From assembly GCF_001570585.1 (NCBI RefSeq), contig NZ_BBXF01000005.1:434001-498000 (forward strand): a DNA stretch of 64,000 nt, written 5' to 3'. Within the stretch, counting starts at the first letter, position 1. Every line of letters begins with the position of its first letter. Below the pieces are notes generated by a model, which saw only the letters and a program-made list of their open reading frames with translations, had not been told where the DNA came from and searched no databases. The translations under genes were made by a program, and so were the position numbers. Below are positions 1 through 64,000 of this stretch, one piece after another. The stretch is from Herbidospora daliensis. GTDB taxonomy: Bacteria > Actinomycetota > Actinomycetes > Streptosporangiales > Streptosporangiaceae.

Positions 1-84
1 CCCACGTTCAGCGCGGCCTTCTCCCGTTTCCACGGGGTGTCGCCGCGCGAATACCAGGAGCGCGAGTCCGAACGGAACCAGTGA
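1..84 (+). CDS. AraC-type regulator, C-terminal end only
   Basis: The first 27 codons of the window read as the end of an AraC/XylS DNA-binding domain, with an F-S-R-F-H-G-V-S-P-R-E-Y series typical of the last helix of the second helix-turn-helix. The stop is TGA at 82-84 and the rest of the gene lies upstream of the window. No target or ligand can be inferred from this fragment. It is followed by a gap of about 410 bases that starts with a strong hairpin. Confidence 0.8.
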   Translation, partial: PTFSAAFSRFHGVSPREYQERESERNQ

Positions 85-147
85 CACCTCCTGATCGCGC
101 GGGAGCCGTGCCGCGCCGGTCGTCAGGGTCTTGAGTTCTGCGTTCTC

Positions 148-215
148 GGCGCCGCGAAAACAATTCGTTCGGGGGGATCCCCAAAGGCGCGAAAGAATTG
201 TATTTCTGCGGCGCC
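148..215. repeat. Long imperfect palindrome with nested inner palindrome
   Basis: Bases 148-166 pair with 195-215 over 19 base pairs, with only two single-base bulges (at 202 and 207). The arms begin GGCGCCGC and end CAATTC. The 28-base loop itself contains the palindrome GGGGATCCCC at 173-182. It may be a terminator for the upstream AraC gene (though there is no T-tract), an mRNA stability element, or a miniature palindromic repeat. Copy number elsewhere in the genome would separate these. Confidence 0.7.
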
Positions 216-373
216 ATTTCATTGAACGCGAAACTGCTGGCGCGACCACACCAGAATCGTGGGCCGCCCGGATCACTCCACTACCTCTGATGATGGGCGC
301 GAGTGACAGAATTTCGGCGTCCATATTGGCATTGATTCGACATTCCACACGTCAATCGGCCCCGCTGTCGAAT

Positions 374-406
374 GTTCACCCTCACGTGGCCACACGTTTG
401 CGATAA
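374..406 (+). promoter_or_regulatory. Possible PHO box upstream of the secreted nuclease
   Basis: Three successive 11-base units start at 374, 385 and 396. The first begins GTTCACC, the core of the streptomycete PhoP direct-repeat unit, while the second and third are degenerate (CGTGGCC, GTTTGCG). A PhoP site in front of an extracellular nuclease would make sense because such enzymes scavenge phosphate from DNA. The rest of the gap 85-498 outside this element and the hairpin shows nothing I can name. Confidence 0.35.
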
Positions 407-498
407 CCGCTGTGCGCATTTGATGACACTTCCGTGAGCCCGCCGTCAGCATGGTCGCGGGCCCGTCCCCGCACCTCGACCCGGAAGGTCTCCTGCCG

Positions 499-2181
499 AT
501 GAATCTCAGGCTCCGCGCGCTCACGGGGGCTCTGGCCGCCACCATGTCAATGGCCACGCTCACCACCGCCCCCACGGCGAACGCCGCCACGATTCCGTCG
601 CAGGGATCGGCGACGCAGCTCGACGTCGGAAACTGGAACATCGAATGGTTCGGCGCGACCGGAAACGGGCCGACCAACGAGGCGCTTCAGCAGCAGAACG
701 CCCGCGACCTCATGGCGGGCGCCGGCATGGACGTGTGGGGCCTGGGCGAAATCGTCAGCGCCTCGGCGTTCAACACGCTCGTGGCCGGCCTGCCCGGATA
801 CACCGGAGTGCTCGCCAACGACTCGCGGGTGACGAACGGCGCGCAGTACTACTCGGACTTCAGCAACGCCGAGCAGAAGGTCGCCCTCGTCTGGCGCGCC
901 GGCATGGCGACTCTGGTGAGCGCGAAGGTCATCCTGACCAGCCAGAACAGCAACTTCGCCGGCCGGCCGCCGGTGGAGTTCACGTTGCGCGGCACGTTCG
1001 ACGGGGTCACGCGTGACCTCGTCTTCATCGTCCTGCACGCCAAGGCCGGGTCCGACCAGTCCGCGTGGAACCTGCGCAGCCCCGCGTCGCAGGCGCTCAA
1101 GTCGTACATCGACTCGACCCATCCCACCCAGAACGTCTTCGTCATCGGCGACTGGAACGACGACGTCGACACCTCCATCACGTCCGGGAAGGCGTCGCCC
1201 TACGCCAACTTCGTGAGCGACACCGCGCGCTACACGTTCCCGACGCGGGCCCTGTCGCTGGCGGGCGTGTCGTCGACGGCGGGCTACCCGGACTTCATCG
1301 ACCACCAGCTCATCACCAACGAGGTGCAGGCGAAGTACGTCGCCGGTTCGGCGAAGGCGTTCCAGCCCCAGGCCTACATCCCGAACTACGCGTCGACGAC
1401 CAGCGACCACTACCCGGTGTTCGCCCGCTACGACTTCGTCATCGGCGGCAGCGGCGGCTCGAACCAGCCGCCCACGGCGTCGTTCACGCACTCCTGCACC
1501 GCTCTCAGCTGCACGTTCACCGATGGCAGCACCGACTCCGACGGCACCGTCGTGAGCCGTGGCTGGACCTTCGGCAACGGCCAGACCTCGACGGCCGCCA
1601 ACCCGGCCGTGACCTACGCGTCGGCCGGAACCTACCCGGTCTCGCTGACCGTGACCGACGACGACGGCGCCACCCACACCACCACCAAGAACGTCACCAC
1701 CGGTGGCGGCGGAGCGGCCAACATCATGATCAACGAGGTGCTGGCCAACGAGCCGGGCAGCAGCACCGCCAGCGAGGCCGTCGAACTCGTGAACACGGGC
1801 GGCACGGCGATCAGCCTCGCCGGTTGGACCCTCCGGGACGGGTCGGCGGCGCGGCACACCTTCGTTTCCGGCACGACGCTCCAGCCCGGCAAGGCGATCA
1901 CCGTGTTCGGCGCGGGCTCCGCGATCCCCAGCGGCGTCGCGGGGGTGGCCGCGAGCACGGGTGACCTCAACCTGTCCAACAGCGGCGACCAGGTGATCCT
2001 GCGGGACTCGACCGGGACGACGGTCCAGTCGATGACCTACTCGTCGAGCCTGGCGAACTCCGACGGGGTCTCGATCAACCGCAGCCCTGACGGCTCGGCG
2101 ACCGGCGCCTGGGTCAAGCACACCGCCGTCAGCTCGTTGTCCAGCTCGCCCGGCCGTCGCGCCAATGGAGCGGCGTACTGA
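499..2181 (+). CDS. Secreted endonuclease/exonuclease/phosphatase-fold protein with PKD and lamin-tail domains
   Basis: Predicted extracellular nuclease or phosphodiesterase of 560 residues. The start at 499 is preferred over 451 because GGAAGG lies 11 bases upstream and the protein then begins with a clean signal peptide (MNLRLRALTGALAA) ending near A-N-A-A. The catalytic domain (about 40-310) shows N-W-N-I-E-W-F, the G-E-I metal ligand region, G-D-W-N-D-D and a terminal S-D-H-Y-P-V, the motifs of the EEP fold. A PKD domain (about 320-400) and a lamin-tail domain (about 408-515) follow; both are common on secreted DNases and may bind cell wall or substrate. The gene stands alone. Substrate (DNA, RNA or lipid head group) is not decided by sequence, but DNA is most likely for this architecture. 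Confidence 0.9.
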   Translation: MNLRLRALTGALAATMSMATLTTAPTANAATIPSQGSATQLDVGNWNIEWFGATGNGPTNEALQQQNARDLMAGAGMDVWGLGEIVSASAFNTLVAGLPGYTGVLANDSRVTNGAQYYSDFSNAEQKVALVWRAGMATLVSAKVILTSQNSNFAGRPPVEFTLRGTFDGVTRDLVFIVLHAKAGSDQSAWNLRSPASQALKSYIDSTHPTQNVFVIGDWNDDVDTSITSGKASPYANFVSDTARYTFPTRALSLAGVSSTAGYPDFIDHQLITNEVQAKYVAGSAKAFQPQAYIPNYASTTSDHYPVFARYDFVIGGSGGSNQPPTASFTHSCTALSCTFTDGSTDSDGTVVSRGWTFGNGQTSTAANPAVTYASAGTYPVSLTVTDDDGATHTTTKNVTTGGGGAANIMINEVLANEPGSSTASEAVELVNTGGTAISLAGWTLRDGSAARHTFVSGTTLQPGKAITVFGAGSAIPSGVAGVAASTGDLNLSNSGDQVILRDSTGTTVQSMTYSSSLANSDGVSINRSPDGSATGAWVKHTAVSSLSSSPGRRANGAAY

Positions 2182-2312
2182 CCCGCACGCTTACAGGCTC
2201 CGGTCGCGGGCGACGCCGATCGTCCTGAGAGCGCCGAACTCCTGGCCCGATCCGCGCAGGCCCCGGTGGTGGTGTGGCACCGTCGTGCGGATCGACGTGG
2301 CTGCCGGCAGCA

Positions 2313-2350
2313 GTGCGACCAGGTTGGCGAGGTGCGACCAGGTTGGCGAG
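2313..2350. repeat. Perfect 19-bp tandem duplication
   Basis: The unit starting GTGCGACCAGG occurs twice without a gap (2313-2331 and 2332-2350). It lies in the decayed region downstream of the subtilase remnant, so it is probably a slippage duplication tolerated in non-functional DNA. Confidence 0.85.
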
Positions 2351-2444
2351 GTACTCGCACTACCTGCGCGACTACGCGCGGGCGCTGGCGGTGTACGCGG
2401 CCAAGGGCCCGACGAGGAGGTGACGCGGGCGTTCGCGGGTGACG

Positions 2445-2664
2445 CGGCGAGGCCATCGACGTGCCGTTGAGCAGCGCCCATGTGCCGCCGGACACGGGCG
2501 ACATGAGGCCACCCCGGGGCGCGAATCTCCGGTTTCCTGTACGTCATCGGCAGAGCCGCCGACTCATCGATCACCCGTGTCCGTCCGCCGCTGAACTTCA
2601 CCAGTTGATCGAAGTAATTGATCGCGCCCACCGGCAGCTGGGCTGGCTGGTGGTCTGGAGGCGG
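2445..2664 (-). pseudogene. Remnant of an S8 (subtilisin-like) serine peptidase
   Basis: Read on the minus strand, 2512-2664 encodes V-G-A-I-N-Y-F-D-Q-L-V-K-F-S followed by K-P-E-I-R-A-P-G, the pair of blocks that precede the active-site serine in subtilases. After a one-base frame change, 2445-2468 encodes N-G-T-S-M-A-S-P, the catalytic serine block itself. Both the order and the spacing fit an S8 peptidase. The N-terminal half with the catalytic Asp and His is missing, and beyond the serine block no frame stays recognisable. An intact S8 peptidase of a different subgroup lies at 45,088-48,342. The flanking bases 2182-2444 show only degraded sequence and a 19-bp tandem repeat. Confidence 0.75.
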
Positions 2665-2732
2665 TCAGCCGCCGTGGTTCCGGGTGTGGCTGCCCTTCGA
2701 CTGCACAGCCACGGCGACCGGCCGCCGTCGTT

Positions 2733-3203
2733 TCAGGTGGTGATGCACATCTGGTTCGTCGCCGCGAACGCCTCGCGGTAGTCGACGGGCGAGCCCTCCG
2801 AGGCGTAGCTGTAGCCCACATTCGCGTAACCCTGGACGTTCGCTGTGCAGGGCAGGCTGAAAGTGGGGCCGAAGCACGCCGAGCTGCCCAATCCGAGGTT
2901 GGCCCAGTCACACCAATCAGAGGAGTTCCTTACTTCGGAGCCCCGGGAGTAGGCCCGGACGTTCGCCTGGACGGACAACCATTCCTGGGTGTTGTTCGAG
3001 ACGATCACGACCCCCTGGGCGAGGGTTCCGTTGATCACGGTGCAGACGGTGAGCGTGATCATCCACGTGTTGGACGCATCCGGCTTGCAGTGCCACGTGT
3101 CGGTGATTCTGTAGTTCTTCCAGGACTGGGCATGAGCGGCCTGAGGCATGGCGACCAGGCATGTCGCCAAGATCGTCACAACGACGAACAATCGCCGGAA
3201 CAT
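2733..3203 (-). CDS. Small secreted protein, function unknown
   Basis: A protein of 156 residues with a clear Sec signal peptide (about 1-25, ending A-H-A-Q). The mature part has six or seven cysteines and many aromatic and polar residues, which suggests a disulfide-stabilised extracellular fold. I do not recognise a family. A GGGAGG ribosome-binding site lies about 9 bases before the ATG. It is monocistronic, with a subtilase remnant downstream. Confidence 0.8.
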   Translation of the reverse strand: MFRRLFVVVTILATCLVAMPQAAHAQSWKNYRITDTWHCKPDASNTWMITLTVCTVINGTLAQGVVIVSNNTQEWLSVQANVRAYSRGSEVRNSSDWCDWANLGLGSSACFGPTFSLPCTANVQGYANVGYSYASEGSPVDYREAFAATNQMCITT

Positions 3204-3662
3204 GTGTTTCGACCTCCCGTCGGAAGCAGTGCCTGACTCTCCGAGTCTTGAAAGTCGTCACGAAAGGGTCAATGATCAAACGCGCCATCTCCGTTGCCCG
3301 TTCGCGCCGGGGCGCGGCCGGAAGCACGAATGCCAGGAGTCGAGCCGACAGGCAGCCCTTCTGGTCCGTTCCCCGTGTCGAGCCAAGGACCCGCACACCG
3401 CGCCGATGATGAGCGCCGGCTTCGAGGAAGGCCAGGATCGCGACGGCGCGGGAGAGCAAGCCGTCGCCGAATCACCGGCCGCAGCCCAAGCGGCGAGAAG
3501 GCTACCAGCGCACCAATTTCCGATACCGACGGTTGCACGGCCGCTTTATCTAAGGTCCTTCGCGCAGGGCAGAGCGGGTTGATCTCTTCTGGCACGCGAG
3601 GCACGTCGACCGCTGCACCGCGATGTTGCCACTCGCGGTGCACGGCCCACCCAGGCGCCGGC
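3204..3662. other. Intergenic region without a supported gene
   Basis: This holds the promoter region of the small secreted protein on its left edge and the 3' end region of the membrane protein on its right. The open frames here have no signal peptide, no recognisable motif and no ribosome-binding site. The only structure seen is a hairpin at 3614-3642. Confidence 0.6.
3614..3642 (-). terminator. Possible hairpin terminator of the membrane protein gene
   Basis: TGCACCGCG at 3614-3622 is complementary to CGCGGTGCA at 3634-3642, giving a 9-bp stem with an 11-base loop, 21 bases past the stop at 3663. There is no T-tract, as is common in high-GC actinomycetes. Confidence 0.4.
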
Positions 3663-4232
3663 CTACCACTTGAAGATCAACTCAATGGCGATCACGACGT
3701 CGATGACGCCGCACCATTCGGCGAAGGACCGGGCCACCACCTTGTCCCGCCGGAGGTGGACGAAGTCCCAGACGCCGTGGAAGAACCATCCGGCCGCCAC
3801 CAGGTAGCGGGCCAGATCAGGATGCACGGCCAGCCCGATCAGCCCCAGCGCGCCGAAGGCGAGCATGCCCAGCGCCTGCACCTGCAACGTCCCTGATCGG
3901 AAGAGGTGCCCGTCCACGACGCTCCAGAGCAGGACGATCAGCGCGAGGGCGGAGAACACCGCCGCCGGTGCGACCAGGTCGAGCGCACGCAGCACGACCA
4001 CAAGGGCGATCCCGGCCACGAGCAGCGGCCAGGTCGCCCGGCGCGCCTCCAGTTTGGCGACCACCAGGTACAGCAACGGCAGGAGCACCAGGATCGACGC
4101 GAACGACGCCACCCCCTCGGCCGACTCGGTGCCGCCGAAGGTCGCGGCGGAAAGGGCCAGCGCCAGCGCCGTGGGCCAGCGGTCGAGCAGCCGGTTGAAC
4201 CGGTGCCCGCGTCCTTGGGGCCTGCTCGCCAT
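3663..4232 (-). CDS. Integral membrane protein, function unknown
   Basis: A protein of 189 residues with about six hydrophobic helices and few charged loops. The start at 4232 is chosen because GGAGGA sits six to seven bases upstream; the longer open frame has no signal for initiation. The C-terminal part contains H-G-V-W-D-F-V-H-L, whose aromatic and histidine residues could face a pocket, but I know no family function. It is divergent from a DesK/DesR-like two-component pair, with a 9-2-9 inverted repeat between them, so it is the obvious candidate target of that regulator. Confidence 0.8.
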   Translation of the reverse strand: MASRPQGRGHRFNRLLDRWPTALALALSAATFGGTESAEGVASFASILVLLPLLYLVVAKLEARRATWPLLVAGIALVVVLRALDLVAPAAVFSALALIVLLWSVVDGHLFRSGTLQVQALGMLAFGALGLIGLAVHPDLARYLVAAGWFFHGVWDFVHLRRDKVVARSFAEWCGVIDVVIAIELIFKW

Positions 4233-4339
4233 GGGGTTCCTCCAGGTGGGGTGGCACGTGACTGCGCTCAGCCTGGCCGCCGGAGGCAGCCGCCAGTAGT
4301 GCCGGAACCGCAGGCGTGCGCATGGCTTTGTCACTCGAT

Positions 4340-4359
4340 TTCATGACAACTGTCATGAA
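4340..4359. promoter_or_regulatory. 9-2-9 inverted repeat, likely response-regulator operator
   Basis: TTCATGACA (4340-4348) and TGTCATGAA (4351-4359) are perfect inverted copies separated by two bases. The element lies between a membrane protein gene and the kinase/regulator operon, about 37 bases before the kinase GTG. This geometry suits a NarL/DesR-type dimer binding both promoters. Confidence 0.65.
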
Positions 4360-4395
4360 CCGGCCCGCGGCATGGCGTGCTGACACAATGACCGT

Positions 4396-5550
4396 GTGCG
4401 CGACCACGGGCTCGACGGCGAGACGGCGGCACTCCGGCGCTACACCCGGTGGAGCCTCGCGGGCTCCAGCGCGTTCTTCCTGGTCAGCGTGGTCGGCGCG
4501 GGGCTCCTGGCCTCCGGCGTACCGGTCTGGGCCAGGGGTGCGGGCGGCGTCGCGCTCGTCGTGACGGCCGGGTGCTGCGTGGTGCTGCTGAACCACCGGC
4601 TGGCGTCCGACCCCGCCCCGCCCGTGGCGTGGACGGCCGTGAGTGCCGCCGGTACGGCCACGCTCGCCGGCGTCCTGCTGGCCGTGCGGGACGACGCACT
4701 GTGGGCGCTGGCCCCGGCGATGACGGTGTCGATCGCCGCGACGTTCCTGCCGTCGCCGCGCCGGTGGGCGCTGATCGCCGTGGCGATGGCCGCCGCGGCC
4801 GTGCCGGGCGCGCTCGCGGGGGGCGACGATCCGGTGCGCGCGGTGCTGTTCCCGCCGGGACTGGTCGCGTTCAGCGCCTGGGTCACGCTCGGGTCGTTGT
4901 GGGCGTGGGACATCGCGGAACGGCTGAACGCCGCGCGCCGCCTCGACGGGGAGCTGGCGGTCACCCGGGAACGGCTGCGCTTCGCCGCCGACCTGCACGA
5001 CATCCAGGGCCACCACCTCCAGGTGATCGCGCGCAAGAGCGAACTGGCCGCGCGGCTGGCGGCGGCCGACCCGGCCCGCGCGACGGCGGAGATGCTGGAG
5101 GTGCAGCGGCTCGCCACCGACGCGCTCTCGGACACGCGGGCCGTCGTGCAGGGATACCGCCGTACGACGCTCGACGCGGAACTGGCCAACGCGGGCCGGG
5201 TGCTCGCCGCTGCAGACATCCGGGTCCAGATGAACGTCGAGCCCGCGCCGCTCCCCGACGCCGACCGGCACCTGCTCGGTCTGGTCGTGCGCGAGGCCAC
5301 CACCAACGTGCTGCGCCACAGCCGCGCGAGCGCCGCCGAGGTCGACTACCGCCTCACCGACGGCCTGGCCCGATTACGGGTCCGGAACGACGGCACGACC
5401 GGCCCGCCCGGCGCGGGGTCGGGCACCGGGCTGCGCACCCTGGCCGACCGGCTGCGGGCCGCCGGCGGCGAGCTGACCTGGGAGCACGACCACGGAAGCT
5501 TCGTCGTGACCGCCTGCCTGCCGGTCGGCGCGGGCGCGGAGGCACGATGA
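4396..5550 (+). CDS. DesK-like sensor histidine kinase
   Basis: A membrane sensor kinase of 384 residues. About five hydrophobic helices occupy residues 15-160. The HisKA_3 dimerisation block follows with F-A-A-D-L-H-D-I-Q-G-H-H, where His201 is the expected phospho-acceptor. An HATPase domain follows with R-E-A-T-T-N-V-L-R-H (N box) and G-T-G-L-R-T-L-A-D-R-L (G box). The QGHHLQVI version of the H box is characteristic of the DesK subgroup, known for membrane-state sensing in Bacillus. Start is GTG, with a CACAAT hexamer six bases upstream, so the mRNA may be leaderless. It overlaps the response regulator gene by ATGA, implying translational coupling. Confidence 0.92.
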   Translation: MRDHGLDGETAALRRYTRWSLAGSSAFFLVSVVGAGLLASGVPVWARGAGGVALVVTAGCCVVLLNHRLASDPAPPVAWTAVSAAGTATLAGVLLAVRDDALWALAPAMTVSIAATFLPSPRRWALIAVAMAAAAVPGALAGGDDPVRAVLFPPGLVAFSAWVTLGSLWAWDIAERLNAARRLDGELAVTRERLRFAADLHDIQGHHLQVIARKSELAARLAAADPARATAEMLEVQRLATDALSDTRAVVQGYRRTTLDAELANAGRVLAAADIRVQMNVEPAPLPDADRHLLGLVVREATTNVLRHSRASAAEVDYRLTDGLARLRVRNDGTTGPPGAGSGTGLRTLADRLRAAGGELTWEHDHGSFVVTACLPVGAGAEAR

Positions 5551-6152
5551 TCCGGCTGCTGATCGCCGACGACGAGGAACTGCTGCGGACCGCCCTGGCC
5601 GCGCTGCTCGGGCTGGAACCCGACCTCACCGTGGCGGCCGAGGCCGCCACGTCGACCGACGCGGTTCGGCTGGCCGTCGAGCACCGCCCCGACATCGCCG
5701 TGCTCGACCTGGAGATGCCGCCTGCCGACGGATTGCACGCCGCCGCGCAGATCATGGCCGCGCTGCCCGGCACCCGGGTCGTCCTGGTCACCCGGCACGC
5801 GCGGCCGGGGGTGCTGCGTCGCGCCCTGGCGGCCGGCGTCAGCGGGTTCGTGCCCAAGACCACGTCGGCGTCCCGGCTCGCCGAGATCATCCGTGACGTC
5901 GCCGCGGGCCGGCGGTACATCGACGCCGACATCGCCGCCTCCGCCCTGACCGAAGGCCCCTGCCCGCTCACCGACCGCGAACTCGACGTGCTGCGTGCCT
6001 GCCGTACCGGCGCGTCGATCGGGGAGATCGCCGCCCAGGTGCACCTCGCGCCCGGCACGGTCCGCAACTACCTGTCGGCGGCCATGAGCAAATTGGACGT
6101 CGGCTCCCGCCACGCCGCCGCCCACCGCGCCTGGGAGGAAGGCTGGATCTGA
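5547..6152 (+). CDS. DesR-like response regulator (NarL/FixJ family)
   Basis: A 201-residue receiver plus LuxR-type helix-turn-helix protein. The receiver shows D-D-E acidic residues near the N terminus, phospho-acceptor Asp54 in V-L-D-L-E-M-P-P and the conserved Lys in F-V-P-K-T. The C-terminal domain has L-T-D-R-E-L-D-V-L and a recognition helix around G-T-V-R-N-Y. It is translationally coupled to the kinase gene and is its obvious partner. The 9-2-9 palindrome upstream of the operon is its probable binding site, making autoregulation and control of the divergent membrane protein likely. Confidence 0.93.
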   Translation: MIRLLIADDEELLRTALAALLGLEPDLTVAAEAATSTDAVRLAVEHRPDIAVLDLEMPPADGLHAAAQIMAALPGTRVVLVTRHARPGVLRRALAAGVSGFVPKTTSASRLAEIIRDVAAGRRYIDADIAASALTEGPCPLTDRELDVLRACRTGASIGEIAAQVHLAPGTVRNYLSAAMSKLDVGSRHAAAHRAWEEGWI

Positions 6153-6175
6153 CGGCCTACTGGATCTAGGTCATC

Positions 6176-6199
6176 GCCTAATGGTGTTAGGCATATGAT
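6176..6199 (+). promoter_or_regulatory. TetR operator and leaderless promoter
   Basis: GCCTAA (6176-6181) and TTAGGC (6187-6192) form an inverted repeat with a 5-base spacer directly in front of a TATGAT -10 hexamer (6194-6199). The TetR start codon follows six bases later, leaving no room for a ribosome-binding site. A repressor on this palindrome would sit between -35 and -10, giving simple autorepression. Confidence 0.6.
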
Positions 6200-6205
6200 G
6201 ACGGC

Positions 6206-6793
6206 ATGAAGGCAGCCCCTTTGACGGTGGCCTCGATCGTCGAGGCGGCCGCGGACCTCGCGGACACGACGGGATTCGACTCGGTCACCCTGTCCGCCGT
6301 CGCCCGCCGGCTCGGCGTACGGAGCCCCAGCCTGTATTCGCACGTGAAGGACCGCGACGCGCTGCTGGAGGGCGTGACGGTCCTCGCCCTCACCGAACTG
6401 GCGAGCCGGGTGTCGGTCGCCGTGGCGGGCCGGGCCGGACGGTCGGCCCTCGAGGCGCTGGCCGACGCGCATCGCGACTACGCGCGCGAGTCGCCGGGCC
6501 GCTGGGAGGCATTGCAGCGCCCCGCGGGCGAGGAAGCGGCCCGGTCGGCGGGCGCGCGCGACATCGTCGCCCTCACCGCCGCGGTCCTCCGCGGCTATCC
6601 GCTGCCGGAAAGCGAGCACGTCCACGCCGTGCGGTTCATCGGCAGCACCATCAACGGCTATCTCAGCATCGAGCGCAACGGCGGCTTCTCTCACAGCCTG
6701 CCGTCCGCCGCCGTCTCCTGGCATCGGATCATCGGCGCGCTCGACGCCGCTCTGCGGGCCTGGCCCGCGCCCCCCGAAGGAGAACAACCATGA
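6206..6793 (+). CDS. TetR family transcriptional regulator
   Basis: A 195-residue repressor. The N-terminal helix-turn-helix (about 5-55) reads V-T-L-S-A-V-A-R-R-L-G-V-R-S-P-S-L-Y-S-H-V, a canonical TetR recognition region. The C-terminal part fits the TetR_C_33 (WHG) ligand domain. It overlaps the downstream SGNH hydrolase gene by ATGA, so the two form an operon, and the hydrolase substrate or product is a plausible inducer. Confidence 0.92.
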   Translation: MKAAPLTVASIVEAAADLADTTGFDSVTLSAVARRLGVRSPSLYSHVKDRDALLEGVTVLALTELASRVSVAVAGRAGRSALEALADAHRDYARESPGRWEALQRPAGEEAARSAGARDIVALTAAVLRGYPLPESEHVHAVRFIGSTINGYLSIERNGGFSHSLPSAAVSWHRIIGALDAALRAWPAPPEGEQP

Positions 6794-7944
6794 TCACCAC
6801 CACCTTCGACGACCGGCTCGTCCGGGGGATCGCCGAGCTTGAACGCACCCCGCGAGGCGTCCGCCTCCACCGGCTGCCCGGATGGGTGCGCGATCAGTTC
6901 CCGGATCCGCAGCTGTCGATGATGGAGGCGCAGCCCTCGGGCGCCCGTCTCGCGTTCACGACCATGGCGCGGACGATCGAACTGGTCGTGCATCCCACCC
7001 GGGTCGCCTATCGGGGCGCTGATCGGCCGCGCGGAGGGATCGATCTCGTCGTCGACGGAGAACTCCTCGCCGAGGTGCGACTGGCCGACGGCGATCTCGT
7101 CGAGGTCGACCTCCAAACCGGGGCGACGCAGTTCCGGCCGGGTCCCTCGCAGTCGGTGTCGTTCCCGCGGCTGGGCCCTGGTGACAAGGCCGTCGAGATC
7201 TGGCTGCCGCACAACGAAGGGCTTGAGCTCGTCGAGTTGCGCACGGACGAGCCCGTCCGTCCCGACGACGCGACGAGCCCGTTGTGGGTGCACCACGGCA
7301 GCTCGATCAGCCACGGCTCGAACGCGAGCGGCCCCACCCAGATCTGGCCCGTCGTCGCGGCCCGGCGCGCCGGCGTCGAGCTGCGCAACCTCGGCCTCGG
7401 CGGAAGCGCGCTGGTCGACCCGTTCACCGCCCGCGTCATCCGTGACTCAGCGGCAGACCTGATCAGCGTCAAACTCGGAATCAACGTCGTGAACCTCGAC
7501 GCCATGCGGTTGCGGGCCTTCGTCCCGGCCGTCCACGGCTTCCTCGACACCATCCGCGACGGGCACCCCGACACACCGCTGCTGCTGATCTCCCCCATCC
7601 TGTGTCCCATCCACGAGGACACCCCGGGACCCGGAGCCGTCGACCCGGCGACGCTGGGCACCGACCAGGTCCGCTTCACCGCGACCGGCCGGCCAGGAGA
7701 CCGTGACCTGGGACGCCTCACGCTCGGGGTGATCCGCGACGCGCTCGCCTCCCTGGTCGAGCGGCGTGGCGACGACCCGAACCTCCACTACCTCGACGGG
7801 ACCGCGCTCTATGGGGAGGTGGACGTCGCCGAGCACCCCCTCCCCGACGCGCTCCACCCCGACACCGCCACGCACCAGCTCATCGGCCGCCGGTTCGCCG
7901 ACTACGCCTTCGCCCCGGGAGGTCCCTTCGTCTCACCACGGTGA
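6790..7944 (+). CDS. SGNH/GDSL-type esterase with N-terminal beta domain
   Basis: A predicted cytoplasmic hydrolase of 384 residues without a signal peptide. The N-terminal about 165 residues form a beta-rich domain like that preceding the catalytic domain in carbohydrate-esterase-like SGNH proteins. The catalytic part starts with H-H-G-S-S-I-S-H-G (nucleophile Ser block), then N-L-G-L-G-G-S-A (Gly block), G-I-N-V-V-N (Asn block) and D-A-L-H-P-D near the C terminus carrying the Asp-x-x-His pair. An acyl or acetyl ester is the likely substrate; identity is unknown. It is translationally coupled to the TetR gene. Confidence 0.85.
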   Translation: MITTTFDDRLVRGIAELERTPRGVRLHRLPGWVRDQFPDPQLSMMEAQPSGARLAFTTMARTIELVVHPTRVAYRGADRPRGGIDLVVDGELLAEVRLADGDLVEVDLQTGATQFRPGPSQSVSFPRLGPGDKAVEIWLPHNEGLELVELRTDEPVRPDDATSPLWVHHGSSISHGSNASGPTQIWPVVAARRAGVELRNLGLGGSALVDPFTARVIRDSAADLISVKLGINVVNLDAMRLRAFVPAVHGFLDTIRDGHPDTPLLLISPILCPIHEDTPGPGAVDPATLGTDQVRFTATGRPGDRDLGRLTLGVIRDALASLVERRGDDPNLHYLDGTALYGEVDVAEHPLPDALHPDTATHQLIGRRFADYAFAPGGPFVSPR

Positions 7945-7977
7945 GGACCGGCCCGGGGCGGCGTCCCGCGGGTCAGA

Positions 7978-9237
7978 TCAGCGGCGGCGTTTGAAGACGT
8001 CCTTCGGGATGTGCCCCGTCACCACCTGCGTCCGGTCGACCACCTCCGCGTTGTGGTAGTTGACGGCGATCGACGCGAACGAATAGGCCTTCGGCACCGT
8101 CAGCCCCTGCGTGGTGACGAGGAAGTCGACGGTCTTCTCCACCGCGATCCGCATCGCCCGGTCGAGGTCCCAGTGGATGCCCATCATGATCCAGTGGTCG
8201 TCGTTCTCGGCCCACGGCAGTTCGGTCGCCACCTTCTTGATCAGGGTGACGCGGAACGTACCGGACAAGGAGTGTTCCACCGCGGTGCCGCTGACCTCGC
8301 CGTCGCCCTGGCAGCTGTGCGGGTCGCCGATGAAGATCTGCCCTCCGGGCTGGAAGACCGGCAGGTAGAGCGTCGTGCCGACGTTGAGATCCCGGACGTC
8401 CATGTTGCCGCCGAACCTGCCGGGAGGCGTCGAGTTCTGTACGCCGGTCGCGGGCGGCGGCTCGGTCTCGGTGTTGCCGATGAACTCGCCCGTCGGCGAG
8501 GCCACCGCGATGATGCCCATGAACTTGCGGGTCGGGATGATGATGCCGTCGGAGAAGAAGACGACCTCCTCGCCCCGGTGCGTGCCGGTGCGGTAGAGGT
8601 GGGTCCGGACGTCGGGCCAGACCCCCGCCGGCAGGCCGGGCGGGATGTCGGCCGGGATGTCGAGGCCCTGGTCGCCCTCACGCCAGCCGGGATAGAACGT
8701 GGCCATGACGCCGCCGGTTGGGGCGGTGTTGTTGAACCCGTAGGGCACCCGGGTGTCGATGCCGAGGATGTCGATCGCGAGGGTGTCGCCGGGCTCGGCC
8801 CCATCGACGTAGATCGGGCCGGTGAGCACGTGACCGCCGTAGCGTCTGCCCGCCGCCTCGCGTTCGGGCAGGGTCTGCCAGAACGCCAGCCCGTCGGCCA
8901 GGATCTCCTTCGGCTTGACGCCGAAAGCGCCGAAGTAGTCGTGGGGGTGGATAGCCGGGTTGGTGAAGCCCTGGTGGGAGAGGGTGTCGACGCGGACGGT
9001 CTGGCCCGATCTCATCGTCAGGCCGGGTGCCCAGCCGATCGGGAACCCGCCCCAGTGCAGTTTGTCGGGGGTGGACTTGAGGTGGTGATCCCACCGTCCA
9101 GGCTTGGGGTGGCCGTGGCCGCCCCTGTCGCCGGGCGATGCGTGGGCGGGGGTGGGGAGGGTCACCGCGAACGTCGCGGCCAGACCGGCGGCCAGCAGGC
9201 TGCGGCGACTCGCCGAGCTCCAGTGGTTGGCGGAAAT
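7978..9237 (-). CDS. Tat-exported acetamidase/formamidase family protein
   Basis: A predicted extracytoplasmic amidase of about 419 residues that would release ammonia from short amides. The mature sequence carries the family blocks G-P-I-Y-V-D-G-A-E-P-G-D-T-L, G-R-F-G-G-N-M-D and G-D-P-H-S-C-Q-G-D-G-E. The nearest GTG (9165) cuts through a signal peptide: upstream in frame lies S-R-R-S-L-L-A-A-G-L-A, a textbook twin-arginine motif, and the frame is closed by a stop at 9256-9258. Between that stop and the RR motif there is no ATG, GTG or TTG. The only candidate is ATT at 9237, preceded by GGAG at six bases. The enzyme is divergent from a GAF-domain protein that may sense its substrate. Confidence 0.85.
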   Translation of the reverse strand: MSANHWSSASRRSLLAAGLAATFAVTLPTPAHASPGDRGGHGHPKPGRWDHHLKSTPDKLHWGGFPIGWAPGLTMRSGQTVRVDTLSHQGFTNPAIHPHDYFGAFGVKPKEILADGLAFWQTLPEREAAGRRYGGHVLTGPIYVDGAEPGDTLAIDILGIDTRVPYGFNNTAPTGGVMATFYPGWREGDQGLDIPADIPPGLPAGVWPDVRTHLYRTGTHRGEEVVFFSDGIIIPTRKFMGIIAVASPTGEFIGNTETEPPPATGVQNSTPPGRFGGNMDVRDLNVGTTLYLPVFQPGGQIFIGDPHSCQGDGEVSGTAVEHSLSGTFRVTLIKKVATELPWAENDDHWIMMGIHWDLDRAMRIAVEKTVDFLVTTQGLTVPKAYSFASIAVNYHNAEVVDRTQVVTGHIPKDVFKRRR

Positions 9238-9500
9238 GGTGGACTCCCATCCCTGTCAGAGCTCTCCGGGGCTCGGACATGATCATCGAGGGCTGGCTCC
9301 ACAGTGACCAGGTGGTGTTTCGGTCGCATAAAGGTCATGAAAATCCCGTGCACTCAAGGACGATCTGCCCATCTCGACCAAAGGTCCGCCCTTCAAGCGG
9401 AAATCGCTTACCCTTTGCCCCCTCGTGAGAATAATCGTGCTGTTTGTCGCTATCGTGGGCATCCTGGGCTCAGTGGGAGGGAGCTTTGGGAGCGAGTCGA

Positions 9501-10373
9501 ATGGCAGGTGTCTTGGACGCGAGACAGCAGCCCGCCGACGAGATCTTGGAGCGGTTCCTGGACGGAAGACTCGCAGGCGGCGACGTCCGCGCTCCGATCC
9601 TGCACTCATGGCAGCGGTGTCAGGCGGCGGGACTCACCCCCGACACCGCCCGCCCACGCCTGTCCAACGACCTGGACTTCGACTGCGAACTCGTACGCGC
9701 GGCCCGGCCCGTGTTCGAGCAGCTGCGCACCGCCGTCGCGGGCACCCCCGTGGGCATGTTCCTGGGCGATGCGGCAGGCGTGGTGTTCCTGCGCAACGTG
9801 GGTGAGAAATCCCAGGGCAGGATCCTGGACGCGGTCGGCGCCGCACCCGGCTTCAGCTACGCCGAACCCGACATCGGCACGACGGCCTTCGGCTCAGCGC
9901 TGGTGGAACGGCGAACCTGCCGGGTCTCCGGCAACGAGCACTTCTCGGCCGACCTCCACGGGCTCACCGCCGTGGCCACCCCGATCCGGAACCCGCTCAG
10001 CGGGCGCCTGGCCGGCGTCATCAGCATCACCTGCCCGACCGACAGGGCGAGCGAGGCGATGACAGCCCTGGCCCTCCAGTCGGCCGCCGGCGTCGAGCAA
10101 CGGCTGCTCGACCTGAGCAGCGACCACGAGCGTGCCCTGATGGAGGAGTTCCTCCAGGCGAAGAGCTCCGGAGCCGTACCGGATACCGCGCCCCGGGACC
10201 TGTCCCGCCACGACCGGCTCGCCCTGGAGGACGCCGCCGTGCGGCTGGTCGCACAAGGCCGAGAAGCGCTGGTGGACGTCACCCTCTCCGACGGCCGCGT
10301 CGCGACACTCCTGGCCCAGCCGATGAGCGATTCCACCGGCATCGCGGTAGAAGTCTGGTTCACCGGCGCTTAG
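9501..10373 (+). CDS. GAF-domain sensor protein (AcoR/DhaR-like N-terminal region)
   Basis: A protein of 290 residues. It begins with I-L-H-S-W-Q-R-C-Q-A-A-G-L, the block that opens AcoR/DhaR-type activators, followed by a GAF domain (about 60-200). It ends after a second small domain. There is no AAA+ sigma-54 module and no visible helix-turn-helix, so as encoded it lacks a known output domain. The start at 9501 is chosen over 9444 because the signal E-I-L-E-R-F region begins there and GGGAG lies nearby. The divergent position beside an amidase suggests that it senses an amide or controls that gene through a partner. Confidence 0.75.
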   Translation: MAGVLDARQQPADEILERFLDGRLAGGDVRAPILHSWQRCQAAGLTPDTARPRLSNDLDFDCELVRAARPVFEQLRTAVAGTPVGMFLGDAAGVVFLRNVGEKSQGRILDAVGAAPGFSYAEPDIGTTAFGSALVERRTCRVSGNEHFSADLHGLTAVATPIRNPLSGRLAGVISITCPTDRASEAMTALALQSAAGVEQRLLDLSSDHERALMEEFLQAKSSGAVPDTAPRDLSRHDRLALEDAAVRLVAQGREALVDVTLSDGRVATLLAQPMSDSTGIAVEVWFTGA

Positions 10374-10447
10374 CGCGATGACCACCTGGGTCCACCGCGT
10401 CTGACGGCGATCTGCCCGTAGTTCACGAAGTCGTACAATTCCCAGCC

Positions 10448-11512
10448 ATGAGATCGCGGGTGACGACGCTGGCCGCCTGTCTGATCACGTTGGGTTGCAC
10501 CGCCCAGCCCGTCCCGGCGCCGACGTCCGCTCCCGCGTCCACCCCGGCCGCCGAGGTCGTTTCCGAGGAGTGGGTCCGCGTCCCCGGCCTGCCCAGCGAC
10601 GACCGGTGGGAGCGGGGACTGTACGACGTGAGCGCGGCCGGTCCCGACCTGGCGTGGGCGGTCGGGTACACCGGCTGGGAGGACAGCGTGGCCACGTCGA
10701 TGCGCGCCTGGGACGGGTCGCAGTGGCGGCGGGTGCCGATGGAGAACGCCTCGGGCGGCAATTCCGCCGTCGACTCCCAAGGCCCGCGCGACGCCTGGAT
10801 GATCGGCGGCGGCAACTTCGACGGGCCGTTCGCCCAGCACTGGAACGGGCAGGCGTGGCGGCGGCACCCGCTTCCCACCTATGGGCAGGACGTCGCCATG
10901 GACGGCCGCCGGGTGGCCGTGCTCACCAGGAACGCGGTGCTGACCTGGAACGGCGCCGCCTTCGTCACCGAGGCGAAACTCGGCGGCGAGGAGATCGTGC
11001 TGACCTCGCTGGACACAGGCGGCCGGCACACCTGGATCGTCGGCTGGCGGACCCCGGAGCAACCCGTCGTCTGGCACGGGCGCGACGGCGAATACGAGGT
11101 GGCGCTCACCCTGCCGCGAGGCACGCTCAACCGGATCATGCAGATCGCGCCCGACGACGTCTGGGCTGTCGGCGGCGCGGACGGAAAGCCGCTGCTGCTC
11201 CACTGGGACGGCCGGTCATGGCGGCAGCCCACCATCCCGCAGGCGATCGGGCACCTGCACAGCGTGACCGCGTTCGGCCCCGACGACGTCTGGTTCGCGG
11301 GCACCGAACCCATTCAGTCGGGCACCGACCGGCCCGGCGGCGTCTTCGTCCTGCACTGGGACGGCCGGACCTGGACGCGGGAGAGGCCCCCGGAGAGCTG
11401 GAGCGCCCTGCGGGCCGAGATCGAGCGTATCCCCGGCACGAAGCGGTTGTGGATGGTGGTCAACGTTCTCCACGGCGACTCCGAGTCGATCACCACCTAC
11501 CGCAGAAGCTGA
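10448..11512 (+). CDS. Lipoprotein with beta-propeller-like repeats
   Basis: A predicted lipoprotein of 354 residues with lipobox L-G-C at about residues 15-17. The mature part has five or more repeats of the type D-x-W-A-V-G ... H-W-D-G-R-x-W, which resemble the short repeats of secreted propeller proteins. Function is unknown; such proteins often bind cell-surface ligands. A TACAAT hexamer ends eight bases before the ATG, so translation may be leaderless. A homologue with the same repeat type is encoded at 54,256-55,386. The geosmin synthase follows 62 bases downstream but has its own promoter-like sequence. Confidence 0.85.
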   Translation: MRSRVTTLAACLITLGCTAQPVPAPTSAPASTPAAEVVSEEWVRVPGLPSDDRWERGLYDVSAAGPDLAWAVGYTGWEDSVATSMRAWDGSQWRRVPMENASGGNSAVDSQGPRDAWMIGGGNFDGPFAQHWNGQAWRRHPLPTYGQDVAMDGRRVAVLTRNAVLTWNGAAFVTEAKLGGEEIVLTSLDTGGRHTWIVGWRTPEQPVVWHGRDGEYEVALTLPRGTLNRIMQIAPDDVWAVGGADGKPLLLHWDGRSWRQPTIPQAIGHLHSVTAFGPDDVWFAGTEPIQSGTDRPGGVFVLHWDGRTWTRERPPESWSALRAEIERIPGTKRLWMVVNVLHGDSESITTYRRS

Positions 11513-11574
11513 CGGTGATCCGTCCACGCGGGTTTCGAGTATTCGCGGCATTACTCTGCGTTTACATTGGGCGC

Positions 11575-13647
11575 GTGAGAGCATCCTTCGTCACTCCCGA
11601 CTTCTACATGCCGTACAGGGCCCGGATGAACCCGCACCTGGAACGGGCGCGCGCGCACACCACCGCCTGGGCCCGGGACATGGGCCTGCTGGCGGGCTCG
11701 GGAGTGTGGAGCGAGCACGATTGGGACGGCGCCGACTTCGCCCGGATGTGCGCCTCCAGCCACCCCGACTGCGGCGCCGAGATGCTGGAGCTGGTCACCG
11801 ACTGGTACGTGTGGCTCTTCTTCTACGACGACTTCTTCCTGCACGCGTTCAAGAAGTCCCTCGACCAGACCGGCGCGCGCGCCTACGTGCTCGGCCTGCG
11901 CGCCTTCATGCCGCCGGCGGGCGAGCCGATGCCGGAGCCGGGCGATCCCGTGCAGCGGGGGCTGGCCGACCTGTGGGGGCGCACCGTCGGGGCGCGGTCG
12001 CCGGAGTGGGGCGCGCGGTTCGCCCGCAGCACCCGGGTGGCGCTGGAGGAGTGCCGGTGGGAGCTGGCCAACATCGCCGACGGGCGGGTGGCCAACCCGA
12101 TCGAATACTTGGAGCGGCGCCGCCGGGTCAGCGGCGCGCCCTGGGCGGCCGACCTGATCGAGCACTCCCTCGACGCCGAACTGCCCGCCCGGGTCGCGGC
12201 GGCGCGGCCGATGCGGGTGCTGGCCGACTGTTTCGCCGACGCCGCGGCCCTGCACAACGACATCGTCTCCTACGAGCGGGAGATCCACGACGAGGGCGAG
12301 TTGTCGAACTGCGTGCTGGTCTTCGAGCGCTTCTTCGGGTACGGCGCCCAGCGCGCCGCCGACGCCACCAACGACCTGCTGAGCTCGCGGCTGCACCAGT
12401 TCGAGCACACCGCGCTGACCGAGGTCGGCCCGATGATGGAGGAGCACGCCCTCGACCCGGGCGAACGGCTGCGGGTCGTCGCCTACGTCCGGGGCCTGCA
12501 AGACTGGCTGGCCGGCGACTACGAGTGGCACACCGCCTCCAACCGGGGCAACGGCTCGGGTCCGTCACGGCCCTCGGCCTCCTCCCTGGGCCTGACCCGG
12601 CTGAGGGCCTACGCCCGGGTCCCGGCGTCAGCGCCGACCCCGCTGCCACGCCCCGACCTGCCCGGCCGCCTGCGGCTCAACCCGCACCTGGGCCGGGCCC
12701 GCGACCACTCGGCCCGCTGGTGCGGCCAGATGGGGTTCTACGGCCCGCTCCCCCGGCACCCGGCGCGCGGCCTGTGGAGCGAGCCGGGTGTACGGGCGGC
12801 GGACATCGCCTCCTTCGCGGCGGGCGCCGGCCCCGATCTGGACGAACGGGCGTTGTGCCTGTCGACCGACTGGGCGACCTGGGCCGCCTACGCCGACGAC
12901 TACTGGGTGCGGGTCTTCCTCCACGCGGGCGACCTGCCCGGGGCCCGGCGGCTGCAAGAACGGCTGCCCGCCTTCATGCCGCCGACGCCGGGGACGCCGA
13001 TCCCGGCGCCGGAGAACCCGGTGGAGGCCGGCCTGTCCGACCTGTGGCGGCGGACCGGGCAGCCGGTCCGGAGCCGGGTGCTCGACCTCGTCTCGGTGTT
13101 CATGTGGGAACTGACCACCACCCTGCAGAACCGGCTGCCCGACCCGGTCGACTACATCGAGATGCGCCGCCACGCCTTCGGCGGCCTGACGGGCCCCTCC
13201 CGGCCCGACGACGCGGTGTTCGCCACGCCGACCGTGTCGTCGCTGGAGAGCGCGGCCGTCGACTACGTCACGTTGTGCAACGACCTGTTCTCCTACGCCA
13301 AGGAGACCGGGCGCGACGGCGAACTGTGCAACGGCGTCGCGATCGTCGAGAGGTTCCTCGGCTGCGACCACCGCCAGGCCGCGGGCGTGGTCGGCGACCT
13401 GATGGCGGCCAGGATCACCCAGTTCGAGCACCTCGCCGCCGAGGAACTCCCCGGCCTCCTCGACGACCTCGGCGTCGCCGACGACGTCCGGCACGCGGTC
13501 GGCGCGCACGTCGACCGGCTGCGCGCCTCCATGGCCGCCGCCCTCGACTGGCACCACCGGTCAGGCCGCTACCGCCCGCCGCGCCCGGCCGGACCGACCG
13601 GGCTGGGCACCTCCGCCCTGAACGCGCGCCCGCCGGCGGAGCCGTAA
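11575..13647 (+). CDS. geoA: Geosmin synthase (germacradienol/geosmin synthase, two terpene cyclase domains)
   Basis: A bifunctional sesquiterpene cyclase of 690 residues converting farnesyl diphosphate to germacradienol and then geosmin. The N-terminal domain has the acidic motif D-D-F-F-L at 85-89 (D-D-H-F-L-E in the reference enzymes) and N-D-I-V-S-Y-E-R-E at 228-236 with downstream D-E-G-E-L-S-N. The C-terminal domain has D-D-Y-W at 441-444 and N-D-L-F-S-Y-A-K-E at 569-577. The GTG at 11575 is chosen because the following residues (F-V-T-P-D-F-Y-M-P-Y) match the conserved N terminus of the family. A TACATT hexamer ends six bases upstream, so the transcript is probably leaderless. It is slightly shorter than the usual 720-750 residues, mainly in the linker and C terminus. 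Confidence 0.95.
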   Translation: MRASFVTPDFYMPYRARMNPHLERARAHTTAWARDMGLLAGSGVWSEHDWDGADFARMCASSHPDCGAEMLELVTDWYVWLFFYDDFFLHAFKKSLDQTGARAYVLGLRAFMPPAGEPMPEPGDPVQRGLADLWGRTVGARSPEWGARFARSTRVALEECRWELANIADGRVANPIEYLERRRRVSGAPWAADLIEHSLDAELPARVAAARPMRVLADCFADAAALHNDIVSYEREIHDEGELSNCVLVFERFFGYGAQRAADATNDLLSSRLHQFEHTALTEVGPMMEEHALDPGERLRVVAYVRGLQDWLAGDYEWHTASNRGNGSGPSRPSASSLGLTRLRAYARVPASAPTPLPRPDLPGRLRLNPHLGRARDHSARWCGQMGFYGPLPRHPARGLWSEPGVRAADIASFAAGAGPDLDERALCLSTDWATWAAYADDYWVRVFLHAGDLPGARRLQERLPAFMPPTPGTPIPAPENPVEAGLSDLWRRTGQPVRSRVLDLVSVFMWELTTTLQNRLPDPVDYIEMRRHAFGGLTGPSRPDDAVFATPTVSSLESAAVDYVTLCNDLFSYAKETGRDGELCNGVAIVERFLGCDHRQAAGVVGDLMAARITQFEHLAAEELPGLLDDLGVADDVRHAVGAHVDRLRASMAAALDWHHRSGRYRPPRPAGPTGLGTSALNARPPAEP

Positions 13648-13674
13648 CGAGAAGAAGGCTTACGCACCGCAGGG

Positions 13675-14460
13675 TCAGCGGAAGACGGCCATCGGGTGGA
13701 TCACCAGGGTGCGGGTCTGGGCGTTCCAGGCGTCGACCTTGCCCAGGCAGGCGTGCACGCGCGGGGGCGGCTCCTGCGTTTCCGCCGGGATGAAGCCGAT
13801 GTGCACCCGGGCGTCACCGGCGTAGGGGGCCGCGAAGGTCAGGTGCCGGTCGGCTCGGCCGGTGGATTCGAAGTCGCCGGTGATCCAGACGTAGTAGCCG
13901 CGGAGGCTGCTGAGCCGCAACGTGGCGGGCGCCCTGCCGTCGACCCCGAACGCCTCGGCGACGACGCTGCCGGGAGTGATGGTCTTGTCGTCGAGGTCGA
14001 CCTGAATCAGGCGGCGGTGTTTCTCCAAGCGTGTCACGACCGCGCCCAGCACGTTGACCGCGTTCTCCCGGGCGGGGGCTTCCTCCGCCTGGGGAGTGGC
14101 GCCGGGTTCCTCCTCCTTGCCGTATTCGCGGGTGGTGGTCCCCCCGGCCGACACTCCGGCCGTCAGGCCGGGGAGGGGCGCCACCCCCAGGTTCACGGCG
14201 AACGTGCGGATCCTGGTGATCGCCGCGCTTCCCACCCGCCGCCGGCCGGCACGGCCGGTCCCGTGGACGGCCATGACCTGCCGGGTGTCGAGGTAGACGC
14301 AGGAGTAGAGGTCGACGTCGCGGACGGATCGCCGACGACGTTCGCGCCGGTGGACGCGGAACAGATACACCGCCATCGCCGACGACCAGCAGAAGGTGGC
14401 CGTCCAGAGAAGCATCCAGCCCAGATGGACGCTCATCCACAGGTCGTCAGTCACACCCAC
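13675..14460 (-). CDS. Membrane-anchored protein of unknown function (third gene of VWA operon)
   Basis: A 261-residue protein with one N-terminal transmembrane helix (about 8-34) followed by an R-R-E-R-R-R-R stop-transfer cluster. The remainder is a soluble, probably cytoplasmic region with a low-complexity acidic linker near 110-130 and beta-rich sequence. No family is recognised. Its start overlaps the end of the VWA gene by 14 bases, so it is cotranslated with it. The arrangement suggests an accessory or signalling partner of the two exported solute-binding-like proteins. Confidence 0.8.
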   Translation of the reverse strand: MGVTDDLWMSVHLGWMLLWTATFCWSSAMAVYLFRVHRRERRRRSVRDVDLYSCVYLDTRQVMAVHGTGRAGRRRVGSAAITRIRTFAVNLGVAPLPGLTAGVSAGGTTTREYGKEEEPGATPQAEEAPARENAVNVLGAVVTRLEKHRRLIQVDLDDKTITPGSVVAEAFGVDGRAPATLRLSSLRGYYVWITGDFESTGRADRHLTFAAPYAGDARVHIGFIPAETQEPPPRVHACLGKVDAWNAQTRTLVIHPMAVFR

Positions 14461-15983
14461 GGATCTCCTTGAGGGCTGCGAGCAGGGAAGGGCGGTCAGC
14501 GCCGTCGAGGGCCCGGCCGCCGGTCGCCTTCGCCACGCGGCGGAGGTCGGCGCGGTCGGCGGCGCCGAAGGCGATGGTGAAGGTGGGGACGGCCGCCTGG
14601 CGGCGGCGGTGCAGGAAGGCCGTCGCGGAGATGCCGGCGTTGTTGCGGCCGTCGGTCATCAGCACGACGGAGACCCTGTCGCCGTCCTTCAGCAGGCGCG
14701 CCGCCCGGGTGTAGGCGGCGTCGAGGGACGACCAGATCGCGGTCCGGTCGTCGAAGTCGCGCGACGCGAGGTGGCGGAGGAGTGCGTCTCTGCCGCGTGG
14801 GGTGCCGACGGCGAAGGTCCGCTCGTCGAGGACGCGGCCGCCGAAGCGCAGGACCGTGACGTCCTCGTCCTGGGTGAACCGGGCGAAGCGGCCGCTCGAC
14901 GACCGGTCGGCGCCGCCCAGGCCGATGACGGCCGACTTCAGCGCCTTGATCCTGCTCCCGGCCATGGAACCGGAGAAGTCGAGGAGCAGAACGAGCCTGG
15001 GGCGCCCGGGTGTGTCGTAGTTGGTGAGGAGGGCGTCCAGGACCTTCGCCTGGTCGGGGAAGTAGACCGCGTTGCCGAGGGAGGCGGCCAGCCGCGGGTC
15101 CCGCTCGATGTGCGGGGAGAGCGGGCGGCGCAGCGTCTGCCGCATGATCTTCTGCTGTGCGCGCTCGGTCTTCAGCCAGGCCACCACCTTGTCGTAGGCG
15201 GCGCGGCGGGCCGGGTTCAGCAGCAGCAGCGGGTAGTCGGACATCACGGTGCCGTCGCGGGGATAGACCAGTTCGAGCGGCGCCCCGAGCCGCCCGGCGG
15301 CGTTCAGCGACAGCAGCGTGGATTCGTGGGCGATCAGGCCGTCGGTCCGCTCCTGCTCCAGGACGAACTGTTCGACCACGTCGCCGGAGGCCGGCCCGCT
15401 GATGGTGTGGCCGGTGAAGAAGCCGCGCAGCCGGTCGCAGGTGACGTCCTCGGGGCGGAGGGCCGCCCCTGTTCCGGCGGCGGCGGTCGCCACTCCGACG
15501 AGCGCGGCCAGCCCGCTGCCGCTCGTCTTCGGGTCGGCCATCGCGAAGGTGAAGCGCCCCTGCGCGGCGGCGTCGGCGAGGTCGGCCCAGGTGGGTGCGC
15601 GCCCATCAGGTGGACGCAGCCTGGCGGCGGCGCGCGGGGTCAGGCCGACGACGACGGGTGAGACCACGATGCGGGTGCTCAGGGGAGGATCGCCGCGGAA
15701 GCCCGCGTCCTTCAGACGGATGCGGAAATACCGGTCGGACGACGGCCACGCCAGGTCGTACGGGACCTGCCCGGGATCGAGCAGGTCGCCGGGGGCCCCG
15801 GTAGTCCATCGTGAGCTCGACGCCGGTGTCCCGGCGGAGGTCGTCGAGCAGGGGCGCCAGGTCGGCGAGTTCGGCCGCCGCCAGAACGGTGAGCCTGACG
15901 GGCGGCTGGGCGCTCCAGGTGCAGGCGGCGGAGCCGAGGAGCACCCCGCACAGGGCGCGGGCGAGGCGGAGTCGTGCCCTCAC
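14447..15983 (-). CDS. Solute-binding-like lipoprotein with C-terminal VWA domain, frame interrupted once
   Basis: The N-terminal part starts at GTG 15983 with a lipoprotein-like signal (C-G-V-L-L-G-S-A-A-C) and a periplasmic-binding-protein fold (L-T-V-L-A-A-A-E-L, M-D-Y-R-G). At the G5C4 tract 15791-15799 the frame must shift by one base. The continuing frame reads G-D-L-L-D-P-G-Q-V-P-Y-D-L-A-W and runs to the stop at 14447. The C-terminal VWA domain has D-F-S-G-S-M (MIDAS DxSxS), a later T (F-D-D-R-T-A) and D-G-R-N-N. It overlaps the upstream gene by GTGA. The break may be a sequencing error in the GC tract, a true inactivation, or a programmed shift. Without repair only the segment from about 15,667 onward would be called. 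Confidence 0.8.
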
Positions 15984-17236
15984 TGCTCGCCGGTCTCGGC
16001 GCTCTCGGGGCAGCCGATCTTGACGATCATCCGCTCGAGGAGGGGCAGCCGGGGAAGGCGGGCCTGGCTGTCGTCCGACCCGGCCATGACGGGGGTCGGG
16101 ATGCCCTGCTGCTCCAGCAGGTCCCGCAGCTCGGCGCCGGGCCCGACGCCGTGCCGGGGGTAGAGACGGAATCCGAGTTCGGCGGCGCGGGCACGCAGCT
16201 CGGGATCGTTGACGAGCAGGTCGCCGAGCCGTTTTCCCGCGGGCGTCAGCGCGACCAGCTGCGGGAGGGTGAGGTAGCCGTGCTGGGGATACATCAGCAC
16301 CCGTTCCCGGTCCACGTCCGCCGACCGGGCCCGCCGATCGAGCTGGTAGGTGAAGTACTGATGCTCGTAGACGACGACGATCGGCCCTCGTTGCCGTCCG
16401 TCGGGGCCGATGTAGATCTCGAAGATCTCCAGCGAGGGCAGGCCCTGCTCGGTCAGCAACGGTTTGATCTTCTCGGCCACGGCGTCGGCCTCGGCCTCGG
16501 TCTGGACGACCCGGTTGCCGTTCACCACGTAGGCGATCATGCCGAGGTAGGTGCCGCCCGAGTTGCTCCCGCACACGTCGGGCGTGTTGGCGAGCACCCT
16601 GTTCCCGTTCGCTGGGCCGTATCGGGTGATGCCGAGGTCGTTCCAGCTGCGGCCCGACCGGGTCAGGTCGATGAACGCCTTGAGGTCGACTTCGTAGTAG
16701 AGGGAGTCGCTGCCGTCCAGCAGCCGGGCGATCCCGTTGTCCCGCAGGGTCTCGGCGTAGTCGCGGAACGTCGCCAGCACGATCGGGCTGAGAAAGGGAC
16801 TGTACGGATCGGCCTGGAGACGCCGCGCCTGGCGCTTCTCCACGATCATCGTCGCGGCGGGCTGGCCCGAGAGAAAGGCGAAGTCGAAGCCGTCGAGCGA
16901 GTTCACCGCGATCGCGCGGGAGGAGGCGCTCGTCAGGTCGAGCCGGATGCCGTGTTTCATCAGGATCCGCTGGACCGTCAGGTCTTCGAGAAACTCCTTC
17001 TTGGACGCCAATTTGCCGCTGATCACCTCGACCCGGCTCAGGGGCAGCGCCCACTTCTCCTCGCGGACGAGCGTGGCCGCGCCGGTCAGCGGGAGCGCGG
17101 CGAGGGCGGCGAGCCTGATCAGGAAGTTCCGCCGCAGGTAGTAGGGCCGCGGCGGCGGAGGGACGTCCAGCGCGGGTTCGTGACCCGCGTCTCCGGAATC
17201 CGATGCCCGCGACTCACCGCGGAGCATGCTGCACAT
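15980..17236 (-). CDS. Membrane-anchored solute-binding-like protein
   Basis: A 418-residue protein opening the operon. One hydrophobic segment (about 37-55) anchors or exports it. The rest resembles a type 2 periplasmic binding protein: S-G-K-L-A-S-K-K-E-F-L-E-D at the start of the fold, S-S-R-A-I-A-V, and N-G-N-R-V and Y-L-G-M-I-A-Y in the second lobe. No ABC permease or ATPase is encoded nearby, so a classical uptake role is unlikely. The start at 17236 is preferred because GGGGGA lies six bases upstream; a TTG at 17254 lacks such a site. Translation is coupled to the VWA gene by GTGA. Confidence 0.8.
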   Translation of the reverse strand: MCSMLRGESRASDSGDAGHEPALDVPPPPRPYYLRRNFLIRLAALAALPLTGAATLVREEKWALPLSRVEVISGKLASKKEFLEDLTVQRILMKHGIRLDLTSASSRAIAVNSLDGFDFAFLSGQPAATMIVEKRQARRLQADPYSPFLSPIVLATFRDYAETLRDNGIARLLDGSDSLYYEVDLKAFIDLTRSGRSWNDLGITRYGPANGNRVLANTPDVCGSNSGGTYLGMIAYVVNGNRVVQTEAEADAVAEKIKPLLTEQGLPSLEIFEIYIGPDGRQRGPIVVVYEHQYFTYQLDRRARSADVDRERVLMYPQHGYLTLPQLVALTPAGKRLGDLLVNDPELRARAAELGFRLYPRHGVGPGAELRDLLEQQGIPTPVMAGSDDSQARLPRLPLLERMIVKIGCPESAETGEQ

Positions 17237-17463
17237 GGCGAATCCCCCAAACAACAGCCATTAACGCATATCGCGCCTCTTTGCGACTTAATGCGGGAGC
17301 AGATTACTTGGCGGCTGCTCGGCTGGGCGGGGGAATGATTGATCGCCGCTTAATTCGAAATGGCATTTACCCGGTATGCGGCCGGATCACCCGATACCTG
17401 GCCGGGTTGTGGCCCGCGCCCACCGGCTGGTTCACCGACGCCGGGTGGGAGCGGGCCCGGCAT

Positions 17464-18003
17464 TCAGCTGATGTTGAAGCGCTGGTTCCAGCCGCCGGTG
17501 CACTGCCAGACCTGCAGCTTCGTCCCCGCGCGGTAGCTCGCGCCGACGGCGTCCAGGCAGAGGTTGCCCTGCAGGTTGACGAGCTTGACCCACGGGTCCC
17601 CGGTCACCTGGGGCCGAGCGACCCACCGCTGGTTCCTGCCGCCGCTGCAGCGCCATTGCTGAACCCGGGTGCCGTTCCCGATCGACCCGTCGATCGCCAT
17701 GTCCAGGCACCTGTTGGAGCCGTAGTTGCGCAGCTCGTAGATGCCGGCGAAGTCCGAGGTGGTGTCGGTCCGGACGATCGCCCAGTACTGCGTGTCCCCT
17801 CCAGTCAGCGGCCACAACTCGGGCCGCACCCCGTCTCCCTGGAACGGGACCGGGAGATCGATCACCAGCCGGTTCTCCATGCCGGGCGCCCTCATAACGC
17901 TCACGTACACCCCCCGGAGGTCGGCTGAGGCGGGCCCGATCGGCAGCCCCGCGAACAGCGTGAGCCCCGCCACCGCCACCGTGAGGATCTTCTTGATGCG
18001 CAT
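17464..18003 (-). CDS. Secreted ricin-type beta-trefoil lectin
   Basis: A 179-residue secreted protein with signal peptide (about 1-27, ending A-S-A). The mature part is a RICIN/beta-trefoil domain, shown by repeated Q-x-W motifs (V-Q-Q-W-R-C ... N-Q-R-W and L-Q-V-W-Q-C ... N-Q-R-F) and paired cysteines such as N-R-C-L-D and N-L-C-L-D. A carbohydrate-binding role outside the cell is expected; there is no catalytic domain. GAAGGAG six bases upstream fixes the start at 18003 although the open frame extends further. Confidence 0.88.
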   Translation of the reverse strand: MRIKKILTVAVAGLTLFAGLPIGPASADLRGVYVSVMRAPGMENRLVIDLPVPFQGDGVRPELWPLTGGDTQYWAIVRTDTTSDFAGIYELRNYGSNRCLDMAIDGSIGNGTRVQQWRCSGGRNQRWVARPQVTGDPWVKLVNLQGNLCLDAVGASYRAGTKLQVWQCTGGWNQRFNIS

Positions 18004-18307
18004 TCGTTCTCCTTCGGCTGTGCTGTCCCATGTCGGGCGCCAAGCATGCGAAAGAGCGGTATAGGCCTGGTATAGCCGCAGATGGCGCAAGCCTGGCAGG
18101 GCGGCCTGGGGCCAGTGCACGCCCGAGGCCGCGGGTCGCCCCGGTGGTGATCCATGTCTGTGTCGCCATGGCCGGGACGTCAGGACTTCGAGCGCGCACT
18201 GAAGGCGGTCTAGGTGGATCGGCCTGGAGCTGAGGTTCTCGGAGTCGCACGCCGCGGTTCCGAGACCATGGGACAGCCTGCGCCGCAGGCACTCCATAGG
18301 CCGGTGA
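18004..18307. other. Intergenic gap between lectin and alcohol dehydrogenase operon
   Basis: This contains the lectin promoter region and the 3' end of the ADH operon. A short hairpin GCCTGC/GCAGGC (18276-18290) lies about 18 bases past the operon stop and may help termination. No gene is supported. Confidence 0.5.
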
Positions 18308-19543
18308 CTACCGCTGCTCCGGAGTCAGCACGCGCCGGCTCCGATCCCCCGTCCACGCCGCTTCGAGGATCGCCGTCAAGCTGGCCGTATCGGTCGGCCC
18401 AGGATGGTTCTGGATCAACCGGGTCACCCCGCTCGCCATCTCCGCGAACCGTGGCAGGTCTCCACGATCCACCCCGATGTCCGCCAGCGTCCGGGGAATG
18501 CCGATGTCGGCGAGCAGCTTGTCCAGCCACGTCAGGAACACGTCCGCCGCTTCGGCGTCCGTGGCGTCGGTCACGTCAAGCCCGCACACCCCGGCCAGGA
18601 TGGCCAGCCGGTCGTCGATGGCGTCCCTGGCCGCGTCCAGCGCGTAGGGAAGAAGCAGGCCGACGCCCAATCCATGGGGCGTGTGGGTGGCGGCGCCGAT
18701 CGGGTACTGGAGGGCGTGCGGCGCCCCGTTGCCCGCGTGGGAGAAGGCGATTCCGGCCAGCATCGAGCCGTACGACATGTCCGCGCGCGCGGTCTTGTCG
18801 CTGCCGTTCCTGACCACGTGGGGCAGGCTGCGGGCGATGCGTTCCGCGGCCTGGAGGGCGTAGTGGTCGGTGATCGGGTTGCGGCCGAGGAAGACCTGTT
18901 CGACCGGGTCGCGGGGGCCGTGGGGGCGGGGGCGGGCGGTGTAGCTCTCGACCGCGTGGCAGAACGCGTCGATGCCGGAGTAGGCGGTGACGGTCGCGGG
19001 GCAGCTGTAGGTGAGTTCGGGGTCGACGATGGCGAAGTCGGGCACGATGTGGACGCTGGAGACGCCCACCTTCAGCGCCCGGTCGGGGTCGGTCAGCACC
19101 GAGACGGGGGTGAGCTCCGAACCGGTGCCCGACGTCGTCGGGACCGCGACCAGGGGGATCGTCGGGCCGGGGACCTTCGCCTCGCCGTAGTAGTCGCGCG
19201 GGGTGCCGCCGTGGCGGCGGATGACGCCGACGATCTTGGCGAGGTCGATCACGGTGCCGCCGCCGATGGCGAGGATGACGTCGGCGTCCACCTCCGCGGC
19301 GACCGAGACGGCCAGGGCGACGTCGGAAAGCGGCACGTCCGGCGTCGCGTCGGCGAACACCCCGACGACCTCGACCTTCTCCCGCACGGCGGCCACGATC
19401 CCGGCCACGCCCGGCTGGCCCAGCAGGACGCGGTCGGTCACGACCAGGACGCGCGAGCCGCACTCGGCCACCACGCGCGGGATGTTCTGCGCGACGCCTT
19501 CGCCCACGATCAGCTGGCGTGGTCCGCGGACGGTCTCAAGCAT
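18308..19543 (-). CDS. Iron-containing (group III) alcohol dehydrogenase
   Basis: A 411-residue NAD(P)-dependent enzyme oxidising an alcohol to an aldehyde or ketone. The dinucleotide region carries A-I-G-G-G-T-V-I-D, the substrate region V-P-T-T-S-G-T-G-S-E, and the metal ligands sit in G-I-D-A-F-C-H-A-V-E-S, H-A-G-N-G-A-P-H and T-P-H-G-L-G-V-G. It is the last gene of the minus-strand operon, 42 bases after the aldehyde dehydrogenase gene. Placed behind a polyol/sugar-type ABC transporter, it probably performs the first oxidation of the imported compound. Confidence 0.92.
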   Translation of the reverse strand: MLETVRGPRQLIVGEGVAQNIPRVVAECGSRVLVVTDRVLLGQPGVAGIVAAVREKVEVVGVFADATPDVPLSDVALAVSVAAEVDADVILAIGGGTVIDLAKIVGVIRRHGGTPRDYYGEAKVPGPTIPLVAVPTTSGTGSELTPVSVLTDPDRALKVGVSSVHIVPDFAIVDPELTYSCPATVTAYSGIDAFCHAVESYTARPRPHGPRDPVEQVFLGRNPITDHYALQAAERIARSLPHVVRNGSDKTARADMSYGSMLAGIAFSHAGNGAPHALQYPIGAATHTPHGLGVGLLLPYALDAARDAIDDRLAILAGVCGLDVTDATDAEAADVFLTWLDKLLADIGIPRTLADIGVDRGDLPRFAEMASGVTRLIQNHPGPTDTASLTAILEAAWTGDRSRRVLTPEQR

Positions 19544-19585
19544 GTCAGGGCCTCTCTGGAACGTCGGCGGTGATGTGGAGGACGG

Positions 19586-21046
19586 TCACGGGAGGTCGAT
19601 GGCCGCGTAGGTGACGTCGAGGTACTCGAGGATGCCCTCGTGCGAGCCCTCCTTGCCGATGCCCGACTGCTTCACGCCTCCGAACGGAGCAGACGGGTCG
19701 GAGATGAGGCCGCGGTTGACGCCGACCATGCCGGTCTCCAGGCCCTCGGCGTACCGGAGCGCGCGCTGGAGGTCGCGGGTGAAGACGTAGCCGACCAGGC
19801 CGTGCTCGGTGTCGTTGGCCTTCGCGAGCACCTCGTCGTCGGAGGTGAACGAGATGATCGGCGCCACCGGGCCGAAGATCTCCTCCTCCAGCATCCGGGC
19901 GTCCTCCGGCACGTCGACGAGCACGGTGGGGGGGTAGAAGTGACCCGGCCCCTCCGGGCGCTGCCCGCCGACCACGACCCGGGCGCCCCGCTCGACCGCG
20001 TCGGCGACGAGTTCGTCGATCTTGGCGACCGAGGGCTCGTCGATCAGCGCGCCGACGTCCACGCCGTCGTCGAGGCCGTGGCCGACCGAGAGCGCGGCCA
20101 TCCGCGCGGCGAAGCGGGCGGTGAACTCCTCGCGGACCGGCTCCTCGACGTAGATGCGGTTGGCGGCGATGCAGGACTCCCCGATGTTGCGCATCTTGGC
20201 CACCATGGCGCCGTCGACCGCGACGTCCAGGTCGGCGTCGGCGCACACGATCAGGGCCGCGTTGCCGCCCAGTTCCATGGAGGTGCGCAGCACGTTGTCG
20301 GCCGCCTGCCGCAGCAGCACGCGCCCGACCTCGGTGGAGCCGGTGAAGGAGAGCTTGCGGGTCCGGCGGTCGGCCAGCAGCGCCGAGACCACCTGGCCGG
20401 AGCGTTTGGTCGTCACGACGTTGACGACGCCCGGGGGAACGCCGACCTCTTCCATGATGCGGGCCAGGAACAACATGGTGAGGGGCGTCTGGGCGGCCGG
20501 CTTGGTGATCGTCGTGCAGCCCGCCGCCAGCGCGGGGGCGATCTTGCGGGCGCCCATGGCCAGCGGGAAGTTCCACGGCGTCACGAAGACGCACGGCCCG
20601 ACCGGCTTCGGCACGGTGAGGATGCGGTATCCGCCGCGGGGAGCGGTGTTGTAGCGCCCCTCGACGCGCACCGCCTCCTCGGCGAACCAGCGGAAGAACT
20701 CGGCGCCGTAGCCCACCTCCGCGCGGGCCTCGGCGAGCGGCTTGCCCATCTCCAGGGTGATCAGCCGGGCGACCTCCTCGGAGCGCTCGGTCAGCGCCCG
20801 GTACGTCGCCATCAGCAGGTCCGACCGTTCGCGCGGCGGCGTCGCCGCCCAGTCGGCCATCGCCTTGCTCGCCGCGTCCAGGGCGGCGAGGCCGTCCTCG
20901 ACGCTCGCGTCCGCCACCTCGGCGATGGTCTTGCCGGTGGCCGGGTCTTCGACGGGGAAGGTGGCTCCGCTGGAGGCGTCGCGCCAGGCGTCGCCGATCC
21001 GGAGCCGCCGGTGTTCGGGGGCCAAAACGTTCATGGGGTCGTTCAT
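19586..21046 (-). CDS. NAD(P)-dependent succinate-semialdehyde-type aldehyde dehydrogenase
   Basis: A 486-residue ALDH family enzyme. The cofactor and catalytic blocks are present: T-P-W-N-F-P-L-A, F-T-G-S-T-E-V-G, M-E-L-G-G-N-A (general base Glu) and N-I-G-E-S-C-I-A-A-N-R (catalytic Cys). Overall it is closest to the GabD/SSADH subgroup, but the true substrate should be the aldehyde made by the neighbouring iron ADH. GGAGG at eight bases supports the start at 21046. It is in the operon with the ABC transporter, 77 bases after the second ATPase gene. Confidence 0.9.
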   Translation of the reverse strand: MNDPMNVLAPEHRRLRIGDAWRDASSGATFPVEDPATGKTIAEVADASVEDGLAALDAASKAMADWAATPPRERSDLLMATYRALTERSEEVARLITLEMGKPLAEARAEVGYGAEFFRWFAEEAVRVEGRYNTAPRGGYRILTVPKPVGPCVFVTPWNFPLAMGARKIAPALAAGCTTITKPAAQTPLTMLFLARIMEEVGVPPGVVNVVTTKRSGQVVSALLADRRTRKLSFTGSTEVGRVLLRQAADNVLRTSMELGGNAALIVCADADLDVAVDGAMVAKMRNIGESCIAANRIYVEEPVREEFTARFAARMAALSVGHGLDDGVDVGALIDEPSVAKIDELVADAVERGARVVVGGQRPEGPGHFYPPTVLVDVPEDARMLEEEIFGPVAPIISFTSDDEVLAKANDTEHGLVGYVFTRDLQRALRYAEGLETGMVGVNRGLISDPSAPFGGVKQSGIGKEGSHEGILEYLDVTYAAIDLP

Positions 21047-21123
21047 GGGGTCGCCTCCGGCGAAGTTCTCGGTGATGACAGGTCGAGGCGGCCGGGCGGG
21101 GCGACGTCGCCGCCCCCGCCCGG

Positions 21124-22199
21124 CTACCTGCCGGCTTCGGACAGCGCCAGCCCGGTGCCCGCATCGAACAGGTGCGCCCGGTCCAGGTCGACCGTGACCT
21201 GCAGCCGCTCGCCCGGCGTGCCGGTGACGGTGGGCCGGGCCTTGACCTTGATGATCTCCGTCCCCACTTGGACGTCGACCAGCGTCCGGTCGCCGAGCGG
21301 CTCCAGGCCGTACAGCTCACCCGACAACGACGCGTCGCCGCGCCGCTCGACGGACAGGTCCTCCGACCGCAGGCCCAGCAGCAGCGGACGGCCGTCCTCG
21401 GCGGTGGCCCAGCGGGGGCGCGGCAGCGTCCAGCCGTCCTTGCCGACCAGGCGGTCGCCCTCCGCGTGGCAGGCGAGCAGGCTGATGGACGGGCTCCCGA
21501 CGAAGCCGGCGACCCACTTGTTGGCCGGCCGCTCGTACACCTCGGTCGGCGTGCCGACCTGCTGCACCTTCCCCTCCTTGATGACCGCGACCTGGTCGGC
21601 CATCGACAGGGCCTCGACCTGGTCGTTGGTCACGTAGATGAAGGTGCCGCCGAGGCTGCGGTGGATGCGGGTGAGCTCGGTCCGCATCTCGACGCGGAGC
21701 TTGAGGTCGAGGTTGGTCAGCGGCTCGTCCATGAGGAACGCGCGCGGGTTGCGGACCAGCGCCCGCGCCAGGGCGACGCGCTGCATCTCACCGCCGGACA
21801 TCTGCGCGGGACGGCGCTGGAGCAGGCGCTCGATGTGCAGCAGGTTCGACATCTTCTCGACGGCGGCGGCGATCTCGCTCGACGAGCGGCGGCGGGCCCG
21901 CAGCGGCGAGGCGATGTTCTCGTACGCCGTCAGCCGAGGGTAGAGCGCGTAACTCTGGAAGACCATGGCCAGGTCGCGCGCGGCCGGGGGGTCGGCGGTC
22001 GCGTCCTTGCCGTCGAGGTGCACCGATCCGGCGTCGAGCTTCTCCAGGCCGGCGATGGCCCGCAGGGTCGTCGTCTTGCCCGCGCCGGAGGGCCCGAGCA
22101 CCACGAAGAACGAGCCGTCCGGCACGTCCAGCGTCACCCCGTCGAGGGCCTGGACCTTGCCGAAGGACTTGCTCAGCCCCTGCACTGACACGGTTCCCA

Positions 22200-22200
<1 letters not shown>
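21124..22200 (-). CDS. ABC transporter ATP-binding protein with altered H-loop
   Basis: A 358-residue MalK/UgpC-type ATPase. Walker A is G-P-S-G-A-G-K-T-T, the Q-loop M-V-F-Q-S-Y-A-L-Y-P, signature M-S-G-G-E-M-Q-R, Walker B F-L-M-D-E-P-L-T-N-L-D, and a C-terminal OB-like regulatory domain is present. The switch histidine is replaced: the motif reads Y-V-T-N-D-Q-V-E-A with Asn192. The second ATPase (22,200-23,267) keeps the His, so the pair probably forms an asymmetric heterodimer with one weakened site. Its ATG overlaps the upstream stop by one base. Confidence 0.92.
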
Positions 22201-23266
<1,066 letters not shown>

Positions 23267-23267
<1 letters not shown>

Positions 23268-24178
23268 CAGCGTCGCACCGCCCCGAGGGTCACGCCGGCG
23301 ACGAGGTGCTTGCGCACCAGGTAGGAGAAGACGAGCACCGGCAGGGCGAACACGATGGAGGCGGCGGCCACCAGGCCCCAGTCCACGGTGGTTCCGCCGA
23401 TGAGGCCCGCGATGGCGGGTGGCGCCGTCCGCACGGCGTCGCTGGAGGTGAGGAAGATGGCGAACACGAACTCGTTCCACGAGAAGATGAGGGCGAAGAC
23501 CGCCGTCGCGGCGATGCCGGGCAGGAGCAGCGGAAGGGTGAACTTCCAGAACGCCTGCAGGCGGGTGTAGCCGTCGAGCATGGCGGCGTCCTCGTATTCC
23601 GCGGGCACCTCGTCGACGAAGCCCTTCATCATCCAGATCGTGAACGGGACGTTGAAGGCGGTGTAGATGAGGATCAGGCCGAGCTTGGTGTCGAACAGGC
23701 CGACCTGGCGGTACATGAGGAAGATCGGGATCACGACCACGACGGGCGGCATGAACCGGGTCGACAGGATGAAGAACAGCTGGTCCTTCTTGGCCTTCAC
23801 CGAGAAGCGCGAGTAGGCCCAGGCCGCCGGCACGCCCAGCACGGTGGCCAGCACCGTGGAGACCCCGGCGACGATGACGGAGTTCAGGAACGAGCCCGAC
23901 AGGGTCGAGGGGCCGCCGCCGGAGGCGACGAACACGTCCTTGAAGTGGTCCAGGGTGATCGTGAAGTCGAAGAACTTGGCCGGGATCGCGTAGACGTCCC
24001 GGTTCTCCTTGATGGACGTCTCGATCATCCACAACACCGGGAAGAGCATCACGGCGGCCAGCACGGCCAGGACCGCGACCTCGATCGCGACGCGGCCCCG
24101 GCCGCGACGGCGGCGCCCGGGGGGCCGTTGGTCCGGGGCAGGACCTGCTGACACGGCCTCGTTGACAGAGACGGCCAT
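23267..24178 (-). CDS. Carbohydrate/polyol ABC transporter permease (MalG/UgpE type)
   Basis: A 303-residue inner-membrane protein with six predicted helices. The cytoplasmic coupling loop is E-Y-E-D-A-A-M-L-D-G-Y-T-R-L-Q-A-F, the EAA motif of CUT1 permeases. The start at 24178 overlaps the upstream permease stop. It pairs with the product of 24,178-25,125 to form the channel. Confidence 0.92.
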
Positions 24179-25125
24179 CAGTCCTCCTTGAGCTTGTTCA
24201 GGTAGCGCATGTAGAGCTGCGCGAGGACGATGACGATGAGGACCATGAGGATCCCGTACGCCGAGGCGGTCCCGGTGTTGAAGCCCAGGAACGCGACCTT
24301 GTAGACGTGGAACGACAACGTCTCGGTGGAGACCCCCGGACCTCCGCTGGTGAGGATGTAGACCAGGTCGAACAGCCGGAAGGCCTCGATGGCCCTGAAC
24401 AGCACCGCGATGAGGAGCAGCGGCCACACCAGCGGGAGGGTGATGGTGCGGAAGCGGAACCACTCCGACGCCCGGTCGATCGAGGCGGCCTCGTACAGGT
24501 ACTTGGGCACCGCGGTGAGGCCGGCGAGCGCGATGAGCATGATGAACGGCGTCCACTGCCAGGTGTCGACGACGATCAGGGAGATCAGCGCCGTGTTCTG
24601 CTTGGTCAGCCACTCCACCTGGCCCAGGCCGAGCGAGCCGAGCATGCTGTTGATCACGCCGAACTGCGCGTCGAGCATGAACCGCCAGAACAGCCCGACC
24701 ACGACCGGCGAGAGCATCATCGGGACCAGGAAGAGCGTGGTGAGCACGCCCCGCCCGCGCACCCGCCGCGAGATCAGGTAGGCGATGGAGAAGCCCAGCA
24801 CGGTCTGCAGGGTGACCGCGCCGACCACGTACAGCAGCGTCGTGAAGGCCCTCATGTGGACCTGCGCCGACGTCAGGATGGCGGTGAAGTTCTCGAACCA
24901 GACGAACGTGGCCGGCCCGCCGCGGGTGGCCGAGTAGTCGGTGAACGACAGGTACAGCGCCCACAGCAGCGGAAACACCGACATCGCGAGCAGCAGCAGC
25001 AATGCGGGCGAGATGAAGGCCACCGTGAGCCAGCGATCGCTCAGGTGGCGGGACCGCCCCGGTGCGGGCGGCGTCGAGGACGCCTCCCGCACCGGGTGGT
25101 CCGTCAGAGAGACGGGGTCACTCAC
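24178..25125 (-). CDS. Carbohydrate/polyol ABC transporter permease (MalF/UgpA type)
   Basis: A 315-residue membrane protein with six helices and an EAA-type loop (Y-L-Y-E-A-A-S-I-D-R-A-S-E-W). It starts at GTG 25125, overlapping the binding-protein stop by GTGA. It belongs to the same CUT1 family as MalF/UgpA; substrate specificity cannot be read from the permease. Confidence 0.92.
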   Translation of the reverse strand: MSDPVSLTDHPVREASSTPPAPGRSRHLSDRWLTVAFISPALLLLLAMSVFPLLWALYLSFTDYSATRGGPATFVWFENFTAILTSAQVHMRAFTTLLYVVGAVTLQTVLGFSIAYLISRRVRGRGVLTTLFLVPMMLSPVVVGLFWRFMLDAQFGVINSMLGSLGLGQVEWLTKQNTALISLIVVDTWQWTPFIMLIALAGLTAVPKYLYEAASIDRASEWFRFRTITLPLVWPLLLIAVLFRAIEAFRLFDLVYILTSGGPGVSTETLSFHVYKVAFLGFNTGTASAYGILMVLIVIVLAQLYMRYLNKLKED

Positions 25126-26519
25126 AGTCCGCCGCCGCCCTTTTTGCCGGCGGAGTCGAGCACGGCCTGCTGTTCCTTGGCGATGTCGTTCAGCGCCGTC
25201 TTCGGGTCCTTGGCGCCGTTGAGGGCCGCGTTCACGTTGGTGTTCTCGATGTCGATGAGACGCGCGTACTCAGGCACGTTCCACATGTCCCGCATCCGCG
25301 AGACCGAGTCGGCGTACACCTTGTTGAACGGCCCGGCGTTGAGGAACTCCGGCGACTGCAGGGCGTCGGTGCGCGCCGGCACGCCGCCGGCCGCGGCCCA
25401 CTTCTTCTGGACGTCGGCCTGCTCGAACCACTTCATGAAGTTCAGCGCCTCGGCCTGCTTCTCCGGGGAGGAGTAGGCGGACACGTGCATGCCCATGCCG
25501 CCGAGCGGCACCAGGTCGGTCTTCTGCTTCGGCAGGGTGGCGAAGCCGAGCTTGCCGAGGATCTCCTCGCGCGTCTTGCCGAGCGTCGACTGCTCGGGGT
25601 CGAGCAGGCCGCCGCTCGCGGCGATCCAGTTGAACGCGATGCACGCCTTGCCCTGGGCGACGGCCGCGTTCACCTCGTCGATGAACCAGTTGCCGGAGCC
25701 CGCGGCGGTCAGCGGCTTCATCTTGTTGACCAGGACGTCCATCGCCTCCTGGCCGGCGGCGTCGTTGATGACGCCCTCGATCTTGCGCGACTTGGAGTCC
25801 CAGAGGTTGCCGCCGTAGACGCCGTTGACCGTGTTGTAGGTGACGGCCGCGGCGTCGGAGCCGTTGGCCTGGTGGAAGGCCAGGCCGCTGACGCCGGGGT
25901 TCTCGGTCTGGCACTTCTGGGCGGCCGCGATCATCTCGTCCCAGGTCGCCGGCGGCGTCTCGCCGATCAGGTCCTTGCGGTAGATCATCGTCCAGGTGTC
26001 GCCGAGCAGCGGCAGCCCGTAGAGGCTGGCGTTCTCGTCGCGCTGGCCGGTCTCGGCCTGGGGGAACTGGCCGTAGGCCGCCAGGAGGTAGGGGTTGTAG
26101 GCGTCGACCTCGATGTTCTTCTTGACGAAGTCGGTGATGTCGAGGATGTTGCCGTTGGTCACGGCCTCACCGATGTGCTGCGAGTCGAGGATGGGGATGT
26201 CGAAGTCGGTCTTGCGCGCCGCGAACTGGGTGAACATCGCGTCGTGCCAGTTGGCGTTCGGCACCACGTTGACCTTGATGGTCACGTTCGACCGCTGCTT
26301 GGTGTACTCGGCGTTCGCGAAGGCCTCCAGGGCCTTGGCGGGGGGCCAGTCGAACCAGATGAAGCTGAGGGTCAACGGGTCGTTGGTGAGCGCGGGGATG
26401 TCGGCCGGCGCCTTGGGCGCGCTCGCGTTCGTGCCCTCGTCCCCGCCGCAGGCCACCACCGTCGTGGCCACCAACATGACCGCCGTCGCCAGCAGTCCTA
26501 TTCGCTTGGGATACCGCAT
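25122..26519 (-). CDS. Extracellular solute-binding lipoprotein of the ABC transporter
   Basis: A 465-residue family 1 binding lipoprotein with lipobox V-V-A-C-G. It captures the substrate outside the membrane and delivers it to the permeases. Typical blocks include the N-terminal F-I-W-F-D-W-P-P, Y-G-L-P-L-L-G-D-T-W-T-M-I-Y-R-K-D and V-P-A-R near the C terminus. It is the first gene of the seven-gene operon and is divergent from the GntR regulator. A family 1 binding protein combined with alcohol and aldehyde dehydrogenases points to a polyol or alcohol rather than a hexose polymer, but this is inference. Confidence 0.92.
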   Translation of the reverse strand: MRYPKRIGLLATAVMLVATTVVACGGDEGTNASAPKAPADIPALTNDPLTLSFIWFDWPPAKALEAFANAEYTKQRSNVTIKVNVVPNANWHDAMFTQFAARKTDFDIPILDSQHIGEAVTNGNILDITDFVKKNIEVDAYNPYLLAAYGQFPQAETGQRDENASLYGLPLLGDTWTMIYRKDLIGETPPATWDEMIAAAQKCQTENPGVSGLAFHQANGSDAAAVTYNTVNGVYGGNLWDSKSRKIEGVINDAAGQEAMDVLVNKMKPLTAAGSGNWFIDEVNAAVAQGKACIAFNWIAASGGLLDPEQSTLGKTREEILGKLGFATLPKQKTDLVPLGGMGMHVSAYSSPEKQAEALNFMKWFEQADVQKKWAAAGGVPARTDALQSPEFLNAGPFNKVYADSVSRMRDMWNVPEYARLIDIENTNVNAALNGAKDPKTALNDIAKEQQAVLDSAGKKGGGGL

Positions 26520-26909
26520 CTTCTTGCCTGCTTTCTGGGGGGTGGGGACCTCTAGAGCCTTGCTGCATGCGTCGCCGAGCAGTGGCTGGGTGGTTCTGGC
26601 GTGTGGCCGGCTGCCGCAGGGGCTGACCCGCAGACCGGCGTCACGAGTACGCCGCGACGTGTTGGGGCTGGGAGCAGTCGGGACGTCCTCCGGTTCCCGG
26701 GTGGCAGGGCAGCCAGGAGGATGTCGAGCATGCTCATGGGAGCTCCAACTGATCGAGCAGAGCGATGGCGGGCTGTTCCGCATTTGGGTGAAGGATGGGT
26801 GGCATCCATCACCTTTCCTATACGATCCGAGGTGGGCGTCAGCATCCCTCAGCGTGGCGACCGATGTCAACAGGTTCCCGAAGGCGCAAGGAAAGGACCT
26901 CACGTCACG
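26520..26909. promoter_or_regulatory. Divergent control region of transporter operon and GntR gene
   Basis: About 390 bases without a gene between the binding-protein ATG and the GntR ATG. The reverse complement of 26,817-26,830 matches, at 11 of 14 positions, the sequence at 27,687-27,700 that overlaps a strong palindrome, giving a shared core CGGATCG-n-AT-n-GG. A small inverted repeat GGATG/CATCC lies at 26,792-26,806. These are candidate GntR sites. Confidence 0.45.
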
Positions 26910-27653
26910 ATGGACGACGAAGTGATGATCGCGCGGCGCCATGGGGCCATGACCGGCGGAAAGCCGCCGGGAAGATCGCGCGGCAGGCTCGCCGACGAGG
27001 TGTACGACACGCTGCTCGGCCAGCTGATGTCGCTGCGGATCGAACCCGGTTCCCGGGTCACGATCGACGTCCTGGCCCGGGAGCTGGGGGTTTCGCAGAC
27101 GCCGATCCGAGACGCCCTGAACCGCATGGAGGCCGAGGGGCTGGTGGTGCGGGTGCCCCACGCCGGCTACCGCATCCCGCCGCAGATCACCCGGCACCGG
27201 TTCGAGGACATGCTCGAACTGCGGCTGCTCCTGGAACCGGCGGCGGCGCGCCGGGCCGCCGAGCGCGCCACCTCCGAACAGGTGGCCGGGCTGCGGCGGA
27301 TGCTGGAGGAGATGGCGGAGCTGGAAGGGGGTGACGGGCCCATGGCCTACGGCGCCTTCGGGCTGCGTGACGCCGCCTTCCACGATCTGGTCGCCCTGAG
27401 CGCGGAGAACCAGGTCATCCGCGAGGCCCTCGCGCGCCTGCACACGCACGTGCACCTGTTCCGGCTGCTGCACGACACGCAGGTCACCCACCTGGCCATG
27501 GCCGAGCACGAGGACGTGCTGGCCGCCATCGCCGCGCGCGACCCCGACGCCGCCGCCTACGCCATGCGCCGGCACATCCTGCGGTCGGGCGAGCGGTTCC
27601 GCCGGTTGTTCGACGAGGCTGACGGCTCGCAAGGAATGGCGGCAAAGGCTTGA
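26910..27653 (+). CDS. GntR/FadR-type regulator with FCD domain
   Basis: A 247-residue regulator. The winged helix-turn-helix (about 28-90) reads L-A-R-E-L-G-V-S-Q-T-P-I-R-D-A-L-N-R-M-E. The FCD effector domain has the metal-ligand pattern D and H in R-D-A-A-F-H-D-L, H in A-E-H-E-D-V and H in M-R-R-H-I, so a metal plus a carboxylate ligand is expected. ATG at 26910 is preceded by AGGAAAGGA. It lies divergent from the transporter operon and upstream of the DJ-1/hydrolase pair and probably controls both. Confidence 0.88.
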   Translation: MDDEVMIARRHGAMTGGKPPGRSRGRLADEVYDTLLGQLMSLRIEPGSRVTIDVLARELGVSQTPIRDALNRMEAEGLVVRVPHAGYRIPPQITRHRFEDMLELRLLLEPAAARRAAERATSEQVAGLRRMLEEMAELEGGDGPMAYGAFGLRDAAFHDLVALSAENQVIREALARLHTHVHLFRLLHDTQVTHLAMAEHEDVLAAIAARDPDAAAYAMRRHILRSGERFRRLFDEADGSQGMAAKA

Positions 27654-27687
27654 CGGGCGGGCCGGGTCGAGGAATGCTAACTCAACC

Positions 27688-27708
27688 GGATCGGATTGGA
27701 TCCGATCC
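27688..27708. promoter_or_regulatory. 8-5-8 perfect palindrome, probable GntR operator
   Basis: GGATCGGA (27688-27695) and TCCGATCC (27701-27708) are perfect inverted repeats around a 5-base spacer, 33 bases before the DJ-1 start codon. Its left half with flanking bases is echoed in the divergent region near 26,820. Confidence 0.65.
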
Positions 27709-27740
27709 ACCTCACCCGTCCCAGATGCGAGGAGAAGTAG

Positions 27741-28301
27741 GTGCCCAGAGCGCTGCTTCTGACCGGCGACGCCGCCGAAGAGCTCGACACCATGTATCCC
27801 TACTATCGCGTTCAGGAGGGCGGCTGGGACGTCGACGTCTCGTCACGGACGTTGCGTGACGTTCAGCTGGTCATCCACGAGTTCGACCCCAACTCCGACG
27901 CCTACGTCGAGAAGAACGGCCGCAAGCTGCCGGTCGACGTGCCGTGGGCCGAGGTCGACGTCGAGCGCTACGACGCCCTGATCATCCCCGGCGGCCGCGC
28001 CCCCGAGTGGATCCGGGTCGACGCCGACGTCCGGCGCATCACCGAGCACTTCTTCGCGCGCAACCTCCCCATCGCGCTGGTGTGCCACGGCGCGCAGGTG
28101 CCGGCCGTGTACGGGCTGCTGAAGGGCCGCAAGACGGCCTGCTTCCCGCCCATCACCGGCGACATGGAGAACGCGGGCGCGACCGTCATCGACGCCCCCG
28201 ACGTCATCGACGGAAACCTGGTCTCCTGCCGCGGCTGGCCGGACATGCCCCAGTTCGGCCGGGCGATGATGGACGTCTTCTCCAAGTCCCTGTCGGCATG
28301 A
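27741..28301 (+). CDS. DJ-1/PfpI family protein
   Basis: A 186-residue protein of the class I glutamine amidotransferase-like fold. The nucleophile elbow is L-V-C-H-G-A-Q with Cys115, and the fold hallmark P-G-G-R-A-P-E-W lies near residue 80. Members act as glyoxalases, deglycases, hydratases or chaperones; the exact activity is unknown. Start is GTG with AGGAGAAG upstream. It overlaps the alpha/beta hydrolase by ATGA, so both products likely act in the same pathway, possibly on a reactive aldehyde from the neighbouring dehydrogenases. Confidence 0.9.
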   Translation: MPRALLLTGDAAEELDTMYPYYRVQEGGWDVDVSSRTLRDVQLVIHEFDPNSDAYVEKNGRKLPVDVPWAEVDVERYDALIIPGGRAPEWIRVDADVRRITEHFFARNLPIALVCHGAQVPAVYGLLKGRKTACFPPITGDMENAGATVIDAPDVIDGNLVSCRGWPDMPQFGRAMMDVFSKSLSA

Positions 28302-29134
28302 GCACCCCGGAGCTGTCGACTGTGACGGCACCTGAGACCGTCACAGTCGGCGGCTCCCCCGTCCAGGTCATGGACGCCGGCACCGGCCCCGCGGTGCTGA
28401 TGCTGCACGGATCCGGACCCGGTACGACGGGCTCCGGCGCCTGGGCCGCCACCGCCCAGGCGCTGGGCGCCTCCTTCCGCCTGGTGGCCCCCGACCAGGC
28501 GGGCTTCGGCCGCACCCCGCTCCCGGTGGGCTCCCGGGGCGGGCTCGAGGTGTGGACCGACCAGGCCGCCGGCCTGATGGACGCCCTCGGCATCGAGCGG
28601 TACGCCGTCGTCGGCCACTCCATGGGCGGCGCCGTCGCGCTGTCGCTGGCCGCCGCGCGCCCCGAGCAGGTCACCCACGTCGTGGCGGTCGCCACGATGG
28701 GCGCCCCCGGGGCGCCGCTGTCCCCCGACCTCGACGCGATCTGGGCCGCCCCCGCCGGCCCGCTCGGGGCGCAGGACATGCTCAGCCGTCTCGTCCTCGA
28801 CCAGGCGCTGGTGACCGACCAGGCCGTCGCCGCCCGCGCGGCCGCGATGGAGGCGGGCGCCGACGCGTTCGCGCGGTTGTTCCCGCCGCCCCGGGCCCGC
28901 TGGTCCGACGACCTCACCGTCTCGGCGGGGGCGCTGGCCGGGATCCAGGCGCCGGTGCTGCTCGTCCACGGCGCGGAAGACCGGGTCACCCCGCTCAGGG
29001 ACACGGCGCTGCCCCTGCTCGACCACCTGGCCGACGTGCGGCTGCACGTGTTCGGCCGATGCGGGCACGTGCCGGCGCTCGAGCACCCGCACGAGTTCAG
29101 GCGACTGCTGTCGTCCTTCCTCGGCTCACACTGA
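28298..29134 (+). CDS. Alpha/beta hydrolase resembling meta-cleavage product hydrolases
   Basis: A 278-residue hydrolase. The oxyanion block is L-H-G-S-G-P-G-T-T, the nucleophile elbow G-H-S-M-G-G, the acid H-G-A-E-D-R-V-T-P and the catalytic His in G-R-C-G-H-V-P-A-L-E-H-P. The H-G-S-G-P-G block is typical of the BphD/XylF type of C-C bond hydrolases, but ester hydrolases share it. It is translationally coupled to the DJ-1 gene. Confidence 0.88.
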   Translation: MSTPELSTVTAPETVTVGGSPVQVMDAGTGPAVLMLHGSGPGTTGSGAWAATAQALGASFRLVAPDQAGFGRTPLPVGSRGGLEVWTDQAAGLMDALGIERYAVVGHSMGGAVALSLAAARPEQVTHVVAVATMGAPGAPLSPDLDAIWAAPAGPLGAQDMLSRLVLDQALVTDQAVAARAAAMEAGADAFARLFPPPRARWSDDLTVSAGALAGIQAPVLLVHGAEDRVTPLRDTALPLLDHLADVRLHVFGRCGHVPALEHPHEFRRLLSSFLGSH

Positions 29135-29168
29135 GGTTCTCCTTCCCGGGCCGCCGGAAATCCGCGGC

Positions 29169-29194
29169 CAACCTTTCGCGGCACGGGTGGCGTC
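29169..29194 (+). promoter_or_regulatory. ECF-type promoter in front of the sigma factor gene
   Basis: CAACC at 29169-29173 and CGTC at 29191-29194 are separated by 17 bases, the -35/-10 pattern of many actinobacterial ECF promoters. It lies 11 bases upstream of the sigma factor GTG, suggesting autoregulation. Confidence 0.5.
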
Positions 29195-29204
29195 GATAGA
29201 GGGT

Positions 29205-29696
29205 GTGAGAGCAGACGAGGGCTTCCGGGAGTTCGTGGGCCAGCATCAGCGGGCCTGGATCCGCACCGCCTATCTGCTCACCGGGGACGCCCATCTGGCG
29301 GAGGACCTGCTGCAGAGTGTGCTGATCAAGGTGCTCGGCAAGTGGAGCGGGCTCGACCAGCCCGACGCCTATGTCCGCAAGGCGCTGGTCAACCAGTACA
29401 TCTCCTGGCGGCGCCGGCCCCGGCGCGAGATTCCCCGGGCCGAACCGCCCGACCGCTCCTATACGAGCGAGGACACCGCGCTGACCCGGCTGATGGTGCA
29501 GCGGGCCCTCATGCGGTTGTCCCCCCGGCAGCGAGCCGTGATCGTGCTGCGCTACTACGAGGACCGTACCGAGCGGGAGACCGCCGAGATCCTCGGCTGC
29601 TCGCTGGGCACGGTCAAGAGCCAGGCCCATCACGCGTTGGCGCGGCTGCGCGAGTTCACCGGCGTTCTCACCGACATCGAGGAGGCGCGGCGATGA
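29205..29696 (+). CDS. SigE-family ECF RNA polymerase sigma factor
   Basis: A 163-residue sigma factor. Region 2 reads Y-L-L-T-G-D-A-H-L-A-E-D-L-L-Q-S-V and W-S-G-L-D-Q-P-D-A-Y-V-R-K; region 4 reads L-S-P-R-Q-R-A-V-I-V-L-R-Y-Y-E-D and L-G-C-S-L-G-T-V-K-S-Q. GTG 29205 is preferred over 29187 because family members begin at R-A-D-E-x-F-R-E-F. It overlaps the downstream membrane propeller gene by ATGA, a common position for a partner or anti-sigma protein. Confidence 0.9.
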   Translation: MRADEGFREFVGQHQRAWIRTAYLLTGDAHLAEDLLQSVLIKVLGKWSGLDQPDAYVRKALVNQYISWRRRPRREIPRAEPPDRSYTSEDTALTRLMVQRALMRLSPRQRAVIVLRYYEDRTERETAEILGCSLGTVKSQAHHALARLREFTGVLTDIEEARR

Positions 29697-30811
29697 CCTG
29701 GTTGCGCGACGCGCTCGACGACATCGCCGAGCAGGCCCCCGACGTCGACCTGGCCGACCGGGTCTTCGAGGGCCGCGGACGCCGCCGCCGCGCCCTGACG
29801 TCGGTGGCCGCGGGCGTGATGGTCGTGGTGATCGTGGCGGGCGTCATGGTGGGGGTGCGGCTCCTGCACAGGGGCGAGGAGCCCGCTCCGGCCGTCGAGA
29901 GGAAGCCGCCGACGCGGGCGACCCAGGCGTACCGGCTGCCCTGCAAGGAAGCCGAGGGGATGGCGGAGGACTGCCGGGGCGCCGGCTGGCGGCTCGTGGC
30001 CGGCACGGAGGAGTACGCGCTGGACGACGCCCTCCCCGGCCGCAACGGCCCGCTGGCGATCACCGGAAACGGCCGGGTCATCGCCTACTACAGCCTCGCC
30101 GCCGGCACGATCGTCACCCGCGACCTGGCCAGCGGCACGGTCACGGCGGCGCCCGCGAAGATCCCGCTCGCCAAGATGGGCTCGATGGCCAAGCTGGTGA
30201 TCAGCGACGACGGCCGCTATGTGGCGTTCTCGAAGGTGCCGGAGTTCAAGGACCCGGCGATGCTGTTCGACATGGCCGAGCAGCGCACCCGGCTGCTGCC
30301 CAACCGGCTCCACCCGATCTGGATCTCCCGGGACGCCAACCGGCTCGTCCTGGCGTCCTACTCCCCCAAGGCCCGGCTGATGACGATGACCGATCTGTGG
30401 AGCACGTCGTCCATGACCGCCCGGACCGACGTCACCCTCAACGGTTACCACCAGTTCGGCGCGGCCTCGGCCGACGGGACCACGGTCGTCGCCCTGCGAG
30501 ACGCGAGGGACCGGAACAACGACTGCGTGCCCGGCGACCTGGTCCGCCTCGACGCCCGGACCGGCAAGGTCGTGTCCACCGTCAGGAACCCCCGCCTGCC
30601 GATGGACGACCACAACGTCTACCTGCGCACCTGGCTCAACCGGCGGGAGATCCTCGCGCTGGCCTTCCCCAGCCCCGACTGCGGCGCGAAGGGCGAGGCC
30701 GTCACCGCCTACGCCCTCGACGTGCGCACCGGGAAGACCCGCGAGCTGGGCGCCTACAAGGGCGACAGCTTCTGGACGACGGCCGTCCCGGGCATCGGCG
30801 GCGCCCCCTGA
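29693..30811 (+). CDS. Membrane-anchored propeller-like protein, probable sigma-factor partner
   Basis: A 372-residue protein. A short cytoplasmic N-terminal segment (about 1-40, with D-I-A-E-Q-A-P-D-V-D-L) precedes one transmembrane helix (about 41-60). The exported part has repeated S-x-D-G-R-Y-V-A-F-like strands resembling a WD40/TolB-type propeller, plus a few cysteines. In SigE-family loci the downstream gene often encodes such a protein. It may regulate the sigma factor or be its product, but no zinc-binding anti-sigma motif is visible. Confidence 0.8.
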   Translation: MTWLRDALDDIAEQAPDVDLADRVFEGRGRRRRALTSVAAGVMVVVIVAGVMVGVRLLHRGEEPAPAVERKPPTRATQAYRLPCKEAEGMAEDCRGAGWRLVAGTEEYALDDALPGRNGPLAITGNGRVIAYYSLAAGTIVTRDLASGTVTAAPAKIPLAKMGSMAKLVISDDGRYVAFSKVPEFKDPAMLFDMAEQRTRLLPNRLHPIWISRDANRLVLASYSPKARLMTMTDLWSTSSMTARTDVTLNGYHQFGAASADGTTVVALRDARDRNNDCVPGDLVRLDARTGKVVSTVRNPRLPMDDHNVYLRTWLNRREILALAFPSPDCGAKGEAVTAYALDVRTGKTRELGAYKGDSFWTTAVPGIGGAP

Positions 30812-30836
30812 CGGCACCCGATCTGTACAGGCGCTC

Positions 30837-30871
30837 TTGACGCACGGCCTGTTTGTAAAGCTATGGTTTAC
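30837..30871 (+). promoter_or_regulatory. Leaderless promoter with small inverted repeat
   Basis: TTGACG (30837-30842) and TATGGT (30862-30867) are separated by 19 bases, and the ATG follows six bases after the -10. GTAAA (30855-30859) and TTTAC (30867-30871) form an inverted repeat across the -10, a likely operator for the helix-turn-helix protein encoded downstream. Confidence 0.45.
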
Positions 30872-30873
30872 GC

Positions 30874-31482
30874 ATGCAAGATGCGTTGACAGAAGCGGTG
30901 CGGGCGTTGAAGGCGCGCATGGACGCGTTCCTCGCCGCACGGGTGCTGACCACGGGCGGCGACTGGGCCGACTCGATCGGGCACGCCATGGGCATGCAGG
31001 CGGCCGCCGACGACGTCGTGCGCGCCGTCGTGCAGCAGGCCCGCCAGAGCGGCGCCACGTGGCAGGTCATCGGCGACGCGCTCGGCGTGACCCGGCAGGC
31101 GGCGTTCCAGCGCTACGGCAAACCGATCGACCCGAGAACGGGAGAACCCATGAACACCACGCCGCTCCCCGGCGCCGCCGAACTGGCCGCTTCGGTGATC
31201 GACGCCCTCGCCTCCGGGCAGTGGACGCAGGTCACCGAGCAGTTCGACCCCAGCATGCGCGACGGATTGTCGGAGGACGCGCTGGCGGCCGCGTGGGCGC
31301 AGATCGTCGGCCTGGCGGGAGCGTTCGAGGGGCGCGGAGAGCCCGAGATCGTGCGGGCCGGCGACCTGACGATCACGAACACGCCGCTCGCGCTGGAAGC
31401 GGGCGACTACACGGTACGGATCGCGTTCCGCGACGACCGCACCATCGCCGGCCTGCACATCCTCGAAAGGCAGACGCCGTGA
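30874..31482 (+). CDS. Helix-turn-helix protein with C-terminal DUF3887 domain
   Basis: A 202-residue protein. The N-terminal half has [21 protein letters not shown], a helix-turn-helix seen in short actinobacterial regulators. The C-terminal half (about 100-195) matches DUF3887: a small cone-like fold with D-P-S-M-R-D-G-L and [11 protein letters not shown]3887 is usually found on exported or stand-alone proteins, so its fusion to a DNA-binding part suggests ligand-controlled transcription. It overlaps the CPBP gene by GTGA. Confidence 0.85.
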
Positions 31483-32420
31483 CCGGCCGTGATCTGCGAT
31501 CCATCGGCGTGTTCACCGCTGTGGCGTTCGGGCTCGCCTGGCTGCTCGCGCTGCCGCTCTGGTTCGGCGACGGCCTCGCCAGCCCGTGGTTCACCGTCGT
31601 GGCCGTCGCCACGATGACCACCCCGGCGATCGCCGCCCTCGTCGTCGTGTTCCTCATGGAGCGGCCGCAGCAGGGGCCGGCGACGCTCGGGCTGTGGCCG
31701 CTGCGACCGGTCCGCCGGGTGCTCGGCTACGGGGCGGCCGGGATCGGCGTGTCCATCGCGCTCGTCCTGGCGGCGCTCCCGGTCGGTGCGCTGCTGGGCG
31801 TCTTCCCGGCCGATTTCGTGAACTTCTCCGCGTTCAGGCAGGTGCTCGCCCAGCAGGCGGGAGCGGCGGAGATCCCGATCCCGATCGGCGCCCTGGTCGT
31901 CATCCAGGTCGCCGCGCTCCCCTTCGCGGCGCTCATCAACCTCATCCCGGCGCTGGGCGAGGAACTCGGATGGCGAGGCTGGCTGCTGCCGAAGCTGATG
32001 CCGCTCGGCACGCTGCCGGCCCTGCTGATCTCGGGCGTGATCTGGGGCCTGTGGCACGCCCCGCTCATCCTCCTCGGGTACAACTACCCCGACGCGCCGG
32101 GCTGGCTCGGCCTGACGGCGATGGTCGTGATGTGCATCCTGGTCGGGGCCGTCTTCGGCTGGTTGCGGCTGCGGTCGGGGTCGGTGTGGCCCGCTGCCCT
32201 CGCGCACGCCGCGTTCAACGGGGCGGGCGGGACCTATCTCCTCTTCGCGAGGGCCGGCGAGCACGTCGACACCACGCAGGCGACGATCCTCGGCTGGAGC
32301 GGCTGGATCGTGCCGCTCGCGCTCGTCGTCATCCTGGTCGCCACGGGACAGTTCGTGTCCGCCGGGCACCCGCACCGACCTTCGGGTGGTGCCGGCTCTC
32401 AGAAGGCCGTGCCGGGATAG
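31479..32420 (+). CDS. CPBP family intramembrane metalloprotease
   Basis: A 313-residue membrane protein with about eight helices. The Abi/CPBP motifs are complete: [10 protein letters not shown] (motif 1, E-E-x-x-x-R), W-G-L-W-H-A-P-L (motif 2) and H-A-A-F-N (motif 3). The family includes eukaryotic CAAX prenyl proteases and bacterial bacteriocin-immunity and regulatory proteases. Its coupling to an HTH-DUF3887 protein is typical of a recurrent but poorly understood pair. A fragment of a second copy of the 3' end lies at 37,156-37,218. The 3' end overlaps the convergent secreted-protein gene by 22 bases. Confidence 0.9.
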
Positions 32421-32938
32421 ACGTACCCTTCGACGCGGACCCGGACGTAGCCCGCGCCGACCGCCGCGGCGATGCCCTGCGGCGAGGCCGCGGCGAAGTT
32501 GTCACCCCGGCCGGGATGCCAGTACTGGTAGAGCGGCACGGTGCCCGGCTGCCGGGTGGTCCAGACGTAGCCCTGCAGTCCCTGGTAGGTGTAGCCGGCG
32601 CTCACCGCCGCAGCGACCGTCTCCGGATGGGCGGCGCTCACGTTGTCGCCCCGGGCGCTGCTGTAATACAGGTACAGGGGTCGCTGCGTGGCGGAGTCGC
32701 CGGTCCGGCGGGAGAGCACCCAGGCCTCCTCGCGCCGGATGAGCTCGTATCCGGCGGCTTCGGCGGCGGAGTCCTGGGTGGTGGTGGCGGCGCTGAAGTT
32801 GTCCTGCCGACCCCAGTGATACCAGGTGGTCAGGCTTCGGTGGTCACTGGCGGCGGCCGGCGGGGCGGCGGCCACGGCCAACCCGGTGAGCAGCGTGAGA
32901 GCGGCTCCGGCCACGAACGACCTGCGGGGACGTGACAT
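32399..32938 (-). CDS. Secreted protein with three lectin-like repeats
   Basis: A 179-residue secreted protein with a Sec signal peptide (about 1-31, ending A-A-A-S). The mature part has three repeats of about 45 residues, each with a W/Y-Y-H-W/Y, R-G/Q-D-N-F/V-S-A-A and A-A-G-Y pattern, as in the DUF5648-type repeat fold of surface proteins. No catalytic residues are seen. GGAGG six bases upstream fixes the ATG at 32938. Confidence 0.85.
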   Translation of the reverse strand: MSRPRRSFVAGAALTLLTGLAVAAAPPAAASDHRSLTTWYHWGRQDNFSAATTTQDSAAEAAGYELIRREEAWVLSRRTGDSATQRPLYLYYSSARGDNVSAAHPETVAAAVSAGYTYQGLQGYVWTTRQPGTVPLYQYWHPGRGDNFAAASPQGIAAAVGAGYVRVRVEGYVYPGTAF

Positions 32939-33020
32939 GTGCAACCTCCAGGGGCGTGGGTTCGACGTATCCAGGATCGGATCGCGGCACGCACGCGGGC
33001 ATCGCGGGAACCACTGATGT

Positions 33021-35735
33021 TTAGGGCGTCAGACCACGCAGGATGAGCTCGCGCCGGGACACCCGCAGCTTCGTGTACACCCTGCTCAAGTGGGTTTCGA
33101 CGGTTCTGACGGTGACCGACAGCCGCTCGGCGATCTCGGCGTTGGTCAGCCCCTTCGCGGCCAGCGTCGCGGTTCGCGCCTCGGCCGGGGTCAGCGCCCG
33201 GGGGTCGGTGGTCCGGCGGCGGCCGTCGGCGCGGCGCAGTTCCTCGTGCGCCCGGTCGGCGAGCCACCGGGCGCCGGCGCGGGCGGCCGTGGCGGCGGCG
33301 TCGGTGAGCAGGGGCCGGGCTCGCGCGGGCCGGCCGGTCCGGCGCAGCCAGGCGCCGTACAGGATCTGGGTCTCCACCTTCTCGAAGGGCTGATCGGTGG
33401 TGTCGTGCAGGGCGAGCGCGGTCTCGAACTCGGCCTCCGTCACCGAGGGGTCGTCGGCGAGCAGCGCCCGGCCGGTCGCGGCCGCGATCCTCGGCCAGAC
33501 GCAGGGAAGCCGGGCCGAGACCTCCTCAAGCCGCGCGACCAGCCGCTCGGCCCGATCGCGGCGTCCGATTCTCGTGTACGCCACCATCGCGTCCCGCGCG
33601 AAGGGGACCAGGCACGGCTCGAGGATGCCGACGCGCCGCGTCGTCTCGTCGAGCAGGTCGAACTGCGCGCACGCCGTGACGAGGTCGCCTTCGCCCAGGG
33701 CGCGGCGGCCCCGGACGTACCAGATGGCGATCAGGGAGCCGACGTCGCTCAGTCTCGACGCGCTCCGCTCGACCTGGGCGCAGCGCCGCTCGCACTCCTC
33801 CAGGTCACCCGACAGCAGCAGGGGCCAGCTCTCCATTGCGGCCACGTAGCGCTCCGACATCGGAGCCAGGTCCTTGACCGCACGTGCCTGCTCCACGCTC
33901 GCGACGGCCTCGCGGAGCCGGCCGACCCGCATCAGGAACTCGGAGCGGGAGGTGTACAGCATGCTCAGCGTACCGATCGCGCCGGCCCGCTCGGCGGCGG
34001 CGATGACCCGGGCGAACGCCATCTCGCACTCGGTGAAGCGCTCGGCCCACTTGGTGGAGAAGGCGTGGTTGCTCAGCGCGCCCCACGTGCCCTGGACGTC
34101 GGCCAGCTGCGCTGCGGGATCGTCCTCGATCTCCCGCGCGGCCCGGGTGACCTCCTCGAGTCCGGCGAGGTCCGCGCCCAGGAACGCGATGTACCCGTGC
34201 ATGGAGGTGACGCGGCGGCGCAGAGCCGGATCGACGCCGGCGCAGCGTGCCAGGGCGCGGGCGGCGAGAGGAAGCGCCCGGCTGCCGTCGGTCAGGTGCT
34301 GGAAGTTGGCGTGGTCCAGCAGCGCCTCGACGGCGATCGCCGGGGCCCGGTCCCCGGCCAGGTCGACGGCCCGCGCGAGGTCACGTTCGGCCTGCCGGTG
34401 GTCACCTGCCTGGTATCCGGCGCGTCCGGCCATCCACGCGGCCTGCGCGGCGGTCGCCGTGTCGGTGGCGTCGTGCCGGGAGAGCGCCCCCAGCATCGCG
34501 ACCGCCTCACCCGCCCTGCCCACCGCCATGAGGGCCCGCCCGGTGGCCAGGCTCAAGCCCGGACCGGCATGGTCTCCCGCCAGGCGATGCGCCCCTGCGA
34601 GATAGCGTACGGCGGTCTCGGTCGCGCCGACGGCGAGCGCGTCACGGCCCACCCGTTCCAGCACCGCCACGGCCCGCCGGTCGCCGGCCATGTTCCCGCG
34701 CAGCGCGTGCTCGGCCGCCTCCGCCCGGCAACCCCGCCGCGTCAGCAGGTCGAACGCGCGGGTGTGCAGCAGTGACCGGGTGGAGGTCGGCATCTCGTCG
34801 TACAGGATCTGCTGGAACAGCGGATGGACGTATTCGACCCGGTCGCCGGAGGCCTCCCGGACCAGCCGGCCGGTCTGAAGCCCCGCGACGGCCTCGTCAC
34901 CCTCATCGTGATCGAGGCCCGCCAGTTCCACCGCGATCCGCGGCTCGAAGGACAACCCCAGGACGCTGCCCGCCCGCGCACACCGCATCTGTTCGGGCGT
35001 CGCCCCGATGAAACGCCGGACCAGCAGCTCCCTGCGCGCGACATCGGGCGGCCGCAGTTCCAGCCGGCCCAGGTCGGCGCCCGCCGTGAGCAACCCCGCG
35101 GCATGCTCCAGGAGCAGCGGGTTGCCCGCGCACATCGTCCACAGCGTGCGTACCGTCTCGGCCGGCAGTTCGTGACCCGACCGCCGGGTCAGCAGGGCGG
35201 CCGACGAGGGCTCGCTCAGGGGTTCGAGCTCGACCGTACGCGCGCACCCGCTCTCCTCCAGATCACGCGCGAGGTCCAAAGCCGCTGGAGGCCACGCCCG
35301 CAGACCCGCCACGACCGCCACCCGGCAGGCGCCCAGGCGCCGGCCCAGGAACGCCAGCAGGGTGAGCGAGTCGGCGTCGGCCCAGTGGAGATCGTCGATG
35401 ACCAGCACCGCCGGATCACCGGACCAGGACCGCAACGCATGCCACACGCGGTAACACCGCCCCGCCATCGTGTCGGCCGACATCCCGTCGACGCCCAGAC
35501 CGGACAGGGCCTGCGTCATCACGTCGAAGGGCACCCCCGACGCGATCGGCGAGCCGTAAGCCCGCCCGATGCGCAGACCGTCACCGGCGACCTGACCGAG
35601 CAACCAGCTCTTCCCCATCCCCGCATCCCCATGGACGAACACCGCCCCGCCACGCCCCGCCCGCGCCTCCACCAGTCGCTCACGAATCACCTCGGCCGCG
35701 ACATTCCGTTCCCGCACAACCACACAGTGTCGCAA
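33021..35735 (-). CDS. LAL-type LuxR family transcriptional regulator
   Basis: A large ATP-binding regulator of about 904 residues. The N-terminal STAND/AAA domain has Walker A H-G-D-A-G-M-G-K-S and Walker B V-L-V-I-D-D-L-H-W-A-D. The middle (about 330-820) consists of tetratricopeptide-like helices rich in alanine and arginine. The C terminus carries a LuxR helix-turn-helix: L-T-P-A-E-A-R-T-A-T-L-A-A-K-G-L-T-N-A-E-I-A and V-E-T-H-L-S-R-V. The longest frame starts at TTG 35735; GTG codons at 35723 or 35717 are equally possible starts. No target operon is evident beside it. Confidence 0.9.
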   Translation of the reverse strand: MRHCVVVRERNVAAEVIRERLVEARAGRGGAVFVHGDAGMGKSWLLGQVAGDGLRIGRAYGSPIASGVPFDVMTQALSGLGVDGMSADTMAGRCYRVWHALRSWSGDPAVLVIDDLHWADADSLTLLAFLGRRLGACRVAVVAGLRAWPPAALDLARDLEESGCARTVELEPLSEPSSAALLTRRSGHELPAETVRTLWTMCAGNPLLLEHAAGLLTAGADLGRLELRPPDVARRELLVRRFIGATPEQMRCARAGSVLGLSFEPRIAVELAGLDHDEGDEAVAGLQTGRLVREASGDRVEYVHPLFQQILYDEMPTSTRSLLHTRAFDLLTRRGCRAEAAEHALRGNMAGDRRAVAVLERVGRDALAVGATETAVRYLAGAHRLAGDHAGPGLSLATGRALMAVGRAGEAVAMLGALSRHDATDTATAAQAAWMAGRAGYQAGDHRQAERDLARAVDLAGDRAPAIAVEALLDHANFQHLTDGSRALPLAARALARCAGVDPALRRRVTSMHGYIAFLGADLAGLEEVTRAAREIEDDPAAQLADVQGTWGALSNHAFSTKWAERFTECEMAFARVIAAAERAGAIGTLSMLYTSRSEFLMRVGRLREAVASVEQARAVKDLAPMSERYVAAMESWPLLLSGDLEECERRCAQVERSASRLSDVGSLIAIWYVRGRRALGEGDLVTACAQFDLLDETTRRVGILEPCLVPFARDAMVAYTRIGRRDRAERLVARLEEVSARLPCVWPRIAAATGRALLADDPSVTEAEFETALALHDTTDQPFEKVETQILYGAWLRRTGRPARARPLLTDAAATAARAGARWLADRAHEELRRADGRRRTTDPRALTPAEARTATLAAKGLTNAEIAERLSVTVRTVETHLSRVYTKLRVSRRELILRGLTP

Positions 35736-35771
35736 AAGCGCGGGAACCCTACCCCCACATCGCTGACGTGA

Positions 35772-36140
35772 TCACCCACTGCCCGCCACCAGGAGGCCGA
35801 GCGCGACCAGCGAGCGGCCCGCGGTCCATGCCACGAACGACATCGTCCGGGCACGATCGCATCCCGGGTGCAGCACCTTGGACGTATGAACCGCGACCGT
35901 GGTCATCGGACATATGCGGACGATGGCCACGAAGCCCAACGTGCGCCGGTTGGCTCTGGCCTCCTGCCAGGAGCTGCGGACCAGGAGGACCGCGATGATC
36001 ACCCCGGCGAGCAGGTGTATCCACGTGTTGGAGACGAGGGCCATCAGCAGGCCGAGCGCGAGCACGGCGGGGCCCTCGCGGTAGCGGCCGAGCAGCGCCC
36101 AGACGACCGTGCCGGCCGGGTACATCGCGGAGACGTCGGC
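35772..36140 (-). pseudogene. Truncated, chimeric copy of the membrane protein gene at 39,282
   Basis: The minus-strand frame encodes A-G-T-V-V-W-A-L-L-G-R-Y-R-E-G-P-A-V through S-S-W-Q-E-A-R-A-N-R-R-T, nearly the same as the intact protein at 39,282-39,746, and the DNA is about 88 percent identical by eye over 200 bases. The N-terminal half is gone, and after G-F-V-A the sequence switches to an unrelated stretch ending in one hydrophobic segment. There is no ribosome-binding site. It looks like a partial duplication or the deletion product of a former copy. Confidence 0.75.
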
Positions 36141-36288
36141 GGAGGAGCGCTCGCGACCGGGACTCCGGGCGGACAGATGCGGGGTCAGCCCGGGGTCCGG
36201 GCATCGGAAGCGGCTCTTCCGGCCGCCCCGTTCCGGGACCGTCGTCCGGCACCGTCGGCTGAACGGTCGGCTGGGCTACGGTTGACGG

Positions 36289-37107
36289 GTGGCGCAGATC
36301 TGGAACGACGACGACGGCGAGCGGTGGGCCGCCGACGCCGACCGGCGCGATCGGGTGCTGGCCCCGGTCGGCGACTCGCTGTTCGGCGCCGCCCGACTGC
36401 GGCCCGGAGAGCGGGTGCTGGACGTCGGCTGCGGCTGCGGAGCCACCACGCTTCTCGCCGCGGGTCAGGTCGCGCCCGGCGGGACCGCCACCGGTCTGGA
36501 CGTCTCGGCGCCCATGTTGCGGGTGGCCCGCGCCCGTCAGGAGTCGGGCGGTGTCGCCAACGCAAGTTTCGTCCACGCCGACGCGGAGACCCACCCGCTG
36601 CCCGGACCGTTCGACGCGGTGATCAGCCGGTTCGGCACCATGTTCTTCGCCGACCCCGCCCGCGCCCTGGCCGCGACGGCAGGCGGCCTGGTCCCCGGCG
36701 GGCGGCTGATCATGGCGACCTGGCAGCCTCCGGACGTCAACCCCTGGCTCACCGTCCCCGGCGAGGCGATCATGCGCCACGCCGTCACCGCCGTCGACCT
36801 GCGCGACCGCCGCATGTTCACCCAATCCGACCCCGAGGTGGTCGAGCGCCTGCTGACCGGGGCCGGGTTCGCCCGCGTCCGGCTCGACGGCGTACGAGTG
36901 CCGCTCCCCGTGGGAACCGACGTCGCCGACGCGGCCGAATACCTGGCCGGCACCGGACCCGGCCGAGCCCAGCTGGCCGCCGTGGCCGACGCCGACCGGG
37001 AGGCCGCGCTGCGCGACATGCGAACCGCCCTCGCCGAGCACGCCGGTCCTGACGGGGTGCGCCTGGAGGCCGCGATCTGGATCGTCACCGCGTTCCGGCC
37101 CGACTGA
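36289..37107 (+). CDS. Class I SAM-dependent methyltransferase
   Basis: A 272-residue soluble enzyme with Rossmann motif L-D-V-G-C-G-C-G (motif I), G-L-D-V-S-A-P-M-L (acidic loop) and F-D-A-V-I-S-R-F-G (motif IV). The small-molecule or quinone-like acceptor is unknown. Start is GTG; a TACGGT hexamer ends six bases upstream, so it may be leaderless. Confidence 0.88.
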   Translation: MAQIWNDDDGERWAADADRRDRVLAPVGDSLFGAARLRPGERVLDVGCGCGATTLLAAGQVAPGGTATGLDVSAPMLRVARARQESGGVANASFVHADAETHPLPGPFDAVISRFGTMFFADPARALAATAGGLVPGGRLIMATWQPPDVNPWLTVPGEAIMRHAVTAVDLRDRRMFTQSDPEVVERLLTGAGFARVRLDGVRVPLPVGTDVADAAEYLAGTGPGRAQLAAVADADREAALRDMRTALAEHAGPDGVRLEAAIWIVTAFRPD

Positions 37108-37155
37108 CCGAGTCGTCGCCCACCACACCCAGCGGGAATCGGGGCCTCTGGGACG

Positions 37156-37218
37156 CTCGCGCTCGTCGTCGTCCTGATCGCCTCGGGACGGTTCGCTGCC
37201 GCGACGCCGCGGTCCTGA
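37156..37218 (+). pseudogene. Remnant of a CPBP protease 3' end
   Basis: The frame encodes L-A-L-V-V-V-L-I-A-S-G-R-F-A-A-A and ends at TGA 37216-37218. Over 40 bases (37156-37195) it matches 36 positions of 32326-32365, the end of the intact CPBP gene. Nothing else of the gene remains between the methyltransferase and the hydrolase. Confidence 0.7.
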
Positions 37219-37243
37219 CGGTGGTGGTCGCTACCATCGCGGC

Positions 37244-38086
37244 ATGATCGAGCTGGACGTCGAGCTGGCCGGGGGCCGCACGCTGCACGTGTACGACACC
37301 GGCCCCGCGACGAACGAGTCGCTGCCGGTGTTGTGGCATCACGGCACCCCCAACCTGGGAGCGCCGCCCGAGCCGCTCTTCGCCGCCGCCGACAGGCTGG
37401 GGTTGCGCTGGGTGTCGTTCGACCGGCCCGGCTACGGAGGGTCGGGCGTCGCGCCGGGGCGCACCGTCGCCTCGGTCGCCGCCGACGCGGCAGCCGTCGC
37501 CGACGCGCTCGGCCTCGGCCGGTTCGCCGTCGTGGGGTACTCCGGCGGCGGGACCTACGCCCTGGGGTGCGCCGCCGTCCTGGGTGATCGGGTCCGGGCG
37601 GTGGTGAGCCTGGCCGGCATCGCCCCCTACGGCGCCGACGGGCTCGACTGGTTCGCCGGGATGATCCCGTCCGGGGTGGCCGCCCTGGGAACGGCGGCGG
37701 CGGGCCGCGAGGTGCGGGCGGCGCTGGAGGAGTCGGGTTTCGCCTACGACTGCGAGTTCACCGCCGCCGACCTGGCCTTCTTCGAAGGGCCGTGGAGCTG
37801 GCTGGGGAAGGTGAGCGAGCCGGCCCTGGACGCCGGCCCCTACGGTCAGGTCGACGACGACGTCTCCTACACCCACCCCTGGGGCTGCGACCCGGCCACG
37901 ATCAGCGCCCCCGTCCTGCTCCTGCACGGCACCGCCGACCGGGTCGTCCCCGCCTCCCACGCCACGTGGCTGGCGGCCCACTGCCCGACGGCCGAACTCC
38001 GGCTCCGCGCCGACGACAGCCATTTCACCGTCGCCGGCCACGCCGAAGAGGGCCTGGACTGGCTCCATCGGCAGATCTCCGGCTGA
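37244..38086 (+). CDS. Alpha/beta hydrolase
   Basis: A 280-residue soluble hydrolase with oxyanion block W-H-H-G-T-P, nucleophile elbow V-G-Y-S-G-G-G, acid H-G-T-A-D-R-V-V-P and catalytic His in D-D-S-H-F-T-V. The substrate is unknown. A TACCAT hexamer ends six bases before the ATG. It is monocistronic. Confidence 0.88.
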   Translation: MIELDVELAGGRTLHVYDTGPATNESLPVLWHHGTPNLGAPPEPLFAAADRLGLRWVSFDRPGYGGSGVAPGRTVASVAADAAAVADALGLGRFAVVGYSGGGTYALGCAAVLGDRVRAVVSLAGIAPYGADGLDWFAGMIPSGVAALGTAAAGREVRAALEESGFAYDCEFTAADLAFFEGPWSWLGKVSEPALDAGPYGQVDDDVSYTHPWGCDPATISAPVLLLHGTADRVVPASHATWLAAHCPTAELRLRADDSHFTVAGHAEEGLDWLHRQISG

Positions 38087-38190
38087 CGTGATGCGCGCCG
38101 GTCACGACGTCGAAGACCATGTCACAACTCGCGGCTCTCCCCTGTCCCAGCTGACGTCCACAGACGAAACGACCAGGGGGAAACGATCAC

Positions 38191-39147
38191 ATGGAGACAC
38201 TCGATGAGCTGCGAGAGCACCTGCAGTGGGCGGTCGAGCTGGAGCACGCCACCCTCCCGCCCTACCTGTGCGCGCTCTACACCCTCGACCCGGAACGCAA
38301 CCCCGAGGCGGTGGACGTGGTCGGGAGCGTGTTCGCGGAGGAGATGCTGCACCTCACGCTGGCCGCCAACCTGCTGAACGCCGTGGGCGGCCGGCCCCGG
38401 CTCGACACGCCTGAAAACATGAAGCCGTTCCCGCGCACGCTGCCCCACGGCAACCTGACGTTGTCGCTGGAGCCGTTCGGCCCGGCGGCGCTGGAGAACT
38501 TCCTGCGCCTCGAAGCGCCCACGCCCGAAGGCACCCCGGCGCAGGCGGAAGGCTACGACACGATCGGCCAGTTCTACGCCGCGATCGAGAACGGCCTGCG
38601 CGTGTTGTGCGCCCGGCTGGGCGAGCAGGCCGTCTTCACCGGCGACCCCGCTCGCCAGATCGGCGCGAGCCACTTCCGCCACACGGCCGGCCGGCTGATC
38701 GCGGTCACCGACCTGGAGTCGGGACTGGCGGCGCTGGACGAGATCGTCGAACAGGGCGAGGGCCTGGCCCGCGACGAGGTCTGGGACGGCGACAAGGACG
38801 TCTTCCACCCCGAACGCGACGAGGTCGCCCACTACTACCGCTTCGTGGAGCTCAAGTCGGGCCGCCGCTACCAGCGCGGCGACACGCCGAACTCCGGCCC
38901 GACGGGCGACCCGATCACGGTCGACCCGGCGGGCGTCTACCCGATCACCACGACCGCCTCGTCGGAGGAGTTCAACCGGGCCTACCGCACCCTGCTCCAG
39001 GCCCTGGACGAGGCCCTCGACGGCGCCCCCCAGAAGATGGGCTCGGCCGTGGCCGCCATGTTCGCCGTCAAGGCGCAGGCCATGGCCCTGGTCGCCCAGG
39101 GCGCCCTGCCAGCCTTCGCCTACGTGCCCACAGCTCGGGTTCCCTAG
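38191..39147 (+). CDS. Ferritin-like (VioB-type domain) protein
   Basis: A 318-residue protein with a ferritin-like four-helix domain. Metal-ligand motifs are V-E-L-E-H-A-T-L-P-P-Y-L near the N terminus, E-E-M-L-H-L-T-L-A-A-N (about 50-60), and D-E-V-A-H-Y-Y-R-F (about 210). The family includes iminophenylpyruvate-dimer-related enzymes such as the VioB ferritin-like part and many stand-alone proteins of unknown oxidative role. The AGGGGGAAACG sequence before the ATG is a workable ribosome-binding site. No biosynthetic partner is encoded nearby. Confidence 0.85.
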   Translation: METLDELREHLQWAVELEHATLPPYLCALYTLDPERNPEAVDVVGSVFAEEMLHLTLAANLLNAVGGRPRLDTPENMKPFPRTLPHGNLTLSLEPFGPAALENFLRLEAPTPEGTPAQAEGYDTIGQFYAAIENGLRVLCARLGEQAVFTGDPARQIGASHFRHTAGRLIAVTDLESGLAALDEIVEQGEGLARDEVWDGDKDVFHPERDEVAHYYRFVELKSGRRYQRGDTPNSGPTGDPITVDPAGVYPITTTASSEEFNRAYRTLLQALDEALDGAPQKMGSAVAAMFAVKAQAMALVAQGALPAFAYVPTARVP

Positions 39148-39281
39148 CCGGCCCAGACGCGTGAGCCGCCGCGTTGTCGGACGCCTGGAGGACGTCGGCG
39201 GCCCAGTCGAGGCGGCGCCAGGCGACGTCCAGCACGTGGTGTTGCCGGTGGCGGAGGTCTTCTCACACCGAATGACGCCCG

Positions 39282-39746
39282 TCAGATCACGACGACCAGG
39301 AACGCCGTGAAGGCCAGGGTCGCGGCCACGAAACCCGGTGTGCGCCGGTTGACTCTGGCCTCCTGCCAGGAGCTGCGGACCAGGATGACCGCGACGACCA
39401 GCGCGGCTGCCAGGTGCACCCACGTGTTGGAGACGAGGAGCATCAGCAGGCCGAGCGCGAACACGGCGGGGCCTTCGCGGTAGCGGCCGAGCAGCGCCCA
39501 GACGACCGTGCCGGCCAGGAACATCGTGGAGACGTCTCCGTGGAGCAGTTGGGCGAGCAGACCGTCTTGCGCGTTGTAATAGCTGACCATCGAATAGAGG
39601 GAGTCCAGAGATCCGTCCGAATAGACGGAGTCCAGGGCTCCGTTGTACGCGACGGACGGTTGCGTCATCGAATAGATCCCGGTGCCCAGGAGCACCAGGA
39701 AGAGGCACAGAAGCACCTCGCCGGCCAGTTGCCGCGCGCGATCCAT
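39282..39746 (-). CDS. Small integral membrane protein, unknown function
   Basis: A 154-residue protein with four predicted helices and a polar loop after the first (about 28-70) rich in Ser, Tyr and Asp with a repeated S-V-Y-S-D-G-S-L-D-S-L-Y-S-M pattern. No family is recognised. A truncated copy is present at 35,772-36,140. It is divergent from a lipoprotein gene; the 260 bases between them show no clear motif. Confidence 0.8.
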   Translation of the reverse strand: MDRARQLAGEVLLCLFLVLLGTGIYSMTQPSVAYNGALDSVYSDGSLDSLYSMVSYYNAQDGLLAQLLHGDVSTMFLAGTVVWALLGRYREGPAVFALGLLMLLVSNTWVHLAAALVVAVILVRSSWQEARVNRRTPGFVAATLAFTAFLVVVI

Positions 39747-40006
39747 GGCGGCCTACGTCGTGCTCGGTAAATGAACGATCATGTGGCGAATGATTTCATG
39801 CGCAGTCCGGGTGTCAGACCGTCGTCCGCGCGGCTGGACCCGCCTGTTGCCCGGCGTTGAGGGCGAGTCGAACACCGGGCGGCTGATGCCGCCGAGGAGT
39901 CTGTTTCGGTGTTCTCTTCCTGAGTGGATCGGGAGCGTGGAGGCGGAGCCGTAAAAGAAACGGCTTTTCACCCTCGACGGCGGCGAGCGCTACGATCGGC
40001 GGTTCT

Positions 40007-40756
40007 ATGAGGAAAGGGCTGGCGGCGGCGCTGATCCTGCTTACGGCGGGGTGCGGGACGGAGATCCGGAACACGGCCGACGACTGCATCATGTTCGTCG
40101 AACGCGCCTACGGGGACACCCGGCCCGAGAACCGGGAGATGGCGTATCTGTGCAAGGCGCGGGAGATCCGTTACGGGTCGGCGCCGCCCGACGCGTATGT
40201 CCTGAAGGCCGGGCGGGCGGCCTGCCGGGACCGGGATTTCGGCGCGGACGACGCGGTCAGCCTGGTGTTCCTGTGCCCGGAGGCGGCCGTCGCCGTCGGC
40301 GGGGAGCGGCTGGTGTGGAAGGCCGCGCGGCACCGGGAGGAGGAAGCCCTCCGGCGGTACTCCGTGGCGGGGTCCTGCGAAGACCCGTGGCCGCAGGTGC
40401 GGAGCCGGACGTCGGTGACCGCCGCGGCGTTCGTCGACGGCGAGGGGTACCGGCTGGTCGACGCCGCCGGGATGGAACCCGATCACGGGGTGGCGGCGGT
40501 TCCGGTGGAGACGAGGAAGGGCGCGGTCTGCGTGACTGTGAAGACGTTCAGGGCGAAACCTTCTGGGCGGCCGAAGGGGTGGCGTGACGTCGTCGAAAGG
40601 GGGTTCCGGGCGGATGCCGGGGTGGTGAACCTCGCCGATTCCGATCTGGAACCCATTGAGGTCGGCGTCGGGTCGTGGAATTTGCGCGTCTGGAAACGGG
40701 GTGCTCCACCCAGGGAAGAGCACCTGATCCTGTTCTATCCCGAGCCGCCGCGATAG
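40007..40756 (+). CDS. Lipoprotein of unknown function
   Basis: A 249-residue protein with lipobox L-L-T-A-G-C at residues 12-17. The mature part has six further cysteines in a spaced pattern and no recognised domain. It is probably surface-exposed. A TACGAT hexamer lies ten bases before the ATG. It is monocistronic. Confidence 0.8.
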   Translation: MRKGLAAALILLTAGCGTEIRNTADDCIMFVERAYGDTRPENREMAYLCKAREIRYGSAPPDAYVLKAGRAACRDRDFGADDAVSLVFLCPEAAVAVGGERLVWKAARHREEEALRRYSVAGSCEDPWPQVRSRTSVTAAAFVDGEGYRLVDAAGMEPDHGVAAVPVETRKGAVCVTVKTFRAKPSGRPKGWRDVVERGFRADAGVVNLADSDLEPIEVGVGSWNLRVWKRGAPPREEHLILFYPEPPR

Positions 40757-40932
40757 GCGTGGCTCGCGCCTCTTCGAAACACCATAAGACCGCCGCACGT
40801 GCCCGGTGAACAGGTTCCCCCCAACGGGAATGGCGGTGTCGTTCATCGGCCGGAGGTCGGTGCTGAGGTGTTCACCTGAAGTCCGTTACCGTCTGGTCGG
40901 ATGATCACGGCGAGATGTGAGCGGAGAACCCG

Positions 40933-41643
40933 ATGAACGGCGAGCGCCTGTCCGATGAGGTCGTGCTGGGCATGGTGGCCCACCACTTGTCCGAGGCGAT
41001 GGGGAAGCCCTGGCAGGTCGAGGGCCGGCTGGCCAAGGGCCCCGGCACCCTGGGCGTCGTGCTCCGGCACACGCACCCCGATCACCCGGGTCACCTCGAC
41101 CTCGACTTCGTGCTAAACGTCGACCGGCCTGAGAGCACCACGATCACCGACTGCGTCGGGGGGTTCGGCGCGACCGTGGAGGAGGCCGTGACCCGCGCGA
41201 TCCGCGTGTGGCTCGACACCACCGGCAGCGCGGTGCTCGAACTGCTGGCGCAGAACGGCACCCTGGCCACGCACTTCTCCTCCGACGATCCCGACGGGTT
41301 CCCGGGGTGGCACTCCATTCACGGCGGGGTCGTCGGCTGGGGCGTCGGGGACGATCACCTGGCGGTGCAGGTCTGGGCCGCGGACAACGTGCTCCTGCCC
41401 GCGCTGGCTCCCGTTCTGCGCGGCGGGTTCGACCGCGATCACCTGATCGGCATCAAGGTGATCTTCGGGGGCGGCCACGGCCCGGGCGGTCTCGACGAGA
41501 CCGCCGAGGTCCGCGTCGACGGGGTGCGCCACGAGGCGGCTTCGCAACTGCTGGCGGGTCTCGGCTGGCCCCGCCCGGCCGACGGGATGTCCTATGCCCG
41601 GACGTTCATGCTGCTCGTGCACCGCGAGGACGGCGGCACATGA
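40933..41643 (+). CDS. DUF6348 family protein
   Basis: A 236-residue soluble protein with the family blocks H-P-G-H-L-D-L-D-F, D-C-V-G-G-F-G-A-T and G-W-H-S-I-H-G-G-V-V-G-W-G. Members are often linked to polymorphic-toxin or immunity-like loci, but no toxin is seen here and function is unknown. GCGGAGAACCCG precedes the ATG. Confidence 0.8.
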   Translation: MNGERLSDEVVLGMVAHHLSEAMGKPWQVEGRLAKGPGTLGVVLRHTHPDHPGHLDLDFVLNVDRPESTTITDCVGGFGATVEEAVTRAIRVWLDTTGSAVLELLAQNGTLATHFSSDDPDGFPGWHSIHGGVVGWGVGDDHLAVQVWAADNVLLPALAPVLRGGFDRDHLIGIKVIFGGGHGPGGLDETAEVRVDGVRHEAASQLLAGLGWPRPADGMSYARTFMLLVHREDGGT

Positions 41644-41743
41644 CCACGGCCGCCGAACCCGTGACGGCACCATGACCGGCGGCACTTATCCGGACACGCC
41701 CCCGCTCCTACCGTCGGAATCCCCCGATCAAGGAGCCTCCCCC

Positions 41744-42301
41744 ATGTCCCTTCTCCGGTTGGGCGTCGTCTGCGGCGTCGTCATGGCCCTGTCCGTCGGC
41801 ATCCCGGGCGCCGTCGAGGCGTTCACCGGCGAGACGACGGTCACCAGCCTCGTCATCGGCCTCGGCGCCGCGTTCGGCCCGCCCGCGCTCACCGCCTTCC
41901 ACCTGCGCCAGAGCGAGGTCTCGGGCCGGTTCGGCGAGATCGCCTACGCCGTCAACCTGATCGGCCTCACCCTGTTCGCCGGCATCGCCTTCGCGCTCAA
42001 CGTGGTCGTCTTCTTCCTCGACGGCACGGTCACGCGGGAACTCCTCACCGGCCCCACGAAGATCGTCCTGCTCGCCGGCACGGCCGTGTTCGTGGCGGGT
42101 ACGGTCCTGTTCTCCGTCGCGATGCTGCGCGCGGGCGTGTTCCCGAAGGTCCCCGCCGCCGCCTACGGCGTCACGCTGACGGCGCTCGCGGCCGGCGCGT
42201 CGCTGCCCGACAGCCCGTTCACGAGTCTGCTGCACGTCCTGGTCGCCGTGACGCTCATCTGGTTGTCGTTGTCGGTGCGACGGTATGCGGACCGACCGTA
42301 G
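41744..42301 (+). CDS. Small multi-helix membrane protein
   Basis: A 185-residue protein with six predicted helices. AAGGAG at eight bases fixes the start at 41744 although the frame is open further up. It ends ten bases before the histidine kinase ATG and is therefore in one transcription unit with the two-component pair, as target or signal partner. I do not recognise the family. Confidence 0.78.
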   Translation: MSLLRLGVVCGVVMALSVGIPGAVEAFTGETTVTSLVIGLGAAFGPPALTAFHLRQSEVSGRFGEIAYAVNLIGLTLFAGIAFALNVVVFFLDGTVTRELLTGPTKIVLLAGTAVFVAGTVLFSVAMLRAGVFPKVPAAAYGVTLTALAAGASLPDSPFTSLLHVLVAVTLIWLSLSVRRYADRP

Positions 42302-42311
42302 TCTTTCGGAC

Positions 42312-43379
42312 ATGCCCCTGTCCCGTCCGGTGCCGTGGGTGTCGCCGGTCCTCTACGGCGCGGTCCTTCTCGCGGGGGTGTACGCCTGGCTCGCCGGGCT
42401 GGGCGACACCCGGCCCGTCCCGTTCGTCGCGGGGCTGGCGGCGCTGACCCTCCTCGACCGGTGGGAGCACCGGGTCGACCCGGTGCTGCTGCTGGTCGTG
42501 CGGGTGGCGTTGTTCACGCTGGTCGCCTCGGCCGACGGGGCCGGGTTGTCGCGGGTGCTGTTCGTGCTGGTGCCGTTCACGGCCTACTTCGCGTTCGGGC
42601 GGAGGGTGTCCGTGGCGCTCGCCGTCGCCTGTGTCGTGGTGCTGGTGGCGGCCGGGCTGGTCCGCGACCCGCGCTGGCTGGCCGACGCCGCGCAGGTGTC
42701 CGACCTGCTGATGTTCTGCGTGGGGCTGGTGCTGGCGGTGACCATGGCGGCGGTCGCGGTCGAGGAGCGCAGGGCGCGCGGGGAACTGGCCGCCGCGGCG
42801 GCGACGGCCGAACGCGTCCGGGTCGCCCGAGACGTCCACGACGACCTCGGGCACCACCTGACCGCGATCGTGGTGCTGCTGGAGAAGGCCACCGCGTTCC
42901 GCGGCCTCGACGCCGAGGCGGCCGACCGGGCGGTCGCCGACGCGCACGGCTCGGCGCGGCGGGCGCTGGAGGACGTGCGGCGCTCGGTGCGCACCCTGCG
43001 CGAGCCCTTCCGCCTCCAAGAGGCGCTGTCGGCCCTGGTCGACGGGCAGACCGATGTGGTTCTCCAGTTCTCCGGCGACGAGGGCGGCCACGATCCGGCG
43101 GCGTTGCGGGCGCTCTACCGGGCGGCGCAGGAGGGCATCACGAACGCCCGCCGGCACGCCCGCGCCACGCGCGTGTCGGTCGTCGCGTCGCTCGACCGGC
43201 GGGCCGCGCAGCTGGTGGTAAGTGACGACGGGCGCGGGTTCACGCCCGGGAGCGAGGGCTACGGGCTGCTCGGCATGCGCGAGCGGGTCGAGCTCGCCGG
43301 GGGCCGCCTCGACATCGGCGCGCCGCCCGGCGGGGGCACCCGGCTCACCGTCACCGTCCCCCGCGGGGGCGCGGCGTGA
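42312..43379 (+). CDS. NarL-type sensor histidine kinase
   Basis: A 355-residue kinase. About four hydrophobic helices (15-140) form the sensor; then come HisKA_3 with R-D-V-H-D-D-L-G-H-H (His176 acceptor), N-box Q-E-G-I-T-N-A-R-R-H and G-box G-Y-G-L-L-G-M-R-E-R-V. A TAGTCT hexamer overlapping the upstream stop ends seven bases before the ATG, so internal leaderless initiation is possible. The end overlaps the regulator gene. Confidence 0.92.
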   Translation: MPLSRPVPWVSPVLYGAVLLAGVYAWLAGLGDTRPVPFVAGLAALTLLDRWEHRVDPVLLLVVRVALFTLVASADGAGLSRVLFVLVPFTAYFAFGRRVSVALAVACVVVLVAAGLVRDPRWLADAAQVSDLLMFCVGLVLAVTMAAVAVEERRARGELAAAAATAERVRVARDVHDDLGHHLTAIVVLLEKATAFRGLDAEAADRAVADAHGSARRALEDVRRSVRTLREPFRLQEALSALVDGQTDVVLQFSGDEGGHDPAALRALYRAAQEGITNARRHARATRVSVVASLDRRAAQLVVSDDGRGFTPGSEGYGLLGMRERVELAGGRLDIGAPPGGGTRLTVTVPRGGAA

Positions 43380-44017
43380 ACGAGCGGCCGGTGCGGGTGC
43401 TGGTCGCCGACGACCAGGGGCTGATCAGGGAGGCCATCGCGTCGCTGCTCGGCGTCCAGCCCGGCATCACCGTGGCCGGCACGGCGGCCGACGGCCACGA
43501 GGCGGTCGAGCGGGCGGTCGCGCTGCGGCCCGACGTCGTGCTGATGGACGTGCGCATGCCGCGCATGGACGGGGTGCGGGCCGTCGCCGCGCTCCGCGAC
43601 CGCGCGCCGGAGGTCCGCGTGGTCATGCTGACGACGTTCGACGACGAGGAGTACGTCCTGGAGGCGCTGCGCGCCGGCGCCATCGGCTACCTGCTGAAAG
43701 ACCTGCCCGTACGGGACCTCGCGGCGGCCGTGCGGCTCGCGCACGCCGGCGTCACCCAGCTCGACCCGGCCGTCACCGCCCGCCTGGTGGCCTCGGGCGG
43801 CGTCCGGGCCCCGGAGGGGCGGGTGCCGCTGACGGCGCGGGAGCTCGACGTGCTGCGGCTGGTGGCCGGCGGGGCGTCGAACCGGGAGATCGCCGACCGG
43901 CTCTACCTCAGCGAGGGCACGGTGAAGAATCACATCTCGCGCATCCTGCAGCGGCTCGGCCTGCGCGACCGCACCCAGGCGGCGGTCTACGCCCGTGACC
44001 ACGGCCTGCTGCCCTGA
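43376..44017 (+). CDS. NarL-type response regulator
   Basis: A 213-residue regulator. The receiver has D-D acidic pair at V-A-D-D-Q, phospho-acceptor Asp58 in V-L-M-D-V-R-M-P and Lys in L-L-K-D-L; the output domain has L-T-A-R-E-L-D-V-L and E-G-T-V-K-N-H-I-S. GTG start within the kinase 3' end (GTGA overlap) couples translation. It is the partner of the preceding kinase. Confidence 0.93.
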   Translation: MNERPVRVLVADDQGLIREAIASLLGVQPGITVAGTAADGHEAVERAVALRPDVVLMDVRMPRMDGVRAVAALRDRAPEVRVVMLTTFDDEEYVLEALRAGAIGYLLKDLPVRDLAAAVRLAHAGVTQLDPAVTARLVASGGVRAPEGRVPLTARELDVLRLVAGGASNREIADRLYLSEGTVKNHISRILQRLGLRDRTQAAVYARDHGLLP

Positions 44018-44019
44018 CT

Positions 44020-44997
44020 TCAGACCAGGCCCCGCCGCCGGGCCTGGACGCCCGCCTGGAACCGGGTCTCGGCGTTGAGCTCGTCGAACAGGTGCCGCAA
44101 CCGGCGGCGCAGGCTGCGCGGGCTGGTGCCGAACTGGCGGGCGATCGCGTCGTCCTTGAGCCCGGCCGCCAGCAGGGCCAGCAGACGGCGCTCCTCCGGC
44201 GCGAGGTCCCCGGCCGGTTCCGGCGCCGACACGGGCGCGGCGGCCTGCGGGTACATCGGCACCGCCTCGCGCCACATGCGCTCGAACAGCTCCACCAGCG
44301 CCACCACCATCGTGGAACCCCGGATCAGCACGCTGCGGCTCAACGGCTGGTGCAGGTGAAGGTGCAGCGGCATGATCGCCACCCGCTGGTCGGCCAGCAC
44401 CATCTTGAACGGCAGGCCCGGCAGCACCCGCGCCTCCTCCCCCACCTGGAGCATCGTGTCCAGCTGGTCGAGCGCGCCCTCGTGCTGGAGGGCCTCGGGC
44501 GCGTAGATGGTGCGGTAGCGCACGCCGTCGCGCAGCCGGTCGCTCTGGACGGGGTTGCGGTAGTCGAGCACGTACGGCGGCCGGTCGAAGGTGAGCACCT
44601 CGTCCTTGGCCTCCTGCTGCACCTGCCGGTACCACCGGGCGAGCACCTCCGGACCGGCCAGCACCTCGAACTGGCCGATGTCGTCGGGGTCCTGGCCGAC
44701 GGCGCGGAAGGCGGTCTCCAGCTCCTCGGCCGTGTCGGTGATGCGGTCGAGCTCCCCCTGCAGGCCGCGCACGAGCGACCGGATCGCGGTCCCCGGGCTG
44801 GTCGCCGTCCAGCGGGGCGAGCGGCCCCACAACCGGTTGATCAGCCCCTTGGCCTGAAGCCTGGTCAGCGACGACTGGATGCGACCCGAACTCTCGCCGC
44901 TCCGGGCCACGAGCTCCTGCACCGTGATGCCGGGAGAGGCCAGCACCGCCCGGTAGATCCGTTCGTCGAACGCGCCGATGCCCAGCACCTCAAGCAT
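44020..44997 (-). CDS. TrmB-type and LuxR-type helix-turn-helix regulator
   Basis: A 325-residue regulator. The N-terminal winged helix (about 1-75) is TrmB-like: Y-R-A-V-L-A-S-P-G-I-T-V-Q-E-L-V and L-T-R-L-Q-A-K-G-L-I. The C terminus has a LuxR-like motif A-L-L-A-A-G-L-K-D-D-A-I-A-R-Q-F-G-T-S-P-R-S-L-R-R-R. Such proteins are commonly divergent from S8 peptidase genes in actinomycetes, as here, and likely control them. ATG 44997 is preferred to 45057; a CATGAT hexamer ends six bases upstream. Confidence 0.85.
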   Translation of the reverse strand: MLEVLGIGAFDERIYRAVLASPGITVQELVARSGESSGRIQSSLTRLQAKGLINRLWGRSPRWTATSPGTAIRSLVRGLQGELDRITDTAEELETAFRAVGQDPDDIGQFEVLAGPEVLARWYRQVQQEAKDEVLTFDRPPYVLDYRNPVQSDRLRDGVRYRTIYAPEALQHEGALDQLDTMLQVGEEARVLPGLPFKMVLADQRVAIMPLHLHLHQPLSRSVLIRGSTMVVALVELFERMWREAVPMYPQAAAPVSAPEPAGDLAPEERRLLALLAAGLKDDAIARQFGTSPRSLRRRLRHLFDELNAETRFQAGVQARRRGLV

Positions 44998-45050
44998 GCG
45001 ACGATCATGGCCATTTCCGGCGGCTGCCGCAATAGGCCACACGAGCACCA

Positions 45051-45080
45051 TTGGCACCAGTGTTAACAGACAGTTAGAAA
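45051..45080 (+). promoter_or_regulatory. Leaderless promoter of the S8 peptidase with internal palindrome
   Basis: TTGGCA (45051-45056) and TAGAAA (45075-45080) are spaced by 18 bases, and the GTG start follows after seven bases. The palindrome TGTTAACA (45061-45068) lies in the spacer and is a candidate operator for the divergent regulator. Confidence 0.55.
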
Positions 45081-45087
45081 TCCTGTC

Positions 45088-48000
45088 GTGCTACAGCGAA
45101 CCCTCATCACCGGTGCTGTGATATCAGCGCTGGTCGCGGCCGCCGCCGCCCCCGTCCAGGCGGCCCCCGCCGCAGGATCCGTCCCCCCGAAGACGATCAC
45201 CCTCGTCACCGGGGACACGGTCACCCTCCGCCCGCTCCCCGGCAAGCAGACCCAGCTGGACGTCCGGCCCGGCCCCGGCCGGGAGAAGATCACCTTCGTG
45301 CACCGGCGCGGCCAGGACGGCCTCAGCGTCGTCCCCGCCGACGCCATGCCCCTGCTCGCCCAAGGCCGGCTCGACCCCCGCCTGTTCAACGTCACCCGCC
45401 TCGCCGCACTCGGATACGACGACGCCGCCACCCCCGCGCTCCCCCTGATCGTCACCTACGGCGCCGACGTCACCGGCCTGCGCGTCGCCGGCGGACGCCC
45501 GCTGACCGCCATCAACGCGATCGCCCAGCGCGAGCCCCGCGCCTCCGCCGGCGCCCTGTGGGCGACGCTGACCGGCCGGGCCAAGGCCGCCGCCGCGCCC
45601 GAGAAGATCTGGCTCGACGGCAAATCCCGGCTGTCCCTGGACGTCAGCGTGCCGCACATCGGCGCGCCCCAGGCGTGGGCGGCCGGGCACACCGCGAAAG
45701 ACGTCAGCGTGGCCGTGCTCGACAGCGGCTACGACCCCGACCACCCCGACCTGAAGGGCCGGGTCGCCACGACCGCGAACTTCACCTCCGAACCCGACGT
45801 CCGTGACCTGAACGGGCACGGCACCCACGTCGCCTCGACCATCGCGGGCACCGGCGCCGCCTCCGGCGGCACCCACACCGGCGTCGCCCCCGGTGCCAAG
45901 CTGATGATCGGCAAGGTCTGCGACCAGTACGGCGACTGCCCCGACTCCGGCGTCATCGAAGCCATGACGTGGGCGGCGGAGAACGGCGCCAAGGTCGCCA
46001 ACCTCAGCCTCGGCAGCCCCGACGCGCCCGGCGACGACCCGCTGGAGCAGGCCGTCGACACCCTGACGGAGAAACACGGCACCCTGTTCGTCGTCGCCTC
46101 CGGCAACTCCGGCCCGCAGACGCTCAGCTCGCCCAGCAGCGCCGACCGGGCGCTGTCGGTCGGCGCGTCCCACCGCGACGCCGACGTCGTCGCCGACTTC
46201 AGCAGCACCGGCCCGCGCATCGACGACGGCGCGGTCAAACCCGACCTCGTCGCCCCCGGCGTCGGCATCGTGGCGGCCCTGGCCGGGAGCCAGACGTACA
46301 CGGCGATGAACGGCACGTCCATGGCCACGCCCCACGTGACCGGAGCGGCGGCGATCCTGGCCGGACAGCACCCCGGCTGGACCCCCGACCGCATCAAGGC
46401 CGCCCTCATGGCCTCCACCGCGCCCGGCGAGGAACTCGGCGCCTACGTCCAGGGTTCGGGCCGCGTGGACGTCGCCCGCGCGGTGACCCAGCAGGTCACC
46501 ACCGAGCCCGCCTCGCTGACCATGGGCGACTTCGAACTGCCCGTGCCGCCCGCCGAACGCACCCTCACCTACCGCAACGAGGGCGACGCCGCCGTCCGGC
46601 TCACCCTGAGCGTCGTCGCCAAGGACGAGCACGGCGTGACGGTCACGCCGTTCACGCTCGGCGCCACCTCGGTGCAGGTGCCCGCGCACGGCACCGCCCA
46701 GGTCCAGGTGGCCGCGGCCGCCTCGGCGGTCGGCCGCTACAGCGGCACCGTCATCGCCACCGGCGACGGGGTGTCGGTCCGCACCGGCATCGGCATGCGG
46801 GTCGAACCCGAGAAGCGGCACGTCAAACTGACCTTCACCGGCTCCGACCGCAAACCCGCCGCGACCGCCTTCGCCGGCGTCATCGACCTGGACGCCCAGG
46901 AGCAGACCAACCTCGACGTCTCCGGCGGCAGCCTCGACCTGAAACTGCCCAAGGGCCACCGCTACACGGTCGTCACCCTCATGCTCGACCACGACGGCAC
47001 CCTCGTGATGGCCGCCGACCCCGAGTTCACCCTGAACACCGACCGCGTCATCGCCGCCGACGCCCGCGCGGCCCGGCCGGTCGACGTCCGGACCCAGGAA
47101 CCCACCGCCCGGCTCGCCATGGGCATGATCGGCCTGCTCCAGCTCGTCGACGGCAAACAGCCCTTCGGCGTCGACGTCGACCTCGCCCGCGACGCCGCCC
47201 GGATCGAGGGCGTCAAGGCCATCCCGACGGGACGCACCGCGAGCAGGAAATTCGCCTACTACCGCTGGACCCAGTGGGCCAAGCCCAACGGCGACGGCTA
47301 CGACGCCAGCCCGTACTGGTACCACCTCATGAAGGCCGAACCCGGCATCCCGGCCGACCCCGGCTACCGCCCGCGCCGCCACGACCTCGCCGAGGTCACC
47401 TCGACGTACGCCGCCCAGCAGGACGGCAAACACGGCGAACGCTTCGCCCTCCCGGTCCTGTACGGCACCGAGGCGGCGTGGATGCCCTACGGCTCGTTGT
47501 CGACGTTCCCGCTGCCGTTCCGCCGCACCGAGTACTTCACGCCGGGCGAGACCACCTGGTACCCCTCCTTCATCCAGTACAAGGCCCTGGACGCCTGGGA
47601 CAACATCGACCAGTTCTTCTTCGGCCAGATGACCTCCTTCCGGGCCGGACAGAAGACGTCCGACCGCTGGAACACCGGCGTCTTCGGCGCCTCCCTCAGC
47701 CCCGGGAACGGCTCCTGGCGCGAGGGCGACCTGCTGCAGTTCGCCACCGGCCAGTTCGAGGACGCCGTCCCGGGCCGCTACTCCTTCGGCGAATACCAGA
47801 ACCCGCGCGCCACCCTCTACCGCGACGGCAAGGAGATCTTCAGCTCCGACTCCCACCTGCCCGGCACCGTCGACGTGCCCGCCGACACCAAGGAGAGCCA
47901 CTACCGGATCACCATGACGGCCGACCGGGCTCCCGCGATGACCCGCTTCTCCACCCGCGTGGACGCCGAGTGGACGTTCCGCTCGAAGACCCCCAAGCCC

Positions 48001-48342
48001 GGCACCCGCCAGCTGCTGCCGCTGATGTCCGTCCAGATCAGCCCCGACCTGGACGACCGCAACCGCGCCGCCACCGGCAAGACGCGCATCCCGCTGCGCC
48101 TCCAGCGCCAGGACGCCGCCCCCGCCCCCAAGGTGAAGACGCCGGCCGTCGAGATCTCCTACGACGACGGCCGCACCTGGCAGCCGGCGAAGGTCCACGC
48201 CGCCGGCAAGGACGCCTGGACCGCGGAGACCAGCCACCCCGCGACCGCCCGCGGCCGCTTCGCCTCCCTGCGGGTGAAGGTCGCCGACGCCGCCGGCAAC
48301 ACCTTCGCCGAAACGGTCATCAGGGCCTACGAGATCAAATGA
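45088..48342 (+). CDS. Large secreted S8 family serine peptidase
   Basis: A 1084-residue exported protease with Sec signal peptide (about 1-25), an inhibitor-like pro-region to about 190, and a subtilase domain with the full triad: Asp212 in V-L-D-S-G-Y-D, His244 in G-H-G-T-H-V-A and Ser411 in G-T-S-M-A-T-P-H-V. The C-terminal about 600 residues contain beta-sandwich domains found in large actinobacterial S8 enzymes. The GTG start is probably leaderless. It stands divergent from a TrmB-LuxR regulator. Expected role is extracellular protein degradation. Confidence 0.93.
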   Translation: MLQRTLITGAVISALVAAAAAPVQAAPAAGSVPPKTITLVTGDTVTLRPLPGKQTQLDVRPGPGREKITFVHRRGQDGLSVVPADAMPLLAQGRLDPRLFNVTRLAALGYDDAATPALPLIVTYGADVTGLRVAGGRPLTAINAIAQREPRASAGALWATLTGRAKAAAAPEKIWLDGKSRLSLDVSVPHIGAPQAWAAGHTAKDVSVAVLDSGYDPDHPDLKGRVATTANFTSEPDVRDLNGHGTHVASTIAGTGAASGGTHTGVAPGAKLMIGKVCDQYGDCPDSGVIEAMTWAAENGAKVANLSLGSPDAPGDDPLEQAVDTLTEKHGTLFVVASGNSGPQTLSSPSSADRALSVGASHRDADVVADFSSTGPRIDDGAVKPDLVAPGVGIVAALAGSQTYTAMNGTSMATPHVTGAAAILAGQHPGWTPDRIKAALMASTAPGEELGAYVQGSGRVDVARAVTQQVTTEPASLTMGDFELPVPPAERTLTYRNEGDAAVRLTLSVVAKDEHGVTVTPFTLGATSVQVPAHGTAQVQVAAAASAVGRYSGTVIATGDGVSVRTGIGMRVEPEKRHVKLTFTGSDRKPAATAFAGVIDLDAQEQTNLDVSGGSLDLKLPKGHRYTVVTLMLDHDGTLVMAADPEFTLNTDRVIAADARAARPVDVRTQEPTARLAMGMIGLLQLVDGKQPFGVDVDLARDAARIEGVKAIPTGRTASRKFAYYRWTQWAKPNGDGYDASPYWYHLMKAEPGIPADPGYRPRRHDLAEVTSTYAAQQDGKHGERFALPVLYGTEAAWMPYGSLSTFPLPFRRTEYFTPGETTWYPSFIQYKALDAWDNIDQFFFGQMTSFRAGQKTSDRWNTGVFGASLSPGNGSWREGDLLQFATGQFEDAVPGRYSFGEYQNPRATLYRDGKEIFSSDSHLPGTVDVPADTKESHYRITMTADRAPAMTRFSTRVDAEWTFRSKTPKPGTRQLLPLMSVQISPDLDDRNRAATGKTRIPLRLQRQDAAPAPKVKTPAVEISYDDGRTWQPAKVHAAGKDAWTAETSHPATARGRFASLRVKVADAAGNTFAETVIRAYEIK

Positions 48343-48352
48343 TCCCCATGTA

Positions 48353-48380
48353 GTTGTATGACACAACCAGATGGTTGTAT
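48353..48380 (+). promoter_or_regulatory. Overlapping palindromes, MarR operator and -10
   Basis: GTTGT (48353-48357) pairs with ACAAC (48363-48367), and ACAACCA (48363-48369) pairs with TGGTTGT (48372-48378), so one half-site is shared by two inverted repeats. TTGTAT at 48375-48380 can serve as -10, nine bases before the MarR ATG. This is a typical autoregulatory layout. Confidence 0.6.
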
Positions 48381-48389
48381 CGTCGAACC

Positions 48390-48818
48390 ATGTCCGGTGA
48401 TCGTGAGCTCCAGGAGGCCGTAGCCCGCTTCGTCCGGGCCTTCGGCCTCCACCAGCCCGACCAGACCCCCTGCGGACAACCCGTGCCCGTCTCGGAAGCC
48501 CACGCCCTCGGCGAACTGGCCCGAGACGGCGCACTCCGCCAGAGCGACCTCACGCAGCGGCTCCGCCTGGAGAAGAGCACCACCAGCCGCCTGGTCACCC
48601 AGCTCATCAACCGCGGCTGGGCCCGGCGAACCCCCGCCCCCGACGACGGCCGCGGCGTCCTGGTCGAACTCACCCCCCAGGGCGTGAACGCCGCCGCGCA
48701 ACTGGCAGCAGCACGGGCACGGCACTTCTCCGCCGTGCTGAACCGCGTCCCCGAGGGCGACCGCGCCGACGTGCTGCGCGCCCTGAACATCCTCACGGAG
48801 GCGATGGATGAGACCTAG
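48390..48818 (+). CDS. MarR family transcriptional regulator
   Basis: A 142-residue winged-helix regulator with L-T-Q-R-L-R-L-E-K-S-T-T-S-R-L-V (recognition helix) and the wing R-T-P-A-P-D-D-G-R-G-V-L-V-E-L-T. ATG 48390 is chosen because the upstream palindromes end just before it. It overlaps the next gene by 11 bases; MarR, a membrane protein and a GNAT enzyme form one operon. Confidence 0.9.
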   Translation: MSGDRELQEAVARFVRAFGLHQPDQTPCGQPVPVSEAHALGELARDGALRQSDLTQRLRLEKSTTSRLVTQLINRGWARRTPAPDDGRGVLVELTPQGVNAAAQLAAARARHFSAVLNRVPEGDRADVLRALNILTEAMDET

Positions 48819-49284
48819 AACCTGGTGGCTCCTCGGCGCGCTGACCGTGCTCACGGTCGCCTCGATCGCCGTGTACGCCACCACCGACCGGCAGGCCGAG
48901 ATCGCGGCCAAAGGACAGCAGGTCATGCCGTTCGACCTCGACAGAACCACCCACCGATTCGCCAAATCACCGACCGGCGGCACCCAGACCGTCGTCTCCG
49001 ACGACACCGACGACACCCAGCAGATCCGCCTCATCCGCGACCACCTGACCGAAGAGGCCACCCGCTTCGAGGCAGGCGACTACGGCGACCCCGCCTCCAT
49101 CCACGGACGCGAAATGCCCGGCCTACGTCAACTCGAACAAGGCCACCAAGCCGTCGACGTCCACTACGCCGAAACCCCCACCGGCGCCCAGATCACCTAC
49201 ACCACCACCGACGCATCCATGGTCACAGCCCTGCACGCCTGGTTCGACGCCCAGATCAGCGACCACGGCGACCACGCCTCATGA
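48808..49284 (+). CDS. Small membrane-anchored protein, unknown function
   Basis: A 158-residue protein with one N-terminal helix (about 7-24) and an exported soluble part with D-D-T-D-D-T-Q-Q-I-R-L-I-R-D-H and H-G-R-E-M-P-G-L motifs. The same type of protein occurs next to MarR genes in other actinomycetes, but I know of no assigned role. It overlaps both neighbours. Confidence 0.75.
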   Translation: MRPRTWWLLGALTVLTVASIAVYATTDRQAEIAAKGQQVMPFDLDRTTHRFAKSPTGGTQTVVSDDTDDTQQIRLIRDHLTEEATRFEAGDYGDPASIHGREMPGLRQLEQGHQAVDVHYAETPTGAQITYTTTDASMVTALHAWFDAQISDHGDHAS

Positions 49285-49724
49285 GGAAAGCAACCGCAGT
49301 CACGATCCGCCGCGCCCAAGCCGGCGACGCCTCCACCGTCCGCGACCTGATCCTGGCCCTGGCCGACCACCAGAACCAGGCCGACGCCGTCACCGTGACC
49401 GACCTCGAAGGCATGCTCTCCCGCCCGGAGATCGTCTACCTGATCGCCGAACGCGACGGCCGGCCCGTCGGCTACGTCTCATGGCTGGAACGCACGAGCT
49501 TCTGGTCCGGCGACGAATACCTCGCCCTGGACGACCTGTTCGTCGCCGAATCCGAACGCGGCAACGGCATCGGAGAGAGACTGATGCACGCGGCAGCCGA
49601 CGCGGCGAAGGGCAAGGTCATCCGATGGGAGGTAGCCGAAGCCAACGTGGCGGCCCAACGGTTCTACGAACGCATCGGCGCCCGACTCGTCTCGAAGAAG
49701 ATCTGCCGCTGGCAACCCCACTGA
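49281..49724 (+). CDS. GNAT family N-acetyltransferase
   Basis: A 147-residue acyltransferase. The acetyl-CoA loop is S-E-R-G-N-G-I-G-E-R-L-M (R-x-x-G-x-G/A), preceded by the beta-strand L-D-D-L-F-V and followed by A-A-Q-R-F-Y-E-R-I-G-A. The substrate is unknown. Start is coupled to the preceding stop by ATGA. Confidence 0.88.
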   Translation: MRKATAVTIRRAQAGDASTVRDLILALADHQNQADAVTVTDLEGMLSRPEIVYLIAERDGRPVGYVSWLERTSFWSGDEYLALDDLFVAESERGNGIGERLMHAAADAAKGKVIRWEVAEANVAAQRFYERIGARLVSKKICRWQPH

Positions 49725-49732
49725 CAACGTGG

Positions 49733-50074
49733 CCGCACCGTGACGGCAAGTCATGGGTCCGGATGAAGCCGAATCCCGTCTACGAGCGGGCGTACACCGG
49801 CCAGCCGATCGACGTGTTCGACCCGCGGATGCTCGTGCGGAACGCCACCCCTAAGGCCGTGCCCGGCGGATACGCCTACAAAGGCGTCGTAACCCTCGGC
49901 AAACTGGGTGTCGCCTCCGTCAGCCGCAACTGGTGGCTCCGGACCGTGGATTTCCTCGGCGGCGGAGAGCCGAAGCTCGGGAGGAGCTACGACACCCGCT
50001 ACCGCGACTGGGGACTCCCCCCGGTGATCACCGTCCCGCCCGCCGACCAGGTGATCGACGAGCGCGACTGGTGA
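49733..50074 (+). pseudogene. C-terminal fragment of an LppX/LprG-like exported protein
   Basis: The frame opens with D-G-K-S-W-V-R-M-K-P just after the GNAT stop and ends R-D-W-G-L-P-P-V-I-T-V-P-P-A-D. D-G-K-x-W-V/L-R is a conserved internal strand of LppX/LprAFG-like lipoproteins, and the ending resembles the C terminus of the intact protein at 53,344-54,090. No signal sequence or lipobox precedes it, so the N-terminal half has been lost. An ATG at 49763 could still start a 103-residue product. Confidence 0.6.
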
Positions 50075-50079
50075 CCCGG

Positions 50080-51285
50080 TCAGGCGGTCAGCTCCGCCAA
50101 CGCGTCGAGCAGCCGGTCGACGTCTGACCTGTCGTTGTAGTGCACCAACCCGGCCCGCACACCCGAACCGGCGTCCCGGATGCCGAAAGCCTGAGTGAGC
50201 TCCCACGCGTAGCAGTGCCCGTCCCACACATTGACCCGGCGGGCGGCCAGATGCTCGGCCACCTGACGAGGCGTGTGCCCCGCGACGGCGAAGAACGCCG
50301 TGGCGGTACGCCGCCCAGGCGAACCCACCAGCCCCACACCCGGCAACGCGGACAGCCCCTTGAGCAGATGGGCGAACTCGGCCTGCTCATGCGCTTCGAC
50401 CGCCGCCATCGAGGCCAGCAGCCGCTCCCGCCGACTGCCGGTCGCCTCTGGGTCGAGCCCGGCCAGATGATCGACCGCCGCGGCCACCCCCGCCAGATCG
50501 GCGAAAGGCAACGTGCCCGTCTCGAACCGATCCGGCACCTCCGCCGGCGAGGACGCGAGCTTGTCGGGCGACAGCCGTTCGAGCAACTCCGGACGGGCGA
50601 TCACAGCACCGATGTGCGGCCCCGACCACTTGTAGGAACTGGTCGCGTAGAAGTCCGCACCCAGAGCGACCATGTCGACCGGGGTGTGCGGGGTGGCGTG
50701 CACACCATCGACATAGGTCAACGCGCCCACCGCATGAGCGCGATCGGTGATGCGCCGGACATCGGGCCTGGTGCCCAGGATGTTGCTCGCAGCGGTGACC
50801 GCGACCATTCTGGTCTTCTCGGTCACCAACTCGTCGTACTGCCCAGCCGGCAACTCCCCGCTCGGCACCTCGACCGACGCCCACCGGACCTTGGCCCCGG
50901 CCCGCTCGGCGGCCTGCACCCACGGCCGCACGTTGGCGTCATGGTCGAGCCGGGACACCACGATCTCGTCGTCCGGCCCCCAGTCCTTCGCCAGGGCATA
51001 GGCGAACCGGTAGGTCAACGTGGTCATGTTCGGACCGAACACCACACCACCCGCGTCCCCGCCGACCAGATCCGCCACGGCCTCACGCGCCCGCGTCACG
51101 ATCTCGTCCGAACGCGCGCTGGCCGGGAAGGTGCCGTGAGCGTTGCCGATGCCCGCCGTGTAGGCGGCGGCGATGGCGTCGATGACCGGCTGGGGTACCT
51201 GGGTGCCCGCGGCGGCGTCCAACCAGGCATAACCGTCAGCAAGGGCGGGATAAAACGCGCGAATCCGCGCAACGTCGAAGCTCAT
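50080..51285 (-). CDS. Cysteine desulfurase-like class V aminotransferase
   Basis: A 401-residue PLP enzyme of the cysteine-desulfurase-like family (TIGR01976 type). The PLP lysine lies in S-S-Y-K-W-S-G-P-H, and N-I-L-G-T-R-P-D, D-G-V-H-A-T-P-H (PLP Asp/His) and F-E-T-G-T-L-P are present. The only cysteine in the C-terminal active-site region is in D-G-H-C-Y-A-W-E, so desulfurase activity is possible but unproven. A C-terminal fragment of a related gene lies at 52,280-52,410. Confidence 0.87.
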   Translation of the reverse strand: MSFDVARIRAFYPALADGYAWLDAAAGTQVPQPVIDAIAAAYTAGIGNAHGTFPASARSDEIVTRAREAVADLVGGDAGGVVFGPNMTTLTYRFAYALAKDWGPDDEIVVSRLDHDANVRPWVQAAERAGAKVRWASVEVPSGELPAGQYDELVTEKTRMVAVTAASNILGTRPDVRRITDRAHAVGALTYVDGVHATPHTPVDMVALGADFYATSSYKWSGPHIGAVIARPELLERLSPDKLASSPAEVPDRFETGTLPFADLAGVAAAVDHLAGLDPEATGSRRERLLASMAAVEAHEQAEFAHLLKGLSALPGVGLVGSPGRRTATAFFAVAGHTPRQVAEHLAARRVNVWDGHCYAWELTQAFGIRDAGSGVRAGLVHYNDRSDVDRLLDALAELTA

Positions 51286-51604
51286 GCCACCACAGTCTCC
51301 CCGGTCACCCCGCCATACGGTAAGGGCCGAAATCCGCCGGGACGACCAAACGCCGACCACCGCCCGATCGACTCTTGAGTGCGATGCTGCTGACTTCCCC
51401 CAACCACGACGCATGAGCGACGCTGACCGCCCTGCTAGTCGGCCGCGCTGCTAGTCGGCCGCGCTGGTGGTGGCGAGCTCACTGACGGCTTGGGTCGCCA
51501 TGCGCCTGATCGCCGAATGGCAGGGCCTCACCTGTATGGTTCCGGCGAGGCTGATCGAAATCCGGCGGAACACCTCACGGCAACCGATCTTCCACCTGGA
51601 TATG
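51286..51604. other. Intergenic gap with a 16-bp tandem duplication
   Basis: This includes the promoter region of the desulfurase-like gene. A 16-base unit starting GCTAGTCGGCC is present twice in tandem (51434-51449 and 51450-51465). A minus-strand frame of 91 codons across this gap ends at the repeat, but it has no motif and no ribosome-binding site. I see no supported gene. Confidence 0.6.
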
Positions 51605-52212
51605 GGCCGCCGACCCAGACTCGTGTGAACGGCACTTGGGGACATGATGTGGGACCCCTGCCTGACACCCGGCCGACAATCACTCCGCGCTAAGGCTGGC
51701 AGGAGGCTCACGACCTGTATCGACACGCCTGCTCAACTCCGATGGGTCCGCGAGTGCGACGCATCGGATCTCGTCCAGAAAGCCTTCGAGGCGTCTGTGG
51801 CGCCTGCGACGACGTCGACCTGCTCAGTCCCCCGGTCAGCGCAGGCAGTGGCTGTGCCAGGCGCTCAAGTACAACGTCGCTCACCCTCTGCGGAGGCCCC
51901 GTAACCGGCGCTTGGCCCCGTCCAGGACGAAGGGCCTCGCCGTTGTTGCAGGTTTTTTTCGCAGGTAAAAAAATATTGCAACGATCCAGCGCCCCAGCGC
52001 CTTTACAAAGTAAGTCTCAGCGATACATCCCCGCCATACCGAGCGCCCTCGTCCATCATCGCCCGCAACTCCGGCACCTCGATCACCTCCAATCCCAGCC
52101 GGTCGGGATCGCGCAGCGCGGAGGCCGCGCTCTTCTCCGATCCTGTATGTCAGCAGCCCCTCTCCCCCAATCGCCTGCCGGATCCGGGCCGTCCCCGGTG
52201 TAACAGCCTTCG
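51605..52212. pseudogene. Duplicated decay segment, copy A: ends of two convergent dead genes
   Basis: This segment aligns with 55,606-56,228. Plus strand: fragments A-S-D-L-V-Q-K-A-F-E-A and W-L-C-Q-A-L-K-Y in different frames. Minus strand: a C-terminal tail D-P-D-R-L-G-L-E-V-I-E-V-P-E-L-R-A-M-M running to V-S-L-R-L-T-L and a TAA at 52003-52005. The 23 bases at 51997-52019 are identical in copy B. I cannot name the ancestral genes; both frames are broken. Confidence 0.65.
51945..51982. repeat. 38-base AT-rich palindrome between convergent remnants
   Basis: GTTGCA (51945-51950) and TGCAAC (51977-51982) enclose T7 (51953-51959) and A7 (51967-51973). It is the most AT-rich structure in the window and occupies the same place as the terminator in copy B, so it is likely an old bidirectional terminator. 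Confidence 0.7.
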
Positions 52213-52279
52213 TCATCTGGACCCCGCCTCGCGGCTCGCCTGACCACGCCGCCCGGCAAGGTCCTCCCTCGCCTTTTCG

Positions 52280-52410
52280 GGACGTTCTCGAGGACCGGCG
52301 ACGCGTTCTAGCCGCCCACCATGTCAACGTGTGGGAGCTCCCCCAGGGCCTTCGGCATCCGCGACAGATCAGACGTCGACCGCGTGCTCAACGCCCGGGA
52401 AGACCTGTGA
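52280..52410 (+). pseudogene. C-terminal remnant of a cysteine desulfurase-like gene
   Basis: The plus strand encodes L-A-A-H-H-V-N-V-W-E and, after a frame change, A-F-G-I-R-D-R-S-D-V-D-R-V-L-N-A before a TGA at 52408-52410. These match L-A-A-R-R-V-N-V-W-D and A-F-G-I-R-D ... R-S-D-V-D-R-L-L-D-A of the intact enzyme at 50,080-51,285. The central D-G-H-C-Y-A-W-E region is deleted. Its end overlaps the 3' end of the phosphotransferase gene on the other strand. Confidence 0.75.
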
Positions 52411-53284
52411 CGACACGTTGAAGCGCCGCCCGGCCGACCGGCCCCCAGTTCGGCTTGCCGCCGGGCAGGCCCCGATCTCCGTTCCGCCCCATGAGCAGGA
52501 GGAACAGGCTCTTCATGGCGGCCAGCCCACGGGCGCGCCGGATCGTCGCCTCGTCGGCACGCGCGTAGGTCTCGAAGAACCGTGCGGCCGCGCCCTCGGG
52601 CAGCAGCACCCACGCGGCGGCGAGGTCCCACGCCGGGTCGCCGGCGAACAGGTCGCCGAAGTCGATGACGCCCGAGAGCGTTCCGTCCGAGACGACGACG
52701 TTCGCGGGATGCAGGTCCCCGTGCACCCACACGGGCGGGCCCTCCCACGCGGGGGCCGCGACCGCGTCGTCCCACACGTCCCGGACGGCGGCGGCGAGGT
52801 CGTCCGGGACGGCCTGGAAGAAGTGCTCGAAGCCGTCCGCGCAGTCCCGGGGATGGGCGCCGCGGTCCGAGGCGATCGGCGCCTCGGCGGGCGCCGCCAC
52901 GTGCAGCGCCCGCAGGAAACCCGCCAGCGTGTCGGCCGCGTGGGCGCCGCGGCTGATCGAGCCGTGGTCCAGCGGCTCGCCGGGAATCCACGTCATCACG
53001 GTCCAGTGCTTGGGGAAACGCTCGCACGGTTCGCCGAACCGCACGGGGACCGGCACCGGGAGCGGCAGACGCCGGGCCAGCACGGGCAACCACCGCCGCT
53101 CCTTGAGCTGGGAGTCCGGGGTGAGGTCCATCCGCTGCATACGAACGACCAGTTCGTCGCCGAGACGCCACATCTGATTGCCCCAGCCGCCCGCCACCTC
53201 GCTGACGGCCAGCCCCGCGAGGTCGGGATGTTGCTCCCGCAGCAGCGCGCGGACCAGGTCTGCGGTGATCTCGATGCCGGTCAT
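52388..53284 (-). CDS. Aminoglycoside phosphotransferase (APH) family protein
   Basis: A 298-residue kinase-like enzyme. The Brenner motif is V-H-G-D-L-H-P-A-N-V-V-V, followed by G-V-I-D-F-G-D-L-F-A-G-D-P-A-W-D-L-A, both intact. The ATP-binding N lobe begins with V-A-G-G-W-G-N-Q. It may phosphorylate an antibiotic, a sugar or a small metabolite; family membership alone does not imply resistance. ATG 53284 is preferred to the longer frame. No ribosome-binding site is strong. Confidence 0.85.
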   Translation of the reverse strand: MTGIEITADLVRALLREQHPDLAGLAVSEVAGGWGNQMWRLGDELVVRMQRMDLTPDSQLKERRWLPVLARRLPLPVPVPVRFGEPCERFPKHWTVMTWIPGEPLDHGSISRGAHAADTLAGFLRALHVAAPAEAPIASDRGAHPRDCADGFEHFFQAVPDDLAAAVRDVWDDAVAAPAWEGPPVWVHGDLHPANVVVSDGTLSGVIDFGDLFAGDPAWDLAAAWVLLPEGAAARFFETYARADEATIRRARGLAAMKSLFLLLMGRNGDRGLPGGKPNWGPVGRAALQRVVTGLPGR

Positions 53285-53343
53285 GCGCAGCCACGGTACT
53301 GACTCGTGACGGCGCCGAGACACCGGTGATCGACGATCGCGTC

Positions 53344-54090
53344 ATGATCGCACTGAGAATCGCGGTGGCGGCCTCGTTACTCCTCCCGGCGTCGCCGGTA
53401 GAAGCGGATCAGCACTTCGGCGACGTCAGGCAGGCGGTCCTGCGTCATTCCGCCAAGAAGGGCGGCGTGTACTTCTCCACGAAGACGCGCGAGAAGATGG
53501 GCTCGGCCAAAAGGACGCACACCAGCGCGGGAGCCTTCCGGTTCAACCGGTCGGGGATCGCCCGTTCTGACGTCACGTACCTCGACGACGCGCGGATTCG
53601 CATCATCACGATCGGACTGCAGAGCTACAAGCGCACCACCTCGCTCTCGGGAAAGCCACGCTCCGCGAAATGGGAGGACTTCGGCGACGACGGCGGAGGT
53701 TTCACCTACGCGGACGACATGATCAGCGGCGTCAACGCGGCCTTCCTCGACCTGGTCGAGCTGCACGCCTCCGCAGGTGAGCCCGGTGGCGAGATAGACG
53801 GAGTGCCGACGACCCTGTACGACGGCTCCGTCGACGTGCGGAGTTTCGCGACCACCTTGGCCGGCGTCCGGTTCAGAGACGACCCTAATTCGGTCGGCGG
53901 GCGCGTCGAATGGCGTCTGTGGGCCGGTCCCGACGACCTGCCGCGGCGATTCACCGCCTCGATCGTCTGGGACATGACCGGCTCCCCCGGATATTTCGAG
54001 AGCGTGAACCTGACCACCTTCTACAAGCACTGGGACACCCGGGTCGAGATCAAGGCGCCGCCCAGAAAGTCCGTGGTCAAACCCTGGTGA
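53344..54090 (+). CDS. Secreted LppX/LprG-like protein
   Basis: A 248-residue protein with a Sec signal peptide (about 1-22, ending V-E-A) and no lipobox cysteine. The remainder fits the LppX/LprAFG half-barrel: E-I-D-G-V-P-T-T-L-Y and a C-terminal basic edge strand. Mycobacterial relatives carry lipids between membrane and envelope; the role here is unknown. GTG 53326 is an alternative start. A C-terminal fragment of a similar protein is found at 49,733-50,074. Confidence 0.7.
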   Translation: MIALRIAVAASLLLPASPVEADQHFGDVRQAVLRHSAKKGGVYFSTKTREKMGSAKRTHTSAGAFRFNRSGIARSDVTYLDDARIRIITIGLQSYKRTTSLSGKPRSAKWEDFGDDGGGFTYADDMISGVNAAFLDLVELHASAGEPGGEIDGVPTTLYDGSVDVRSFATTLAGVRFRDDPNSVGGRVEWRLWAGPDDLPRRFTASIVWDMTGSPGYFESVNLTTFYKHWDTRVEIKAPPRKSVVKPW

Positions 54091-54099
54091 CTCCCGCCA

Positions 54100-54180
54100 G
54101 AAATCGGCCGAGCCGGCTGGTGCCAGTCCCGGCCCACGTACCCGTTCGACCGGACGAGCACCGACGGACCGCCAGTCACG
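54100..54180 (-). pseudogene. Remnant of the FAD monooxygenase C terminus
   Basis: The minus strand encodes T-G-G-P-S-V-L-V-R-S-N-G-Y-V-G, matching T-G-G-P-L-V-L-V-R-P-D-G-Y-V-G of the intact enzyme at 56,414-57,838. DNA identity is obvious over about 70 bases. Directly upstream on the same strand an unrelated tail (V-R-S-S-E-T-V-Q-P-L-L-E-W-L) ends at a stop, so at least two dead genes abut here. Confidence 0.7.
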
Positions 54181-54255
54181 AGCCGCGCTCGGCGGCCTCA
54201 ACGAGCCACTCCAGCAGCGGTTGGACAGTCTCCGAAGATCTCACCGGCGTGATGT

Positions 54256-55386
54256 TCACCGATGCGGGCCCGTCATGAGCACCCGATCGGCCGACTCGTG
54301 GGCCTTCACGCTCGTCTCCGGGTTGTAGGAGTTCCCCGGCGCGGGAACCGACGTCGCCCCGGCTCTCACCAGCAGCGTCGTCCCCGGGATGTGCCGCGTG
54401 ACGGCCGCCCCGAAGTTCGTGAACAGACCCCAGCGGCGGCCGGCGGGCGGCTTGGGAGCGGCGACCTTCGTCCACTTCCCCGCCCGATTGCGCCACAGCG
54501 GCTCATCGAGGCCGTAGTCGAACCACACACCGCCGCTCCCGTCGGGTTCGATGTTCCCCGGCGAGGGAGTGCGGGGCGGGGTCAGGGTCGTCCACTTCGA
54601 CCCGCGCCGCTGCAGAACCGGCAGGCGGTCGCCGTCGAGCACCGAATGACCGGAGAGCCACAAGTCGCCGTTCTTGCCCGTGACGACGTCGTCGAGCTGG
54701 AGATGGACGCCGATCTTCGCCGGCGCCGAAACGGGCACCTTGGCCAGCGCCCGGCCGTTCCAGCGCAACGCGGCGGGGGTGCCACCCTGAATCGTGTCGT
54801 AGATGGCCTTGCCCGACTTGTACCGGCCGAGCACCCAGACGTCCCGCCCCTGGACCCGAACCGCCCCGACCTCGAGACCCGCTGGAACGGGCACCGACCG
54901 CCAGCGCGTGCCGTCGTACCGGCTCAGCTTCCCCTGCTCCGACAACCACGCCCCACCGGGAACGGCGGCGAGCAGCACGTAAGCCGAGGTGGAGAACGAC
55001 CGCATGACCCGCCAGCGCTTACCGTCCCAGCGATGGGCCCGACCGGAGGTGAGCGCCCACACGTCACCCGCCGATGAGGCGGACAGAGCGGTGATAGCCC
55101 CAGACGGCCTGGGCATCGACCGCCAGCGCCGGCCGTCGAAACGTTCGAGCAGGGCCACGTTGGACCCCGACACCAAGGCACCCGCGCCGGTCGCCGCCCA
55201 GATGTCCTTCGCCCCGCTCGCCGCCACGTGAGCGAACGCGTCATGGCCCGCCTTCGGCGGGAGCGGCGCCCACCGCCACACCGCCGCATCCCCGGCCATG
55301 CCGCCCGCCAGCACCGCCGCCATAACGACCGCCCACACGATTGACCCCCCACGTCGCCCCGGAAAGATCTGATCATTCTGGACCAT
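54256..55386 (-). CDS. Exported beta-propeller-like protein
   Basis: A 376-residue protein with one N-terminal hydrophobic segment (about 15-35, I-V-W-A-V-V-M-A-A-V-L-A-G-G) and repeats of the type D-V-W-A-L-T ... H-R-W-D-G-K-R-W-R, the same kind as in the lipoprotein at 10,448. No catalytic motif is seen. The ATG at 55386 is the first residue of the plausible N terminus; a GTG inside the hydrophobic stretch is less likely. Confidence 0.8.
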   Translation of the reverse strand: MVQNDQIFPGRRGGSIVWAVVMAAVLAGGMAGDAAVWRWAPLPPKAGHDAFAHVAASGAKDIWAATGAGALVSGSNVALLERFDGRRWRSMPRPSGAITALSASSAGDVWALTSGRAHRWDGKRWRVMRSFSTSAYVLLAAVPGGAWLSEQGKLSRYDGTRWRSVPVPAGLEVGAVRVQGRDVWVLGRYKSGKAIYDTIQGGTPAALRWNGRALAKVPVSAPAKIGVHLQLDDVVTGKNGDLWLSGHSVLDGDRLPVLQRRGSKWTTLTPPRTPSPGNIEPDGSGGVWFDYGLDEPLWRNRAGKWTKVAAPKPPAGRRWGLFTNFGAAVTRHIPGTTLLVRAGATSVPAPGNSYNPETSVKAHESADRVLMTGPHR

Positions 55387-55469
55387 CCGGGCTCGGCGAG
55401 GGTCTGATCGCTCGTGCCCGTTATAGAGTTCCCAGCTTCGGCCCGACAGCAGCATGGCGGATCCCGGGG

Positions 55470-55572
55470 GGCGGTCAACCGGCTCAAGCAGGTCCGGCCG
55501 TGGCCACCCGCTACGACTCTCTCCGGCACGGCGACCATCGCAGCGCTGGTCACATGGCTCAGGACCTGGTCC
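55470..55572 (+). mobile_element. Remnant of an IS5-like transposase C terminus
   Basis: The plus strand encodes V-N-R-L-K-Q in one frame, V-A-T-R-Y-D-S-L in a second, and A-T-I-A-A-L-V-T-W-L-R-T in the first again. Together these reproduce the conserved end of IS5-group DDE transposases (N-R-L-K-Q-x-R-x-x-A-T-R-Y-D-K-L ... I-W-L-R). No terminal inverted repeats or target duplication are recognisable. Confidence 0.65.
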
Positions 55573-55605
55573 AAGGAACAGGCTCCAACCATCGACACCC
55601 GGCTT

Positions 55606-56228
55606 GGCGTGCCGACCCTGACCCGCGTGAACGGCAGCCGGGGACATGACGGGAACCTTCCGAGCCTGCCCGGGACTCATCCCGCGCCGGCTCCAGCAGG
55701 AGGCTCACGACCTGTGTCGATACGCCCGCTCAACTCCGACGGGTCCTGCGTGGCGACATGTCGGATCTCGCGCAGAAGGCGTGAGAGGCGGTCTGCGGCA
55801 CCTGGGATGACGTCGCCCACTCAATACCGGTCAGCACAGAAAGTGGCTGCGCCAGGCGCTCAAGTACCGCTCGATCGACCTCAGCAGGAGACCGAAGGCG
55901 AGCGGCGCTGACCGACCACCTCGGCCCTGCCAGGAGAAGCCTCGTTCCTCGTTGCGGGGTTTTTTGCGAGCCACCTGGGTTTTGCACCAACCGGGCGCCT
56001 TTACAAAGTAAGTCTCACTGATGCATCTCCGCCGTGCCGAGCGCCGCCTCGGCCATCATCACGCGCCGATCCGGCGGCTCCATGCGGCAACAACGTCCAC
56101 CACGCCACGTTCAGCCCCTCCCCCCGGCCGATCGGGATCGGTCAGCCCCATCACGGAGGGCACGCTCCCCCCGATCGTGTACGCCAGCAGCCCTTCTCCC
56201 CCAGGCGCCCGCCGGATCCGGGCTTCCC
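55606..56228. pseudogene. Duplicated decay segment, copy B
   Basis: The segment is colinear with 51,605-52,212. Plus-strand fragments: R-G-D-M-S-D-L-A-Q-K-A, broken by a stop, and W-L-R-Q-A-L-K-Y-R-S-I-D-L. Minus-strand fragments: G-G-E-G-L-L-A-Y-T-I-G-G and, after a two-base insertion relative to copy A, G-A-R-H-G-G-D-A-S-V-R-L-T-L with TAA at 56001-56003. The remaining bases up to the monooxygenase stop (56,229-56,413) show no gene. Confidence 0.65.
55947..55965 (+). terminator. Intrinsic terminator of the dead plus-strand gene in copy B
   Basis: CCTCG (55947-55951) and CGGGG (55955-55959) form a five-base stem with a TTG loop, followed at once by six T residues (55960-55965). Confidence 0.55.
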
Positions 56229-56413
56229 GGTGTACGGGCGCGAGCCGCGGACTCGACCGAAAACCGCCACGATCTGCTGGCGCACCAACCCGGCGACAGC
56301 CCCGATGTCACGCGGACCGGCCACCGCCGCGCCATCCGGGTCGTTCTCACAGACCGGCGGCGGCCACCCGCAGACCGTACAGACCCAGCACCCCGGTCTT
56401 CGCCGCCCGAGAT

Positions 56414-57838
56414 TCAGTGCCCCGTGCCGCGGCTCGCCGGGGTGCCCGCCAACTCGGACAGAACCCGGTCGAGCTGGCTCGTCTCGGTCCCGGCCCAGCC
56501 CACGTACCCGTCGGGCCGGACGAGCACCAGCGGACCGCCGGTCTTGAGGCGCGCCACCACCCGAACCCGGTCATCCCGAAAGCCCGTGCCGGAGTCGCCG
56601 ATGAGCACGAAGTGCCCGCCGCGCAGCGCCTCGTACAGCCGCCCCCCGTCGGCGAGCGCGACGTCAGGAGCTCGCGTGCCGACCAGCGCGTGCGCCCCGC
56701 GAGGGGCCGGGTAGGTGTAGCCGACCCCGCTGATCTGCCCGGTGACCCGGGTGAAGATCCTCGGCACCGCCAGCGCCCGACGTACCGCGAACCCGCGGAC
56801 AGCCCGTCCGATAGGCGATTTGAGCATGGCCCCCCGGATGATGGCGCCGCTGCTGCGCAGCACCGACCGCCCGACCGGGTGGCGCTCAGTCTGGTACGTG
56901 TCCAGGAGCCCATCAGGCGCCCCGTGCAGGACCGCCGCCAGTTTCCAGCTCAGGTTGGCCGCGTCCTGCAGCCCCGTGTTCATGCCCTGCCCGCCCGCCG
57001 GCGAGTGGGCGTGGGCGGCGTCGCCGGCCAGGAAGACGCGGCCGACGCGGTAGTCGGGCACCTGCCGTTCGTCGCTGTGGAATCGCGACAACCAGCGCGG
57101 GTCGTGCATGCCGAAGTCGGTGCCCAGCGCGCGTTCGGTGACCTCCCGGACCTCCTCCAGGGTGAGCGGTTCGTCGTCGGCGACGGCGCGGCGGCGGTCC
57201 CAGGCGAAGACCCGGTAGTAGCCGTCCCCGAACGGGGCGACGAACGCGAAGGCGTCGCCGACCCCGTTGACGGTCAGCATCTCCGCCGGCGGCTCGGTGA
57301 CCTTCACGTCGGCGAGCATGATCGACTTCAGGACCGACTTGCCGGGGAAGGGCTGGCCGACCGCCCGGCGCACCGCGCTGTGGAAGCCGTCGGCCCCCAC
57401 GACGTAGGCGGCGCGGTAGGTCTTCCCGTCAGTGGTGACGGTGACCTCGGCGGCGTCCTGCCGGACGTCGACGACCTCGGCGTCGTGGACGATCTCGACG
57501 CCCGCCGCCAGAGCCCGCTCCAGGAGCAGGTTCTCCACGTTGTACTGCGGGGTGATCAGCAGGTACGGAAATCGGCTGGGCAGGCGGCCGAGGTCGACGG
57601 TCACCCGGTCGAACAGCCGCAGTTCGCCGAGCGTGGCGCCGGTGGAGACCAGGGCGTCGGCGAGGCCGCGGGCGTCCAGCTGCTCCAGGGTTCTGGCGTG
57701 GACGCCGAAAGCGCGCGAGAGGTTGGAAATCCGGCCGTCGCGGCGTTCCAGGATCGTGACGGAGATCCCGGCTTCGGCCAGGTCACCCGCCAGCAGCAGG
57801 CCGGTGGGTCCCGCGCCGACCACGATCACGTCGGGCAT
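56414..57838 (-). CDS. FAD-dependent aromatic monooxygenase (Rox/PgaE type)
   Basis: A 474-residue flavoprotein hydroxylase. Motifs are V-G-A-G-P-T-G-L-L-L-A-G (FAD Rossmann), V-V-G-A-D-G-F-H-S-A-V-R (DG motif) and F-L-A-G-D-A-A-H-A-H-S-P-A-G-G-Q-G-M-N (GD motif), with a thioredoxin-like C-terminal domain. Relatives hydroxylate polyketides or inactivate rifamycins; the substrate here is open. GGAGG before the ATG at 57838. It is divergent from a TetR gene with two palindromic sites between, so drug- or metabolite-induced expression is likely. Confidence 0.9.
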   Translation of the reverse strand: MPDVIVVGAGPTGLLLAGDLAEAGISVTILERRDGRISNLSRAFGVHARTLEQLDARGLADALVSTGATLGELRLFDRVTVDLGRLPSRFPYLLITPQYNVENLLLERALAAGVEIVHDAEVVDVRQDAAEVTVTTDGKTYRAAYVVGADGFHSAVRRAVGQPFPGKSVLKSIMLADVKVTEPPAEMLTVNGVGDAFAFVAPFGDGYYRVFAWDRRRAVADDEPLTLEEVREVTERALGTDFGMHDPRWLSRFHSDERQVPDYRVGRVFLAGDAAHAHSPAGGQGMNTGLQDAANLSWKLAAVLHGAPDGLLDTYQTERHPVGRSVLRSSGAIIRGAMLKSPIGRAVRGFAVRRALAVPRIFTRVTGQISGVGYTYPAPRGAHALVGTRAPDVALADGGRLYEALRGGHFVLIGDSGTGFRDDRVRVVARLKTGGPLVLVRPDGYVGWAGTETSQLDRVLSELAGTPASRGTGH

Positions 57839-57859
57839 GACGCCCTCCTTCAGAAGAGT

Positions 57860-57923
57860 CAACGTTTGTTGGCATCAGTAGAACCCGCCGCGCCTGGCAT
57901 GTCAACACGTGTTGGCCTACACT
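57860..57923. promoter_or_regulatory. Two TetR operators and a leaderless promoter
   Basis: The perfect palindrome CAACACGTGTTG lies at 57903-57914 and a related imperfect site CAACGTTTGTTG at 57860-57871. TACACT (57918-57923) ends seven bases before the TetR ATG, and TGGCAT (57895-57900) is spaced by 17 bases. One site covers the TetR promoter and the other the monooxygenase promoter. Confidence 0.65.
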
Positions 57924-57930
57924 TGTTGAC

Positions 57931-58521
57931 ATGACCAAGGGACGCCGCTCGGACGCCACCAAGGAGGCGATCCTCGCCGCCGCGCGCGAGCTGTTCGCCA
58001 GCGACGGATACGAACGCGCCACCATCCGGGCCATCGCCGCGAGCGCCGGAATCGACCCCGCCATGGTCATGCGCTATTTCGAGAACAAGGAGAAGCTGTT
58101 CGCCGCCGCCGCGGAGTTCGACCTGCGCATCCCCGATCTCGCCGGCACTCCCCCCGACCAGATCGGCGCGCGGATCGCCGGCCACGTCATCGACCGCTGG
58201 GACGGCGACGAGACCCTCATGGCGCTGCTCCGCGCCGCCGTCACCCACCAGGCCGCCGCCGACCGCATGCGGGAGATCTTCGCGACCCAGCTCGGCCCGG
58301 CCGTGCTCGCCATCGCGCCCGACGAGCCCGCCACCCGCGCGGGGCTGATCGCCAGCCAGGTCCTGGGCCTGGCCTTGACGCGTTACGTGCTGCGCCTGCC
58401 GCCGGTCACCGCCATGGACAGGGACGGGGTCGTCGCCTGGATCGGCCCGACCCTGCAGAACTACCTGACCGGCCCCCGGCCGACGGCCGGCCCCGAGGCC
58501 GCGCCGCCGGAAATCCGGTAG
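57931..58521 (+). CDS. TetR family regulator of the monooxygenase gene
   Basis: A 196-residue repressor with helix-turn-helix A-T-I-R-A-I-A-A-S-A-G-I-D-P-A-M-V-M-R-Y-F and a TetR_C_17-like ligand domain. The divergent arrangement with the FAD monooxygenase and the two CAAC-n4-GTTG palindromes between them make it the probable repressor of both genes. Confidence 0.9.
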   Translation: MTKGRRSDATKEAILAAARELFASDGYERATIRAIAASAGIDPAMVMRYFENKEKLFAAAAEFDLRIPDLAGTPPDQIGARIAGHVIDRWDGDETLMALLRAAVTHQAAADRMREIFATQLGPAVLAIAPDEPATRAGLIASQVLGLALTRYVLRLPPVTAMDRDGVVAWIGPTLQNYLTGPRPTAGPEAAPPEIR

Positions 58522-58671
58522 GTAAGCGCCGGAAGCGGGCCCGCGTCAGTTCCGCCTCGGCGGCGACGTCGTCCAAGCCGGCGTCGAGGATCTGCTCGCA
58601 ACCGCCAGATTCGGGGCACCGTACTAGACGTGGGGGTATACGAATCACCGTCTGCTTCTCTGGGGGCCCAC

Positions 58672-59847
58672 ATGTCCACGCTGCCGTTCGACAAGTCGGC
58701 GGGCCCACTCCGCCGCCCGCCTGAGCTGGGCGAACTCCAGGAACAGGGCCCGGTCCACCCGGTGACCACGGCCGTGGGCGACCCGGCCTGGCTCGTCACC
58801 GGTTATGAGGAGGTACGCCGCCTGCTCGCCGACGACCGCCTCGGCCGCGCCCATCCGCAGCCCGAACACGCCTCCCGCAGCGGGGAGTCGGCGCTGTTCG
58901 GCGGCCCGTTCGGGAACTTCGACACCGAGCAGGCCGACCACCGCCGCATGCGCGCCCTCCTGCAGCCCCACTTCTCCCCCAAGCGCATGCGCGCCCTGCG
59001 TCCCCGCATCGAGGAACTCACCACGGCGCTGCTCGACGAGATGGAGGCGGCCGGCTCCCCCGCCGACCTGCACGCCGCGCTGGCCCTGCCGCTGCCGATC
59101 GCCGTCATCTGCGAACTCCTCGGCGTGCCCTACGGCGACCGTGACCGGTTCCGCGCCTGGAGCCAGGCCGCCGCCGACGTCACCGACCGCGCCCGCTCAG
59201 AGCGAGGTCTGTCCGATCTGTTCCGGTACGGCCGTGACCTGGTCGCCCGCAAACGCGCCGAAGGCGACCCCGACGCCGACGTGATCTCCCGCCTGGCCGC
59301 CGCCGACGGGGTCGACGACGACGAGGCCGCCATGCTGGGCATGTCCCTGCTGTTCGCCGGCCACGAGACCACCGTCACCGCGATCGGCATGGGCACGCTG
59401 TGGCTGATGTCGACCCCCGGCCAGTGGGAGGCGCTGGCCGCCGACCCCGCCCGTATCGACGCCACCGTGGAGGAGATCCTGCGCGGCTTCGGCCTGGGCG
59501 GCGGCGGCCTGGTGCGCTACGCCCGCACCGACCTCGACGTGGAGGGTGTGCGGGTGCGGACCGGTGACCTGGTCCTGCTGGACACGGGTGCGGCCAACCA
59601 CGACCCCGCCGCGTACACCGAACCCGAACGTTTCGACCCCGACGGCTCAGTCGCGCCGCACCTCAGCTTCGGCCACGGCGCGCGTTACTGCATCGGTGCG
59701 CCCCTGGCCCGCATCGAGCTGAGCGTGGTCTTCGGCCAGCTCGTCAAGCGGTTCCCGGCCCTGCGGCTCGGCCGGCCCCTGGAAGAGATGACCTTCGACC
59801 CGAAGACCCTCACCGGCGGACTGACCTCGCTGCCCGTGTCCTGGTGA
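58672..59847 (+). CDS. Cytochrome P450
   Basis: A 391-residue soluble P450. I helix A-G-H-E-T-T, ExxR region E-E-I-L-R and the heme loop F-G-H-G-A-R-Y-C-I-G with Cys340 as ligand. It resembles CYP105/107-like secondary-metabolism enzymes. ATG 58672 gives the usual N terminus; the longer frame is not supported. No ferredoxin gene accompanies it. It is convergent with another P450, 16 bases apart. Confidence 0.9.
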   Translation: MSTLPFDKSAGPLRRPPELGELQEQGPVHPVTTAVGDPAWLVTGYEEVRRLLADDRLGRAHPQPEHASRSGESALFGGPFGNFDTEQADHRRMRALLQPHFSPKRMRALRPRIEELTTALLDEMEAAGSPADLHAALALPLPIAVICELLGVPYGDRDRFRAWSQAAADVTDRARSERGLSDLFRYGRDLVARKRAEGDPDADVISRLAAADGVDDDEAAMLGMSLLFAGHETTVTAIGMGTLWLMSTPGQWEALAADPARIDATVEEILRGFGLGGGGLVRYARTDLDVEGVRVRTGDLVLLDTGAANHDPAAYTEPERFDPDGSVAPHLSFGHGARYCIGAPLARIELSVVFGQLVKRFPALRLGRPLEEMTFDPKTLTGGLTSLPVSW

Positions 59848-59863
59848 CCGGCCGTGCCGTCGG

Positions 59864-61051
59864 TCAAGCGCGCCTGACCAGCAGGCGGCCCGGCCGGTGC
59901 ACCAGCCCGTTCGTCCAGGGGATCTCCTCCGGCGGCCCGGCCAGGCGCAAGCCGGGCAACCGGGTCGCCAGCGCCCTGATCGCCTCGGTCAGCTCGACGC
60001 GGGCCAGGGCGGCGGCCAGGCAGCGGTGGGGGCCGTACCCGAAGGCCACGTGGGGGTTGGGGGTGTGCCCGGCGAACCGGTGGATGTCGAACTCGCCGGG
60101 GTCCGGGAACGCCTGAGGGTCGTGGTTGGCCGCCAGCAGGTCGGGCAACACCACGGTGCCCTTCGTGACCGGGCAGCCGCTCGGCAGGTCGAGGTCGTCG
60201 GTGATTCGGCGCATGAATGCGCTGGCCGGAGGTCCGTCGTACCGGAGCACCTCTTCGATCGCGGTCGGCGCCAGCTCCGGATTCCCGGTCAGCTCGGCCC
60301 AGGCTTTCGGATGCAGCAGCAGCCGCAGCACCCCCTTGGCGATCATCGAGGCGGTCGTCTCGTGCCCGGCGGTGATGAGGGAGAAGACCGTGTTGACCAG
60401 CTCGCCCTCGGTCAGCCGGTCGTCTTCGTCGCGGGCGGCCACCAGCAGGTCGATCAGGTCGTGGCCCGGCCTCGCGCGGTGGTCGGCGACCAGTTCGGCG
60501 CAGTAGGCCATGAAGTCGGTGTAGCCCCGGTAGCGCACCATCTCGTCGGCCGTGGACGTGGTGAGGAACATGTCGGTCCAGGCGAGGAACTGCTCGTACC
60601 GCTCCGTCGGCACGCCGAGCAGCTCGCAGATCACCCGGCACGGGATCTGCACCGCGAACGCGCTCACCAGGTCGAACTCGTCGTCGAGCTCGTCGATCAG
60701 CTGGTCGGCGATCTCCACGATCCTCGGCCGCCAGCGCTCGACCTGGCGCGGGGTGAAGGCGCCCTGCATGATGCGCCGGTAGCGGGTGTGCTCGGGCGGA
60801 TCCTGGTTGACCAGGGCGTCGGGGTCGTCGTCGATGCCGAGACCGGCGACGAACCGGGGTAATCCCGGCAACCGCAGGTTCCGGCTGGACGCGGGTGAGG
60901 CCAGCAGGACGCGGACGTCCTCGTACCGCACGGCCACCGGCACGTGGTCGCCGCTCGGCATCGCGGCCGTTCCCAGCGGGTCGTGCTCGCGGCGGCGAGG
61001 GTAGTCGGGGGACGGCGTGCCCAACGGACCTGGGCGGATCTCAGCGGTCAT
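59864..61051 (-). CDS. Cytochrome P450
   Basis: A 395-residue soluble P450 with I helix A-G-H-E-T-T, E-E-V-L-R and heme loop F-G-Y-G-P-H-R-C-L-A (Cys344). The alanines after the cysteine (C-L-A-A-A-L-A-R instead of C-L-G-A-x-L-A-R) are a minor variant. GGGAGG five bases upstream supports ATG 61051. It is divergent from the AraC gene, its likely regulator. Confidence 0.9.
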   Translation of the reverse strand: MTAEIRPGPLGTPSPDYPRRREHDPLGTAAMPSGDHVPVAVRYEDVRVLLASPASSRNLRLPGLPRFVAGLGIDDDPDALVNQDPPEHTRYRRIMQGAFTPRQVERWRPRIVEIADQLIDELDDEFDLVSAFAVQIPCRVICELLGVPTERYEQFLAWTDMFLTTSTADEMVRYRGYTDFMAYCAELVADHRARPGHDLIDLLVAARDEDDRLTEGELVNTVFSLITAGHETTASMIAKGVLRLLLHPKAWAELTGNPELAPTAIEEVLRYDGPPASAFMRRITDDLDLPSGCPVTKGTVVLPDLLAANHDPQAFPDPGEFDIHRFAGHTPNPHVAFGYGPHRCLAAALARVELTEAIRALATRLPGLRLAGPPEEIPWTNGLVHRPGRLLVRRA

Positions 61052-61125
61052 CACAACCTCCCGACGGAACGTAACACCCTGAGCGCACCGAGCAACCCCC
61101 TCGCGCCGCCGACTAGGCTCGCGAC

Positions 61126-62004
61126 GTGTTCGATTCGCCTGACTTCGATACCTCGTCGTATGCCGATTTCGACACCGCGGCCTACGTGCGGCACACGTAC
61201 AACAGCTGGGACACCGCCGGCTGGCGGTCGCTGCTGGTGCAGAGCTTCGATCACGCGTCCCGGGCCGAGCAGCTCCCCATGCCCGCGGTCTCCGACCTGC
61301 ACATCGTGTTGTGCGTGGCGGGCGACGCCGACGTCCGGCTGCAGGCGGGCGGGCGGCCCGTCGAACGGCGGTGGGTGCCGGGGCACATCGAGCTCATGGT
61401 TCCGGGGCGGGCGACCTCGTTCGACTACCGGTCGACGTCGCGGTTGCGGACCGTCCAGGTGCACGTCCCCTCGGCGGCGGTCCGCGCCGCCGCCGGGGCG
61501 CTGGGCGGCCGGGATCCCGACTTCGAGGCGCTGGCCGCCGCCGTCGGGGCGGGCGATCCGGTCGTCGAGCAGCTGCTGCGGGCGCTGCCGTGCAGCGGGG
61601 CCGCGGGTGATCTGTACGCCGAGTCGGCCGGGGCGTTTCTCGCGACCCACGTGCTGACCCTCGGCAGATATGTGCGGCTGCCCGGCCCTGAGCACGCCGC
61701 CGTCCGGGCGAGCATCGCGATCATGCGGGATCGGCTGGCGGGGCCGCTGACGCTGGCCGCGATCGCCGCCGAGGTGCATCTGAGCGTGTACCACTTCGTC
61801 CGGGTCTTCCGGGAGGCGACCGGCGAGACGCCCCACCGTTATCTGACCCGATTACGGATCGAGCAGGCCCGGCGCCTGCTGACCACCACGTCGCTCAGCC
61901 TCGAACAGATCGCCCCGCGCTGCGGGTTCGCCTCCCCGGGCGCGTTGTCGTCGGCCTTCCTGCGCCAGATGGGGGTACGCCCGTCGGCGTACCGCAAGAA
62001 CTGA
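61126..62004 (+). CDS. AraC family transcriptional regulator
   Basis: A 292-residue regulator with an AraC-binding-like N-terminal beta domain and a C-terminal double helix-turn-helix: L-A-A-I-A-A-E-V-H-L-S-V-Y-H-F-V-R-V-F and I-A-P-R-C-G-F-A-S-P-G-A-L-S-S-A-F. GTG start; TAGGCT ends six bases upstream, so likely leaderless. It may control the divergent P450 or the downstream SRPBCC/DUF2306 pair. Confidence 0.9.
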   Translation: MFDSPDFDTSSYADFDTAAYVRHTYNSWDTAGWRSLLVQSFDHASRAEQLPMPAVSDLHIVLCVAGDADVRLQAGGRPVERRWVPGHIELMVPGRATSFDYRSTSRLRTVQVHVPSAAVRAAAGALGGRDPDFEALAAAVGAGDPVVEQLLRALPCSGAAGDLYAESAGAFLATHVLTLGRYVRLPGPEHAAVRASIAIMRDRLAGPLTLAAIAAEVHLSVYHFVRVFREATGETPHRYLTRLRIEQARRLLTTTSLSLEQIAPRCGFASPGALSSAFLRQMGVRPSAYRKN

Positions 62005-62063
62005 TCGATTGACCGCAATCGGCCGCATGTCCGGCAAGGTCGGCAGCTCCTACGTTGGGGCGC

Positions 62064-62456
62064 ATGCCGTATTCCTACGGGGTCACCGCACACTCCCAGG
62101 CCCCTCCTGACGCCGTCTTCGCGGCATTGGTCCACGCGGCCACCTGGCCCCGTTGGTCGCCGATCGACTCCGCCGACGTGGAGAACGGCGACCCCGGCGA
62201 CACCTGGACCTTCCCCAGCAGCCGGAACGTCTCCCGGAAGCGGATCGTCGCGCTGATCGACGACCGGCGGTTACCTCGGCGCCCCTTCCGCTCGTACCGG
62301 GGCACCGTCGATCTCTCCCCCGCGCCCGGCGGGGGCACCCCCATCACGTGGTCGGCCACTTTCTGGACCTGGTACCTGACCCGCTTCATGCAGCGCATGG
62401 TCGACGGCCTCGCCGCGTACCCCGACCACCCACGACACGAGAAGGACACCCGATGA
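62064..62456 (+). CDS. SRPBCC family protein (polyketide cyclase/START-like fold)
   Basis: A 130-residue protein with the helix-grip pattern A-P-P-D-A-V-F-A-A-L-V-H-A-A-T-W-P-R-W-S-P-I and the central strand T-F-P-S-S-R. The fold binds hydrophobic ligands; the ligand is unknown. TACGTT ends seven bases before ATG 62064. It overlaps the DUF2306 gene by ATGA. Confidence 0.85.
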   Translation: MPYSYGVTAHSQAPPDAVFAALVHAATWPRWSPIDSADVENGDPGDTWTFPSSRNVSRKRIVALIDDRRLPRRPFRSYRGTVDLSPAPGGGTPITWSATFWTWYLTRFMQRMVDGLAAYPDHPRHEKDTR

Positions 62457-63127
62457 GGAACCGCAGCCGCAGATGGTGGGTCTTATGGGGGCTGATGGCG
62501 CTGTCGGCGGTCGGCTTCGCCGTAGGGTCGGTGCCGCCCTATCTGACCGGGAACGCCGAGAGCGCTCCCCTGCCGCTCAACCCCGACGTGGCGCTGCACT
62601 ACCTGTCCCTGGCGGTGCACGCCCTGCCGGGCGGGCTGGCCCTGGCGCTCGGCCCGCTGCAGTTCGTCACCCGCCTCCGCATCAGCCGGCCCAAGCTGCA
62701 CCGGGTTATCGGCCGGGTGTACATGATCTCGATCGTGGTCGCCTCGATCGCGGCCGCGGTCAACGCGGCGATCACGATCAGCGGCTTCGCCGTCCAGGTC
62801 GCGTTCTACATCCTGGTGGCGGCCTGGTTGTACACCGTGGCCATGGCCTACCGGTGCATCCTCCGCGGCGAGGTGCAGCTGCACCGGATCTGGATGATCC
62901 GCAACTACACGCTGACGTTCGCCGCCGTCACGCTGCGTGTCTACTTCCTGCTCGGCCTCCAGGTCGCCCCCTCGCTGGGGTTCGAGGCGATCTACACCGC
63001 CTCCGTGTGGGCGTCGATTTTGGGCAACGTCCTGGTGGCGGAATATTTCATCGTCCAGCGTCTGCTGGCCCCCTTGGCTCGCCGCGAACAGCGCCGGGAA
63101 GCGCCGACTTTCGCGGCGACGCGCTGA
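62453..63127 (+). CDS. DUF2306 integral membrane protein
   Basis: A 224-residue protein with six to seven helices. Family marks are H-A-L-P-G-G-L-A-L-A-L-G-P-L-Q-F, H-R-V-I-G-R-V-Y and H-R-I-W-M-I-R-N-Y. The conserved histidines suggest metal or heme contact, but the function is not established. It is translationally coupled to the SRPBCC gene. Confidence 0.88.
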   Translation: MRNRSRRWWVLWGLMALSAVGFAVGSVPPYLTGNAESAPLPLNPDVALHYLSLAVHALPGGLALALGPLQFVTRLRISRPKLHRVIGRVYMISIVVASIAAAVNAAITISGFAVQVAFYILVAAWLYTVAMAYRCILRGEVQLHRIWMIRNYTLTFAAVTLRVYFLLGLQVAPSLGFEAIYTASVWASILGNVLVAEYFIVQRLLAPLARREQRREAPTFAATR

Positions 63128-63223
63128 GGTAAACGATCCGCCCTCCCCGCGAGCTTTACCTGCTGACGGGAAGTTTTGGCTGGTCAACGGGGTTCCTTGA
63201 CCTGTGGAGGGAGGGGAGGATCG

Positions 63224-64000
63224 ATGGGAAGATGGAAACGGGCGTCGTACCGCGCCCGCAGAACGGTAGCCACAGGTGTGGTCATGGCATTCATGTGCCT
63301 GGGGCTCAGTTTGCTCTTCTTGATGTACGTCGGCGGCAAGGAAAGCGACAGCGCCCTCCAGCAGGGCCTCTCCGCCTGGAACGACGTCGAACCCCTGATC
63401 CAGCAGGAGCGACTGCCCCCCGTCCTGCCGCATGACTTCAACGAGGCGATCCAGGTCGTGGACCCCCGCGGCAACGTCGCCGCGGCCAGCAGCCAGCTGA
63501 CCGGCGCGCCGCCGATGGCGACCTTCCACCCCACCCACGGCAAACTGAGCACCACCAAGATCCTCTGCCCGCCGGCCGGACTGGCGGGCTGCAGCACCGT
63601 CGCGTCGATCAACGTCGACCAGCCCGACGGCCTCTGGTCCCTGTACGTGGCGACCCCCACGGTCCCCTGGTACGGCAGCACCACCGCCGTGTTGCTGGCG
63701 ATCGGCACGTCCCTGCTGATGACGGCTGCCGTCACCGCCTGGGTGTTCCGCGACATCTCCAAGGCCGTCGAGCCGGTCTCCGCGATCCAGCGGCAACTCG
63801 CCGACATCACCGCCGCCCACCTCGAACACCGGGTCCCCGTCCCCGACGCGTACAAGACCTACGAAGAGGTGACGGTCCTGGCCAAGACGGTGAACGCCAC
63901 CCTCGACCGCCTGGAAGCGGCCTACGAGCGCCTGCGGCGCTTCACCTCCGACGCCTCCCACGACCTGCGCAGCCCGATCACCGCCATGCGGCTCCACCTG
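63224..64000 (+). CDS. HAMP-domain sensor histidine kinase, 3' end beyond window
   Basis: A partial frame of 259 codons with no stop before the window end. The N terminus has one helix (about 18-38), an extracellular region of about 115 residues, a second helix (about 158-182), a HAMP domain (V-F-R-D-I-S-K-A-V-E-P-V-S-A-I) and the start of HisKA with F-T-S-D-A-S-H-D-L-R-S-P-I-T, where His is the acceptor. GGAGG sequences precede ATG 63224. The kinase catalytic part and any response regulator lie downstream of the window. Confidence 0.88.
   Translation, partial: MGRWKRASYRARRTVATGVVMAFMCLGLSLLFLMYVGGKESDSALQQGLSAWNDVEPLIQQERLPPVLPHDFNEAIQVVDPRGNVAAASSQLTGAPPMATFHPTHGKLSTTKILCPPAGLAGCSTVASINVDQPDGLWSLYVATPTVPWYGSTTAVLLAIGTSLLMTAAVTAWVFRDISKAVEPVSAIQRQLADITAAHLEHRVPVPDAYKTYEEVTVLAKTVNATLDRLEAAYERLRRFTSDASHDLRSPITAMRLHL

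Follow-up and report, generated by a model that had tools for sequence, protein, structure and literature searches.

What might an operon of binding proteins do when it encodes no transporter of its own? This question is raised by three adjoining genes, designated A, B, and C, in a 64,000-nucleotide stretch of the Herbidospora daliensis genome (contig NZ_BBXF01000005.1; hereafter, the window). A first-pass annotation had described the genes as a translationally coupled, orphan unit of two exported proteins and a membrane-anchored protein, more probably devoted to ligand sensing or surface assembly than to uptake. We know of no ligand, phenotype, or interaction for the trio. Its layout, distribution, and relatives were examined computationally.

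Operon layout and predicted protein architecture

The three genes are encoded on the minus strand, and successive genes overlap at their stops and starts (Table 1); the GTG start of B overlaps the stop of A. The genes described by the first-pass annotation were thus recovered, except that B does not occupy a single reading frame. A scan for promoters and terminators found no promoter-like site and two sites resembling terminators, where chance alone predicts 0.8.

Table 1. Features of the A-B-C operon, in window coordinates
Feature	Position	Strand	Description or basis
Gene A, 418 aa	15980..17236	(-)	Reading frame
Gene A, N-terminal signal anchor	about residues 39-57		Followed by a predicted extracytoplasmic PBP fold; hydropathy and charges
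Gene B, first part	15801..15983	(-)	GTG start at 15983, export signal with Cys (LLGSAAC), onset of SBP domain
One-base frame change within B	15791..15800	(-)	Herbidospora cretacea B has a single frame here
Gene B, main part	14447..15790	(-)	Remainder of SBP_bac_11, and VWA with MIDAS DxSxS/T/D
SBP_bac_11, remaining portion in B main part	about 15775-15143	(-)	
VWA domain with MIDAS in B	about 14995-14519	(-)	
Gene C, 259-261 aa by choice of start	13675..14460	(-)	One TM helix, then a basic stretch
Gene C, soluble domain			Apparently a remote DUF6414-like domain; C-terminal half predicted beta-rich

Protein A matched no family in Pfam or NCBIfam, and its profile retrieved no PDB sequence at E values up to 1. 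Its structure model was weak (mean pLDDT 57); the PDB structures that it matched were mostly substrate-binding proteins (SBPs), with a best E value of 5e-4 and TM-scores to the query of at most 0.37 among the 50 matches listed. Profile comparison additionally linked A with the SBP portion of B (E 6.3e-6, probability 85%), and 13 of 14 A sequences read were more basic before the transmembrane (TM) helix. We predict that A is a membrane-anchored protein with an extracytoplasmic periplasmic-binding (PBP) fold.

Protein B matched the Pfam families SBP_bac_11 (E 1e-11) and VWA (E 6e-10). The metal-site motif set DxSxS, T, and D comprises the MIDAS residues of VWA domains, and direct reading of the main part of the window copy located them in DFSGS, TAIW, and LMTDG, confirming the MIDAS noted previously. 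Across the 14 B sequences read, DxSxS and T were always present and the D motif was as patterned in 13; all six PDB chains retrieved by the B profile aligned to the VWA part. A relaxed lipobox pattern did not match the first piece of B, and its lipidation is therefore only possible.

Protein C has one hydrophobic helix and no Pfam match above the cut-off, in line with its earlier description as a membrane-anchored protein. All 17 C sequences read were more basic after the helix, and the soluble domain is predicted to be cytoplasmic. At the sequence level, C looks like a remote relative of DUF6414 (PF19952), with which it shares a YLD motif close to the N-terminal end, the LGKV sequence, and a PxAIFR-like end, but to which it adds a TM helix. 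Only two of six C sequences matched the family at all, with a best E value of 0.05, which falls under the Pfam gathering cut-off and led us to reject C as an ordinary member. The default local profile comparison was likewise weak (E 5.8e-4, probability 29%); a global comparison, run afterwards, gave 83%, whereas three other profiles each scored 0.0%. Hsp70/DnaK matches of the DUF6414 profile in the PDB were weak (E 0.022 or worse) and were taken as chance. The model of C also had low confidence (mean pLDDT 60); the two structure models drew on alignments of 13 and 11 rows, and a 17-row alignment of C was made afterwards. Foldseek returned many barrels that are OB-fold-like by title, none at an E value of 0.001 or better, so that the fold is only suggested, and the C profile retrieved no PDB sequence at E values up to 1. 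Topology, folds, and the DUF6414 relation are accordingly given here as predictions.

Conservation and distribution

The gene order is kept well beyond this strain. Among 19 loci that carry C within complete surroundings, 17 have A-B-C, in the same order across 17 actinomycete genomes, and two, on Streptomyces megaplasmids, have A-C. The latter two have no B within 13 kb, which suggests that A and C form the core pair. Two weak C matches (genomes G134 and G044), with no A, B, or C homolog among the genes called around them, and locus L047 (32%) were excluded from the C-linked count. Neither frequent linkage to a transporter nor loss of gene order outside the strain, the two outcomes that had been named as contrary to the original proposal, was found.

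The trio is rare. C was detected in 7 of 394 class genomes, and a second search of 394 placed the strong A matches, all scoring at least 395 bits against 202 for the runner-up, in those seven. Strong A matches, here of at least 578 bits with the next at 204, also occurred in 6 of 200 family genomes, a set overlapping the former, and a close homolog of A was present in two of seven Herbidospora genomes. In a tree of 61 A proteins, which partly conflicts with taxonomy, the 19 C-linked proteins form one clade with support of 100/100. The other 42 rows are not C-linked; they include a Deinococcus protein with no TelA nearby and 15 loci (L157-L171), nine of which showed no TelA in the surrounding DNA examined. 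The flanks of trio loci vary. The neighboring geosmin synthase, which had been offered as context, is a divergent paralogue (43-48% in best alignments to other copies within the genus), and the H. cretacea operon sits at a different place; this link therefore means little.

Kinship with TelA operons

A related and commoner operon, A'-TelA-B'-D, is carried elsewhere by the same Herbidospora genome, and A-TelA-B-D also occurs on Sphaerotilus and Variovorax plasmids. It encodes a hypothetical protein, a toxic anion resistance protein TelA (PF05816), a substrate-binding and VWA protein, and a small membrane protein. Window A matches its same-genome paralogue A' at 37% (E 1.1e-33), and B of the trio is homologous over its full length (39%, H. 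cretacea copy) with the same exported SBP/VWA plan. The trio differs in having neither TelA nor D, in the placement of its A in a separate clade, and in the occupation of the slot after B by C, for which kinship with D found no support (profile comparison E 0.19, probability 0.3%). A genome-wide search found a single TelA, at the paralogue locus; with one TelA as the query, none was found at 18 other C-linked loci and one partial contig, and D had no match at C-linked loci. Further relatives are the A-B-D variants on a Deinococcus taeanensis plasmid and in genomes G271, G509, G072, G424, and G461, where, as in the trio, B directly follows A and TelA was not found in the surrounding DNA; however, they end in D rather than C, and the tree places their A proteins apart from the C-linked clade.

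Gene content, gene order, the homology of A and B, and the co-occurrence pattern are direct observations. Given the same-genome A'-TelA-B'-D operon and the single clade of C-linked A, the trio represents the TelA/SBP-VWA operon in a variant form that has no TelA. The reported absence of tellurium-type genes holds for the DNA adjoining the operon, yet a paralogous A-B pair accompanied by TelA lies at another site in this genome.

Regarding TelA itself, PMC12791056 cites Collins et al. (2010) for a Listeria mutant in which disruption of TelA raised susceptibility to nisin and tellurite, and describes the mechanism behind this stress phenotype as not known; PMC7824862 relates the proposal that TelA forms sub-membrane structures. 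As outlined by Makarova and Koonin (2010; PMC2875224), FtsZ-like-1/VWA operons are likewise multi-gene, with VWA proteins, some of them exported, and a role described as unknown, but they are defined by an FtsZ-like protein, which is not among A, B, and C.

Alternative explanations

The start of B and its remainder lie in different frames (Table 1), a one-base change that escaped the first-pass annotation. Because H. cretacea B runs in one uninterrupted frame, programmed frameshifting was rejected. With its frame change, the window copy may be decaying, though dN/dS (NG86) is low on both sides of the change (0.15 and 0.23). That the window operon is a recent pseudogene remnant in this genome is conceivable, if on balance unlikely: C evolves faster (dN/dS 0.49), but A, like each part of B, has a low ratio, the 447 codons downstream of the change contain no stop, and the change could also be a sequencing error. 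An importer partnership is a more doubtful alternative. Approximately 4 kb upstream, at 21124, begins a set of ABC importer genes (for two ATPases, one permease, and one SBP), so the earlier remark that no ABC permease or ATPase is present is true only within the operon. A and B, which share the PBP fold of importer-dependent SBPs (B by Pfam, A by profile comparison and a weak model), could be ordinary scavenging proteins for this or an unlinked importer, with C as an accessory membrane protein, and an ABC ATPase does lie near 1 of 18 other loci. However, the window set is genus-core, its Fe-ADH-to-permease block being present in all six other genus genomes against close A in two of seven, and no ATPase or permease of an importer turned up in the DNA examined around 17 of the 18 other loci, in a search with one query of each that a diverged permease could escape. 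A accompanies C or TelA instead, and the trio departs from SBP-dependent importers in its lack of a permease or ATPase, its fusion of SBP to VWA, and the predicted cytoplasmic domain of C. A family scan of 97 neighbor proteins (of 118 listed, 23 were left out, including all 8 from the window, and 2 were added) matched the MFS transporter family in four, among the 25 families listed of 115.

Surface assembly or adhesion, in which the VWA domain of B would hold wall or matrix ligands and A and C would act as scaffolds, is consistent with the conserved MIDAS and export signal of B; A-C units without nearby B make it improbable, as does the cytoplasmic domain of C, for which, provided that the predicted topology holds, adhesion offers no obvious role. 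We give a similarly low chance to a mobile competition or immunity module, directed at antibiotics, bacteriocins, or phages, built from TelA-operon parts. The patchy occurrence (in overlapping sets of 6 among 200 and 7 among 394 genomes), the partial conflict of the A tree with taxonomy, the megaplasmid copies, and the varying flanks fit such a module, whereas PADLOC returned no family for A, B, or C at E values up to 1. PHROG gave no match for the five proteins tried, the one B tried had no phage match, and A had no confirmed viral-contig match; on these grounds, a phage or virus origin was rejected.

Discussion

The explanation that we favor, with a probability of roughly 0.4, is that A-B-C forms a self-contained module for transmembrane sensing or effector action, as a TelA-less variant of A-TelA-B-D. 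Since the trio is mobile and conserved and has kin in TelA neighborhoods while itself being without TelA, it resembles a sensing device more closely than an importer of nutrients. The original preference for sensing or surface assembly over uptake is partly borne out by the conserved order and the scarcity of importer genes at other loci; it is tempered by the existence of kin, by the absence of B from some loci, and by the frame change in this copy. Counting against a module are also the loci where B does not adjoin the A-C pair, the importer set 4 kb away, the four MFS matches among neighbor proteins, the sub-threshold DUF6414 relation, and the low-confidence models.

In the proposed module, anchored A and exported B, possibly a lipoprotein, would lie outside the membrane. 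A ligand in the A or B clefts, together with a divalent metal at the VWA MIDAS, would alter the association of A with B, and this change would be relayed by the one TM helix in each of A and C to the DUF6414-like cytoplasmic domain of C, which would then act on a cytoplasmic partner. C fills the last-gene slot held by D in TelA-type operons, with no relation to D seen. Ligand sensing, signaling, and physiological role are inferred here. Kinship with TelA operons makes tolerance of envelope stress or toxic compounds the likely role, rather than uptake. TelA is itself the part absent from the trio, although the stress role rests on that kinship.

More speculatively, and with a rather low probability, the trio may represent a new class of actinomycete transmembrane receptor, in which two outside PBP-type parts, one bearing a VWA domain switched by metal, drive a single-span DUF6414-like cytoplasmic domain; the unit includes neither a kinase nor a sigma factor nor a permease. 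A-C would be the minimal form of the receptor, which would spread as a mobile cassette that uncouples the TelA-operon receptor from TelA.

Many actinomycete TelA genes are tied here to a fixed pair of outside partners, A and B, and a related outside pair can be joined to another inside partner, C. A comparison of A-TelA-B-D, A-B-D, A-B-C, and A-C offers a direct genetic handle on sensing by the outside pair and action by the inside partner, and would place a DUF6414-like domain in a biological context for the first time.

Results

Genes A, B and C encode a predicted membrane-anchored protein with a putative periplasmic-binding (PBP) fold, a substrate-binding (SBP) protein carrying a VWA domain, and a protein with one predicted transmembrane (TM) helix and a soluble domain, respectively. 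B starts at a GTG (15983) overlapping the stop of A. Two Pfam domains, SBP_bac_11 and VWA, are found in B, and its MIDAS is intact; A matched none of the Pfam, NCBIfam and PADLOC models, and no Pfam model matched the window's C. The first-pass annotation overlooked a frame switch in B: the start and first 61 codons do not share a reading frame with the last 447, the switch falling within 15791-15800. Because dN/dS between the two Herbidospora species (Nei-Gojobori) is low on either side of the change (0.15 before, 0.23 after) and the Herbidospora cretacea B is a single open frame, the change is either recent or a sequencing error. By the same measure, A scored 0.21 and C 0.49.

Features in and around the A-B-C trio of the window
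Feature	Position	Strand	Remark
Two-domain "geosmin synthase"	11590-13647	+	divergent paralogue; adjoins trio
Gene C	13675-14460	-	start overlaps the end of B
Gene B	14447-15983	-	
Gene A	15980-17236	-	418 aa
Ricin-B-type lectin gene	17464-18165	-	between trio and conserved block
Conserved block	18308-29092	-	Fe-alcohol dehydrogenase (Fe-ADH), aldehyde dehydrogenase, two MalK-type ATPases, permease, SBP, unknown protein

Conserved loci were gathered with A and C as starting points. The three-gene order extends beyond this strain, being kept in 17 genomes including the window's: H. cretacea, Actinomadura rudentiformis, A. craniellae, A. macra, Streptomyces endocoffeicus, S. rugosispiralis, Streptomyces sp. 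S465, Kibdelosporangium persicum, one Thermomonosporaceae MAG (a second contig of which carries B-C, running to the contig end) and seven genomes designated G102, G107, G257, G371, G431, G476 and G517. A-C pairs occur on two Streptomyces megaplasmids (L147, 5950-7996; L151, 5815-7861), and B was not found in the 13 kb examined around them. The two copies are 97.5% identical across 2.2 kb, and their flanks are otherwise unlike.

C was found in 7 of 394 class genomes, and a second search, again of 394, found strong A matches (at least 395 bits) in the same seven, the remaining A matches reaching at most 202 bits. Some A was found in 75 of 200 family genomes, six strongly (at least 578 bits) and the others at no more than 204 bits; part of this score gap follows from the method, because the search profile derived from C-linked A sequences. 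That effect does not touch the tree built from 61 A proteins, in which the 19 C-linked sequences group in a single clade (100/100) that excludes the remaining 42. Actinomadura is split in the tree, with A. rudentiformis beside Herbidospora, and A. craniellae and A. macra beside Kibdelosporangium. Within the genus, a close A occurs in two of seven genomes and a paralogue at 36-38% identity in all seven; in the window's genome, this paralogue is the first gene of an A'-TelA-B'-D set, where TelA is a toxic anion resistance protein present as a single copy.

Among the weaker A matches from the family search, the best 24 loci were inspected, and 23 have TelA directly downstream. Fifteen further A loci from the class search included TelA in six and B directly after A in seven, the other two having neither in the surrounding DNA examined; when six of the seven A-then-B loci were extended, TelA was found in none and D in five. 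A-TelA-B-D also occurs on Sphaerotilus and Variovorax plasmids, and A-B-D on a Deinococcus taeanensis plasmid (L149, 5911-9117), with no TelA nearby and transposase genes a few kilobases away. The D-like products are small proteins of the membrane; neither of the two scanned from actinomycetes matched a Pfam family above its cut-off. Genes for flotillin and an "OB-fold-containing protein" lie near A-TelA-B-D on the Variovorax sp. SRS16 plasmid (L150, 1524-10901). At three other loci (L178, L179, L180), the A-type PBP is preceded by an N-terminal extension, alike by eye and ending like VPILVERIVRREL, and no B, TelA, C or D was found within the 9-11 kb examined.

The neighbors of the trio vary between most loci, and some related loci, such as those of S. 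endocoffeicus, S. rugosispiralis and S465, have neighbors in common. The window's trio occupies a variable stretch adjoining the Fe-ADH-to-permease block, which is present in all six other genus genomes (its SBP gene in five, the G004 stretch examined ending short of it); in H. cretacea, the trio lies on the opposite side of the same block. In G004, the Fe-ADH gene likewise adjoins a ricin-B-type lectin gene. Between the two Herbidospora species, dS of the trio was 0.50-0.76 versus 0.08-0.36 for five neighboring block genes, values that are rough owing to codon bias, the lowest of the five having dN > dS. The adjoining "geosmin synthase" shares about 43-48% identity in its best alignments to copies in six other genus genomes, and the window's genome also holds a genus-type copy (G000:C3:932371-934362).

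Predicted structures were weak for both A (pLDDT 57) and C (pLDDT 60). The 50 PDB matches listed for the A model were mostly substrate-binding proteins (best E 5e-4, TM-score 0.36), and profile comparison matched A to B's SBP region along 228 columns (E 6.3e-6). The C-terminal half of the C model resembles OB-fold barrels (best E 2.2e-3). Local alignment of C with DUF6414 gave E 5.8e-4 at a probability of only 29%, and global mode, tried afterwards, gave 83%, with three other profiles at 0.0%. Net charge was more positive after the TM helix than before it in all 17 C proteins read (of 20), and 13 of the 14 A proteins read (of 19) showed the opposite; this asymmetry predicts a C domain inside and an A domain outside. 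A loose lipobox pattern matched 11 of 14 B sequences; the window's piece was unmatched, yet has a Cys after LLGSAA.

Discussion

The proposal that the trio serves ligand sensing or surface assembly rather than uptake is consistent with its surroundings, as frequent linkage to a transporter was not found: importer ATPase and permease genes were not found in the DNA examined around 17 of 18 other C-linked loci, in a screen with one ATPase and one permease as sole queries. At the eighteenth, in Kibdelosporangium, an ABC ATPase gene lies roughly 2 kb upstream of A; judging from the gene that precedes it, we take this for a putative exporter. The importer block near the window's trio is genus-core.

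Given the gene sets of the relatives and the separate clade of C-linked A, the trio is one lineage of a broader family whose inside parts are exchangeable. C occupies the slot that D holds in the A-TelA-B-D operon, and no relation between C and D was found. In the likeliest model, A and B would pair outside the membrane, where they would offer ligand clefts and a VWA contact that depends on metal, and C would relay to the cytoplasm. The A-C loci without a nearby B point to A and C as the core, with B in a modulating role.

A literature search, with subscription journals mostly outside its coverage, found no paper on DUF6414, on TelA or toxic anion resistance with VWA, or on B's annotation phrase. 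In Listeria, disruption of TelA was reported to raise susceptibility to both nisin and tellurite (Collins et al. 2010, cited through PMC12791056), the core sigma-W regulon of Bacillus subtilis is described as including xpaC-yaaN, YaaN being a TelA homolog (PMC3498285), and sub-membrane structures have been proposed for TelA and the TerF VWA protein (PMC7824862). From TelA, we infer that the trio may have a role in stress.
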